Origin: a virus
Length of the DNA stretch: 35,458 nucleotides
Direction: 5' to 3' (one strand)
Virus record (IMG/VR): IMGVR_UViG_3300009194_000028
Location: 1 to 35,458 of that record
This document shows positions 1 to 35,458 of the stretch, one piece after another (positions within the stretch are counted from its first letter, which is position 1; every line of letters begins with the position of its first letter). Made by a program: the position numbers and the translations under genes. The notes below the pieces were generated by a model, which worked only from the letters and a program-made list of their open reading frames with translations, was not told where the DNA came from and ran no database searches.

Positions 1-17
1 ACTATATAGTTAACTAC

Positions 18-25
18 TATAAATA
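18..25 (+). promoter_or_regulatory. Candidate T4-type late promoter
   Basis: An exact TATAAATA octamer, the -10 element used by the T4 late sigma factor gp55, lies in non-coding DNA upstream of the winged-helix gene. It gives that gene a possible second, late start besides the sigma70-like promoter at 89. Only the octamer is seen; late activity is inferred. Confidence 0.4.
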
Positions 26-43
26 TAATTTCTCTATGGGTAT

Positions 44-68
44 TTGTGAGGCGTCAAGCACCTCACAA
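44..68. repeat. Perfect inverted repeat upstream of the winged-helix gene
   Basis: An 8-bp perfect inverted repeat, TTGTGAGG and CCTCACAA around a 9-base loop, has no T tract after it on either strand. It sits between the late-type octamer and the sigma70-like promoter, so it may be an operator rather than a terminator. Two GAATTC sites 10 bp apart follow at 70 and 80. Confidence 0.4.
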
Positions 69-88
69 TGAATTCTTACGAATTCGAT

Positions 89-118
89 TTGACATGGAGA
101 TGTACTACTTGCTATAAT
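89..118 (+). promoter_or_regulatory. Strong sigma70-like (early) promoter with extended -10
   Basis: TTGACA at 89-94 and TATAAT at 113-118 are separated by 18 bp, with the extended -10 dinucleotide TG at 110-111. Both hexamers match the bacterial consensus exactly. It reads into the gene at 151, which also has a GGAGG ribosome binding site at 138-142. Confidence 0.85.
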
Positions 119-150
119 TTATTTTTAAATCAATTACGGAGGGAATTATT

Positions 151-474
151 ATGCAACACGTACAATCATTTGCAGGTACTGTACTGAGCAAGAAAAATTT
201 CAAAGAACTACGCGATCAAGTAACCGAACAAGTTCTGGTCGAAATTCTCTCCCCATCAAAAGGGAAATATTTCGTTACACCAGAACAATATGTGAAGCGC
301 TTCAATGCACCTCATAAACAAGTGACACGTGTCCTTCAATATTTGGTAAGAGATGGTATTCTCATGCCTGAATATCGAACACAACTGGAATCTGGTCGTG
401 AACAGAGCTATTTCTATTTCAAAGCTTCTAAAATTGAGGCTGAGAGCTACGCACGAAAGTTTTTCAACATTTAA
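151..474 (+). CDS. Small winged-helix DNA-binding protein, probable phage transcription regulator
   Basis: The 107-residue protein has a predicted helix-turn-helix followed by a wing. The middle region (about residues 45-75, KQVTRVLQYLVRDGILMPEY) has the usual spacing of a recognition helix, a 'DGIL' turn and a strand. I do not recognise the family; it is half the length of T4 MotA and shows no clear MotA signature. A consensus sigma70-like promoter and a strong GGAGG site precede it, so it should be made early and in quantity. A 20-bp palindrome terminates it. The inverted repeat at 44-68 could be an autoregulatory site. DNA binding is inferred from fold pattern only. Confidence 0.6.
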   Translation: MQHVQSFAGTVLSKKNFKELRDQVTEQVLVEILSPSKGKYFVTPEQYVKRFNAPHKQVTRVLQYLVRDGILMPEYRTQLESGREQSYFYFKASKIEAESYARKFFNI

Positions 475-475
475 A

Positions 476-495
476 AAGAGGGCTTAAGCCCTCTT
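476..495. terminator. Bidirectional terminator between convergent genes
   Basis: A perfect 20-bp palindrome (arms AAGAGGGCTT and AAGCCCTCTT) fills the gap between the convergent genes ending at 474 and 494. The stop codon of the minus-strand gene is inside the right arm. A run of A at 473-477 supplies a T tract for minus-strand transcripts; the plus-strand tract is weaker. Confidence 0.75.
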
Positions 496-1639
496 AAATA
501 GATTTTGTTAATTTCAGATAGTTACGGTAGTTACCTAAAGACCTCATCACATCTTTGTCATAACCAAATTTTTTATCTAAATAAGCAATACAGTTATGAA
601 CTATGATAAAATTGTGACTAGATTCTTTATTGCTATTCCCATTCGTTTTAAATATGAATTTAATATAATCTTCAGTAAGCATTTCGGAGACATCTATTCC
701 CATAACTTCATAATAATACACGATGGAAAGTCCAACATGATATTGGCATGAAAATGTTTGGGCTTCCGTTGGTTTAGTAGTGGAACTTGAATCCATATGT
801 TTTTGAATCATGAACATTGAATGGATATCAATAGTCGCGTACTCTTTTGTAATGAATTCATTGATTTCTTCAATCATATCGTTATATGATGTGGTTTTAT
901 GCGTCATTGCCTCGACGCAGTTTGGATTTACTATTGAATAGTTGTCACATACATTCCTGTAATTGAATTTTTTCTGATACTTGCTTACATCTTCACCATT
1001 ATCTTTTTGCTCGAACATGGAATGATGCACAGGTGCGTCCCCCCATGCTATAGGAATATTATCTAAAATATTCAAGAGATATGGAACGTTGTTATCAACC
1101 ATATATTTCAAAGCATTATTCGTAAACACTTTAGCTTTGTTGATCAGTGTAAATCTTTCGGTTCTATCGATAGTTGTTATCGAAAATGCATTTTTTATAT
1201 CAATAGTAAATCCTAGAATGGCATATGTCAGGTAGTTAATGTTAACATGGTATCGTTGTAAGAAAATATATTGAACTTTAGAGGATATAATCTGACTATA
1301 CCGCTTCGATATAGATATAAAAGCTTCAGTAGCTGCGTCTTGAATGTGCTGTTCAGTTATGTTTTTGGAAATGTCATCATCGCGAAGAGAAAGAACCAGA
1401 AGCAGAACGTAATACATTTCTGGTATATGATTACGAAAATATGTCATATGATCTTGGATAAAATTTCTAACACTTGGATCTGCATCGGTACCAGATAACA
1501 TTGCATCACTAATAGACGATAAGATTGCACGGTATTCACGCGCAATAACCGAATGTCGGTTCATAGGATCGAGACATTGCACTAAGTTATCAATTCTCTG
1601 CGACAGTTTTGAATTAAATGTAGGTGTGATCTTACTCAT
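494..1639 (-). CDS. Unknown 381-residue phage protein
   Basis: I do not recognise this protein. It looks mainly helical, with no membrane segment or catalytic motif visible. I start it at the ATG at 1639 (MSKITPTF) because that start overlaps the upstream gene's stop (ATGAGTAA arrangement) and has an AGGA-type site inside the upstream gene. The longer frame to 1687 would read back through the upstream gene. It ends in YLKLTKSI, which loosely resembles the basic C-terminal motif shared by the array at 30.8-32.9 kb. It is probably co-transcribed and translationally coupled with the gene at 1632-2192. Confidence 0.6.
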   Translation of the reverse strand: MSKITPTFNSKLSQRIDNLVQCLDPMNRHSVIAREYRAILSSISDAMLSGTDADPSVRNFIQDHMTYFRNHIPEMYYVLLLVLSLRDDDISKNITEQHIQDAATEAFISISKRYSQIISSKVQYIFLQRYHVNINYLTYAILGFTIDIKNAFSITTIDRTERFTLINKAKVFTNNALKYMVDNNVPYLLNILDNIPIAWGDAPVHHSMFEQKDNGEDVSKYQKKFNYRNVCDNYSIVNPNCVEAMTHKTTSYNDMIEEINEFITKEYATIDIHSMFMIQKHMDSSSTTKPTEAQTFSCQYHVGLSIVYYYEVMGIDVSEMLTEDYIKFIFKTNGNSNKESSHNFIIVHNCIAYLDKKFGYDKDVMRSLGNYRNYLKLTKSI

Positions 1640-2192
1640 CGTCGTCCTCAACAACTTTAATTTCGGATACGAACCCTGCAAATTCAATACCGTCAGAAGA
1701 CTTTGCTATAATGTATGGGCGCTCAAGACCTTGGAAATCTCTACACACTTCAACTGTATAAACATACGGAACACGTTTAACATCAACTTCTGATACAATC
1801 CTCACAGCATCACCATTAAGTACATTATCGTATTCACTAAACAATTTATGGACAATGTTAGACGCAAGTGAGTTAACGTTGTCGAAGGAATTGCGCACGG
1901 TGATGAAGTCTTCATCGTTTTCGTTACGATAATATTCAATATAACGTTCTGACTCTGGAATAGTGAAATTCATATAATCTTCCATTGTTCTCGGTCGTTC
2001 TTCTGGGATGAGAGTTTCTTTATACCGATCACTGCAAAGATTATAAAAGAGGTTTCGTGGCATTTTTACGGACTGCCCAAAATGTTCACAGAAGAATTCA
2101 CAAATGTTGCTTACTATTGCACTGTCTTTCAGGTAGATATTAACTACTGAATTACCCGATTGGTTCTTTACAATAATATATCCCGGTGTCAT
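1632..2192 (-). CDS. Unknown 186-residue phage protein
   Basis: This is the first gene of a two-gene minus-strand unit. It has a good ribosome binding site (AAGGGAGA) before its ATG and overlaps the next gene by 8 bases. The protein is a mix of strands and helices with an acidic end (VVEDDDE). No catalytic motif, signal peptide or membrane segment is visible and I assign no function. It is divergent from the dNMP kinase gene; the 63 bp between them must hold the control signals for both. A TTGACG hexamer at 2205 faces the kinase, but its -10 partner is weak. Confidence 0.6.
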   Translation of the reverse strand: MTPGYIIVKNQSGNSVVNIYLKDSAIVSNICEFFCEHFGQSVKMPRNLFYNLCSDRYKETLIPEERPRTMEDYMNFTIPESERYIEYYRNENDEDFITVRNSFDNVNSLASNIVHKLFSEYDNVLNGDAVRIVSEVDVKRVPYVYTVEVCRDFQGLERPYIIAKSSDGIEFAGFVSEIKVVEDDDE

Positions 2193-2255
2193 GTGTTGTC
2201 TCCCTTGACGGATAATAGTTTTATGATAAAGTTTTAATTTTGGAGAATAACAACA

Positions 2256-2885
2256 ATGAATAACAAAAAAATTGTCGGCCTTATGGGCTTTAAAGGCAGC
2301 GGTAAAGACACTGTTGCTAATATCCTATCTGAATACGATTACTCAATTCTATCATACGCTGAAACACTAAAGCAATGCCTATGTGTAATTTTTGGATGGG
2401 AAATGGAAATGATCAATGGTCATACGCCCGAGTCACGTAAATGGCGTGATGATGTAGATCACTGGTGGGCAGAGAAGTTAGGCATTCCTAATTTTACTCC
2501 CAGAATGGCTATGACTATGATTGGTACTGATTTATTCAGAAAACATTTTGATGAAAATATCTGGGTTTATTCCCTTGTAAACAAAATTAATAGTATCAAG
2601 GGTAATGTGGTCGTTACTGATATTCGATTCCCTAATGAATATCACTACATAAATTCTATGCCCAACTCATCCATATTTCGCGTAAGACGATTCAGACCAG
2701 AATGGGAAAATACTGGTATTAAAGCGGCATACGGTGACCAAGATGCAATTCAAACCCTGAACGCAATGAACATCCACGAATCCGAATGGGCATGGCTCTC
2801 GTGCGATTATAAATGTGAGATTAAGAATGTAGGTAGCTTTTCTGATTTAGCGGTAAATGTTGAACAAACGATTATTAAATGCTGA
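2256..2885 (+). CDS. 1: Deoxynucleoside monophosphate kinase (T4 gp1-like)
   Basis: The 209-residue protein begins with a P-loop at residues 11-19 (GFKGSGKDT, lysine 17) of the kind found in T4 gene 1 dNMP kinase. It also has the family motif TDIRFPNE at about 121-128. The known T4 enzyme phosphorylates deoxynucleoside monophosphates, including modified dCMP, to feed phage DNA synthesis in the cytoplasm. Length is close to that of T4 gp1 (241) but somewhat shorter. A GGAG site precedes the ATG. It lies immediately before the sheath gene, which has its own late-type promoter, so the two are probably expressed at different times. Substrate range cannot be read from the sequence. Confidence 0.85.
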   Translation: MNNKKIVGLMGFKGSGKDTVANILSEYDYSILSYAETLKQCLCVIFGWEMEMINGHTPESRKWRDDVDHWWAEKLGIPNFTPRMAMTMIGTDLFRKHFDENIWVYSLVNKINSIKGNVVVTDIRFPNEYHYINSMPNSSIFRVRRFRPEWENTGIKAAYGDQDAIQTLNAMNIHESEWAWLSCDYKCEIKNVGSFSDLAVNVEQTIIKC

Positions 2886-2886
2886 A

Positions 2887-2949
2887 GAATATATTCATAA
2901 TTTCATTACCTATAAATAACTATATAAAGATTTTTAACTGAATATATTC
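2887..2949. repeat. Duplicated palindrome flanking the sheath late promoter
   Basis: The 10-bp palindrome GAATATATTC occurs at 2887-2896 and again at 2940-2949, where it extends to the 12-bp TGAATATATTCA. The two copies bracket the late-type octamer at 2911. They could be paired binding sites, or could pair with each other in the sheath leader RNA. Function is unknown. Confidence 0.45.
2911..2918 (+). promoter_or_regulatory. T4-type late promoter for the tail sheath gene
   Basis: An exact TATAAATA octamer lies 53 bp upstream of the sheath ATG, in a short AT-rich gap. In T4, structural genes such as 18 are transcribed from late promoters with this -10 sequence and no -35 element, which fits the position here. 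Confidence 0.7.
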
Positions 2950-2971
2950 AAAAACAAGGAGAATTATTTCA

Positions 2972-5356
2972 ATGGCTACTTTACAATCTCCGGGTGTTAG
3001 CGTAACCGTAGTAGATGACTCTATTTACGCTCCTTCTGGAAGCGGTACGGTTCCTCTTATCGTAACAGCAACCCGACAAAATAAACTTAATGAACAAGGT
3101 GAGATTGCTTCTGGTACTCTTCCTGAAATGGGTGATACCCTAACACTAGTTACTAGCCGTAATGACTTAGTAACACGTTTCGGTAAGCCACAGTTCAAGG
3201 TTAATAACGGCACTGTAATTCATGGTGATGAAACTAATGAATATGGTCTACATGCCGCATGGCGTGTTCTAAACCAGACCAATCAAGCGTACATTCTTAA
3301 TGCTAATATCGATTTGGAACAACTAGAACCTAGTATCACTGAGCCAACAAAACCAGTCGCTGGTGGTACTCATTGGTTTGATATTTCCCGTTCCAACTTC
3401 GGTCTGTTTATGTGGAATACCACAACTACTGCATGGGAAGAAGTGAACGTTGACATTATCAACTCTATGGAAAGTGTACAACAAGTTAACGGTGTAGCAC
3501 AACCTAAAGATACCATCGGTGTTAATGGTGATTTTGCTGCCGTAACTGTACAAACACCAATTGTTGTATATGAAAAGGTTGGTGGTACTTGGATTATGCT
3601 AGGTGCTGAGTCTGGTACCACTCGCGACTTCCAATTTGCGCCACATACACGTGTTCCTGCTCGTCGAGCTGATGGTACTAGTTCACTTGAAGAAGGCGAC
3701 CTGTTCATTAAAACTACTGTACCACGTAACGGTGCGTATTTCGACGTTAGTTCTTATAATGCTGATTCTGGTCAGTTCGTGACTAAAGAAGTTCCGTTCT
3801 ACATGACTAACGATGATGCAACTCGTTATTATGATGGTATCGGTGAATTGAACGAAGGTCAGGTTTATGCACAGATTGATAATGACAGTACTCTAAACCC
3901 GGATTATAACTATAATCCTGCAACTCCTAAAGCGTCTGACGGCGTAGGTGTGTTCACCTTGAAACGCTTCAACGGTCAAGGTAATACAGTAGCATTAAGC
4001 AATAAAGACGTTGCTGATTTCGATATATCTACACAGTCTTATAATTTCATTATTAATGATGTTACTATTACAATTGACGCATCTATGCAAAATGCAGCTT
4101 CTACTGATCCAGATAAGGTAACTGTTGAAGAAATTGTAATTGCACTACAATCCGATCCTGATCTACAAGCGGCAAACATCCGCACTGAACTGGCTGGTAA
4201 GAAAATTCGCCTTATCAACACAAAAGGCTATTATATTGTAGTCAAAAACGGTGGCGATTATGCAGCAACCGACCCTAATAACATCTTACCTCAACTAGGT
4301 TTTGCTAAAAACGCTGGTGCTGGTCAGTCTGCTTATCACCGCACTTCTAACTGGGAAGTTCTAGAGTATGTTGCTTCTGGTACCGAACCGACTGCTGAAC
4401 CAGATGTTAATACCCTTTGGTATAACACTGACCTTCGTGCAGAACTTCTAGAAGCTTACTTCGATGAAGCTAACGGTGAAATGGTATGGCGTCCATATGC
4501 GTGGTCTGAAGATGTTAATGAAATGCTAAACCATAAGCTTTCTATACGCTCTTCTATGCCGGAATCACCAAGCGAAGGCGATGTATGGCTAGATAGCAAC
4601 GATCAAGACAACTATCCAGCACTGTATAAGCGCATCAATAACCAATGGATGCTTCTTGATAATACCGATCAGGTGACCAACATGGGTGTTGTATTTGGTA
4701 ATTATCATTATGATGCACCTTACGATGACGAAGGTAATGCACGTCCTGAAGGACCAAGTGATACTGTAAGTAACATCGTTCCAAATCCACAAGAGTATCC
4801 TGAAGGTATTCTGTTCTTTAACATGGACTACTCTACAAATAATGTTAAAGAATATCAAGGAAATGGTGAATGGGTATCCGTATCTGGTAATCGCCCAGAC
4901 GGCTCTCCATACATGGGACGTAAAGCACAGCGTCAGATGGTTGTTAAAGCATTGAAGCGTGCTGTGATAAATTCTAACGAAGCTCGTGCCCGTGATAAGT
5001 ACTTCAACCTTATCTCTGCACCGGGTTATGTGGAACTGCTACCAGAACTAAACAGCCTAAATGTTGCTAAGAAACAGACTGCCTTTGTTGTAGGTTCTTC
5101 CCCAATGCGCCTGAAAGCGTTTGCTAATGATGTCGAAACTTGGGCAAGTAATCAAAATGGTGCATTCCAAGACGGTGAAGAAGGTCTGGTAACATATAAC
5201 AATATGTCTGCATGTTGGGCATTTGCTGGTCTACAGTCAGATGCTGATGGTAACCTAGTATCTGTTCCGTCTGATGTCATGGCACTTGATGTACTGATTC
5301 AAAATGACCGTATAGCATATCCTTGTATGCACCTGCTGGTGATACCCGTGGCTTAG
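2972..5356 (+). CDS. 18: Tail sheath protein (T4 gp18-like), N-terminal and middle part, ends at a frameshift
   Basis: This frame begins LQSPGVSVTVVDD, typical of contractile-tail sheath proteins. The last stretch before the break (NARDKYFNLISAPG-like region) also matches gp18. The frame is sheath-like through residue 784 (IAYP) and then runs nine out-of-frame residues to a stop. The C-terminal domain continues in the -1 frame at 5326. Restoring one base gives about 955 residues, much longer than T4 gp18 (659). The extra length is an insertion of repeated tryptophan-rich modules, residues about 125-160 and 465-640. AAGGAG precedes the ATG and a late octamer lies upstream. In the virion, sheath subunits form the contractile tube around the tail. 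Confidence 0.88.
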   Translation: MATLQSPGVSVTVVDDSIYAPSGSGTVPLIVTATRQNKLNEQGEIASGTLPEMGDTLTLVTSRNDLVTRFGKPQFKVNNGTVIHGDETNEYGLHAAWRVLNQTNQAYILNANIDLEQLEPSITEPTKPVAGGTHWFDISRSNFGLFMWNTTTTAWEEVNVDIINSMESVQQVNGVAQPKDTIGVNGDFAAVTVQTPIVVYEKVGGTWIMLGAESGTTRDFQFAPHTRVPARRADGTSSLEEGDLFIKTTVPRNGAYFDVSSYNADSGQFVTKEVPFYMTNDDATRYYDGIGELNEGQVYAQIDNDSTLNPDYNYNPATPKASDGVGVFTLKRFNGQGNTVALSNKDVADFDISTQSYNFIINDVTITIDASMQNAASTDPDKVTVEEIVIALQSDPDLQAANIRTELAGKKIRLINTKGYYIVVKNGGDYAATDPNNILPQLGFAKNAGAGQSAYHRTSNWEVLEYVASGTEPTAEPDVNTLWYNTDLRAELLEAYFDEANGEMVWRPYAWSEDVNEMLNHKLSIRSSMPESPSEGDVWLDSNDQDNYPALYKRINNQWMLLDNTDQVTNMGVVFGNYHYDAPYDDEGNARPEGPSDTVSNIVPNPQEYPEGILFFNMDYSTNNVKEYQGNGEWVSVSGNRPDGSPYMGRKAQRQMVVKALKRAVINSNEARARDKYFNLISAPGYVELLPELNSLNVAKKQTAFVVGSSPMRLKAFANDVETWASNQNGAFQDGEEGLVTYNNMSACWAFAGLQSDADGNLVSVPSDVMALDVLIQNDRIAYPCMHLLVIPVA

Positions 5357-5838
5357 TTCCGGCAACCTCAGCAATCGGTTATGTTGAAAACTCCGAGTTC
5401 AAAGTGGCTCAAATCGAAGACGGTGTACTTGATGTTCTTTACAACAATAACATCAACCCAATCGTTAACATGGATGGTGGAATTAAAACGTGGGGTCAAA
5501 AAACCCTTACTAATGTAAGCTCTGCAATGGATCGTATCAACGTATCTCGTCTGACTGCATACTTACGTTATATGCTTGACCGTATCACTCGTCCGTTCAT
5601 ATTTGAACAGAACGATTCTCAAACACGTCAAGCAGTTGTCAATGTGGTTGAAAAGTTCCTAGCCGATATTGTACAGAAGCGTGGTATATCCGACTTTTTG
5701 GTAAGATGTGATGAGAGTAATAACACGCCTGCACGTATAGACCGCAACGAGCTATGGGTTGATATCGCTATTGTGCCGACTCGCAGCGTGGAATTTTTGT
5801 ACATCCCTGTACGTCTATTGAACACTGGTGAACTATAA
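5323..5838 (+). CDS. 18: Tail sheath protein (T4 gp18-like), C-terminal part in shifted frame
   Basis: This is the continuation of the sheath gene, not a separate gene. It opens YAPAGDTRGL, the counterpart of the T4 gp18 segment PWFSPAGYKRG. It continues with the conserved core pattern NPIV...DRINVSRL, the 'KRGISDF' turn and the final strand IAIVPTRSVEFLYIPV. There is no ribosome binding site at the TTG at 5323. The expected codons at the junction are Pro-Trp-Tyr; the sequence has CCT TG TAT, so a G appears to be missing from TGG. No slippery heptamer is present, so programmed frameshifting is unlikely. A terminator with a TTCG loop follows. Confidence 0.85.
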   Translation: MYAPAGDTRGLVPATSAIGYVENSEFKVAQIEDGVLDVLYNNNINPIVNMDGGIKTWGQKTLTNVSSAMDRINVSRLTAYLRYMLDRITRPFIFEQNDSQTRQAVVNVVEKFLADIVQKRGISDFLVRCDESNNTPARIDRNELWVDIAIVPTRSVEFLYIPVRLLNTGEL

Positions 5839-5861
5839 CACTTAGTTAAAAGTAGAAAAAC

Positions 5862-5887
5862 AAAAGAAGCCTTCGGGCTTCTTTTTT
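5862..5887. terminator. Intrinsic terminator with TTCG tetraloop
   Basis: Arms AAAAGAAGCC and GGCTTCTTTT enclose a TTCG loop, and T residues follow to 5887. The A run at the left gives a T tract on the other strand, so it can end both the sheath transcript and the convergent endonuclease transcript. Confidence 0.88.
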
Positions 5888-6488
5888 ATTTTTTAAGACG
5901 ATTAAACTCAAATTCAGATATGTTCTTAAGCATACCATTACAGTCATATCCAGATTCTACATAACCACTTATATGCGTAACCAAATTCTTCATAGGCTTC
6001 ATCGCATGAAGATATTCAAAATCCTCTACTAGTGAATCAAACACTTCGTATTGTTGTGGCCTGAATTCTCTAGCCATCTGTTTCATAAACAAATCCAATC
6101 CTACTATATTGAAATCACTAGGCATTAACGCTTTAGGATCGTGAAACCCATGAGGATATGTAACTAGTGTAGAACGGTCAATACCAAGATCATATCCCTC
6201 ATTTATAAACAATTGCTCATAAACCTTTTCTGTAAGCTGTATAAAGTATGGAATTCTAATCAACGTGTATCCCATATCTTTATAAAGAGAATGTTTTTCT
6301 TTATCCCTTATCTGTGTTTTAGTGTTATCGTAATGATGATATCCGTCAAACTCTATGATGAGCATCAGATCATCGCATTTAAAATCAGGTCTGTATTGAA
6401 TTCCTTTACAAAGCTGTTTATTATGAATAAAAGTGTATTCAGAGGTATCAAGAATTTCGTTAAGCTTTGATTCTGTTAAGTAAGACAT
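5886..6488 (-). CDS. PD-(D/E)XK-type endonuclease (DUF559/Vsr-like), possible free-standing mobile nuclease
   Basis: The 200-residue protein carries the signature of very-short-patch-repair-like nucleases. RPDF (aspartate 35) is followed after one strand by IIEFDGYHHY (glutamate 46, aspartate 48, histidines 51-52), and then LIRIPYF at about 77-82. These give the metal-binding acidic residues and the core strands of the fold. A strong AGGAG site precedes the ATG. The gene is in opposite orientation between the sheath gene and accessory genes, a typical place for selfish phage endonucleases. A host-DNA degradation or recombination role is equally possible. The nuclease fold is well supported; the homing role is inference. 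Confidence 0.72.
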   Translation of the reverse strand: MSYLTESKLNEILDTSEYTFIHNKQLCKGIQYRPDFKCDDLMLIIEFDGYHHYDNTKTQIRDKEKHSLYKDMGYTLIRIPYFIQLTEKVYEQLFINEGYDLGIDRSTLVTYPHGFHDPKALMPSDFNIVGLDLFMKQMAREFRPQQYEVFDSLVEDFEYLHAMKPMKNLVTHISGYVESGYDCNGMLKNISEFEFNRLKK

Positions 6489-6558
6489 TTTTATCTCCTA
6501 TATTTTATGCAAACATAAACTATTGAAGAGTGTATGTCAACAATTATTTGGTTAATTA

Positions 6559-6586
6559 TTGACAAGATGATAATGTATGATATATG
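6559..6586 (+). promoter_or_regulatory. Probable sigma70-like promoter
   Basis: TTGACA at 6559-6564 is followed after 16 bp by TATATG at 6581-6586, with TG at 6578-6579. The -10 is imperfect. It would drive the small gene starting at 6629. Confidence 0.5.
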
Positions 6587-6628
6587 TATTTTCTGGATAT
6601 TAAATAGAGCAAAAATAAGGAAATTAAA

Positions 6629-6985
6629 ATGTTTGAATATGATAAGTTAATTAAAGAAGAAATAGAAGTTCCTAGAAGTGATGATATACCTAATATTTGC
6701 TTAGAGAAAATAAACAACCTTTACCCAAAAAAATCTAGAGAATGGTATTTGGATGATGATGGTAATAACGTTTATAGAGTTAATGGTGTATTTATATACT
6801 CGTCGGCAACTGGTAGGTCAGAATCTATTGATAAAAAATGCTATGAACATAATAAAAGTATTTCAGATGAGTTAGGAAAGGTTTACGTAACTCTTGCTGG
6901 TGAAATGATGGAAGCAAACTGTGGGAATGACAATCCTAGTGATATTACAAGGATAAATCCTTTCTATGGCTATTCGTGGTATTAA
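6629..6985 (+). CDS. Unknown acidic 118-residue protein
   Basis: The protein is acidic and probably globular (for example REWYLDDDGNNVYRVNG at about 35-50, which looks like a beta hairpin). There is no recognisable family, signal peptide or membrane segment. AAGGAAA precedes the ATG and a TTGACA-type promoter lies 43 bp upstream, so it is likely the first gene of a short early unit of small accessory proteins. It is followed 8 bases later by the decayed zinc-finger copy. I assign no function. Confidence 0.6.
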   Translation: MFEYDKLIKEEIEVPRSDDIPNICLEKINNLYPKKSREWYLDDDGNNVYRVNGVFIYSSATGRSESIDKKCYEHNKSISDELGKVYVTLAGEMMEANCGNDNPSDITRINPFYGYSWY

Positions 6986-6993
6986 TGATACCT

Positions 6994-7075
6994 ATGTTTT
7001 GTCACATTTTTCATCAACGTATTCCACTAAGCCAGATAAGATAACATATGAAACACAGGACTCAAATATCCTGAG
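6994..7075 (+). pseudogene. Decayed duplicate of the zinc-finger gene at 7715
   Basis: Read from the ATG at 6994, the translation is MFCHIFHQRIPLSQIR, then a stop, then HMKHRTQIS. This aligns with the start of the intact neighbour, MFCHICFTQIPLSKTREHVSSH. The DNA also matches, including a shared 12-base block ATTCCACTAAG preceded by similar sequence. The second zinc cysteine is lost (Phe), the glutamate codon GAA is TAA, and the spacing between the histidines is changed. It is a remnant of a tandem duplication; the intervening genes at 7133 and 7332 now separate the copies. No function is expected. Confidence 0.65.
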
Positions 7076-7087
7076 CAAGGTATATTG

Positions 7088-7095
7088 TATAAATA
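7088..7095 (+). promoter_or_regulatory. Candidate T4-type late promoter
   Basis: An exact TATAAATA octamer lies 38 bp upstream of the ATG at 7133, in non-coding DNA. No -35 match is needed for T4 late promoters. It would drive the three overlapping small genes that follow. Confidence 0.5.
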
Positions 7096-7132
7096 TACGT
7101 AGTATGATATAGTTGTATTATAGGAGAATATT

Positions 7133-7345
7133 ATGGCAATGTTAGAGTATTACACAAAAGAAGAATATAAGTTTGAAGATGGTCTTCGATATGTGAAAAA
7201 TCCGAAAGATGGCATTTGGTACTTAGACCTCATGCATGAACCCACCCTAAAGGAATATGAAAAATCAAATAATACTTCTGGTAGTGATGAAGTTGTAGCT
7301 AGTGGTATTGACGAGGTTTTAAAGGTTTTTGATGAAAATAGATGA
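7133..7345 (+). CDS. Unknown acidic 70-residue protein
   Basis: A small acidic protein with a conserved-looking first half (YYTKEEYKFEDGLRYVKNPK and then GIWYLDLM) and a low-complexity, Ser/Glu-rich second half. AGGAGA lies before the ATG. It overlaps the next gene by 14 bases, so the genes at 7133, 7332 and 7715 form one translationally coupled unit. Nothing in it indicates a function. Confidence 0.6.
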   Translation: MAMLEYYTKEEYKFEDGLRYVKNPKDGIWYLDLMHEPTLKEYEKSNNTSGSDEVVASGIDEVLKVFDENR

Positions 7346-7715
7346 TATCCTTGGAGAAGAACGAAAGGTAACCAAAGGAAAGTTAGTTGAAATTAAAATG
7401 CTTAAAAGTTTTGAAGATAAGCTGAAAAATGACAAAAGGACTTCATTAAAAGACAAACTTCGAAATTCTGTTCTGAGTCTTCATAATTACTACAACAAAA
7501 ATAAACCATTAGAAGGCAAATTGAAATTAAATGATGGTAGTTCAGATAGGTATCATTATCACATTGGACATCCATTTTATGTGCGCTCTCCCAATGGATT
7601 ATACAGTACTAGTAGTTGGTTTATTTTATATAAACTGGTTTACGACGAATCTAAAGACATTTTCATTGCGTTTCTTTATGATTATGATAGTCATCTTAGA
7701 GAAGGGACTTGGTAG
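7332..7715 (+). CDS. Unknown 127-residue protein
   Basis: The first 50 residues are basic and helical (many Lys), followed by a strand-rich second half containing YHYHIGHPFYVRSPNGLYS at about 73-91. I place the start at the ATG at 7332; the TTG just before it gives only one extra residue. The gene starts within its upstream neighbour, and its stop (TAG at 7713) overlaps the GTG start of the next gene. No family is recognised. Confidence 0.6.
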   Translation: MKIDDILGEERKVTKGKLVEIKMLKSFEDKLKNDKRTSLKDKLRNSVLSLHNYYNKNKPLEGKLKLNDGSSDRYHYHIGHPFYVRSPNGLYSTSSWFILYKLVYDESKDIFIAFLYDYDSHLREGTW

Positions 7716-7963
7716 TGTTTTGCCATATTTGTTTTACACAAATTCCACTAAGTAAGACAAGGGAACATGTAAGTTCTCATTGTCTAGACTCTTCCAATAA
7801 AGAAGACTTTCTAAGAGTCTATCGAAAAGTTACGGGCGTTGTTACGTTTGAGGCTAGTTTTAGACCGTCTAAAGAAAGGTTAAAAGAGATAGCAGAAAAG
7901 GGTAGCGACCTTTTAGCCAATGCTACCCCTGAAGATTTAGATGAATGGTCTAGTTGGACTTAA
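7715..7963 (+). CDS. Small zinc-finger protein
   Basis: The 82-residue protein opens MFCHIC and carries Cys3, Cys6, His18, His22 and Cys23, the spacing of a C2H2/C2HC zinc finger (C-x2-C-x11-H-x3-H). I choose the GTG at 7715: it is coupled to the previous stop (TAGTG) and lies 8 bases after the site AGAAGGGA. The tail is helical and ends SSWT. A decayed duplicate lies at 6994. Such small fingers in phages can bind nucleic acid or a host protein; which applies here is unknown. Confidence 0.65.
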   Translation: MFCHICFTQIPLSKTREHVSSHCLDSSNKEDFLRVYRKVTGVVTFEASFRPSKERLKEIAEKGSDLLANATPEDLDEWSSWT

Positions 7964-7990
7964 TAGTCTTCGTTTAGAATTAGTTTTTGT

Positions 7991-8725
7991 CTATAATGTA
8001 TTTAAAAATTTAATATTCTCACTATTGAATGGTATAGCAATAAAAGGAGAATCAAACCATACTTCATAGTTTCCTTTGATTGAGAATTGTGATGTTGAAG
8101 TTAAGGTAAAGTTTTCAGGGGTGAAGTAACGCTCGAATAGCCCTGCCATACCATGTTTAAATATAATAGTCTTATACTTTTTAGGAATATAGATATCTTC
8201 TAAATAATCTTCTTTATTTTCGAGGCTGTCAAACTTTTTAAACAGTGAAAGCATATGTTTGTAAGATTTTGGGTTTTCGGTGTACATTAGTGAATCTTTA
8301 AACAAGTTGGATAGTTCATTGATTAGGATTTCGGGAGAGGTTTTTTTATTAAATGACTGCCAAAAGTCAAAATCTGGGCATACTGCTATATCAATACCAT
8401 TTTTAGGAAACACCAGATAAGTATGTCCAAAAACACTAGCATAATTTTTATTAGTAGTTGCTATTACACTTCGGTTAGGGAACTCTGACCATGATGGGTG
8501 GTTATTAAGCCATAAAGTATAGTAATTCGCTGTATTTTTTGACCTGCGGTTTTTTATTGGATTAAGATAAAGAAATTGCCCCTTTGGAGTTGATATAGAC
8601 ATACCTTTATAGATGGTATAACCTTTTTTATAGTTTTTAAAAGCTTCAGAATGCGTCGTTTTTAATAATAATTCTACTTCTTTAGCTGATATCCCAGTAG
8701 TATTTTTTAAATCTTCGATAAGCAT
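7991..8725 (-). CDS. Unknown 244-residue protein, possible ADP-ribosyltransferase-like fold
   Basis: The protein has motifs I associate with a phage family that resembles ADP-ribosyltransferases. These are YKGMS (about 39-43, usually R-G), FLYLNP and NTANYYTLWLNNHPSW (51-80), FPNRSVIATT (82-91), VCPDFDFW (115-122) and a late YEVWF, which would supply the ...E-x-x or Q/E catalytic region. The expected first arginine is a lysine here, which weakens the case for activity. T4 carries such enzymes (Alt, ModA, ModB) to modify host RNA polymerase and other proteins. It has an AAGGTG site and lies 15 bp after the gene at 8741-9172, probably in one transcript. Confidence 0.45.
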   Translation of the reverse strand: MLIEDLKNTTGISAKEVELLLKTTHSEAFKNYKKGYTIYKGMSISTPKGQFLYLNPIKNRRSKNTANYYTLWLNNHPSWSEFPNRSVIATTNKNYASVFGHTYLVFPKNGIDIAVCPDFDFWQSFNKKTSPEILINELSNLFKDSLMYTENPKSYKHMLSLFKKFDSLENKEDYLEDIYIPKKYKTIIFKHGMAGLFERYFTPENFTLTSTSQFSIKGNYEVWFDSPFIAIPFNSENIKFLNTL

Positions 8726-8740
8726 TTAGTCACCTTAATA

Positions 8741-9172
8741 TTAAAACTTTTTACGATGATAGTTATCACTACCGTCAGTATCAATAAGAATTTTCACAAG
8801 GTAGGACTTTGTTGACACATCGTCTGATCCTTCAAAGTCCAGATATTTAGGCTGGTACTTGACTGATACCACATCATTATCAGAAACAATAACATAAACA
8901 GTGCCTATGGTTTCTTCAACGTCATCAATTACAGGTTGAAATCCATATGCATTGTCTTTGAAATTTTTGAAGCCCATTTCAATAAGTTGGTCTTTGATAC
9001 TATCAATATAGAGAAGCCCATCTTTTGATGTTTGTTCCTTGACCATGCTATAAAGGTTTGAAAGTAAAAGAAAAGAACTTTTATTAAAAAGCTTTTTTGC
9101 GGCACTTCGATATTTTATTGAAGATAGAATGCCTTCAATTAGCTCTTGATCTTTTTTAATATAACGATTCAT
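8741..9172 (-). CDS. Unknown 143-residue protein
   Basis: It is helical in the first 70 residues and strand-rich and acidic in the second part (VYVIVSDNDVVSVKYQPKYL). It is the promoter-proximal gene of the pair with the ADP-ribosyltransferase-like gene, with AAAGGAT before its ATG and a late-type octamer just upstream. If the pair is packaged or acts together, this could be a partner or chaperone of its neighbour; that is speculation from order only. No family is recognised. Confidence 0.55.
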   Translation of the reverse strand: MNRYIKKDQELIEGILSSIKYRSAAKKLFNKSSFLLLSNLYSMVKEQTSKDGLLYIDSIKDQLIEMGFKNFKDNAYGFQPVIDDVEETIGTVYVIVSDNDVVSVKYQPKYLDFEGSDDVSTKSYLVKILIDTDGSDNYHRKKF

Positions 9173-9191
9173 ATAACATATCCTTTTGTTA

Positions 9192-9199
9192 TATTTATA
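9192..9199 (-). promoter_or_regulatory. Candidate T4-type late promoter on the minus strand
   Basis: The plus strand reads TATTTATA, so the minus strand has TATAAATA, 20 bp before the ATG at 9172. The transcript would start just ahead of the ribosome binding site. This gives the pair 7991-9172 late timing. Confidence 0.5.
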
Positions 9200-9217
9200 G
9201 TTATGATAGTTTATTTC

Positions 9218-9470
9218 CTATTCGTCTAGAATCAGTTTGAGAAGATTCTTATCATGAAACTTCCAGTACAAAGCCGTTGAGTAAGCATAGTAAAATACGT
9301 CTCCTGTAAGGATCAACGCGTATACAATAGAATATGTCTTGAGAGCTACCAGAAGACTAAGTGGGATCAATCATCGAACAAAACAATAGTAGTCCAAGGA
9401 AAGGACTTGATATCTTAAAGCACTTCCCCAACGAATATCCCAACATGATCAAAACATTTTCAATGCTCAT
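9218..9470 (-). pseudogene. Small membrane protein gene split by a frameshift
   Basis: On the minus strand an ATG at 9470 with a good site (AAGGG) opens a hydrophobic frame, MSIENVLIMLGYSLGK and onwards, that stops at 9357. In the +1 frame the coding pattern continues (LIPLSLLVALKTYSIVYAL, then a YWKFHDKNLLKLILDE ending) to a stop at 9218. Joined, they give a membrane protein of about 83 residues with two or three hydrophobic segments. One extra base near 9360 explains the break. It could be true decay or a sequence error. This accounts for most of the otherwise empty stretch 9173-9538. Confidence 0.6.
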
Positions 9471-9479
9471 TTTTAACCC

Positions 9480-9507
9480 TTGTGTAATTTATGATCTATG
9501 GTACACT
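9480..9507 (+). promoter_or_regulatory. Probable promoter with extended -10
   Basis: TTGTGT at 9480-9485 and TACACT at 9502-9507 are 16 bp apart, with TG at 9499-9500. The hexamers are imperfect, but the position 32 bp before the ATG at 9539 is right. A GAGGA site follows. Confidence 0.5.
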
Positions 9508-9538
9508 AGTTTACAGTTAAGCTCAATGCGAGGATAAT

Positions 9539-9874
9539 ATGAACTTTTATACAAAGGTAATAGATAAATTGATTAAAACAGTTGGTGAACACAACTTACC
9601 GTATGTGTATATGGTTATTTTCTTGTTGTTTCTAGCAGCGGTGGCATTAACGGTTAATCATGGTATTGAAAAGATGGATGATCGTTACGAGAAACAGTTT
9701 CAAGTGTTTGAAGATAATTTAAAATCTTTGGAAGACATCAATAAAGAGCTTGATTCTATTGGTAAAGATATGGATAAGGCTCTTGGTAACACTAAGGAAA
9801 TTCATCGCAATATGGATGAATTAGAAAGGCAGATTAAAGAATTAAGCGAGGATTTAAAAAATGATAAGTCTTGA
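9539..9874 (+). CDS. Membrane-anchored coiled-coil protein
   Basis: The 111-residue protein has one membrane segment at about residues 22-40 (PYVYMVIFLLFLAAVALTV). It is followed by a charged helix of about 65 residues with heptad-like spacing of Leu, Ile and Met. The charge pattern suggests a short N-terminal end and a long C-terminal coiled coil; by the positive-inside rule the orientation is ambiguous. Proteins of this plan include phage spanin-like and superinfection-exclusion-like factors, but there is no lipobox, signal peptide or specific motif to choose between them. It is a single gene with its own promoter. Confidence 0.65.
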   Translation: MNFYTKVIDKLIKTVGEHNLPYVYMVIFLLFLAAVALTVNHGIEKMDDRYEKQFQVFEDNLKSLEDINKELDSIGKDMDKALGNTKEIHRNMDELERQIKELSEDLKNDKS

Positions 9875-9897
9875 TAAGCTTGATTGAGTAATCGGTG

Positions 9898-10017
9898 AGC
9901 GTGATAAAATATGAGTTGTGACTACTGAACTCAAGAATAAATATTATGACAGAAAAGGATAGAAGTATGAAAATTAAACATCTATCCAATGAGTCGTCAG
10001 TAGTTGACTCTCACGCT
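9898..10017. repeat. Interrupted inverted repeat between convergent genes
   Basis: AGCGTGA (9898), GAGT (9913) and ACTACTGA (9921) are matched in reverse order by TCAGTAGT (9997), ACTC (10007) and TCACGCT (10011). The RNA could fold into a long interrupted stem over the gap between the convergent genes ending at 9874 and 10019. Inside it is a 22-codon frame from the ATG at 9967, with AAGGAT upstream, too short for me to call a gene. Confidence 0.4.
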
Positions 10018-10018
10018 A

Positions 10019-10627
10019 TCATAAATTTTTCGTAAAACGAATCCCATCACCAGTCTGGGATAAATCATTAACAAGTTCCCACTTCAAACTTAGGTTACTA
10101 TTATCTCTGGAATCTAACATTTCTGTTTTATTATATTGTATCCCATTTTTTGGTGTAAATAGGCGCATGATATGGATATCTCGGTTATTATTCGATGAGG
10201 TCCAGATATACACTTTTGACAACTCCACCGGTTGCTCGAATACTACAAGAAATCTAGCCCAGCCTGTACCATTGGAATTGCTTTCGACATTGTTATACAA
10301 AAATGCGGTACAGTTCTGATCAGAATAATAAATATTGCCATCGTTTAAGTTGTTTCTACCCCAATAACTATAGCCCCAATAGTAAGGTATGTTGTTTATG
10401 GTATCAGTGGACACTACATCATATGCGTCTACCTCCGTTGTGGAGTAATTAATTTTATTAGATAACACGTCGTAGAATGCGAGTTCATTAATGACCACCA
10501 CGTTCGATGGATACGAGGCACTTCTTGATGATGTTTTTTCTACTTCGATAATTGCGTATTCAATTTGGTTTACGTGTGGTCTCGATTCCATTCTAATAGA
10601 CTTGAATGTGGTGTTATATGATTTCAT
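10019..10627 (-). CDS. Discoidin (F5/8 type C)-like domain protein, probable carbohydrate binding
   Basis: The 202-residue protein resembles an F5/8 type C (discoidin) galactose-binding-like domain over about residues 65-195. It has an asparagine-rich entry segment (NNLNDGNIYYSD) where the family has its 'L-x-D-G' region. Two strands follow: ARFLVVFEQPVELSKVYIW, the typical 'fD-L-...-V-x-V' core, and RDIHIMRLFTPKNG. It has no signal peptide. In phages such domains occur in virion fibres or baseplate proteins that bind cell-surface sugars. A near-consensus late octamer (AATAAATA on the minus strand, plus coordinates 10650-10657) and AGAGGAA precede it, which fits a late structural gene. Confidence 0.55.
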   Translation of the reverse strand: MKSYNTTFKSIRMESRPHVNQIEYAIIEVEKTSSRSASYPSNVVVINELAFYDVLSNKINYSTTEVDAYDVVSTDTINNIPYYWGYSYWGRNNLNDGNIYYSDQNCTAFLYNNVESNSNGTGWARFLVVFEQPVELSKVYIWTSSNNNRDIHIMRLFTPKNGIQYNKTEMLDSRDNSNLSLKWELVNDLSQTGDGIRFTKNL

Positions 10628-10881
10628 GTTTATGTTCCTCTGTTTTAAGTATTTATTAACTACAAGCAGTTTTGATATTAAAAGAATCCACGGGTTGTTT
10701 AATCCTTTCTAAAGTCTGGATTGTGAAGAGACGGCGTACTGACGAAACAGCATTAATGAATAAAAGTTCATAGAGCCCTATATGGAATTTACATGTATGT
10801 AATGAATCTAGTTAATAACAATATACCCGACCTTTTGTAGTTATTTAGTGATTAGTAATTTGTTTTGTTTTAAAACAAGCG
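10628..10881. other. Intergenic stretch without a recognised gene
   Basis: No plausible reading frame with a ribosome binding site is visible in these 254 bases. It holds the near-consensus late octamer for the minus-strand gene ending at 10627 and a small palindrome TTACATGTATGTAA near 10791. I saw no tRNA-like cloverleaf. Confidence 0.4.
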
Positions 10882-10910
10882 TTGACATGTATAACCCATA
10901 GTGGTATAGT
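10882..10910 (+). promoter_or_regulatory. Consensus-like promoter overlapping the start of a reading frame
   Basis: TTGACA at 10882-10887, a 17-bp spacer, TG at 10902-10903 and TATAGT at 10905-10910 make a near-ideal extended -10 promoter. The only start codon of the frame that follows is the TTG of the -35 hexamer itself. So either the promoter or that start cannot be what it seems. Confidence 0.6.
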
Positions 10911-11202
10911 CATCAAAAATGTTCGTATCTCTGATATTAAGCGAGGTTGGGGTAAGTACTACAACAAGTCATGCAAAGCGAAGGCACAAGCTAAGAAATA
11001 TGGTGGGAAACCGAAGATTTCCAAGGAACGTCGTTTTCAATACTTGTGTAATGCATTCGACGATGGTAGTATTTCTGAAGAGTACTTCTACGATACTATG
11101 CGCAATGAGTACCCAGAATTCATGACTATTGATGATGAACTCGCAGCGTATAACGCTCTAGACGTTCATCCATTTTCGAGCGAAGCCTTGGGGCAAGACT
11201 GA
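10882..11202 (+). CDS. Small basic protein with a degenerate zinc-ribbon-like N-terminus; start uncertain
   Basis: The frame is coding by codon use and reads TCITHSGIVIKNVRISDIKRGWGKYYNKSCKA near its start. This has the layout of treble-clef or zinc-ribbon proteins (C-x2-C-G ... RGWGKFC-x3-C), with His or Ser and Tyr replacing two of the four Cys. The remainder is helical and acidic (ISEEYFYDTMRNEYPEF). No ATG or GTG is available early in frame. The TTG at 10882 has no ribosome binding site. An ATG at 10919 would be in frame if one G were missing after it. It overlaps a promoter and is 7 bases before the next gene. Function unknown. Confidence 0.5.
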   Translation: MTCITHSGIVIKNVRISDIKRGWGKYYNKSCKAKAQAKKYGGKPKISKERRFQYLCNAFDDGSISEEYFYDTMRNEYPEFMTIDDELAAYNALDVHPFSSEALGQD

Positions 11203-11209
11203 GGAAGAT

Positions 11210-11449
11210 ATGCGAGTTGATTGGACTAAAGACATTGAGATGATTGGTATTTCAGGCGATGATGTTTTGTTTGAGATAGACGAGGTATCAGAAGAAGACG
11301 GTTTTGTGTCTGTAAATTTATCCTATGCTGGTAATACGAAGCATACTGTCCATGCAGATTTTTATGACACAATTTGCGTTGATTATCATACAGGAAAACC
11401 ACTCAATTATTTCTTAAACCCAGATGTATTCACTGTGGTAAATGTTTGA
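11210..11449 (+). CDS. Unknown acidic 79-residue protein
   Basis: A small, acidic and strand-rich protein (DDVLFEIDEVSEEDGFVSVNLSY-like pattern at about 17-40), possibly a small beta-barrel. GAGG lies before the ATG and it follows the zinc-ribbon-like gene by 7 bases, so they are probably co-transcribed. No family recognised. The gap after it contains a short direct repeat, TAACCCAT, at about 11462 and 11472. Confidence 0.6.
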   Translation: MRVDWTKDIEMIGISGDDVLFEIDEVSEEDGFVSVNLSYAGNTKHTVHADFYDTICVDYHTGKPLNYFLNPDVFTVVNV

Positions 11450-11521
11450 AACAGTTCTTCTTAACCCATTATAACCCATTAAGATTATGAAAGAACATCA
11501 TAAACGATTCGGAGATAGTAA

Positions 11522-12589
11522 ATGAAAAAAATAGTTGTAATTGGAGGAACCTTTGATCATGAAGGTGGACGTAAATCTAGTATTGTAGAGAAAGTATCCA
11601 CCTATATTGGGAAAATGTGGGCAAAGTCTTATCATACCTCGTATATTAATGGTGGATATTATTCGGAATTGTCTAAAAACGTAGATTTTTCTGATACGGA
11701 TGTGCTTATTTGGATGCCTAATATCTCAAATGACGAAGACAAGATTCTTCCAGATATAAAGAAAAAGAATCCTAAACTATTTTTGATTAGCTCAAAGCGT
11801 GTTGTTGAAAAAGAATATAAAGAATCTGATATTATTGGGAGACTTCTGGCTGCGAAGAGTAATCTTGGTATCATGATCACAAAGCCATCTGATATTTATA
11901 ATTTCAAAGTACTCGACCCTCTAGGCAATTGTTATGTCGATTCTTCCTCTATCGAAAAATTGTGTGATTCTATTATGTATCGTGTAGAAGAAGTGACAGC
12001 AATGACACGTGTCCGTAGTGTGAGTATTGGCGAAGAAAGAGATTTTACAATTGATCCTGCTTTTATTGAATTTGTAAAACATTCCGCCAATGAGTTCACA
12101 AAGCATGTTAATGCTGTAAATCCCAATAGACTTCTCGGAAATGCTAGTACACGTTGTATGTATGGGTTCCCGGCTGAACGTCAATCTAACCGTATCTTTG
12201 TGTCTCAGAGAAATATTGATAAAAAGCTTATTGAAACCAAAGGCTTTGTTGAGATTAACCCAGATGTTGAAGATCGCGTAGAGTATTATGGGGATCGTAA
12301 ACCGTCCGTCGATACACCAATACAGTTACGGCTTTTTAACTTCTATCCAAACATTAATTACATGGTACATGGTCACGTTTACATCAACGGTGCGCCCATG
12401 ACTGATCTAAAGGTTCCCTGTGGCTTTCTGGAAGAGTTTGAAGAGGTTGTAGCACTTTACCCTTCGCCAGACGAAGAAGTTGTTGTAGTTAATCTAAGAG
12501 GCCATGGATGCTTGATTATGACCAACACTGTTGAACAATTATGGAATTATAGTGAAAAGTATGTATCACGTGATTTTCCAGAATACTAA
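11522..12589 (+). CDS. Two-domain protein: Rossmann-like N-terminus fused to class II aldolase/adducin-like domain
   Basis: Residues 1-160 look like a Rossmann-type alpha/beta domain: a hydrophobic first strand, then GGTFDHEGGRKSS at 8-20, then alternating strands (VLIWMP, LFLIS). Residues 175-350 match class II aldolase/adducin. The matches are GNAS (206-209), IFVSQRNID (225-233), RKPSVDTPIQL (259-269), the metal-binding HGH (283-285), CGFLEE (300-305), and RGHG with the third histidine at 328. The catalytic Glu position is Asp264 (PSVD for PSSE). Known relatives cleave or isomerise phosphorylated sugars with zinc. I do not know a phage pathway for it; the N-domain may bind a nucleotide. GGAGAT precedes the ATG. 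Confidence 0.7.
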   Translation: MKKIVVIGGTFDHEGGRKSSIVEKVSTYIGKMWAKSYHTSYINGGYYSELSKNVDFSDTDVLIWMPNISNDEDKILPDIKKKNPKLFLISSKRVVEKEYKESDIIGRLLAAKSNLGIMITKPSDIYNFKVLDPLGNCYVDSSSIEKLCDSIMYRVEEVTAMTRVRSVSIGEERDFTIDPAFIEFVKHSANEFTKHVNAVNPNRLLGNASTRCMYGFPAERQSNRIFVSQRNIDKKLIETKGFVEINPDVEDRVEYYGDRKPSVDTPIQLRLFNFYPNINYMVHGHVYINGAPMTDLKVPCGFLEEFEEVVALYPSPDEEVVVVNLRGHGCLIMTNTVEQLWNYSEKYVSRDFPEY

Positions 12590-12603
12590 AAGAGGATTAA
12601 AAC

Positions 12604-13059
12604 ATGACATTTAGACCAGTAAATCCTAAAGCAGAAGTTGATCGTATTCTTCAAGAAATTCGATATAATGACCCAGACCTCGTTCGACAAAGATCATTGT
12701 TTAAAAAAATTGAAAAAATACTACACAAGCGGCAATGTAACCAACTTTGTGACGTATTCAATTACAACTTTATATATAACAAAAGTGGTAAAAGAGTCGT
12801 TGCAGATAATGCAACATCATATAAATTTAATTGCAGACATTTTGAATTATTATTCTATGTAGTCGAAGAGTATGATTTGATTATATTTAATATTTCGAAT
12901 TATTCTCATGGGACATCACTATTTAAGACAATGATATTTGATGATAACGAGGTTTATAATTCTATGAAACGTCTACTTGAAGAGTCTCTATCATATGCTG
13001 ATCATAATGTACTTGATGATGTACTTGATGAATTATTGAACGAGGCTACTGATGTCTGA
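12604..13059 (+). CDS. Unknown 151-residue protein
   Basis: A mostly helical protein with a central strand-rich stretch (HFELLFYVVEEYDLIIFNIS at about 79-98) and an acidic helical tail (VLDDVLDELLNEATDV). GAGG lies before the ATG and it overlaps the next gene by 8 bases. The strand-helix-strand arrangement loosely recalls the small family at 24.9-26.3 kb, but I cannot show homology by eye. No function assigned. Confidence 0.6.
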   Translation: MTFRPVNPKAEVDRILQEIRYNDPDLVRQRSLFKKIEKILHKRQCNQLCDVFNYNFIYNKSGKRVVADNATSYKFNCRHFELLFYVVEEYDLIIFNISNYSHGTSLFKTMIFDDNEVYNSMKRLLEESLSYADHNVLDDVLDELLNEATDV

Positions 13060-13486
13060 AATTGTTAAAGTTCCAGAAAGGAAAGGATATAGCCGATTCC
13101 AGATATGTTTTTTATCAATTAATACAAATGAAATTGAAGAACGCGGTACTGAAATGGTGAAAGCGTTATATCTAGAGCGCAGGGCTTTGTTGAAAATACA
13201 GAGTTTCTTCAATGGCATATTGGAAAGAAATGCGTTTAAGGTACAATGTGGGAGTAATGAGTTGAGGCAGAATGTACACTGTCCTGTTACTCAACGTACT
13301 TATTCCGGTGATTATCTTGTACACAGGATGGTATTGACAATAAATCAAGATTCAGTCAATTTTATTAAAATATCAAATCGTGAATTATACAATCTTTTAT
13401 GTGATTGCAATAAAGGTATGTTGGTATGTGGATACGATTTTGATTGTAATAGCCTAAATACCTCTAAAGAGGAAACTAAACTATGA
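13052..13486 (+). CDS. Unknown 144-residue protein
   Basis: A mixed alpha/beta protein with no membrane segment. It has six cysteines spread without a zinc-finger spacing. Start and stop both overlap the neighbours (8 bases upstream, ATGA downstream), so 12604, 13052 and 13483 are translated as a coupled set. Family not recognised. Confidence 0.6.
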   Translation: MSEIVKVPERKGYSRFQICFLSINTNEIEERGTEMVKALYLERRALLKIQSFFNGILERNAFKVQCGSNELRQNVHCPVTQRTYSGDYLVHRMVLTINQDSVNFIKISNRELYNLLCDCNKGMLVCGYDFDCNSLNTSKEETKL

Positions 13487-13983
13487 AGAATATGAAAGAA
13501 ATGATCCAGCTTGTTGAAGGCGCTACACGTGAGAATCCTATGGATGTTACTGCGGTAATAGATGATGAAAACGATTATACAGTGACGATTCACGGTGGTA
13601 CTCGTATTGGTAAACTCGAAAAGAAAGACGATGATCAATATGAGTTCTGTGATGCTGAGCCTAGCTTTGAAGAATATGAAGGTATGGACTTCGATACTGT
13701 TGAGGATGCTGAAGAATTCTTCAAGGAAATGACCAAGAACGACGATCCTGTTTACGAAAACCATATTTACGTTGTGAATGAAAATAATGTGGATGAAGGT
13801 TGTGTTGTTTATAATTTGCCAGAAGTAGATAACATGGTGAATTATCTCAACGAAACTGTATTTGGTAACAAACATAATACTTTGAAAGTATATAAAGAAA
13901 TTCCGAGTGATTTGGATCTTAACGAGGCAACATACCCCCATGCATCGTGGAATGAGTTTAAGAGAAATTTTGGCATTGATTGA
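13483..13983 (+). CDS. Acidic 166-residue protein with a possible capsid-targeting N-terminus
   Basis: The N-terminus MKNMKEMIQLVEGATREN is a short basic/hydrophobic amphipathic helix ending in LVE before Gly. This is like the capsid-targeting peptides of T4 internal head proteins, which the gp21 protease cuts after (L/I)-x-E. The mature part would be very acidic (many Glu and Asp). It is paralogous in its first 15 residues to the minus-strand protein at 33619-34221. If the reading is right it is packed in the head. The start overlaps the previous stop as ATGA. Head packaging is inference. Confidence 0.6.
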   Translation: MKNMKEMIQLVEGATRENPMDVTAVIDDENDYTVTIHGGTRIGKLEKKDDDQYEFCDAEPSFEEYEGMDFDTVEDAEEFFKEMTKNDDPVYENHIYVVNENNVDEGCVVYNLPEVDNMVNYLNETVFGNKHNTLKVYKEIPSDLDLNEATYPHASWNEFKRNFGID

Positions 13984-13995
13984 ACAGGATAGTAT

Positions 13996-14208
13996 ATGAG
14001 TAATAGTAAAACTAAAAAAATTATGATAACTGAAGAGGCTCTGGTTGATATAGAGCGTATTATCAATAATTCAAAAAACGATGGACTCGTGGGTGTCACA
14101 GCCTTCAACAATGAAAATGAATCTAGGTTCGAACTTAGTCTGAAATATAAAGATAAAGAAGGTGAAGAATTTACACGATACATATCAATCAATCTACAAA
14201 ATCCTTGA
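13996..14208 (+). CDS. Unknown 70-residue protein
   Basis: A small protein beginning with a basic helix (SNSKTKKIMITEEALVDIERI) and ending in strands that include FTRYISINL. ATG follows the previous stop by 12 bases with a weak site (ACAGGATAG). Its end is immediately followed by a strong promoter for the next tiny gene. No family recognised. Confidence 0.55.
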   Translation: MSNSKTKKIMITEEALVDIERIINNSKNDGLVGVTAFNNENESRFELSLKYKDKEGEEFTRYISINLQNP

Positions 14209-14234
14209 CCCTCTCGATATTTTAGTGTTATACT
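14205..14234 (+). promoter_or_regulatory. Strong extended -10 promoter
   Basis: TTGACC at 14205-14210 and TATACT at 14229-14234 are 18 bp apart, with TG at 14226-14227. The architecture is the same as the promoter at 89. It drives the 47-residue gene at 14264. Confidence 0.75.
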
Positions 14235-14263
14235 GTCTATAACAAATCAGAGAGGTAATTGAG

Positions 14264-14407
14264 ATGAACATTGCTACTACTCAACATCGTGACGAAAATA
14301 AGCTTGTTCGTATGTGTGAGCGCATTGGAAAGAATACAACCCCAATCGCTATGACACGTAAGCAATGGATCAAGGTCAATGTCATGTATGCAAACATGAT
14401 TAAATAA
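14264..14407 (+). CDS. Small 47-residue basic protein with its own promoter and terminator
   Basis: The frame runs from an ATG with AGAGGT upstream to a TAA, encoding MNIATTQHRDENKLVRMCER and a basic end (RKQWIKVNVMYANMIK). It is bracketed by a strong extended -10 promoter and a hairpin terminator, so it is a dedicated, highly expressed early unit. That layout is typical of small phage proteins that take over host machinery; the target is unknown. Codon use is coding-like throughout. Confidence 0.7.
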   Translation: MNIATTQHRDENKLVRMCERIGKNTTPIAMTRKQWIKVNVMYANMIK

Positions 14408-14424
14408 TTCAACACTGCCAGTGA

Positions 14425-14444
14425 GAGGTTACTTCGGTAACCTC
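14425..14444 (+). terminator. Hairpin terminator with TTCG loop
   Basis: GAGGTTAC and GTAACCTC form a perfect 8-bp stem around TTCG. A T-rich stretch (CTCTTTT) follows about 7 bases later, rather far for a canonical terminator. Confidence 0.65.
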
Positions 14445-14486
14445 GCCCCTCTTTTCAAAACCACTATAGACTAACGGTGATTCTTA

Positions 14487-15281
14487 ATGAAAGTGAATGA
14501 TGTCGTAAGATCATTTGATGAGCTAAAGAATATTGTACAAAACTCGTCCGTTGCACAGGAATACCTACGCAACGTCATTCGTTCTGAAAAAATCGCAGTT
14601 CACCTGAGTAAATCTATGTCAGTGGAAAATTTTACTGTCCTTAGTAATAAACGAAACCGCAAGCCGACAAACACCCCTGAGTATATTCATGAATACATTG
14701 ATACAATGTATGAATATCAGTATGGTGTCGCATATCGATCTGAGTCTTTATTTACTTTTGTAAGAGATATTGAAGACGTTGCTAAAGGCACACTCTTTGT
14801 TATTCCAGTTGGCAATGAGCTGAACATGATGTATGTTGAAGGTGTTATTGACTTCTATCTTCAACTTCTCGAAGGATTGGATACTGTCGCTGAGAGAGTA
14901 GTAGATAAGATCTATACTGAAGACGATGATGTTATTCGTAATCGTCTTATTGATAGCATTTCAGCAAATATCGAGTTTATTGATGATGAAGCATCACGCA
15001 GGAGAATCATTATTGATAACCGAAATGCACTCCCAAGCGAGGTACAAGAGAAAATTCTTAGTGAAAAGTTTGTGGGCATGGTTAAAAATGAAATCTTGAA
15101 CTACTGTGATTATATGATCAAAGGAAATGTAATCACAGATGTGGAACTATCTGATGTTGGCAGAGCAGAACTGCATATCAATTCCGAAAAGTTTATTCTT
15201 GTCGATCCAAAATGGATTTCTAGCTACGCACAAACAGCGGGCAAATCCCTGACTGAAGTTTTTAAGGAATTTGTTGTATGA
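14487..15281 (+). CDS. Unknown 264-residue protein
   Basis: A soluble-looking, mostly helical protein. Features seen: a central hydrophobic strand-rich part (GTLFVIPVGNELNMMYVEG at about 112-130), a basic patch NKRNRKP near 54-60, and an arginine cluster ASRRRIII near 170. No catalytic signature is recognisable. There is no clear ribosome binding site before the ATG. It overlaps the next gene by 4 bases (ATGA), so 14487 and 15278 are coupled. Function unknown. Confidence 0.6.
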   Translation: MKVNDVVRSFDELKNIVQNSSVAQEYLRNVIRSEKIAVHLSKSMSVENFTVLSNKRNRKPTNTPEYIHEYIDTMYEYQYGVAYRSESLFTFVRDIEDVAKGTLFVIPVGNELNMMYVEGVIDFYLQLLEGLDTVAERVVDKIYTEDDDVIRNRLIDSISANIEFIDDEASRRRIIIDNRNALPSEVQEKILSEKFVGMVKNEILNYCDYMIKGNVITDVELSDVGRAELHINSEKFILVDPKWISSYAQTAGKSLTEVFKEFVV

Positions 15282-16390
15282 AGCCTAAGTTTTACGCGAC
15301 TGATTTTATTAAGCTTATTGAAAATAATAATGCCCAAGTAGAAACTCGGATGTTTCTAGAAGATAATCGCTGTGTGGAATATCACTTGAATGGAAAAAGG
15401 CATCGTGTTGTACATTCAAAGAATATGAATTCCTTGAAAGATCTGTATAAAGGTAAATTTGTAACAATCTTACACTATGACTTGTTTCAGAGGCTTTATC
15501 GCCTTGGTGTTCATATTAACTATGGAAAGAATGAATTCAGAAAAGCTACTCTAACTAAAAGAAATCTTCTAAGTTTCGATGACAAAGACGGAGCCTATAC
15601 ATGCACATATGAAAACTTTTTGTTCATATGTGCATGTATTGCTAAAGAATACAGTGAACTACCAGAAAGAATGCAAAAGAAGTTGCAATCATATTATGAT
15701 GGGGTACTACACACGGACATTTCCCAAGACGACTATTCCGATAATTATGCATATTATACAAGCATTATGGATAATCCAATCACAAGCTCTATTATTGAAC
15801 AATATCCATTTATTGATGTATATGAAAAGAAAAATGGAACTACTGTACCGTCTAACATGAATAATAGTGATATAGATCATGTATCTGGTGTGGTTTCTAC
15901 AATTCACTACAATCGTTTTAATACGCGCATTCCAAATTCTTCACGTACTTTCAATAATACTGCCACAGATACTAACAGGTGTTTTATACTAGCCAAAAAA
16001 ACACCTGTTATTCATGATCATAGAATTCATAATCACTTAAAGCTGTATTCATTAGACCTTAAGTATGAGAATTGTCTATTGTGCCCGACATACTATTCAA
16101 GGGCTTATAAGCTCGATGGTATTGGATGGGAAATTAACAATTACATTAAAGGTAAGAGTGTTTGTACAAGGCTAAAAACACTTGTTGACTTATTTGGTAA
16201 TGATTTAAGCATGGACGACATACATCTTATGTCGGGCGTATTTAGAGGTGAATACAAAGGGTATAAAAAAATTAAAAGACTCATTAATAACCGAACTATT
16301 TGTGATCATATCGATTCGGTATACTCTCAATTGGAGTATTCTATTTCTAAAAATAAAGAGTCTGAAGATAATATTAATAGGTATTTGTAG
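15278..16390 (+). CDS. Unknown 370-residue protein whose gene contains long perfect hairpins
   Basis: I do not recognise this protein. It has no membrane segment; several Cys, His and Tyr are clustered at about residues 225-290 (ILAKKTPVIHDHRIHNHLKL and then CLLCP), which could bind a metal. The gene is notable for its DNA: a perfect 17-bp inverted repeat at 15597-15639, a 13-bp one at 15973-16010 and a shorter one at 16216-16234, all inside the coding sequence. They would make strong mRNA hairpins while the frame stays open. It starts inside the stop of the previous gene. Confidence 0.6.
   Translation: MKPKFYATDFIKLIENNNAQVETRMFLEDNRCVEYHLNGKRHRVVHSKNMNSLKDLYKGKFVTILHYDLFQRLYRLGVHINYGKNEFRKATLTKRNLLSFDDKDGAYTCTYENFLFICACIAKEYSELPERMQKKLQSYYDGVLHTDISQDDYSDNYAYYTSIMDNPITSSIIEQYPFIDVYEKKNGTTVPSNMNNSDIDHVSGVVSTIHYNRFNTRIPNSSRTFNNTATDTNRCFILAKKTPVIHDHRIHNHLKLYSLDLKYENCLLCPTYYSRAYKLDGIGWEINNYIKGKSVCTRLKTLVDLFGNDLSMDDIHLMSGVFRGEYKGYKKIKRLINNRTICDHIDSVYSQLEYSISKNKESEDNINRYL
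15597..15639. repeat. Perfect 17-bp inverted repeat inside a coding sequence
   Basis: The arm ATACATGCACATATGAA at 15597-15613 is exactly reversed and complemented at 15623-15639, with a 9-base loop. The protein sequence over it (YTCTYENFLFICACI) is unremarkable, so the structure is at the nucleic-acid level. Confidence 0.85.
15973..16010. repeat. Perfect 13-bp inverted repeat inside the same coding sequence
   Basis: TAACAGGTGTTTT at 15973-15985 pairs exactly with AAAACACCTGTTA at 15998-16010 across a 12-base loop. A further 7-bp stem, CGACATA and TATGTCG, lies at 16216-16234. Confidence 0.85.
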
Positions 16391-16398
16391 GCATTTGT

Positions 16399-16956
16399 AT
16401 GAGTAGATTATTCAAAGAACCATTGTTGTCAAATCTCAACCGAGATGAATTATTTGATGAACTGTCTCGGCGGGATGATCCTCTTTATAATGGGATTGGT
16501 ACGGAACTTAAAGAAATGTCTGAAGTCTTGAGTGATAGCCAAGAAGAGAATAAACACCTTCATCTAAAATTTGAATCATTGGAAAATACAATTGCATATT
16601 ATGAAAGTGCTATAGGTGAGATCACCACTATGACACCTGCAATTATGTCCCAATCTTATTGGGACGTTGAAGATCTTGGATTGCCCACAGATGATACACA
16701 TTATTTGTTTGTGGATAGTTATAAACTTGTCATACCCGAAAATATAATTGATAAAGTGTTTAGCATCAATTTAGGCACTTTAGGTGCTAAGGCTTATGTA
16801 AAAAACAGTGGTGAAGACACTAGTATACATGTTTCATGTTCTCTTTTAATCATTCCAACCATTGTGCGATATGATAGACAAGTTACTACTGAAAAAGCGT
16901 TGGCCGATGCCACTGGTATTGTTATTAATAGGTTGTTTGAATACATTAATAGGTAA
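16399..16956 (+). CDS. Unknown 185-residue protein with a short coiled coil
   Basis: Residues about 35-75 form a charged helix with coiled-coil character (ELKEMSEVLSDSQEENKHLH). A strand-rich C-terminal part of about 100 residues follows (HYLFVDSYKLVIPENIID and IHVSCSLLIIPTIV). No family recognised. It follows the 370-residue gene by 8 bases and its TAA overlaps the next ATG by one base, consistent with one operon from 14487 to about 18541. Confidence 0.6.
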   Translation: MSRLFKEPLLSNLNRDELFDELSRRDDPLYNGIGTELKEMSEVLSDSQEENKHLHLKFESLENTIAYYESAIGEITTMTPAIMSQSYWDVEDLGLPTDDTHYLFVDSYKLVIPENIIDKVFSINLGTLGAKAYVKNSGEDTSIHVSCSLLIIPTIVRYDRQVTTEKALADATGIVINRLFEYINR

Positions 16957-17378
16957 TGTCTATAATGGAGATTTATTCGAAGGACTTTGATAGGATATTT
17001 AAAAATCTATATCTTTATTATAAGTCTAAGTTTAGTTCAGGCGTAGAATATACCTCTTTAATTTCATTTTTTAAACATGTCATTGATCAAGATACAAATA
17101 CAGTAGAGCGTTATTTAAGACCTCCCTTTAGAACAGATGATTGCATTATTGTACATTTTATTAACAGATATAGTCAATTATATCATTATATTATAGATAA
17201 TGAGTTTTGTTTGATTAAACGATTCCTACTTTTTTATGAAAACGCTAGAAAATCAAACAAGTTATACGTTGACTTGTCTGAACTTCAGTCTATAATAGAA
17301 TGTATAGATATTGATGTATTTAACTTAAAAAAGAACATTGAATATAGAATAAAAAATATGAGATTCAACTATGAGTGA
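16956..17378 (+). CDS. Helical protein, distant member of the 30.8-32.9 kb paralog family
   Basis: The protein is rich in Tyr, Phe, Ile and Lys and almost entirely helical. Its end, IDIDVFNLKKNIEYRIKNM, lines up with IDWNSEELKKVIRYVKLKL at the end of the protein at 30848-31291: an acidic/hydrophobic turn followed by a basic amphipathic helix. Similar size (140 residues) supports kinship. The ATG at 16956 overlaps the previous stop; an ATG at 16965 is also possible. A promoter for the Nudix gene lies inside its 3' end. Function unknown. Confidence 0.6.
   Translation: MSIMEIYSKDFDRIFKNLYLYYKSKFSSGVEYTSLISFFKHVIDQDTNTVERYLRPPFRTDDCIIVHFINRYSQLYHYIIDNEFCLIKRFLLFYENARKSNKLYVDLSELQSIIECIDIDVFNLKKNIEYRIKNMRFNYE
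17269..17296 (+). promoter_or_regulatory. Internal promoter for the Nudix gene
   Basis: TTGACT at 17269-17274 and TATAAT at 17291-17296 are 16 bp apart, inside the preceding gene and 75 bp before the Nudix ATG. It would allow the Nudix gene and its membrane neighbour to be expressed apart from the upstream operon. Confidence 0.5.
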
Positions 17379-17862
17379 TGATTTACATAGACAGGCATTA
17401 GAAGACACTGGTTTTTGGGGTAGAAAAGGAGCAGGTTGTCTTATCATGTGTGAAACAACGGGAAGGTTTCTAATTCCTAAAAGATCACCCCTTGTCCTTG
17501 ACCCTGAAACTTGGGGCGTTTTTGGTGGTGCAGTAGATCCCGATGAAAATGAGAGGCAAGCGGTAGTGCGCGAAGTTCAAGAAGAAGCGGGAGTACAGTT
17601 AAAACCTTCTACCTTGGAAGTACTATATACTTATACTGATAAACCTAGTGGTTTCAAGTACACCACTTATTTTGCGTTAGTTAAAGAAGAATTCACCCCA
17701 CTTTTGAATTGGGAATCTATGGACGCAAAATGGTTTCCATTTGGTGAATGGCCACAGCCCTTGCACTTTGGATTAAGTAAAATTTTGAATAATGCCGATA
17801 TCAACTCTATACTCAAAAAAGTATCAGGCATTGCCACGGAGGATAAAAATGAGCTGGATTGA
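17371..17862 (+). CDS. Nudix hydrolase
   Basis: The complete Nudix box G-x5-E-x7-R-E-x2-E-E-x-G-x is present at residues 53-75 (GAVDPDE ... VVREVQEEAGV), with the metal-binding glutamates at 68, 71 and 72. It is 163 residues, a single Nudix domain. Family members hydrolyse nucleoside diphosphates linked to another group, such as ADP-ribose, NADH, dNTPs or capped RNA; the substrate is not readable. It lacks the N-terminal adenylyltransferase domain found in the bifunctional NatV-type proteins of some large vibriophages. ATG overlaps the previous stop (ATGAGTGA). Together with nadV at 26387 it suggests NAD-related metabolism. Confidence 0.9.
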   Translation: MSDDLHRQALEDTGFWGRKGAGCLIMCETTGRFLIPKRSPLVLDPETWGVFGGAVDPDENERQAVVREVQEEAGVQLKPSTLEVLYTYTDKPSGFKYTTYFALVKEEFTPLLNWESMDAKWFPFGEWPQPLHFGLSKILNNADINSILKKVSGIATEDKNELD

Positions 17863-18541
17863 TGACGTTAAAGATGTTAGTGAAGAGGCGAATTCCGGGC
17901 AACTGGATACTAAGATTCTTACTTCAATCCCTAGTGAGCGTCTTGAAAAGAGTAGTTACAAGTTTCAGATGAGTTTGAAAATCACTGATATGCCGCTAGT
18001 TGATGCCATTATGACTGCGTTATACATATTTTTTCTATATCTCTCATGGTTAAGTACTGGAATCACAGGGGCATCCGTTTTCCTACTCTCAACGACCGCT
18101 GTTAGTTTGTATGCATGTTATCTATGTAAAAAGAAAATTGATATGTATAAAAGAGAGGACGCGCCTTTTAGTAATGCAATTAATAATGGTGAGTATGAAA
18201 TTTCTAGCCCGTATATCAAAGCCACAACTGAACGTGCACATAAGTTGTTAAAGCCTGTCATACTTTATACGCATATGATTTATAAGGATTCGTTATATAA
18301 GTCATTGAGTAAATCATCACGTTCATTCTGTATTACGTCAATTTTGATTGTACTATTTGGAATGGTGATCGTTATAGACTCAGGAAGCTTAGTACTCTTT
18401 ACGTGTTTGTGTACATATATATTGTCTAGAATTATCTATGAGTATCTTCGTTTAAGATTCCTTAATATGATGTTGTACACTCTGTCCTTTATTCGCGACT
18501 TTGAGAATGACGATGATGAAGGTGTTGAAATCGATACATAA
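17849..18541 (+). CDS. Four-helix membrane protein, member of a three-gene paralog set
   Basis: I start at the ATG at 17849 because GGAGG lies at 17839-17843. The longer frame would run through the Nudix gene. The 230-residue protein has two membrane helices at about 50-95 (ALYIFFLYLSWLSTGITG and VFLLSTTAVSLYACYLC). A cytoplasmic-looking loop follows that contains AINNGEYEIS. A second helix pair is at about 160-205, and the tail is acidic (ENDDDEGVEIDT). The protein at 19378 has the same layout, including AIDDGLIDFS in the loop. It may sit in the host inner membrane; role unknown. Confidence 0.65.
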   Translation: MSWIDDVKDVSEEANSGQLDTKILTSIPSERLEKSSYKFQMSLKITDMPLVDAIMTALYIFFLYLSWLSTGITGASVFLLSTTAVSLYACYLCKKKIDMYKREDAPFSNAINNGEYEISSPYIKATTERAHKLLKPVILYTHMIYKDSLYKSLSKSSRSFCITSILIVLFGMVIVIDSGSLVLFTCLCTYILSRIIYEYLRLRFLNMMLYTLSFIRDFENDDDEGVEIDT

Positions 18542-18553
18542 CTTCTATATAAT
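18525..18553 (+). promoter_or_regulatory. Strong sigma70-like promoter
   Basis: TTGAAA at 18525-18530, a 17-bp spacer and TATAAT at 18548-18553 lie just before the gene at 18585. The -35 overlaps the end of the preceding gene. Confidence 0.75.
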
Positions 18554-18584
18554 GTAATGTAAAACCTATTGTAAAGGATATTGT

Positions 18585-19397
18585 ATGAAATTTACGAAAA
18601 GCTTTATCAAGAAAACACTGAAAGAAACATTGTCAGAAAACACTGATAACACTTCTGTCTATCGAAGCATGTATGGTGTAGTGCCTGACTTCGATGGTTT
18701 TGGTGACACGAAAGTGAAATCAACACTAAGCTTTAGTAACGAGGGGGCAATTCGTAAGTTTTGTTTCAAAAATGCTCAACGTGATAACGCATTGCCATAT
18801 TTTCTGAAACTCTCAAAGTCTCTTGAAACTCATTTTAAAACGTTTGATGATAATCCTATTGGTGAGCATTGTCTTGTTCTCAGTCTCGGTCTGAACGAGG
18901 AAGATGAGGTTGAAGAACGTGTATTCCTCAACCAAAATGACGTTAGTGAGTATTTCGAGGCTTTGGAGAATCGTATTGTTCTGGTTGTACATTTTCTTCC
19001 ATTCGAGGCACGTGAAATCTATCACCAAGTTCATACTGATGGTCATGATATTGCATACAGCAATACCTTTAGTTTCAAAAACTATAATTTCGTCGCAAGG
19101 CTTCACCTGAATACTGGGAGATTATTCAACGGTGTTGTGACCAAGACAAAAGATGAATATCTGATCACTATTAGAGATCAGCTTCGTCGCAAATATGGGA
19201 CTGACGGCGTTGAAGCAGTAGTGAAAGACCATCCGTTGTCTGGTGGCACTATGATTGAAGGATTTAATATCTACTTCAATAAAATCAGTGAGGTGAATTA
19301 TCTCAAACTTATTAAGTTGGATATGGATAAACCCGTTCAGATCAAAGCATCCCTTAAGAGCATTGGGATGACTAAGGATGATAGTTGTGAAAAATAA
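18585..19397 (+). CDS. Unknown 270-residue protein
   Basis: The N-terminus MKFTKSFIKKTLKETLSEN is a basic amphipathic helix. The rest is mixed alpha/beta with an acidic segment (GLNEEDEVEERVF at about 103-115) and two hydrophobic strands (RIVLVVHFLPF). No family recognised. AAAGGATATTGT precedes the ATG and a strong promoter is just upstream, so this starts a new transcription unit that includes the membrane genes at 19378 and 20141. Confidence 0.6.
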   Translation: MKFTKSFIKKTLKETLSENTDNTSVYRSMYGVVPDFDGFGDTKVKSTLSFSNEGAIRKFCFKNAQRDNALPYFLKLSKSLETHFKTFDDNPIGEHCLVLSLGLNEEDEVEERVFLNQNDVSEYFEALENRIVLVVHFLPFEAREIYHQVHTDGHDIAYSNTFSFKNYNFVARLHLNTGRLFNGVVTKTKDEYLITIRDQLRRKYGTDGVEAVVKDHPLSGGTMIEGFNIYFNKISEVNYLKLIKLDMDKPVQIKASLKSIGMTKDDSCEK

Positions 19398-20031
19398 TTC
19401 ATCAATGACAAAGCAGTTGGAAAGATTGCGTGTAGTCGAAAAAGAAAGAAAACTACATATAGTTGATACACTTCGTCTGAATAACGGTTTACTTAGAACC
19501 GAGTTGTACGGTTTTATTAAAAACTTTGATCTGACGAAAGGCACCATGTTATCATGGGTGCTATCAATGGTTTTTTTGGCAATCGGTATTCCAAATCTAC
19601 TTTTCTTTGGGACGAATGCTCTGTTGGTATGGTTTCTACTGGTACAAGCATTGGTTATATGGATTACATTCAAATCTCTTAATGAGTATAAAAAGTGGAA
19701 GCATTCAATACGGAATGTCAATAGAGCAATTGATGACGGCTTGATTGATTTCAGTACCGAAGCTACATATATCAACGACGTTGCTGTGCAAACATCTACA
19801 ATGTCTTCTAAGGATGAAACGGTGGCCGATTCATTGGGGACTATAGCAAAATACATCACGCTGTTTAACTCCAATTATCTACTTGGTGCAGTTTTACTGA
19901 AGCATAAAAACCATACGCCATTTATAATGATTTTTTCTGTGGCATGTCTCTTATTATTCTTGGCGGCGAAAAATGTATTTGTTCTATGTGCGAGTATTAC
20001 ATTGTTGATTTCGCTTGTATCGTGCTTTTAA
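19378..20031 (+). CDS. Four-helix membrane protein, paralog of the 17849 protein
   Basis: Two helix pairs at about 58-102 (including LVWFLLVQALVIWITF) and 180-217 (MIFSVACLLLFLAAKNVFVL) flank a loop with AIDDGLIDFS, which matches AINNGEYEIS in the protein at 17849. The frame opens at ATG 19378, 20 bases inside the previous gene. A GTG at 19387 is better spaced from AAGGA at 19373 and may be the true start. Likely inner-membrane; no enzymatic motif. Possible roles such as holin or superinfection exclusion cannot be separated by sequence. Confidence 0.65.
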   Translation: MIVVKNNSSMTKQLERLRVVEKERKLHIVDTLRLNNGLLRTELYGFIKNFDLTKGTMLSWVLSMVFLAIGIPNLLFFGTNALLVWFLLVQALVIWITFKSLNEYKKWKHSIRNVNRAIDDGLIDFSTEATYINDVAVQTSTMSSKDETVADSLGTIAKYITLFNSNYLLGAVLLKHKNHTPFIMIFSVACLLLFLAAKNVFVLCASITLLISLVSCF

Positions 20032-20040
20032 ATACAAGGA

Positions 20041-20157
20041 ATGCTATTTAAAAGTGTTGCTGTATACTTGAGAAGCTTAAAAGAGAGTTTGCTATCTTCA
20101 CTATCCGATAATGATGAACATACTGAAACAATGAGTGTATATGATGAATCTGATTGA
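20041..20157 (+). CDS. Possible 38-residue small protein
   Basis: An ATG directly after AAGGA (spacing too short to be ideal) opens MLFKSVAVYLRSLKESLLSS, followed by an acidic tail ending VYDESD. It fills the gap between two membrane genes and overlaps the start of the next. Codon use is acceptable, but with no homology or good ribosome site this is a weak call. Confidence 0.3.
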   Translation: MLFKSVAVYLRSLKESLLSSLSDNDEHTETMSVYDESD

Positions 20158-20641
20158 GCGGTTGTTATCTAAGCGTGTTTCTAAGTTTATGCCATGGTAT
20201 CTTTTCGGAATTGTTATAGGTACGTCCACATATATGGGCGTATCAGGTATAAGTGCTGTATTTTCCATATTTTTAATTTCCACGCTGTTATCATGCGTTT
20301 TGAAGTCGTACTTTGATTACGTGGTCGATCCATCATGCAACTTCGTCATTGATAATGTTCATGACTATATGGATTCTCAATATGGTAGTAATGCGAGCAA
20401 TGATGAGTTCAGTCATACTCGGCGGACACGTATTATATACACTATATCCGCCATTTTTAATATAGTGGCGCTTTGTGCGCTGATATTAATAATATCTTTT
20501 GCGGTAAATAGCATTATTTTTTTGAATATTGACTCGATGGCAGTATCAATGGCTTATGTTGTGATTGCAGTCTTTACATATTATATAATCACATTTTTAC
20601 AGAACGTTAATACTTTAGTAAGTTATAGGAAATTTAGATGA
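20141..20641 (+). CDS. Four-helix membrane protein, third of the set
   Basis: The protein has a helix pair at about 15-60 (LFGIVIGTSTYMGVSGISAV and following) and another at about 105-160. The loop between them, which includes FVIDNVHDYMDSQYG, is shorter than in the proteins at 17849 and 19378. The order, two helices, loop, two helices, is the same. I use the ATG pair at 20141/20144; the frame can also open at GTG 20135. The ribosome site is weak, suggesting coupling to upstream translation. Its stop overlaps the next start (ATGA). Confidence 0.6.
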   Translation: MMNLIERLLSKRVSKFMPWYLFGIVIGTSTYMGVSGISAVFSIFLISTLLSCVLKSYFDYVVDPSCNFVIDNVHDYMDSQYGSNASNDEFSHTRRTRIIYTISAIFNIVALCALILIISFAVNSIIFLNIDSMAVSMAYVVIAVFTYYIITFLQNVNTLVSYRKFR

Positions 20642-21588
20642 ATCCATTCGTGTGTTATAGATTTCTACGTTCCACAAAACGGTTTAAAAAAACATCTCTT
20701 AAAACGTTTAAGTCCTTAAGTTATGAACACATGGTTCCTAGCTCAACCATCTATAGACTGAGTTACGCCCTTAAATCCAATTCTGAATCTATCGAAGGAC
20801 TACTGTTTGAACGCGAAAAAGTTGATAATATGACTTATGATGTATTGTATGAATGGGTTCCAGAAGGTTGTGGATCTATGTATTATAATAATTATAAGTT
20901 AGATTTCGATATGATTCAAATAGCTACAGTAGATGAACTGAATTATTTACTAAAGGCTTATAGGAAGGTGTTTGAATCCTTATATAGTAAATATGGTATG
21001 AATTTACTTAGACAACATTTAGAGATTGATGAGTATAATCGTAAAATGATTGATCCACTGGATAAAGATTGGAATCTCGCAAAAGACGCATTAAATGTAT
21101 ATGGTTTTGAATCTGATACCTATTTGGACATTGTGCACTCTATTATTGAGACAAAAATTAAGGAAACTGTTAATCATTTTAATAATAACTACATATCACA
21201 TACACAGTTTATAGATCGTATCCTAACTACATATAAGATGTCGTCGTACTTACATGGCTATTCACACCGCATTATTGAACATTTGAAGAATACAATGTAT
21301 AGAGATGTTATTGATCGTCACATTGACGATATCGCCTCAGAAATCCGTGACTATGCAATGGTTACTAACAGATACCTGTGTTATGATAACGGCAAATTTG
21401 TGTCTGTGAAATATATTAGTAATGAAGAGAAAACCAAGATTATCAGGAAAATGGCCATTGAAAAGAACGCTTCTAATAATTTCATCGAAACACTTAACGT
21501 TGTAAAAATGTATAAAGATGCAAATGTGCGCTATAATCCGTCAAACGTTTTGAATTATCTGAAGATTAAGAAAGTTATTGAGAAATAG
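20638..21588 (+). CDS. Unknown 316-residue helical protein
   Basis: Long, soluble, mostly helical and Tyr/Asn/Lys rich, with a basic start (RFLRSTKRFKKTSLKTFK) and a basic end (NVLNYLKIKKVIEK). The region IETLNVVKMYKD near residue 287 loosely resembles the C-terminal motif of the 30.8-32.9 kb proteins. No catalytic motif is visible. It is the last gene of the unit that starts at 18585; clpP then has its own promoter. Confidence 0.6.
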   Translation: MNPFVCYRFLRSTKRFKKTSLKTFKSLSYEHMVPSSTIYRLSYALKSNSESIEGLLFEREKVDNMTYDVLYEWVPEGCGSMYYNNYKLDFDMIQIATVDELNYLLKAYRKVFESLYSKYGMNLLRQHLEIDEYNRKMIDPLDKDWNLAKDALNVYGFESDTYLDIVHSIIETKIKETVNHFNNNYISHTQFIDRILTTYKMSSYLHGYSHRIIEHLKNTMYRDVIDRHIDDIASEIRDYAMVTNRYLCYDNGKFVSVKYISNEEKTKIIRKMAIEKNASNNFIETLNVVKMYKDANVRYNPSNVLNYLKIKKVIEK

Positions 21589-21592
21589 AGTG

Positions 21593-21621
21593 TTTACAAA
21601 GCTCTACGAATGCGTTATCAT
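21593..21621 (+). promoter_or_regulatory. Promoter of clpP
   Basis: TTTACA at 21593-21598 and TATCAT at 21616-21621 are 17 bp apart, immediately after the preceding gene and 37 bp before the clpP ATG. An AGGAGA site at 21645 follows. Confidence 0.65.
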
Positions 21622-21657
21622 ACTCACACAATAAAACACTAATTAGGAGAATATAAT

Positions 21658-22251
21658 ATGCTAGTACCTATGGTTATTCAACGCACCTCTGATGGTGAGC
21701 GTTCAATGGACATCTTTTCCCGCCTGCTTGAAGAACGTGTTATCATGTTGACAGGACAGGTAAGTGATGAAATGTCGTCACTGATTTGTGCACAACTTCT
21801 GTATCTGGAAAACCAAGACGCAAATAAAGACATCCATGTTTATATCAACAGTCCGGGTGGTTCGGTCACCGCAGGACTAGCCATGTACGATACTATGAAG
21901 CATGTGAAGCCTGATATTACCACTGTTGTTACCGGCATGGCAGCATCGATGGGAAGCTTCCTTGCTGCGTGTGGTGGTACTAAAGGCAAACGTTTCATGC
22001 TACCAATGGCAGAGAATATGATTCACCAGCCCTTGGGCGGTTTCCAAGGCCAGTCAAGTGATATCGACATTCATGCGAAACATATTCTTCGTACACGTGA
22101 ACGTCTTGAGCGTATTTACGCCGAGTGTACAGGTCGTACTTATGAAGAAGTGAATAAAGCTTGTGAGCGTGACAACTACATGACAGCAGAAGAAGCAGTA
22201 GAATTCGGCCTTGCTGATCAGATTATGTATCCAAGTGATATGAAATCATAA
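21658..22251 (+). CDS. clpP: ATP-dependent Clp protease proteolytic subunit ClpP
   Basis: The 197-residue protein aligns with bacterial ClpP along its whole length, from [20 protein letters not shown] to the end. The catalytic triad is intact: Ser97 in GMAASMGS, His123 in MIHQPLGG and Asp172 in ERDN. The oxyanion-hole segment [11 protein letters not shown] is at 63-73. It starts close to the mature N-terminus, so it has little or no propeptide. ClpP forms two stacked seven-membered rings and needs an unfoldase partner (ClpX or ClpA). None is seen here, so it probably uses, competes with or mixes into the host machine. AGGAGA and its own promoter precede it; a hairpin follows. Confidence 0.95.
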
Positions 22252-22277
22252 GCTTACGGGATATTAATGTATAAGGT

Positions 22278-22298
22278 AGGTAGGCTTGATGCCTACCT
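22278..22298 (+). terminator. Probable terminator after clpP
   Basis: AGGTAGGC and GCCTACCT form a perfect 8-bp stem around TTGAT. A weak pyrimidine tract (TCTATCTAT) follows, so termination may be partial and the next gene may be read through. Confidence 0.55.
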
Positions 22299-22324
22299 TC
22301 TATCTATAATGAAAGGAAATAGGT

Positions 22325-22750
22325 ATGTCAGAATTACTTAATACAATCAAAAAAGAACAACTTTTGGCACGTAAAAACGGTGATCAAGTACGGGCTAAAC
22401 TTCTTACTACGGTTATTGGAGAAGCGTCACCTGCCGGTAATGGTACTGTGAGTGACAAAGATGTTGAGAAAACTATTGCGGATTTTTACAAAAACCTGCG
22501 TAAAAATCGTAAGATTTATATTGAACGAAACCAAAGTGTCGATGAAGTTGATGCTGAAATCGCTGTTCTACTAGATTTTATGCCCCCACAGCTCACTGTT
22601 GACGAAATCAAAGATATTGCCACCGAGTTCATTAGTAAAAATGACATCAAAGCAGTGGGGCCTGTAATGGGCTATTTTTCCAAAGAATATAAAGGAAAGT
22701 ACTTTGGTGAAGAAGTCTTGGAAGTGGTTGAAGATATTCTTTCACAATAG
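22325..22750 (+). CDS. yqeY: YqeY/GatB-like domain protein
   Basis: The 141-residue protein matches the YqeY family along its length: the start LLNTIKKEQLLARKNGD, the arginine-rich helix NLRKNRKIYIERNQ, then LLDFMPPQLTVDEI, and the closing AVGPVMGYFSKEYKGK. In bacteria the YqeY domain resembles the tail domain of GatB, the tRNA-dependent amidotransferase subunit, and is thought to bind tRNA. No amidase domain is present. Several phages carry it, with unknown purpose. It lies 73 bp after clpP with AAAGGAAA before the ATG, and has its own terminator. Confidence 0.85.
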   Translation: MSELLNTIKKEQLLARKNGDQVRAKLLTTVIGEASPAGNGTVSDKDVEKTIADFYKNLRKNRKIYIERNQSVDEVDAEIAVLLDFMPPQLTVDEIKDIATEFISKNDIKAVGPVMGYFSKEYKGKYFGEEVLEVVEDILSQ

Positions 22751-22761
22751 TATAATTGATA

Positions 22762-22788
22762 AAAGAGAAGGTCAAAAGCCTTCTCTTT
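22762..22788 (+). terminator. Intrinsic terminator
   Basis: AAAGAGAAGG and CCTTCTCTTT pair perfectly over 10 bp with a 7-base loop, between the yqeY-like gene and the membrane protein at 22815. Confidence 0.75.
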
Positions 22789-22814
22789 AAATGTTTTAAA
22801 TAAAAGGAATACTT

Positions 22815-23876
22815 ATGATTGGATTTATCTGGTTTATTGTAGCAGTTACTATCTTTGCTATTTTTGCACCTTTTGTCATGAGATTCTTGTTCCCACACCG
22901 TGTATTGTGGCGAGAAGTGGCAGCAAGTATCGCATTGTCGATTGTATTCAGTGTTGTATGTTCGTTGGTTGTGATCTATGGCGGTAGTCTCAACACTGAA
23001 ATTCTTAACGGAAAGGTTACTAATAAGGCCCAAGAACAGGTTAGCTGTGAACATAGTTACCAAGTATGTTCGGGTAGTGGTGAAAATCGTGTCTGTACGA
23101 CGTACTATGAACACTCATACGATTATGATTGGGTAGTACATACAACAGTGGGTGAAATTGTCATTGACCGCGTTGACCGTCAGGGTACTAAAGAGCCACC
23201 CAGATTCAGTAAAGTTAAAATCGGTGAACACGCCGCAGTGAGTAATACATACGTAGACTATCTCAAAGGCATTGAGAGTTCACTACTTTATCGAAAGAAT
23301 CACAAGATTGTGAAAGAATACGAACGACTCATTCCTAGTTATCCAAGGGTATTTGACTATTATCGTACACGTCCTGTTATTTTTTCAGGCATTTCAGTAG
23401 ATAATGCAGAACGTAAAATGTACAATGACGCAATGCATGACGTTTTGAAAGAGATTGGTAACAGTAAACAAGTAAATATCATTGTGGTTATTGTAGATAG
23501 TGAAAATCCTGAATTTGCAGAATATCTGCGTAACGACTGGCATAATGGTCGTAAAAATGATCAAATTGTCGTAATCGGTGCGCCGGAATATCCTAAAGTA
23601 GAATGGTCTTATTCATTTGGTTGGTCTAAAAAACAGGATGTTAACCCATCGATTGACTACGACGTTACGCGTTTGGAACATCTTTCGCCTGAAGCTCTTG
23701 CTGAAACTGTGAAAACAAACGTCGTTAAGCATTTTAAACGCCGCCCTATGGAAGAGTTTAAAAGCTATCTTTGGGAAACCGAGATCGAGCTTTGGAAATT
23801 TGTTTTAGTCTTTTTCCTACAGATTGCGTTTAATGCGGGACTGTCATATTGGTGGTATCGGAATGACATCTATTAA
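22815..23876 (+). CDS. Membrane protein next to LemA-like gene
   Basis: The 353-residue protein has two N-terminal membrane helices (about 3-25 and 35-56), a long soluble domain and a C-terminal membrane helix (FVLVFFLQIAFNAGLSYWW, about 328-346). The soluble part begins with Cys78, Cys85 and Cys94, spaced as if for disulfides or a metal. It also contains a strand-helix region with NIIVVIVDSENPEF. The layout suggests an inner-membrane protein with one large domain on one side. It overlaps the next gene by 14 bases, which overlaps the LemA-like gene by 14, so the three make one coupled module. Function unknown. Confidence 0.65.
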   Translation: MIGFIWFIVAVTIFAIFAPFVMRFLFPHRVLWREVAASIALSIVFSVVCSLVVIYGGSLNTEILNGKVTNKAQEQVSCEHSYQVCSGSGENRVCTTYYEHSYDYDWVVHTTVGEIVIDRVDRQGTKEPPRFSKVKIGEHAAVSNTYVDYLKGIESSLLYRKNHKIVKEYERLIPSYPRVFDYYRTRPVIFSGISVDNAERKMYNDAMHDVLKEIGNSKQVNIIVVIVDSENPEFAEYLRNDWHNGRKNDQIVVIGAPEYPKVEWSYSFGWSKKQDVNPSIDYDVTRLEHLSPEALAETVKTNVVKHFKRRPMEEFKSYLWETEIELWKFVLVFFLQIAFNAGLSYWWYRNDIY

Positions 23877-24237
23877 GCACATAGATAATGCTCTCAATAC
23901 ATGGGAGTATTATCGAGATTTCGATATAGAGCTGTGTGGCGAATGTACCCGATTGTCACAAACTATTCTCAATCGAATTTCCCCAGAGTTAGTTCGTGAG
24001 CGCTTAAATTTATGTGGTTGTAAAGATAAACATGCGGAGAAACATATAAAAGAAATAAAAAAAGAGATAGGTAGGTGTGGTGTAATTGATGATGTATCGA
24101 TTGAAGTTTCATCATTTGCCTTGCCATTTGTACGAGTATATGTTTTAATATTCAAAGATAACCCTGAATCGCTGGGATTATTTAAACTTAAAAACTTAGA
24201 TAAAAAATATAGGAAGGTTTATAATGAGTGCACTTAA
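23863..24237 (+). CDS. Unknown 124-residue protein of the membrane/LemA module
   Basis: I start at the ATG at 23863 (MTSIKHIDNALNTW), just inside the preceding gene, rather than at the upstream frame opening. Two Cys pairs, CGEC and CGC, lie at about 27-30 and 53-55, with a further Cys at 77. The pattern of strand, helix, strand (DFDIELCGE ... RVYVLIFKD) recalls the small proteins at 24.9-26.3 kb. The end overlaps the LemA-like gene by 14 bases, so it is co-expressed. Its role in the module is unknown. Confidence 0.55.
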   Translation: MTSIKHIDNALNTWEYYRDFDIELCGECTRLSQTILNRISPELVRERLNLCGCKDKHAEKHIKEIKKEIGRCGVIDDVSIEVSSFALPFVRVYVLIFKDNPESLGLFKLKNLDKKYRKVYNECT

Positions 24238-24793
24238 AATAACAGGTATTGTATTTGCTTCAGTCTTTGCCCTACTACTGGTAATTGGTGTTTCATTTGG
24301 AGGCATGTATGTCTCATACAATGATCGAGCGGTCGATCTAGAATCACAGATTGTTGCACAGCATAAGGATTTGCAGAACATCAAATCCAACTACACATTG
24401 AAGATTCAAGAGATCGTGCAAGTTACCGACAAGTATAAGGACGATCTACGAGAGATTGTAGATGCAACGTTTGAAGGCCGTTACGGAAGCAATGGTTCCC
24501 AAGCCATGTTCCAATGGATTCAAGAACAAAATATTAATCTTGACCCGAGTGTGTACAAAGAAATTCAAGTCGCCATTAAAGCGGGTCGTGCAGAGTTTCA
24601 AAACGCGCAAACTCGATTTATCGATACAAAACGTATTTACAATCGAGAACTTAATAGTTTTGTGAGCGGCTTTTTCATGTCGAGTGTCAATGACTTTCCA
24701 AGTATTAACCTTGATGAATACAACACTATTGTTGCCGAATCAACACGCCGAGAATTTGAATCTGGCACAGATAGTGCGATCAAAATCAACTAA
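24224..24793 (+). CDS. LemA-like membrane-anchored protein
   Basis: The protein has one N-terminal membrane helix (about residues 6-30) followed directly by YNDRAVDLESQI. It then has long amphipathic helices and the closing signature IYNRELNSFVSGFFMSSVNDFP at about 143-164. This is the layout of LemA proteins (membrane anchor, 'YN..v' start, helical bundle, final YN.....N...fP motif). Bacterial LemA proteins face outward from the membrane and often pair with another membrane protein or a protease; the 353-residue neighbour may fill that role. AGGAAGG precedes the ATG and a strong terminator follows. In a phage it could act on the host envelope. Confidence 0.75.
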   Translation: MSALKITGIVFASVFALLLVIGVSFGGMYVSYNDRAVDLESQIVAQHKDLQNIKSNYTLKIQEIVQVTDKYKDDLREIVDATFEGRYGSNGSQAMFQWIQEQNINLDPSVYKEIQVAIKAGRAEFQNAQTRFIDTKRIYNRELNSFVSGFFMSSVNDFPSINLDEYNTIVAESTRREFESGTDSAIKIN

Positions 24794-24809
24794 TTGCTAC
24801 TGAGTATAC

Positions 24810-24829
24810 AAGGGGCTTTTGAGCCCCTT
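24810..24829 (+). terminator. Intrinsic terminator after the LemA-like gene
   Basis: AAGGGGCT and AGCCCCTT form a perfect 8-bp GC-rich stem with loop TTTG, followed by T-rich sequence. It closes the 22815-24793 module. Confidence 0.8.
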
Positions 24830-24859
24830 TGTCTTATGTGAAAACAAAGGAAGATTACG

Positions 24860-25201
24860 TTGCCAGATTATTCACTCTTGATCGATGAATTAGAAAGCTC
24901 TTGTAAATATCAATTATACGATTATGGTCTTTGCACTAATAAGGAAATGTGCAATTCAGGGGTGTTCCTACAATTTCAAATAGATGTGGTATCAATCAAT
25001 ACTCATAATGCAAAAAAGATAGTTAAATTTTATAACGCAGTTAAACATCTTTCAAATGATGGTATTGCTTTGAAACACTCATATGAAGAACATGGATTGG
25101 TTACTGGAAAACAATATAGGATCAGTAAGTTAGAGATTTTCATCTATCATTTGGATGTTTGTAAAGAAAATTTATCAAAAATGATGAACTATTATGCTTA
25201 G
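24860..25201 (+). CDS. Small alpha/beta protein, family with 25382 and 25832
   Basis: The start is a TTG with AAAGGAAG upstream; no ATG serves in frame. The 113-residue protein has a strand (VFLQFQIDVVSINT), a long helix (AKKIVKFYNAVKHLS), a turn, a second strand (RISKLEIFIYHLD) and a closing helix. The same strand-helix-strand-strand plan repeats in the proteins at 25382, 25832 and 33372. No known family recognised. Immediately downstream, a further copy of this unit reads on in another frame, so this gene may once have been part of a longer protein. Confidence 0.55.
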   Translation: MPDYSLLIDELESSCKYQLYDYGLCTNKEMCNSGVFLQFQIDVVSINTHNAKKIVKFYNAVKHLSNDGIALKHSYEEHGLVTGKQYRISKLEIFIYHLDVCKENLSKMMNYYA

Positions 25202-25381
25202 GGCTGAAAGCAACGATTGACGTAGATATAAACATAAGCCTGATCAATGAGACAAACTTCGCATCAGCATTAGATGTTGTCAGAATTATGAAATGAGTCG
25301 CATAGTAGTGATAATGTATTTTATAAACAAAACAACATTTTTTATATAGGGCGTAAGGTAAAAGCCTGCGTATATGTTTTT
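25201..25381 (+). pseudogene. Frameshifted remnant of the same small alpha/beta unit
   Basis: Directly after the stop at 25201 the frame-1 translation reads LGLKATIDVDINISLINETN, then FASALDVVRIMK and a stop. This aligns with the strand and helix of the 24860 protein (QIDVVSINTHN ... FYNAVKHLS). From about 25290 the coding pattern moves to frame 2 (DNVFYKQNNIFYIGRKVKAC, then VYVF), giving the second strand and running without a stop into the gene at 25382. No start codon or ribosome site is present. Two single-base changes, near 25195 and 25290, would join 24860-25825 into one long frame. Either a decayed middle gene or sequence errors. Confidence 0.55.
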
Positions 25382-25825
25382 ATGGACAAGCTAGATGTGC
25401 TAAGCAAAATATTTTCGTGTAAAACAATACTATTCACCAATTATCATGTTAGTGAATATTCAGATGATACATTCATGATTATTTCCATATCATCAAAAGC
25501 AAGCTCGCTTAATATAAAGAAAAAAATCTCGGACTTTATCATGTATGTGCATAATAATATGAATAATTTCCTTGGCGCTCTTCAAATGGATTGTTATAAA
25601 GAAGGCGGTAACGGTTTCGAGCCAGAAATGACAGTATATAAAATGCATATAATTCTAAGAAAGGATATTTCTCATTATATCAATGAGTATAAAAATATGT
25701 TTAATTACCTTAAACTGATAAATGGTAAAAATTTATTTATCGGCGATATTAGTATCAACAGTAGATTTTTAAATAACCCTGATAATATTCAGGTCATTGA
25801 TCGTATTATAAAAATAATGGAATGA
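25382..25825 (+). CDS. Small alpha/beta protein, second intact member
   Basis: The frame contains the family pattern: strand (DDTFMIISISSKASS), helix (IKKKISDFIMYVHNNMNN), strand (MTVYKMHIILRKD) and closing helices. The ATG at 25382 has no ribosome binding site, and the same frame is open and coding-like for about 90 bases before it. So the ATG may be internal to a longer protein disrupted upstream. It is followed by 25832 after 6 bases. Function unknown. Confidence 0.55.
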   Translation: MDKLDVLSKIFSCKTILFTNYHVSEYSDDTFMIISISSKASSLNIKKKISDFIMYVHNNMNNFLGALQMDCYKEGGNGFEPEMTVYKMHIILRKDISHYINEYKNMFNYLKLINGKNLFIGDISINSRFLNNPDNIQVIDRIIKIME

Positions 25826-25831
25826 AATATT

Positions 25832-26254
25832 ATGGGCGCAACCGTTATATCGATAACAGATTATAAGGAAAAAGGTAGCAGTGGACTATTGCATTCGTTA
25901 GAAATGGTTATAATCTTGGAACCGGATACGTATTATTTACGATATCACGGATTTATTGAAGGAAATATTAAGCAAGTTTTTGATAAGTTACAAAAGTGTT
26001 ATCCATCGGGTATTACTGTAAAACATTCATGTAGTGAGTTTGTAAAAGAATCCAGTAATACGAATATAATACTTAATAATTGTATCAGGGTACATGTTTA
26101 TTTTTTATATAAAGATGCTCCAACACTTTATAAGCTAAGAAGTCACGATTTTCTTCCCAAAGTCCCTGCATGTGATTACAGGGAATTTGAATATATACTT
26201 AAACATTCTATGGAGCCTACCTTTTTACATACGGCTATAAAATACAAAATATGA
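25832..26254 (+). CDS. Small alpha/beta protein, third member
   Basis: Again strand (LHSLEMVIILEP), helix (NIKQVFDKLQKCYP), an extended strand (GITVKHSCSEFVKE), a strand pair ending CIRVHVYFLYKD and a helical tail. It shares SxxHS-type residues after the helix (VKHSCSEF) with LKHSYEEHG in the 24860 protein, which supports homology. Short spacing to 25382 suggests one transcript. It ends just before the nadV promoter. No function can be assigned. Confidence 0.6.
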   Translation: MGATVISITDYKEKGSSGLLHSLEMVIILEPDTYYLRYHGFIEGNIKQVFDKLQKCYPSGITVKHSCSEFVKESSNTNIILNNCIRVHVYFLYKDAPTLYKLRSHDFLPKVPACDYREFEYILKHSMEPTFLHTAIKYKI

Positions 26255-26264
26255 AAATCATGTA

Positions 26265-26294
26265 TTGACATATTAGAAAACCGTAGTATAAATA
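26265..26294 (+). promoter_or_regulatory. Combined early-type and late-type promoter of nadV
   Basis: TTGACA at 26265-26270 is followed after 16 bp by TATAAA at 26287-26292. The same bases extend to the exact late octamer TATAAATA at 26287-26294. The site could therefore serve host-type sigma70 polymerase early and gp55-type polymerase late. Confidence 0.65.
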
Positions 26295-26302
26295 GTATTA
26301 GA

Positions 26303-26363
26303 GGTCAAAGAGACCCAACTATAGAAAAAGACCATAAGGTCTATTTAAATGGCGAAAGAGCCA
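26303..26363 (+). promoter_or_regulatory. Three small hairpins in the nadV leader
   Basis: Three short stem-loops follow one another in the untranslated leader. They are GGTC-AAAGA-GACC (26303-26315), AGACC-ATAA-GGTCT (26329-26342) and TGGC-GAAAGA-GCCA (26350-26363). The first and third share an AAAGAG loop/stem edge. The last one is 7 bases before the AGGAGAT ribosome site. They may protect the RNA or control translation; I see no known riboswitch match. Confidence 0.45.
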
Positions 26364-26386
26364 AACTACAATTAGGAGATAATATC

Positions 26387-27754
26387 ATGAACTATAATAA
26401 CTTTTTTCTACTGAGTGATTCTTATAAGCTTTCCCACTTTGAACAATATCCTGAAGGTACCACTAAAGTCTATTCATATATAGAAAGTCGTGGTGGTAAA
26501 TTTGACGAGCTACTATTTTTCGGTCTTCAGAAGTTTCTTGAAGATATCAATAATAATTTCCCAACAATGCAAGACGTTGAAGAAGCGCGTATCTTCTCAG
26601 AGGCACATGGTGTGAAATTCAACTACGAAGGTGCAAAAGCCTTGGTCGAACTGGGGTACTTCCCTATCAAAATACGCGCTGTCAAGGAAGGCATGATGGT
26701 ACCTGTTAAAAATGTTCTAGCGGTTATTGAAAACACCTTACCTGAATTTTATTGGCTTCCTTCCTTCTTAGAGCCTAGAATTCTTAAGTCAGTATGGTAT
26801 CCAACTACGGTAGCTACGTATAGTCGTGAATGTAAGTCTATAATTAAAAAATATATGGAACTTACTTCTGATACTACGGATGGTCTCGAATTCAAACTTC
26901 ACGATTTCGGCTTCCGTAGCGCGTCTAGTGATGAAAGTGCTGGTATTGCTGGTGCAGCACATCTAGTTAACTTTTGGGGCACTGACACTATGTTAGGCAT
27001 TCTAACAGCCATGCGTTACTATGACAGTGGTGTATGTGGATATAGTGTTGTTGCGGCAGAACACAGTACTATCACTTCACACGGTAAAGAAAACGAAGCG
27101 GCTGTATACGAACAGCTTATTGACGATAACCCAACTGGTATACTATCCGTCGTTTCAGACAGCTATGATATCTACAATGCGGTGTCTAACATTTTTGGTA
27201 AGCAGCTCAAGCAAAAGATTCTTGACCGTGATGGCGTATTCGTTGTTCGACCAGATAGTGGGAACCCTATTGAAATGGTATATGATGTTATCTCTTTATT
27301 GGCAGAGAACTTCGGATCATACAGAAATTCAAAAGGATATATGGTCCTGAATGACAAAGTTCGAGTCCTTCAAGGTGATGGAATTGATATAGAAATGGTA
27401 CGCCGAATCTGTGAAAATCTGAAAATAAACGGATGGTCCACCGACAATGTAGTCTTTGGTATGGGTGGTAAGCTACTACAAGATCATAACCGTGATACAC
27501 AGAAATTCGCGTTCAAGTGTTCATACATCGAGGTTAATGGTAAAGGACGCGATGTATTCAAAGATCCTGTGACTGATCGTGTCAAGGTTTCTAAGAAAGG
27601 AAGGCTATCACTTGTTAGAACTGAGGATGGGTTTAGAACGATTCCAGAATCTGAAGCCGGTGAGTATGATTTGCTCGAAACCGTATATCAAGATGGTATT
27701 ATTAAGCGCAAGCAAATCTTTGATGAAATACGACAACTAGCTGCAATTAAGTAA
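26387..27754 (+). CDS. nadV: Nicotinamide phosphoribosyltransferase NadV
   Basis: The 455-residue protein aligns with NadV and the animal enzyme NAMPT from LLSDSYKLSHFEQYP at the start through the core. AAEHSTITSHG has the active-site histidine at 226 (human His247), SDSYDIYNAV follows, and RPDSGNP has the aspartate at 290 (human Asp313). GGKLLQ and FKCSYIEVNGKG are also present. It makes nicotinamide mononucleotide from nicotinamide and PRPP, the first step in rebuilding NAD. It is shorter than NAMPT (491). It is a single gene with a combined promoter, a structured leader and a strong terminator. Large vibriophages such as KVP40 carry nadV, and nicotinamide salvage is known to help phages survive NAD-depleting defences. 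Confidence 0.95.
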   Translation: MNYNNFFLLSDSYKLSHFEQYPEGTTKVYSYIESRGGKFDELLFFGLQKFLEDINNNFPTMQDVEEARIFSEAHGVKFNYEGAKALVELGYFPIKIRAVKEGMMVPVKNVLAVIENTLPEFYWLPSFLEPRILKSVWYPTTVATYSRECKSIIKKYMELTSDTTDGLEFKLHDFGFRSASSDESAGIAGAAHLVNFWGTDTMLGILTAMRYYDSGVCGYSVVAAEHSTITSHGKENEAAVYEQLIDDNPTGILSVVSDSYDIYNAVSNIFGKQLKQKILDRDGVFVVRPDSGNPIEMVYDVISLLAENFGSYRNSKGYMVLNDKVRVLQGDGIDIEMVRRICENLKINGWSTDNVVFGMGGKLLQDHNRDTQKFAFKCSYIEVNGKGRDVFKDPVTDRVKVSKKGRLSLVRTEDGFRTIPESEAGEYDLLETVYQDGIIKRKQIFDEIRQLAAIK

Positions 27755-27764
27755 AGATGGGATA

Positions 27765-27786
27765 AAAGGAGGCTTAAGCCTCCTTT
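27765..27786. terminator. Intrinsic terminator after nadV
   Basis: A perfect palindrome with arms AAAGGAGGCTT and AAGCCTCCTTT can extend by further A-T pairs to GATAAA and TTTATC with one bulge. It ends nadV and isolates the virion-protein genes downstream. Confidence 0.8.
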
Positions 27787-27846
27787 ATCATTATCTCCAA
27801 GGAATAAATATAATAAACGTTTAAGCTTAATCCTTTGGAGCTATTA

Positions 27847-29007
27847 ATGACATACATTCCTGAGAAAGTAGACATCTCTAAGTTCGATGCATTTGGAAGA
27901 ATGCGTGTTTCTGACCCCCATACGTTGTTTGAATCACAAATGCAGTTTGATGAACAACCTCTTTTATGGGAAACAATTACTACTGGTGCCCCTACGTCTA
28001 TCCATATTCCATATCAATCGTCTCTTTCATTAGATGTCACAACAACAGGTGACAAAATTTTCAGGGAAACGTATGAAAAGTTCCGATATCAACCGGGCAA
28101 ATCACAGCTTATATTCATGACAGGTGTACTAGGTACCAATTCGGGTGGTATTAAGCGTGTTGGATATTTCAATGATGACAATGGGATATTTTACGAACAA
28201 CATCCAACCGAAGGTCTTCGCTTTGGTATCCGAAGCAATGTCTCAGATGGTTCAACCGTCACGCATGACTATGTGAACCAATCCTCTTGGAATATAGATA
28301 CTTTTAATGATATTGATCCTTCTAAATCGTTCATTATCGTCATCGATATGGAATGGTTGGGCATGGGTACTGTGCGCGTTGGTTTTGTACATAATGGAGC
28401 AATACGTTATGTGCATTCATTTCATCATGCAAACCTCATAGATACTGTATATATGGCAACTGCCAACCTTCCCTGTCGCTACGAAATTGAATATAGTACC
28501 GGAGCTGATTCACTATTACAGACATGTACGACAGTTATTTCCGAAGGTGGCTTTGTCAATAAAGGTATCGTTCGGTATGTGGACACAGGAACAACATCAA
28601 GGGATGTTTCAACCGAAACACCTGTTGTAAGTATAAAGCTTAAAGATGCCTATGCCGGTGCACAAATAATACCAGAAACTTGTGACGTACTCCAAACATC
28701 GAACAGTACTACCGTGCGATATAGGATTGTGGTTAGAAACACGCTAACGGGTGCCTCATGGACATCTGTAGATTCAGAATCAAGTGTTGAGTATGATATA
28801 TCAGCAACCTCATCTTCGGGTGGTATTGTAATCGCTGGTGGGTTTTTACCACCTAAATCGCCCATTCCGATAGACTTAGATTTCAGTAACATGCCACCAC
28901 TATGCACTGACTATAACAATAATAATATGATTTTAAGTGTACTTGTAGAAGGCATTGGTGGTAGTGCACCTATTTATTCGGGTATACGTTTTAGGGAGTT
29001 GAAGTAA
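27847..29007 (+). CDS. Probable virion structural protein, strand-rich (fibre, decoration or adhesin type)
   Basis: I start at the ATG at 27847 (MTYIPEKVDISKFDAFGRMR), since GGAG at 27837-27840 is well spaced and the TTG at 27835 lies in that site. The 386-residue protein starts FDAFGRMRVSDPHTLFESQM, a motif I recognise from phage surface-protein families. It continues with long beta-rich sequence and many Gly, Ser and Thr. No signal peptide or membrane segment. The stop overlaps the next ATG, which encodes a second strand-rich protein. A near-match to the late octamer (AATAAATA at 27803) fits late expression. Exact place in the virion unknown. Confidence 0.6.
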   Translation: MTYIPEKVDISKFDAFGRMRVSDPHTLFESQMQFDEQPLLWETITTGAPTSIHIPYQSSLSLDVTTTGDKIFRETYEKFRYQPGKSQLIFMTGVLGTNSGGIKRVGYFNDDNGIFYEQHPTEGLRFGIRSNVSDGSTVTHDYVNQSSWNIDTFNDIDPSKSFIIVIDMEWLGMGTVRVGFVHNGAIRYVHSFHHANLIDTVYMATANLPCRYEIEYSTGADSLLQTCTTVISEGGFVNKGIVRYVDTGTTSRDVSTETPVVSIKLKDAYAGAQIIPETCDVLQTSNSTTVRYRIVVRNTLTGASWTSVDSESSVEYDISATSSSGGIVIAGGFLPPKSPIPIDLDFSNMPPLCTDYNNNNMILSVLVEGIGGSAPIYSGIRFRELK

Positions 29008-29822
29008 TGCCAGTAACAACAAAATTAACATTCAGTGAAGTACCAAAAGTTGACACTTCGGTAGACTATTTTGATAGTTCTGATAAAGAGATTATTGTAG
29101 ATAAGCCAAATGGTGTTGGTTGGAAACATGAAAATAGCTTTCTTGGTAACAACTCAGTCATCCATGTTTGGAAAAAAGGTGTGCCAGATTTTGACGAAGG
29201 ATATGAATTATATTGGACAGGATACGGTGATGATGTAACCAATGGTATTATTGGTGAAGGTCAAGAAATTTTCATTAACATCTCAGATACCGATACAACA
29301 GACCAATCAGTAGAGTTTGAGTTCATAGCACAGGATACATTTTTATATGGAGGTCATGCAGTATGGTCTGGTACTCAGATTAAAGATTCTTTTTCTCTCC
29401 TTGTGATTGCCAAAGAAAATGTTTTTGTGACTACAGGCGACCAAGATTTGACCATCGGCAACGATGGTCGTGCAATATATGTAGGTACTGGAAATGGTAC
29501 ACATTCATTCTCTGATACACCTGTGATAACTGAAAATAAAACTGGAACAGGTTATTGGAATTGTGATTTTGAGACAGGATTGCAACCGGCGACTAATGGT
29601 GATGGTTTTTATGATATATTAAATTATGAAAAAACGGTTGCAAGAATAATCAACAAGGTACATACTATCGGTGCTGACGGAACATTTGATATAACCGCTG
29701 AGAATTCTTGGAACATCCTACATGGTTATAAATTTCGATTGGTGGCACACGTAGACTCAAATAACCCTCACGCATGGCAATGTGGTTTATCACTGAGTAT
29801 GTTCAGACGTAGCACTATATAG
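29007..29822 (+). CDS. Probable virion surface protein, strand-rich
   Basis: The 271-residue protein is rich in Gly, Thr, Asp and aromatic residues in short alternating strands (for example EIFINISDTDTTDQSVEFEF). The final part resembles a fibre or head-decoration tip (HSFSDTPVITENKTGTGYW). It is coupled to the preceding gene by a one-base overlap, so they probably form parts of one structure. No enzyme motif. Its stop codon lies within a perfect 14-bp inverted repeat. Confidence 0.5.
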   Translation: MPVTTKLTFSEVPKVDTSVDYFDSSDKEIIVDKPNGVGWKHENSFLGNNSVIHVWKKGVPDFDEGYELYWTGYGDDVTNGIIGEGQEIFINISDTDTTDQSVEFEFIAQDTFLYGGHAVWSGTQIKDSFSLLVIAKENVFVTTGDQDLTIGNDGRAIYVGTGNGTHSFSDTPVITENKTGTGYWNCDFETGLQPATNGDGFYDILNYEKTVARIINKVHTIGADGTFDITAENSWNILHGYKFRLVAHVDSNNPHAWQCGLSLSMFRRSTI

Positions 29823-29844
29823 CACATGTCATGTGCTATATAGT
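29814..29844. terminator. Perfect 14-bp inverted repeat at the end of the structural genes
   Basis: ACTATATAGCACAT at 29814-29827 pairs exactly with ATGTGCTATATAGT at 29831-29844 around a 3-base centre. The stop codon (29820-29822) is inside the left arm. There is no T tract, so it may be a processing or stabilising hairpin rather than an intrinsic terminator. Confidence 0.6.
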
Positions 29845-29870
29845 AAATAGATAAAACGTTGGAGGTTTCT

Positions 29871-30014
29871 ATGGAAATTCTAATTATTACGTTACTTTGT
29901 ATAGTGTCTCTTTTGTCTATCGTAAAACTTCTATTTTCATATCGCTTTATTGTTATTGACCCTTCGACATATAGGAAATACTCACAACGTTGGTGGTTTT
30001 GGTTTATTAAATAA
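29871..30014 (+). CDS. Small single-pass membrane protein
   Basis: A 47-residue protein with a strong GGAGG site. Residues 2-24 form a membrane helix (MEILIITLLCIVSLLSIVKL), followed by a basic, aromatic tail ending QRWWFWFIK, which would lie on the membrane surface. The size and shape fit small phage membrane effectors; the target is unknown. The terminator-like repeat at 29814 lies upstream. Confidence 0.7.
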   Translation: MEILIITLLCIVSLLSIVKLLFSYRFIVIDPSTYRKYSQRWWFWFIK

Positions 30015-30034
30015 TTATACAAAGGAATCTTCTA

Positions 30035-30598
30035 ATGGAACATTTATCATTATATAAAAAGGGTGTTATATCATTTACATATGATGAGCCACATATAATT
30101 GACACACCAATATTTAATGACTCTAATATAATGCAGTACCTTCAAGAGAATATTAAGCTTGAACGTTCATATTCAATCAGAGATGTCATCGAGACACTTA
30201 GTGCTTTTCCAGAGTTACAATGTATACATTCTTTTGCAAGTGATCTAGCTAATTTACCGATTAGTTCCAACCTTCTGTTGAGAAATCATGACCTGAACTA
30301 TATCTCATTCGAATATATACATGAGATGTACTATGTTAATGCAAATGTTAACCGTACTGAAACTTACACGTATATTGGTGTGTATTCTGGTCATAATAAT
30401 GAGGTTGATAATGATATTCTGGATTATTGTCTTGAGGATATCATAGATTTGCCTATCGTTTTAAGGACTGGTATAGAGCGGAAAGATAATATAGAAAGGA
30501 TTTATATTGGTAATGTAACTTTTTTGACCTTTTTATATGAGATCATTGATTATATTTCTCTCCTTATAGATACAACTACTAATACCAAATCGGCTTGA
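30035..30598 (+). CDS. Unknown 187-residue protein
   Basis: A mixed alpha/beta, Ile/Tyr/Asn-rich protein. A region with four strands (YISFEYIHEMYYVNA and TYTYIGVYSGHNN, about 87-120) precedes an acidic helix (DNDILDYCLEDIIDL). It ends with a hydrophobic helix (FLTFLYEIIDYISLLID, about 163-179) that might touch a membrane. AAAGGAAT precedes the ATG. No family recognised. Confidence 0.6.
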   Translation: MEHLSLYKKGVISFTYDEPHIIDTPIFNDSNIMQYLQENIKLERSYSIRDVIETLSAFPELQCIHSFASDLANLPISSNLLLRNHDLNYISFEYIHEMYYVNANVNRTETYTYIGVYSGHNNEVDNDILDYCLEDIIDLPIVLRTGIERKDNIERIYIGNVTFLTFLYEIIDYISLLIDTTTNTKSA

Positions 30599-30647
30599 TT
30601 TCCTGTACTTTTATACTAAATAAAGGTGTAAACTAAGGAGGTCATTC

Positions 30648-30800
30648 ATGGTAGTTGCAGCACTGATATACTTAGGTATTGTGGGAGGTATTGTCGCACT
30701 AATGTACGCATGCATGGGTGTGACATTTTTCATGGTTCAGGATGATGTTCATGATCGACAACAACCCCACTACCTATATCATCCATCCAGAAGAGGGTAA
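30648..30800 (+). CDS. Small membrane protein
   Basis: A 50-residue protein with the strong site AAGGAGGT. Residues 2-29 form a membrane helix rich in Gly, Ala, Ile and Val (ALIYLGIVGGIVALMYACMG). A hydrophilic tail with several His and Arg follows (DRQQPHYLYHPSRRG). A hairpin follows directly. Like 29871, it looks like a small effector made in quantity; nothing shows its target. Confidence 0.7.
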   Translation: MVVAALIYLGIVGGIVALMYACMGVTFFMVQDDVHDRQQPHYLYHPSRRG

Positions 30801-30814
30801 TAACATACCCTCTT
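30791..30814 (+). terminator. Hairpin after the 50-residue membrane protein gene
   Basis: AAGAGGGTA and TACCCTCTT form a perfect 9-bp stem around ATAACA, overlapping the stop codon. No T tract follows, and a promoter for the next gene begins at its right edge. Confidence 0.55.
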
Positions 30815-30841
30815 GATCCTACCCTCAATAAATGCTATCAT
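30813..30841 (+). promoter_or_regulatory. Promoter placed for a leaderless transcript
   Basis: TTGATC at 30813-30818 and TATCAT at 30836-30841 are 17 bp apart, with TG at 30833-30834. The expected start point, about 7 bases after the -10, falls on the ATG at 30848, and there is no ribosome binding site before that ATG. Confidence 0.6.
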
Positions 30842-30847
30842 TGCATC

Positions 30848-31291
30848 ATGTCCCAAAAATTAGAGAACATTGATTATTATTTGATAGTCTACAACTTACT
30901 AAATCGACTGTCATACTATCTTTCCCAAGATGATTGCGACTCAGCCTTGATTGAATTCAATAATTTTATTGCTTCAAAAGAGAATGTTGGTGCTTTATTT
31001 ATCTATTTTATCACGGATAAACGGTTTGTTCCTAGTAATGTACTAGAGTGTATGAACATTTTCATTAATGATAGTGTATTATCAAAATTTATAAAACTTG
31101 TTCCAACGACTATTATAATGTATACTAGTAGTATATATCTCGATGGTCCTTGTAATCTGAGGTTCATATATAATAATATGATGAAAGCAACGAACCATAA
31201 CTGGGATACAATCGATTGGAATTCAGAAGAACTAAAGAAAGTAATACGATATGTGAAGCTAAAACTACCTAGAGAAGTCTTAGATATATGA
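30848..31291 (+). CDS. Helical protein, first member of a tandem paralog array
   Basis: The 147-residue protein is all-helical. Its first half (YNLLNRLSYYLSQDDCDSAL ... FIYFITDKRF) matches the middle of the protein at 31746 (ILQIATAILDGKNYSDAINY ... FINYLMRDYN). It ends in WNSEELKKVIRYVKLKLP, a basic amphipathic helix shared by the neighbours. No known family. The ATG coincides with the predicted transcription start, so it may be translated from a leaderless mRNA. It overlaps the next gene as ATGA. Confidence 0.6.
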   Translation: MSQKLENIDYYLIVYNLLNRLSYYLSQDDCDSALIEFNNFIASKENVGALFIYFITDKRFVPSNVLECMNIFINDSVLSKFIKLVPTTIIMYTSSIYLDGPCNLRFIYNNMMKATNHNWDTIDWNSEELKKVIRYVKLKLPREVLDI

Positions 31292-31728
31292 AAAAATACC
31301 CAACAGATTACTCACTAACTACTAAAAATATTTACATCTTCAATGTCATACGAAAAATGGTTTCGGTTATTGATAGTGATATTGAACATTTCGAAAAATG
31401 TATTGAAATACGAAAAATTGTCAAGATTGATATCATTGACGAAGAAATGGAAATACCGTTTGTTGTTTATAAAGAGATTGGCTGCTATTACCCAAAAATT
31501 TTGAATGAGTACAGTCTTAGTATCTTCAATCCCCGCTTTATTTCCTCTTTAATCTATAGTATTGGGAAGTATAGTAAAAATGCCGACAATGATATGACGA
31601 TAAATATGGGTCAGATAATGGGGAGTGATCTGAGTTGGGATATTACGCAACAGCATGATGCTGTTGCAAAATCATTAAACTATGCTAAGATCAAAGGGTA
31701 TTATAGCTTGCTATCATACGACCATTAG
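31288..31728 (+). CDS. Helical protein, second array member
   Basis: A 146-residue helical protein that ends AVAKSLNYAKIKGYYSLL, the counterpart of the KKVIRYVKLKLP helix of its upstream neighbour. It contains a central strand-like section (KIDIIDEEMEIPFVVY). The gene contains a perfect quasi-palindrome, GCAACAGCAT and its complement, at 31647-31667. ATGA coupling to the upstream gene is clear. Function unknown. Confidence 0.6.
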   Translation: MKKYPTDYSLTTKNIYIFNVIRKMVSVIDSDIEHFEKCIEIRKIVKIDIIDEEMEIPFVVYKEIGCYYPKILNEYSLSIFNPRFISSLIYSIGKYSKNADNDMTINMGQIMGSDLSWDITQQHDAVAKSLNYAKIKGYYSLLSYDH

Positions 31729-31745
31729 ATATAAAAAGTTTGGAT

Positions 31746-32153
31746 ATGATTAATAATATTGTCGTAAATATAAAACCTTCGCTCATAATCGAAAGGGAAG
31801 CTATGCTATGTGACATAATGTTTGACGGCCAATGGTACACATCCGAATCAAGTGAAGAGAAAGATATGGTAACTAATTATGCCGAGAGAATAAAATCCAC
31901 ACGTATATCAAATATTTTGCAAATTGCAACAGCGATTCTGGATGGAAAAAATTATTCCGATGCGATTAACTATATTGAGGAACGTATCATTACTGAAGGA
32001 TTGGCTGATGACTTCATAAATTATCTCATGCGTGATTATAATCGCTATGTGTTTAGGAGGTGTGATAAATATCAACTGATTACAGATAGAATAGTCGCGC
32101 AATTCATAAAAAATCCTAATATATATATGAATATTTTTTCAAAGATCAAATAG
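31746..32153 (+). CDS. Helical protein, third array member, truncated by a frameshift
   Basis: I use the ATG at 31746; a TTG at 31740 is also possible. The first 130 residues match the array pattern, but the frame stops at 32153 before the C-terminal motif. That motif appears in the -1 frame (see next entry). A run of six T at about 32134-32139 is the likely site of a lost base. With it restored, the protein would be about 211 residues, longer than its neighbours. Confidence 0.55.
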   Translation: MINNIVVNIKPSLIIEREAMLCDIMFDGQWYTSESSEEKDMVTNYAERIKSTRISNILQIATAILDGKNYSDAINYIEERIITEGLADDFINYLMRDYNRYVFRRCDKYQLITDRIVAQFIKNPNIYMNIFSKIK

Positions 32154-32380
32154 TCGCGGTATTCGATATTGATGAATCGTCTGAAGTTATACAGAAAGTA
32201 CTTAGATTTGTAAAGCTTAAGAAGCCCGATGCTCACATTCTCTTTAATAGGCGTGAATGGATAGACCCTTATGTCAATCCCATACTAAGTAACCATATAT
32301 ATAATTATTTCTTAGGCAAAGAATGGATAGTGAATGAAATAATTGAGAAATTGAACATTAGACCATTTAAGGAAATATAA
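32134..32380 (+). pseudogene. C-terminal coding part of the third array member in a shifted frame
   Basis: In frame 2 the sequence reads EYFFKDQIVAVFDIDESS, then EVIQKVLRFVKLKKPDAHIL, then about 45 more residues to a stop at 32378-32380 that overlaps the next ATG. The middle block matches the array C-terminal motif. There is no start codon, so it is only meaningful as the continuation of the gene at 31746. Its codon use is coding-like to the end. Confidence 0.6.
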
Positions 32381-32808
32381 TGAGTAATAAAAACCAAGCT
32401 GAAAAAATATTAGCAGTGTCTATGAATACACTACTAGATAACAATTTGAATGAAGAAGTGAATAACCTTCTTAAATCGTCTATTGAGATGAGTAATTTTT
32501 CAATAGACGCCGCCTTTAAGGATGTTGAAGATAGGTTCAAGAATCAATTAGTCACAAGCCTGACACGATCTACATTTATCGACATCATGAAGATGGAAAG
32601 TTATCTATATAATATGAAATATTTCCACGAATTCTGTGCCGAATACGATGAATATAAAAATGCTTTAAATTTCATGAAGGTTTGCAAACCTAAGTTTTTC
32701 ACTCAAAAAGAGGAAGAATCTGAAATTGATAAAATGATAGAAAAATATAAGGCTCTTACACAAGGGCAACGTCCAAACAGCACTCATATTGGTGTGGTCC
32801 ACACATAG
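32380..32808 (+). CDS. Helical protein, fourth array member, truncated by a frameshift
   Basis: A 142-residue helical protein with the array motif as EYKNALNFMKVCKPKFF at about 98-114, followed by a charged segment (TQKEEESEIDKMIEKYKAL). The last residues of this frame (NSTHIGVVHT) run past the point where coding seems to move to the -1 frame. ATG overlaps the previous shifted-frame stop (TAATG). Function unknown. Confidence 0.55.
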   Translation: MSNKNQAEKILAVSMNTLLDNNLNEEVNNLLKSSIEMSNFSIDAAFKDVEDRFKNQLVTSLTRSTFIDIMKMESYLYNMKYFHEFCAEYDEYKNALNFMKVCKPKFFTQKEEESEIDKMIEKYKALTQGQRPNSTHIGVVHT

Positions 32809-32948
32809 ATCCATTTTCTAGAAAAACCGATGACTATAAATGGGATGCGTATTACACTAGTTCTACCACTAGATTAAACGACGAGAAAATTTTAGATGCG
32901 TATATGAAAACGTTTGGTAAATCAAATGATGACAAAGATCAGTCTTGA
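32790..32948 (+). pseudogene. C-terminal coding part of the fourth array member in a shifted frame
   Basis: From about 32790 frame 3 reads SYWCGPHIDPFSRKTDDYKW, then DAYYTSSTTRLNDEKILDAY and an acidic end (KSNDDKDQS) to a stop at 32946-32948. There is no start codon and the composition is coding-like, so it is best read as the true C-terminus of the gene at 32380, joined by one missing base near 32800. The restored protein would be about 189 residues. Confidence 0.5.
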
Positions 32949-32973
32949 AATCTGAAATATAATGCCTTATAAT
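32945..32973 (+). promoter_or_regulatory. Strong sigma70-like promoter
   Basis: TTGAAA at 32945-32950, a 17-bp spacer and TATAAT at 32968-32973. It drives the gene at 33005, which has AAAAGG before its ATG. Confidence 0.75.
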
Positions 32974-33004
32974 GACTTTCAAGATTTAGAGAAAAGGTGT
33001 TTAT

Positions 33005-33397
33005 ATGTGCCATGAAATGAAAGCAGCTTTAGAAGATCTATTCCCTGAGTATGTTCAAGAGAACTTGGGCGTCAATATCCTGAAGGTGAAGGCTAAGGGA
33101 GGTTATTCTGAAAAACATAACAGTATAGTAATCCAAGGAACTATGTACAACTGTGTTGAGGAAGATTATTCTATGTGGTCATCTGTAGAAACTGATAAAG
33201 GTTTGGTTACCTGTTTGAGCCGTTCCAAGGGAGCTTTCGCGATTGGTACACTGAAAGGTAAACAAGCTTTCATTGAAGTATTCACTATAGCTCTTCGCAT
33301 TCAAAGCTATCCAGATCTACAGCGAATAGTTAATTTATGTAAACTCAAGAACAGTGATTTAAGAAAGATTCATGCACAAATTGATCATACATGGTAA
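33005..33397 (+). CDS. Unknown 130-residue protein
   Basis: A mixed protein with a helical start (MCHEMKAALEDLFPEYVQEN). A strand-rich middle follows (NSIVIQGTMYNCVEEDYSMW and TDKGLVTCLSRSKGAFAIGT), and then a helical end. Its expression signals are good. It overlaps the next gene by 26 bases, so the two are coupled. No family recognised. Confidence 0.65.
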   Translation: MCHEMKAALEDLFPEYVQENLGVNILKVKAKGGYSEKHNSIVIQGTMYNCVEEDYSMWSSVETDKGLVTCLSRSKGAFAIGTLKGKQAFIEVFTIALRIQSYPDLQRIVNLCKLKNSDLRKIHAQIDHTW

Positions 33398-33965
33398 TGA
33401 CATCACTAAGCGTCTTAATTCAATAGGCACTTTCCCTACAAGATTATTATTATCACATGTTGTATTAAAAGGTTCTGACAAGAATATCAGAATCTTTTAT
33501 AGCATAACAATTGGTCATGATAAAATAAATTATATTTCTAATCTTGGAGAAAAGCTTTCTCAGAAGAATATTATGATCATATCTTATAAATCAACTTCTA
33601 CGTCAAATACGTGCACAATCAAGTGCATGGACACAAAACCATCACTAATGGTAAGATTTGTAATCCACGTACATCGTTTATTGAAGAATACGAGTGTGAA
33701 TCATTCAGGATATTCATATTATCCACAATATCTTGCTCACTCTTTGTATCTAAAAGACTATCCCAATATGGGCCAAGGTGGTCGTTATGCTTCTCTACAA
33801 CTAGACCATATTCATCACTTACGGGCACTGACGTTATTTCAATATCACCCACGTCAGCTTCAAAGAATACAGAAAAGGTTCCTTCTAAATACAAACTTAC
33901 TACCACTTTGTTGCGTTTTTCCCTTTCTGTTGCTTCTTCGTCATCATAGTCATTATCAGAGATAG
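33372..33965 (+). CDS. Member of the 24.9 kb alpha/beta family running into antisense sequence
   Basis: Residues 1 to about 110 have the family plan: strand (NIRIFYSITIGHD), helix (INYISNLGEKLSQ), strand (NIMIISYKSTSTS) and strand (LMVRFVIHVHRLLKN). From about 33700 on, the frame reads the complement of the convergent gene 33619-34221 and has the Leu/His-rich look of an antisense frame. The natural stop seems to be missing. So the true protein is probably about 110-120 residues, and the rest is read-through caused by a deletion or join. Confidence 0.5.
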   Translation: MHKLIIHGNDITKRLNSIGTFPTRLLLSHVVLKGSDKNIRIFYSITIGHDKINYISNLGEKLSQKNIMIISYKSTSTSNTCTIKCMDTKPSLMVRFVIHVHRLLKNTSVNHSGYSYYPQYLAHSLYLKDYPNMGQGGRYASLQLDHIHHLRALTLFQYHPRQLQRIQKRFLLNTNLLPLCCVFPFLLLLRHHSHYQR

Positions 33966-34221
33966 ATAATACATCTATGTTAAAGCTGATTGATATCTTA
34001 TGGTCTGATTCGTCGTTTAAATAATAAACATCAACAAGGCCGTTATTTTTATCTGTACCATTGTAAACAAATTCATATCCTGAAGATTCTATCTTGTCAC
34101 CAAAATGTTTTTTAACATCCTGTTGGAATACAAGAAACAATTCTTCCTGTATGGTATCCTCTTGACTCTTCCCCTTTTGGGTAGCAGACTCTAATAGGTC
34201 CATGTATTTTTTCATACTCAT
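33619..34221 (-). CDS. Acidic protein with a possible capsid-targeting N-terminus
   Basis: The 200-residue protein starts MSMKKYMDLLESATQKGKSQ, a short amphipathic helix ending LLE before Ser. This resembles T4 internal-protein targeting peptides cut by gp21, and the N-terminus of the protein at 13483. The body is acidic and strand-rich. Its last 25 or so residues (GLQILPLVMVLCPCT) lie antisense to the plus-strand gene at 33372 and look like read-through past a lost stop. AAGGAG precedes the ATG, and a GATAAATA late-like octamer and a TTGAAT/TATAGT pair lie upstream on the minus strand. Confidence 0.6.
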   Translation of the reverse strand: MSMKKYMDLLESATQKGKSQEDTIQEELFLVFQQDVKKHFGDKIESSGYEFVYNGTDKNNGLVDVYYLNDESDHKISISFNIDVLSISDNDYDDEEATEREKRNKVVVSLYLEGTFSVFFEADVGDIEITSVPVSDEYGLVVEKHNDHLGPYWDSLLDTKSEQDIVDNMNILNDSHSYSSINDVRGLQILPLVMVLCPCT

Positions 34222-34244
34222 GGGTTAACTCTCCTTAACTTTCG

Positions 34245-34273
34245 TTTACTATATTTATCCAATATGTTATCAT
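34245..34273 (+). promoter_or_regulatory. Probable extended -10 promoter
   Basis: TTTACT at 34245-34250 and TATCAT at 34268-34273 are 17 bp apart with TG at 34265-34266, 26 bp before the ATG at 34299. It overlaps the divergent minus-strand signals of the gene at 34221. Confidence 0.55.
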
Positions 34274-34298
34274 TCAAGTATATTGAGGGAGGGTGTTC

Positions 34299-34919
34299 AT
34301 GATAAAGGTTAATAAAAAAGCAGATAGAAAAATCTTAGTTAAGCTTTGTGAAAATTCAACCAAGGTAGATGATATCTTTCAAAACCTACCGAAGGCTATT
34401 AAAAACAATTTCAATGTAGAAATAATAGAATTGTGTTATAAAGTCGAGTACCGTAGAGAAGTTAGTAACTCACACTCATGCCCTATTAATGGTGTAGAAA
34501 ACTTTATGAGGGATGCTTCTAAGCCATTACATTATAGAGGTCTACAAGGCCGTATTGAATTCACTATCATTAACAATATGCGTGTAACATCATCTAGTGG
34601 ATTGTTTGGTAACCGTGGTACGTATTCCGTAGCTGGCGTAAATCTTGGATCGGGTGGTGGAAGTTCGGTTCAATATATGAAAGATGGTGAACTGTTTATT
34701 GCGATGAACTACACTTATGATGTTAAAGTGTTTATTGATGATTTTGAATTTTTGAATAGCGCCACGGATGCACAATTTATATCTATGGAAAAAGAAGCTG
34801 ATAAAAAAGAAAGATTACATAAGCTAAAGTATCCTAACAGATACTATTATCGCAAGCCTATTAAATTATCATATGAAGGATTTTATACGAATTACGATTA
34901 CACTAAAGTGAAAAAGTGA
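34299..34919 (+). CDS. Unknown 206-residue protein with a glycine-rich centre
   Basis: I choose the ATG at 34299 (MIKVNKKADRK), as GGAGG at 34287 is well spaced for it and too close to the GTG at 34293. The protein has a helical start, then a central region with Gly/Ser stretches (SSSGLFGNRGTYSVAG and NLGSGGGSS, about 105-130), flanked by strands, and a basic Tyr-rich end (RYYYRKPIKLSYEGFYTNYD). No family recognised. It ends inside the terminator it shares with the convergent gene. Confidence 0.6.
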   Translation: MIKVNKKADRKILVKLCENSTKVDDIFQNLPKAIKNNFNVEIIELCYKVEYRREVSNSHSCPINGVENFMRDASKPLHYRGLQGRIEFTIINNMRVTSSSGLFGNRGTYSVAGVNLGSGGGSSVQYMKDGELFIAMNYTYDVKVFIDDFEFLNSATDAQFISMEKEADKKERLHKLKYPNRYYYRKPIKLSYEGFYTNYDYTKVKK

Positions 34920-34937
34920 GGGTACTACCCTCACTTT
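34913..34937. terminator. Bidirectional terminator between convergent genes
   Basis: AAAGTGAGGGTA and TACCCTCACTTT are exact complements around a single central base, in effect a 10-bp stem with a 5-base loop. A runs and T runs flank it, so it can end transcripts from both sides. Both neighbouring genes stop in or at its edges. Confidence 0.85.
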
Positions 34938-35317
34938 AAAATGTCGTCCAAATCCTCTTCGGTGAGATACCAAGGGTTGGCGAACACCGGAATCAAGAAA
35001 ATATAATGGATGTTTGTTTTATTAATTTTAGTCTGATCTGGAATAAGCCGGTCATTAACCATTAGATATTTACCAGTCATAATACGCTTTCTTTTATAGA
35101 CAGCGCCAAAGGGTTTGATCAACAACCACCAAAATGTTTTGATAAAGAAAGTAACCCAAGCCCATACTTTTTTAATCACCGGTAAGTGCTTAACCGCTTG
35201 ATGATATGTCGGAATGAAATTAAAATAGAGTTTCCAATACGTAATAAAACCACCGTTTCTAAAAGTGGTTTTATAATTAATTTCCTTACGAATAGTAGTT
35301 TCTCTATATACTGTCAT
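34931..35317 (-). CDS. Membrane-associated protein with two hydrophobic segments
   Basis: The 128-residue protein has a basic, aromatic start and one strongly hydrophobic segment at about 46-75, (VWAWVTFFIKTFWWLLIKPF), rich in Trp and Phe. A second is near 104-117 (HYIFLIPVFANPWYL). The tail is acidic (TEEDLDDILK). The first segment may be an interfacial or membrane helix. It is a single-gene unit with a consensus promoter at 35346-35374 and a strong terminator. No family recognised. Confidence 0.6.
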   Translation of the reverse strand: MTVYRETTIRKEINYKTTFRNGGFITYWKLYFNFIPTYHQAVKHLPVIKKVWAWVTFFIKTFWWLLIKPFGAVYKRKRIMTGKYLMVNDRLIPDQTKINKTNIHYIFLIPVFANPWYLTEEDLDDILK

Positions 35318-35345
35318 AGTATCATCCTCTAAAAGATATACTACT

Positions 35346-35374
35346 ATTATAGTCCCTCAGATCACTCACGTCAA
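35346..35374 (-). promoter_or_regulatory. Strong sigma70-like promoter on the minus strand
   Basis: On the minus strand TTGACG (35369-35374) and TATAAT (35346-35351) are 17 bp apart, 29 bp before the ATG at 35317. It is an early-type control signal for the membrane-associated protein. Confidence 0.8.
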
Positions 35375-35380
35375 GCCAAT

Positions 35381-35458
35381 TTACCAAAAAGCGGATGTGC
35401 CATTAGTAACTGCTACCGCATAGACATAATGGGTATGTCCAGTAAAGGACCATATCTC
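35381..35458 (-). CDS. C-terminal end of a gene entering from the right, probable tail-fibre or adhesin protein
   Basis: Reading the minus strand from the window edge gives EIWSFTGHTHYVYAVAVTNG, then TSAFW and a stop at 35381-35383. The strand-turn pattern with Gly, Thr, His and aromatic residues resembles the tips of phage fibre proteins. Only 25 residues are visible, so the assignment is tentative. It ends 7 bases before the promoter of the gene at 35317, with no terminator hairpin visible between them. Confidence 0.5.
   Translation of the reverse strand, partial: EIWSFTGHTHYVYAVAVTNGTSAFW

What the first reader, a model, noticed from the sequence alone, without database searches (positions are those of the whole stretch)
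30848..32948. Tandem array of helical paralogs with a shared basic C-terminal helix
Four consecutive genes carry versions of x-E-x-x-K-x-L-x-Y/F-x-K-x-K-P (KKVIRYVKLKLP, AKSLNYAKIKG, QKVLRFVKLKKP, KNALNFMKVCKP), and the protein at 16956 ends similarly (KKNIEYRIKNM). The first two copies and the third share further helical similarity. I know no family like this. Repeated expansion suggests variation under selection, for example against host defence proteins.
Basis: partly seen in the sequence, partly recalled or inferred. Interest (0 to 1): 0.7.

Follow-up and report, generated by a model that had tools for sequence, protein, structure and literature searches.

The report
Jumbo-phage proteins sharing a docking-like tail
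Four neighbouring genes of a giant bacterial virus encode small proteins that differ almost everywhere but share one short stretch, which resembles a tail motif carried by dozens of multiplied genes in a relative; they are probably accessory proteins with changing bodies and a shared docking end, of unknown target.

Summary
The window is a fragment of a T4-like jumbo phage; its closest named relative is Salicola phage SCTP-2. The shared motif in four consecutive products (30848-32948) is real: no shuffle of 1000 reached the four's best 15-residue block. Outside it the bodies show no clear similarity, the fifth example (16956) fails, and genes 3 and 4 have broken frames, probably sequence errors. 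No Pfam or PHROG family claims them. But HMM and profile-profile searches do not detect it, so membership is unproven. Best reading: a diverged tandem cluster of an expanded accessory set, variable helical bodies on a conserved docking element. Boldest: phage counterparts of poxvirus ankyrin/F-box adaptors.

The parts
30848..31291 (+). Array gene 1, 147 aa, predicted helical
   Evidence: ORF; Pfam matches only below cut-off, no PHROG match; 100% identical over 147 residues in the sibling contig; AF2 all helices, pLDDT 44.1 alone, 55.9 with the other array products as alignment
31226..31270 (+). Shared motif in gene 1 (EELKKVIRYVKLKLP)
   Evidence: best site of the SCTP-2 cap matrix, rank 1 of 133, score reached by 3 of 1560 decoys
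31288..31728 (+). Array gene 2, 146 aa; its ATG overlaps the stop of gene 1 by 4 bases (ATGA)
   Evidence: ORF
31657..31701 (+). Shared motif in gene 2 (DAVAKSLNYAKIKGY)
   Evidence: cap matrix rank 1 of 132
31740..32380 (+). Array gene 3, broken frame: ORF 31740-32153, continued in open frame 32120-32380
   Evidence: one other break in this window (tail sheath) is absent from the sibling contig
32183..32227 (+). Shared motif in gene 3, in the second fragment (EVIQKVLRFVKLKKP)
   Evidence: cap matrix rank 1 of 199 in the read-through protein
32380..32948 (+). Array gene 4, broken frame: ORF 32380-32808, continued in open frame 32751-32948; start overlaps the stop of gene 3 by one base
32647..32691 (+). 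Shared motif in gene 4 (DEYKNALNFMKVCKP)
   Evidence: cap matrix rank 1 of 170 in the read-through protein
20638..21588 (+). 316-aa protein ending SNVLNYLKIKKVIEK: the next best carrier of the array motif, just upstream of clpP (21658)
   Evidence: E = 0.026 with a profile of the four among 2688 ORFs; but cap matrix rank only 11 of 302
25382..25825 (+). 147-aa protein with KNMFNYLKLIN, weak carrier
   Evidence: E = 1.0; cap matrix score reached by 42 of 1560 decoys

Best explanation
The array is a tandem cluster of accessory genes of an SCTP-2-like jumbo phage whose products combine a fast-changing, mostly helical body with one conserved short element near the C-terminus. The element is a diverged form of the C-terminal cap of a lineage-expanded SCTP-2 set (PHROG 5925, partly DUF4116-type helical repeats). 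Working model: the variable body binds a target, probably a host protein, and the conserved cap docks every member onto the same phage or host partner; tandem duplication and divergence of bodies give a repertoire. Shown: the shared motif, its non-chance nature, bodies without clear similarity, the tandem same-strand layout, the large capped set in SCTP-2, cap-like ends in the same phage. Inferred: homology of the array motif to the cap. Not shown: docking, target binding, any partner.
For: Motif block beyond chance. SCTP-2 is the nearest named relative (sheath 51% over 784 residues; 71% in its C-terminal part). In 535 SCTP-2 ORF-genes the pattern h-N-[KRYFL]-h-K-h occurs 31 times against 5.0 +- 2.3 in shuffles (0 of 100 reach it), in the 51 window products 8 times against 0.4 (0 of 300) (pattern chosen after seeing the sequences, homologous copies counted apart). 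Cap model A4: 29 sites at E <= 0.001 in SCTP-2 (13 of them in the model; one in an open frame of only 37 aa), which by position fall into eight clusters of 2-5 on one strand each, some interrupted by other genes. Same phage, sibling contig: a 299-aa ORF ending FSDFINKMKLKHGV and a 127-aa open frame ending DEFLHRIKRLKLKYLFSRV, E = 3.4e-4 and 0.0056 with A4. SCTP-2 gene 307, with KKVLQFLKLKRSD near its start, lies between the homologues of two genes that follow the array; its match to the array is weak (E 0.007-0.16). Capped SCTP-2 gene 430 matches PHROG 5925 only around its cap (E = 0.0094) and gene 432 weakly (0.0031), so a kept cap on a changed body has precedent.
Against: The A4 cap model finds nothing in the window at E <= 10. 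All of the top 25 domain scores of the 40-column cap HMM were shuffled decoys, none an array protein. Profile-profile comparison of the array with the family: probability 0.1%; of the six-row motif alignment (the four plus g20638 and g25382) with the family: 0.4%, though aligned in the cap register. Three of the four array proteins have low matrix scores (2.7-2.9, reached by 185-199 of 1560 decoys); only position, not height, speaks for them. The array has Y/F where caps have K/R, and lacks the conserved W and the GP. PHROG 5925 and DUF4116 are not among the matches of its pieces at E <= 1. In a Y/F form the pattern is not enriched in SCTP-2 (37 found, 34.0 expected; a second form 4 found, 10.4 expected).
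Confidence: 0.45

Rival explanations
1. Diverged tandem duplicates of one small helical protein unrelated to the SCTP-2 caps: the motif is simply the last conserved core element of a common fold.
For: Tandem order, with overlapping stop and start between genes 1-2 and 3-4; shared block; local alignments 1-3 and 2-3, motif included, are reached by 1 of 300 shuffles each; AF2 confidence rises from 44.1 to 55.9 when the other products are given as alignment, without a control alignment.
Against: With motif and tail removed the bodies are at chance in 6 of 6 pairs with BLOSUM62 and 5 of 6 with BLOSUM45. The motif sits at different distances from the ends. The cap-matrix register match would be coincidence.
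Confidence: 0.27
2. Convergence: four AT-rich, lysine-rich helical proteins that happen to carry similar amphipathic basic segments; no common origin or function of the motif.
For: Frequent occurrence of the pattern in viral contigs; bodies without clear similarity; no HMM detects the motif as part of a family.
Against: 0-1 of 1000 shuffles with the same composition and 0-1 of 1000 real quadruples reach the block score; register match to a matrix from another phage.
Confidence: 0.2
3. A short linear motif (h-N-[KRYF]-h-K-h) acquired independently by several unrelated families of the lineage, as a common localisation or docking signal, rather than inherited with the cap. This overlaps with the best explanation in function, not in origin.
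For: In SCTP-2 a second tandem array (genes 340-345, PHROG 16508, alpha/beta by inspection) keeps the same core, SQHDLNRLKLxD; the 15-column cap matrix ranks its register first in 5 of these 6 proteins and in 9 of 12 when six others are added that were picked because they fit the pattern. Window g13052 (VNFIKISNRELYNLL) resembles that array (E = 1.1e-4 among 95 proteins or so; 0.035 in PHROGs).
Against: Profile-profile comparison of the array motif with genes 340-345 finds nothing (probability 0.5%); the matrix of that family fits the four array proteins less well (27 of 2000 permutations).
Confidence: 0.15

Closest known systems
PHROG 5925 / DUF4116 (PF13475) proteins of Salicola phage SCTP-2 (genes 205, 430, 432, 433, 480-483, 518, 522 tested)
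   Same: Small proteins in same-strand clusters; element near the C-terminus with pattern h-x-x-h-K-h-K and often a P; bodies diverge while the end is kept.
   Different: Array has Y/F instead of K/R at the third motif position, no conserved W, no GP; no match to PHROG 5925 or DUF4116 or to the cap models; in genes 3 and 4 the motif is not terminal. Of the ten SCTP-2 proteins 4 list DUF4116 at E <= 0.0076, 2 of them at or above Pfam's cut-off.
PHROG 16508 (SCTP-2 genes 340-345)
   Same: Tandem array of about 150-aa paralogues with a conserved N-x-h-K-h core towards the C-terminus.
   Different: Strand-rich stretch before the motif (by inspection); no significant similarity to the window array. 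Window g13052, not the array, is the relative.
Poxvirus ankyrin-repeat/F-box (PRANC) proteins
   Same: Only in architecture: multigene set, variable repeat body for targets, short conserved C-terminal docking element (PMC9414399 and PMC3185573: openings of the abstracts seen in a search listing; the position of the F-box at the C-terminus is recalled).
   Different: No sequence relation tested or claimed; bacteria lack the SCF ubiquitin ligase that the F-box recruits (general knowledge).
DUF4116-type repeats of Agrobacterium phage Atu_ph07 and of MW202615
   Same: Same helical repeat as the SCTP-2 set.
   Different: Matches end before the cap part of the profile; 0 caps at E <= 0.001 in either record, one at 0.09 in Atu_ph07.

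Membership tests
PHROG 5925 / DUF4116-type capped proteins | Match of the body to the family profile | tested here: not met
   PHROG 5925 and DUF4116 are not among the matches of the five array pieces at E <= 1 (filters drop most above 0.1); profile-profile probability 0.1%
PHROG 5925 / DUF4116-type capped proteins | C-terminal cap W...FY...F...[IV][NK][KR][LM]K[LI]xxGP | tested here: inconclusive
   Matrix register match in 4 of 4, permutation 1 of 2000; HMM cap model finds 0 sites in the window at E <= 10; W, K/R at position 3 and GP absent
PHROG 5925 / DUF4116-type capped proteins | Same-strand clusters of small genes | tested here: met
   Four consecutive + strand genes, ends overlapping between 1-2 and 3-4; SCTP-2 caps in eight clusters of 2-5
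PHROG 5925 / DUF4116-type capped proteins | Helical repeat (alpha-solenoid) fold | tested here: inconclusive
   AF2 models of gene 1 all-helical but pLDDT 44.1 and 55.9; Foldseek with the second: 140 matches at E <= 10, 0 at E <= 0.001
PHROG 16508 | Match to the family profile | tested here: not met
   PHROG 16508 not among the array's matches; hhalign probability 0.5%; a profile of genes 340-345 gives the four array proteins E of 1.3 to 3.3
Poxvirus ANK/F-box-like adaptor (works-like only) | C-terminal element binds a degradation or effector machine | not testable with these tools
   Needs interaction experiments

The most novel reading that the evidence does not exclude
SCTP-2-like jumbo phages encode a large repertoire of interchangeable adaptor proteins: dozens of multiplied proteins with variable helical (and, in a second family, alpha/beta) bodies that bind different host proteins, all delivered through one short near-C-terminal docking motif to a common machine. 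A candidate machine is the phage's own Clp system: SCTP-2 is annotated with ClpA, ClpX, ClpS and ClpP homologues, and this window has a clpP directly after g20638, a possible motif carrier. It would be a bacterial-virus counterpart of poxvirus ankyrin/F-box substrate adaptors, and the window array a divergent cassette of it. No call tests the Clp link.
Probability: 0.1. Interest if true: 0.88.

Novelty: new variant of a known kind. Interest (0 to 1): 0.45.

Why it matters
Most genes of jumbo phages have no known function. A short element shared by dozens of otherwise diverging, multiplied proteins gives a handle: find the one partner that the element binds, and the function of a whole gene set becomes testable. 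For the window alone the matter is modest: four orphan genes with a shared motif whose link to the large set is suggestive, not proven. None of the titles and abstract openings listed by five literature searches describes this cap; they cover only open-licence papers, and I read only passages of PMC7824862 and PMC8078820, so a description in the body of another paper cannot be excluded.

Tried and rejected
Relatives of the array proteins themselves: none besides the same phage. tblastn against 50,697 phage records for gene 1, the first ORF of gene 4 and both pieces of gene 3 (gene 2 was not searched there) gave nothing below E = 2; four viral-contig scans, one per gene, genes 3 and 4 by their first pieces, and one genome scan for gene 1 found only the sibling contig, and only for gene 1.

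T4 late promoter TATAAATA (recalled consensus): 7 in the window against 6.8 expected, none at the array, so no case for late expression. Sigma-70-like sites in 29800-33700: 28 found, 25.0 expected.

Structure: two AF2 jobs, both low confidence; the Foldseek search of the second gave nothing usable.

My first impression that window genes g23824, g24860, g25382 and g25832 belong to the SCTP-2 340-345 family was tested with a profile and not supported (E 0.06 to 3.6); only g13052 was (E 1.1e-4). Motif enrichment in the window outside the array is weak (three patterns: 5 found/2.5 expected, 23 of 200 shuffles; 3/0.7, 8 of 200; 1/1.5, 159 of 200). In the Y/F forms SCTP-2 shows no enrichment (37/34.0, 4/10.4, 13/20.8); the enrichment comes, by its listing, mainly from the K/R form.

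Rows dropped: the cap set of 22 rows included one PHROG 16508 protein caught by the regular expression; it stayed in the HMM and was dropped before (21 rows). One search skipped quadruples with a product over 350 aa (SCTP-2) or 400 aa (window). One search examined 80 of the loci that brought in.
Full report
What the window is. The window is a virus record of 35,458 bases. Its tail sheath matches Salicola phage SCTP-2 (440 kb, T4-like jumbo phage of a halophile) at 51% over 784 residues and at 71% in the C-terminal part; ClpP, Nampt, a dNMP-kinase-like protein and two proteins upstream of the array (27835, 29007) also have SCTP-2 homologues. A sibling contig, IMGVR_UViG_3300027365_000010 (92 kb, here G001), is the same phage: window 1-3000, 2338-7337 and 19007-31288 align to it at 99.75-99.99%, and the spacing agrees within 3 bases; 7338-19006 was not compared. 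It ends at window base 31288, that is at the end of array gene 1.

The observation. Four consecutive + strand products carry the motif: KKVIRYVKLKLP, AKSLNYAKIKGY, QKVLRFVKLKKP and KNALNFMKVCKP. A search for the best common ungapped block finds exactly this block at widths 10, 12 and 15; shuffled versions of the same proteins reach its score in 1, 0 and 0 of 1000 trials and random quadruples from 33 other window proteins in 0, 1 and 1 of 1000. Genes 3 and 4 are split over two frames each. The window's tail sheath is split in the same way, but the sibling contig reads through it; errors in the window sequence are therefore the likely cause, although the sibling does not cover genes 3 and 4. With motif and tail removed, the bodies are at chance: 6 of 6 pairs with BLOSUM62; with BLOSUM45 one pair (genes 1 and 2) is marginal, 15 of 400 shuffles. 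A profile of the four finds g20638 (C-terminal SNVLNYLKIKKVIEK) as the next carrier at E = 0.026 and, as the best SCTP-2 hit, an ORF that holds gene 307 at E = 0.16 (0.086, 0.007 among about 95 proteins). Gene 307 has KKVLQFLKLKRSD near its start and lies between the SCTP-2 homologues of two genes downstream of the array (genes 300 and 324).

No family claims the array. Pfam lists only matches below its cut-offs, the best PHROG match has E = 0.011, and tblastn in phages and the viral-contig and genome scans return nothing but the same phage (gene 2 was not put to tblastn in phages).

The lead from SCTP-2. Scoring tandem quadruples of SCTP-2 ORF-genes in the same way gave 24 of 251 at or above the array's score (overlapping quadruples of one array count apart); so such scores are what real tandem families give. 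In four of the ten best at either width the shared block has a core like that of the array: NKMKIKYGP or KKLKLKYGP, NRLKLTD, NKLKL. In 535 SCTP-2 ORF-genes the pattern h-N-[KRYFL]-h-K-h occurs 31 times against 5.0 +- 2.3 expected (0 of 100 shuffles), in the 51 window products 8 times against 0.4 (0 of 300); the pattern was chosen after the fact and homologous copies are counted separately. Of the 43 sites listed for a slightly wider pattern in products up to 330 aa, 21 belong to one capped set. Ten members were scanned: 10 of 10 match PHROG 5925 (genes 430 and 432 only at 0.0094 and 0.0031, the others at 1.7e-28 or better), 4 of 10 list DUF4116 at E <= 0.0076, 2 of them at or above Pfam's cut-off. 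They end in a cap of about 40 residues, W...FY...F...[IV][NK][KR][LM]K[LI]xxGP. A model of 13 caps finds 29 sites in SCTP-2 at E <= 0.001 (the 13 included, one in a 37-aa open frame); by position they form eight clusters of 2, 5, 4, 2, 4, 3, 4 and 5, each on one strand, some interrupted by other genes. The related DUF4116-type proteins of Atu_ph07 and MW202615 match only in the repeats and have no cap at E <= 0.001. DUF4116 was modelled as an alpha-solenoid by contact prediction, against a helical bundle by homology modelling (PMC8078820, passages read).

The same phage has cap-like ends. In G001 the cap model finds a 299-aa ORF ending FNDRRFSDFINKMKLKHGV (E = 3.4e-4) and a 127-aa open frame ending DEFLHRIKRLKLKYLFSRV (E = 0.0056). 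The window itself has none at E <= 10.

Is the array motif a diverged cap? The summed score at that register is reached by column-permuted matrices, at any offset from -60 to +7, in 1 of 2000 trials; g20638 fails the test (rank 11 of 302; 8 of 2000 when it is added). Only gene 1 also scores high in absolute terms (11.3; 3 of 1560 decoys); the other three score 2.7-2.9, like 185-199 of 1560 decoys. The 40-column HMM lists no array protein among its top 25 domains, all of them decoys, and profile-profile comparison gives 0.4% probability although the alignment falls in the cap register, 0.1% for full proteins. The array has an aromatic residue where caps have a basic one and lacks the W and GP. 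I therefore rate homology of motif and cap as the likeliest single reading, and membership as unproven.

A second SCTP-2 family, alpha/beta by inspection, tandem genes 340-345 (PHROG 16508), keeps a similar core, NRLKL, towards its C-terminus. Its profile recognises window gene g13052 (E = 1.1e-4) but not the array. Either the two families converged on one short docking motif or both are old parts of one system; this could not be decided (one search is partly circular, because half of its proteins were chosen by the motif).

How it most likely works (inference). Conserved short end, variable helical body and tandem multiplication are what one expects of a repertoire of binding proteins with a common docking element, as in poxvirus ankyrin/F-box proteins (abstract openings of PMC9414399 and PMC3185573 in a search listing). 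Nothing here shows a partner, a target or the timing of expression. A comparative survey of jumbo phages (PMC7824862, passages read) mentions SCTP-2 once, and a lineage-specific expansion (zinc ribbons) in Bacillus phage G; the passages found do not mention this set.

Verdict.

Noticed in passing
window 2972-5838: The tail sheath gene is split into two overlapping ORFs; the sibling contig of the same phage has an unbroken frame there, so the window sequence probably contains small errors.
   Followed up: yes
window 31288; G001 contig end 92453: The sibling contig ends exactly at the junction of array genes 1 and 2; possibly an assembly break caused by strain variation in the array.
   Followed up: no
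L005:5632-6372 and L004:10058-10798 (SCTP-2 genes 434 and 486): Two 246-aa proteins, very similar by eye, close to capped clusters, differing mainly towards a GWRPCLTLIT C-terminus that looks like the variable end of a diversity-generating retroelement target (recalled resemblance; sequences).
   Followed up: no
window 26387-27754: Nampt-like gene, 55% identical to SCTP-2 gene 104; SCTP-2 has an annotated NMN adenylyltransferase/ADP-ribose pyrophosphatase gene directly before it (gene 103), which was not seen next to the window's copy.
   Followed up: no
window 14487-15281, 7329-7715, 33619-34221: These match, mostly weakly, members of an SCTP-2 tandem cluster (genes 214-219), some of whose N-termini read M-K-[VI]-N-D-[IL]-L: a further expanded family.
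   Followed up: partly
window 7991-8725 (-): Relative of three SCTP-2 proteins (40%, 30% and 28% identical) and of PHROG 12810, unknown function.
   Followed up: no
window 32945-32973, 18525-18553, 89-118, 35374-35346: Of 7 sigma-70-like sites with 11-12 of 12 consensus bases in the window, these 4 end 29-33 bases before a start codon, the first directly behind the array; suggests host-polymerase (early) promoters.
   Followed up: partly
window 13052-13486: Relative of the SCTP-2 tandem family 340-345 (PHROG 16508): E = 1.1e-4 with a family profile, 0.035 in PHROGs.
   Followed up: yes
window 11522-12589: Rossmann-like N-terminal half (by inspection) followed by a class II aldolase domain (Pfam, E = 2.8e-6).
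   Followed up: no
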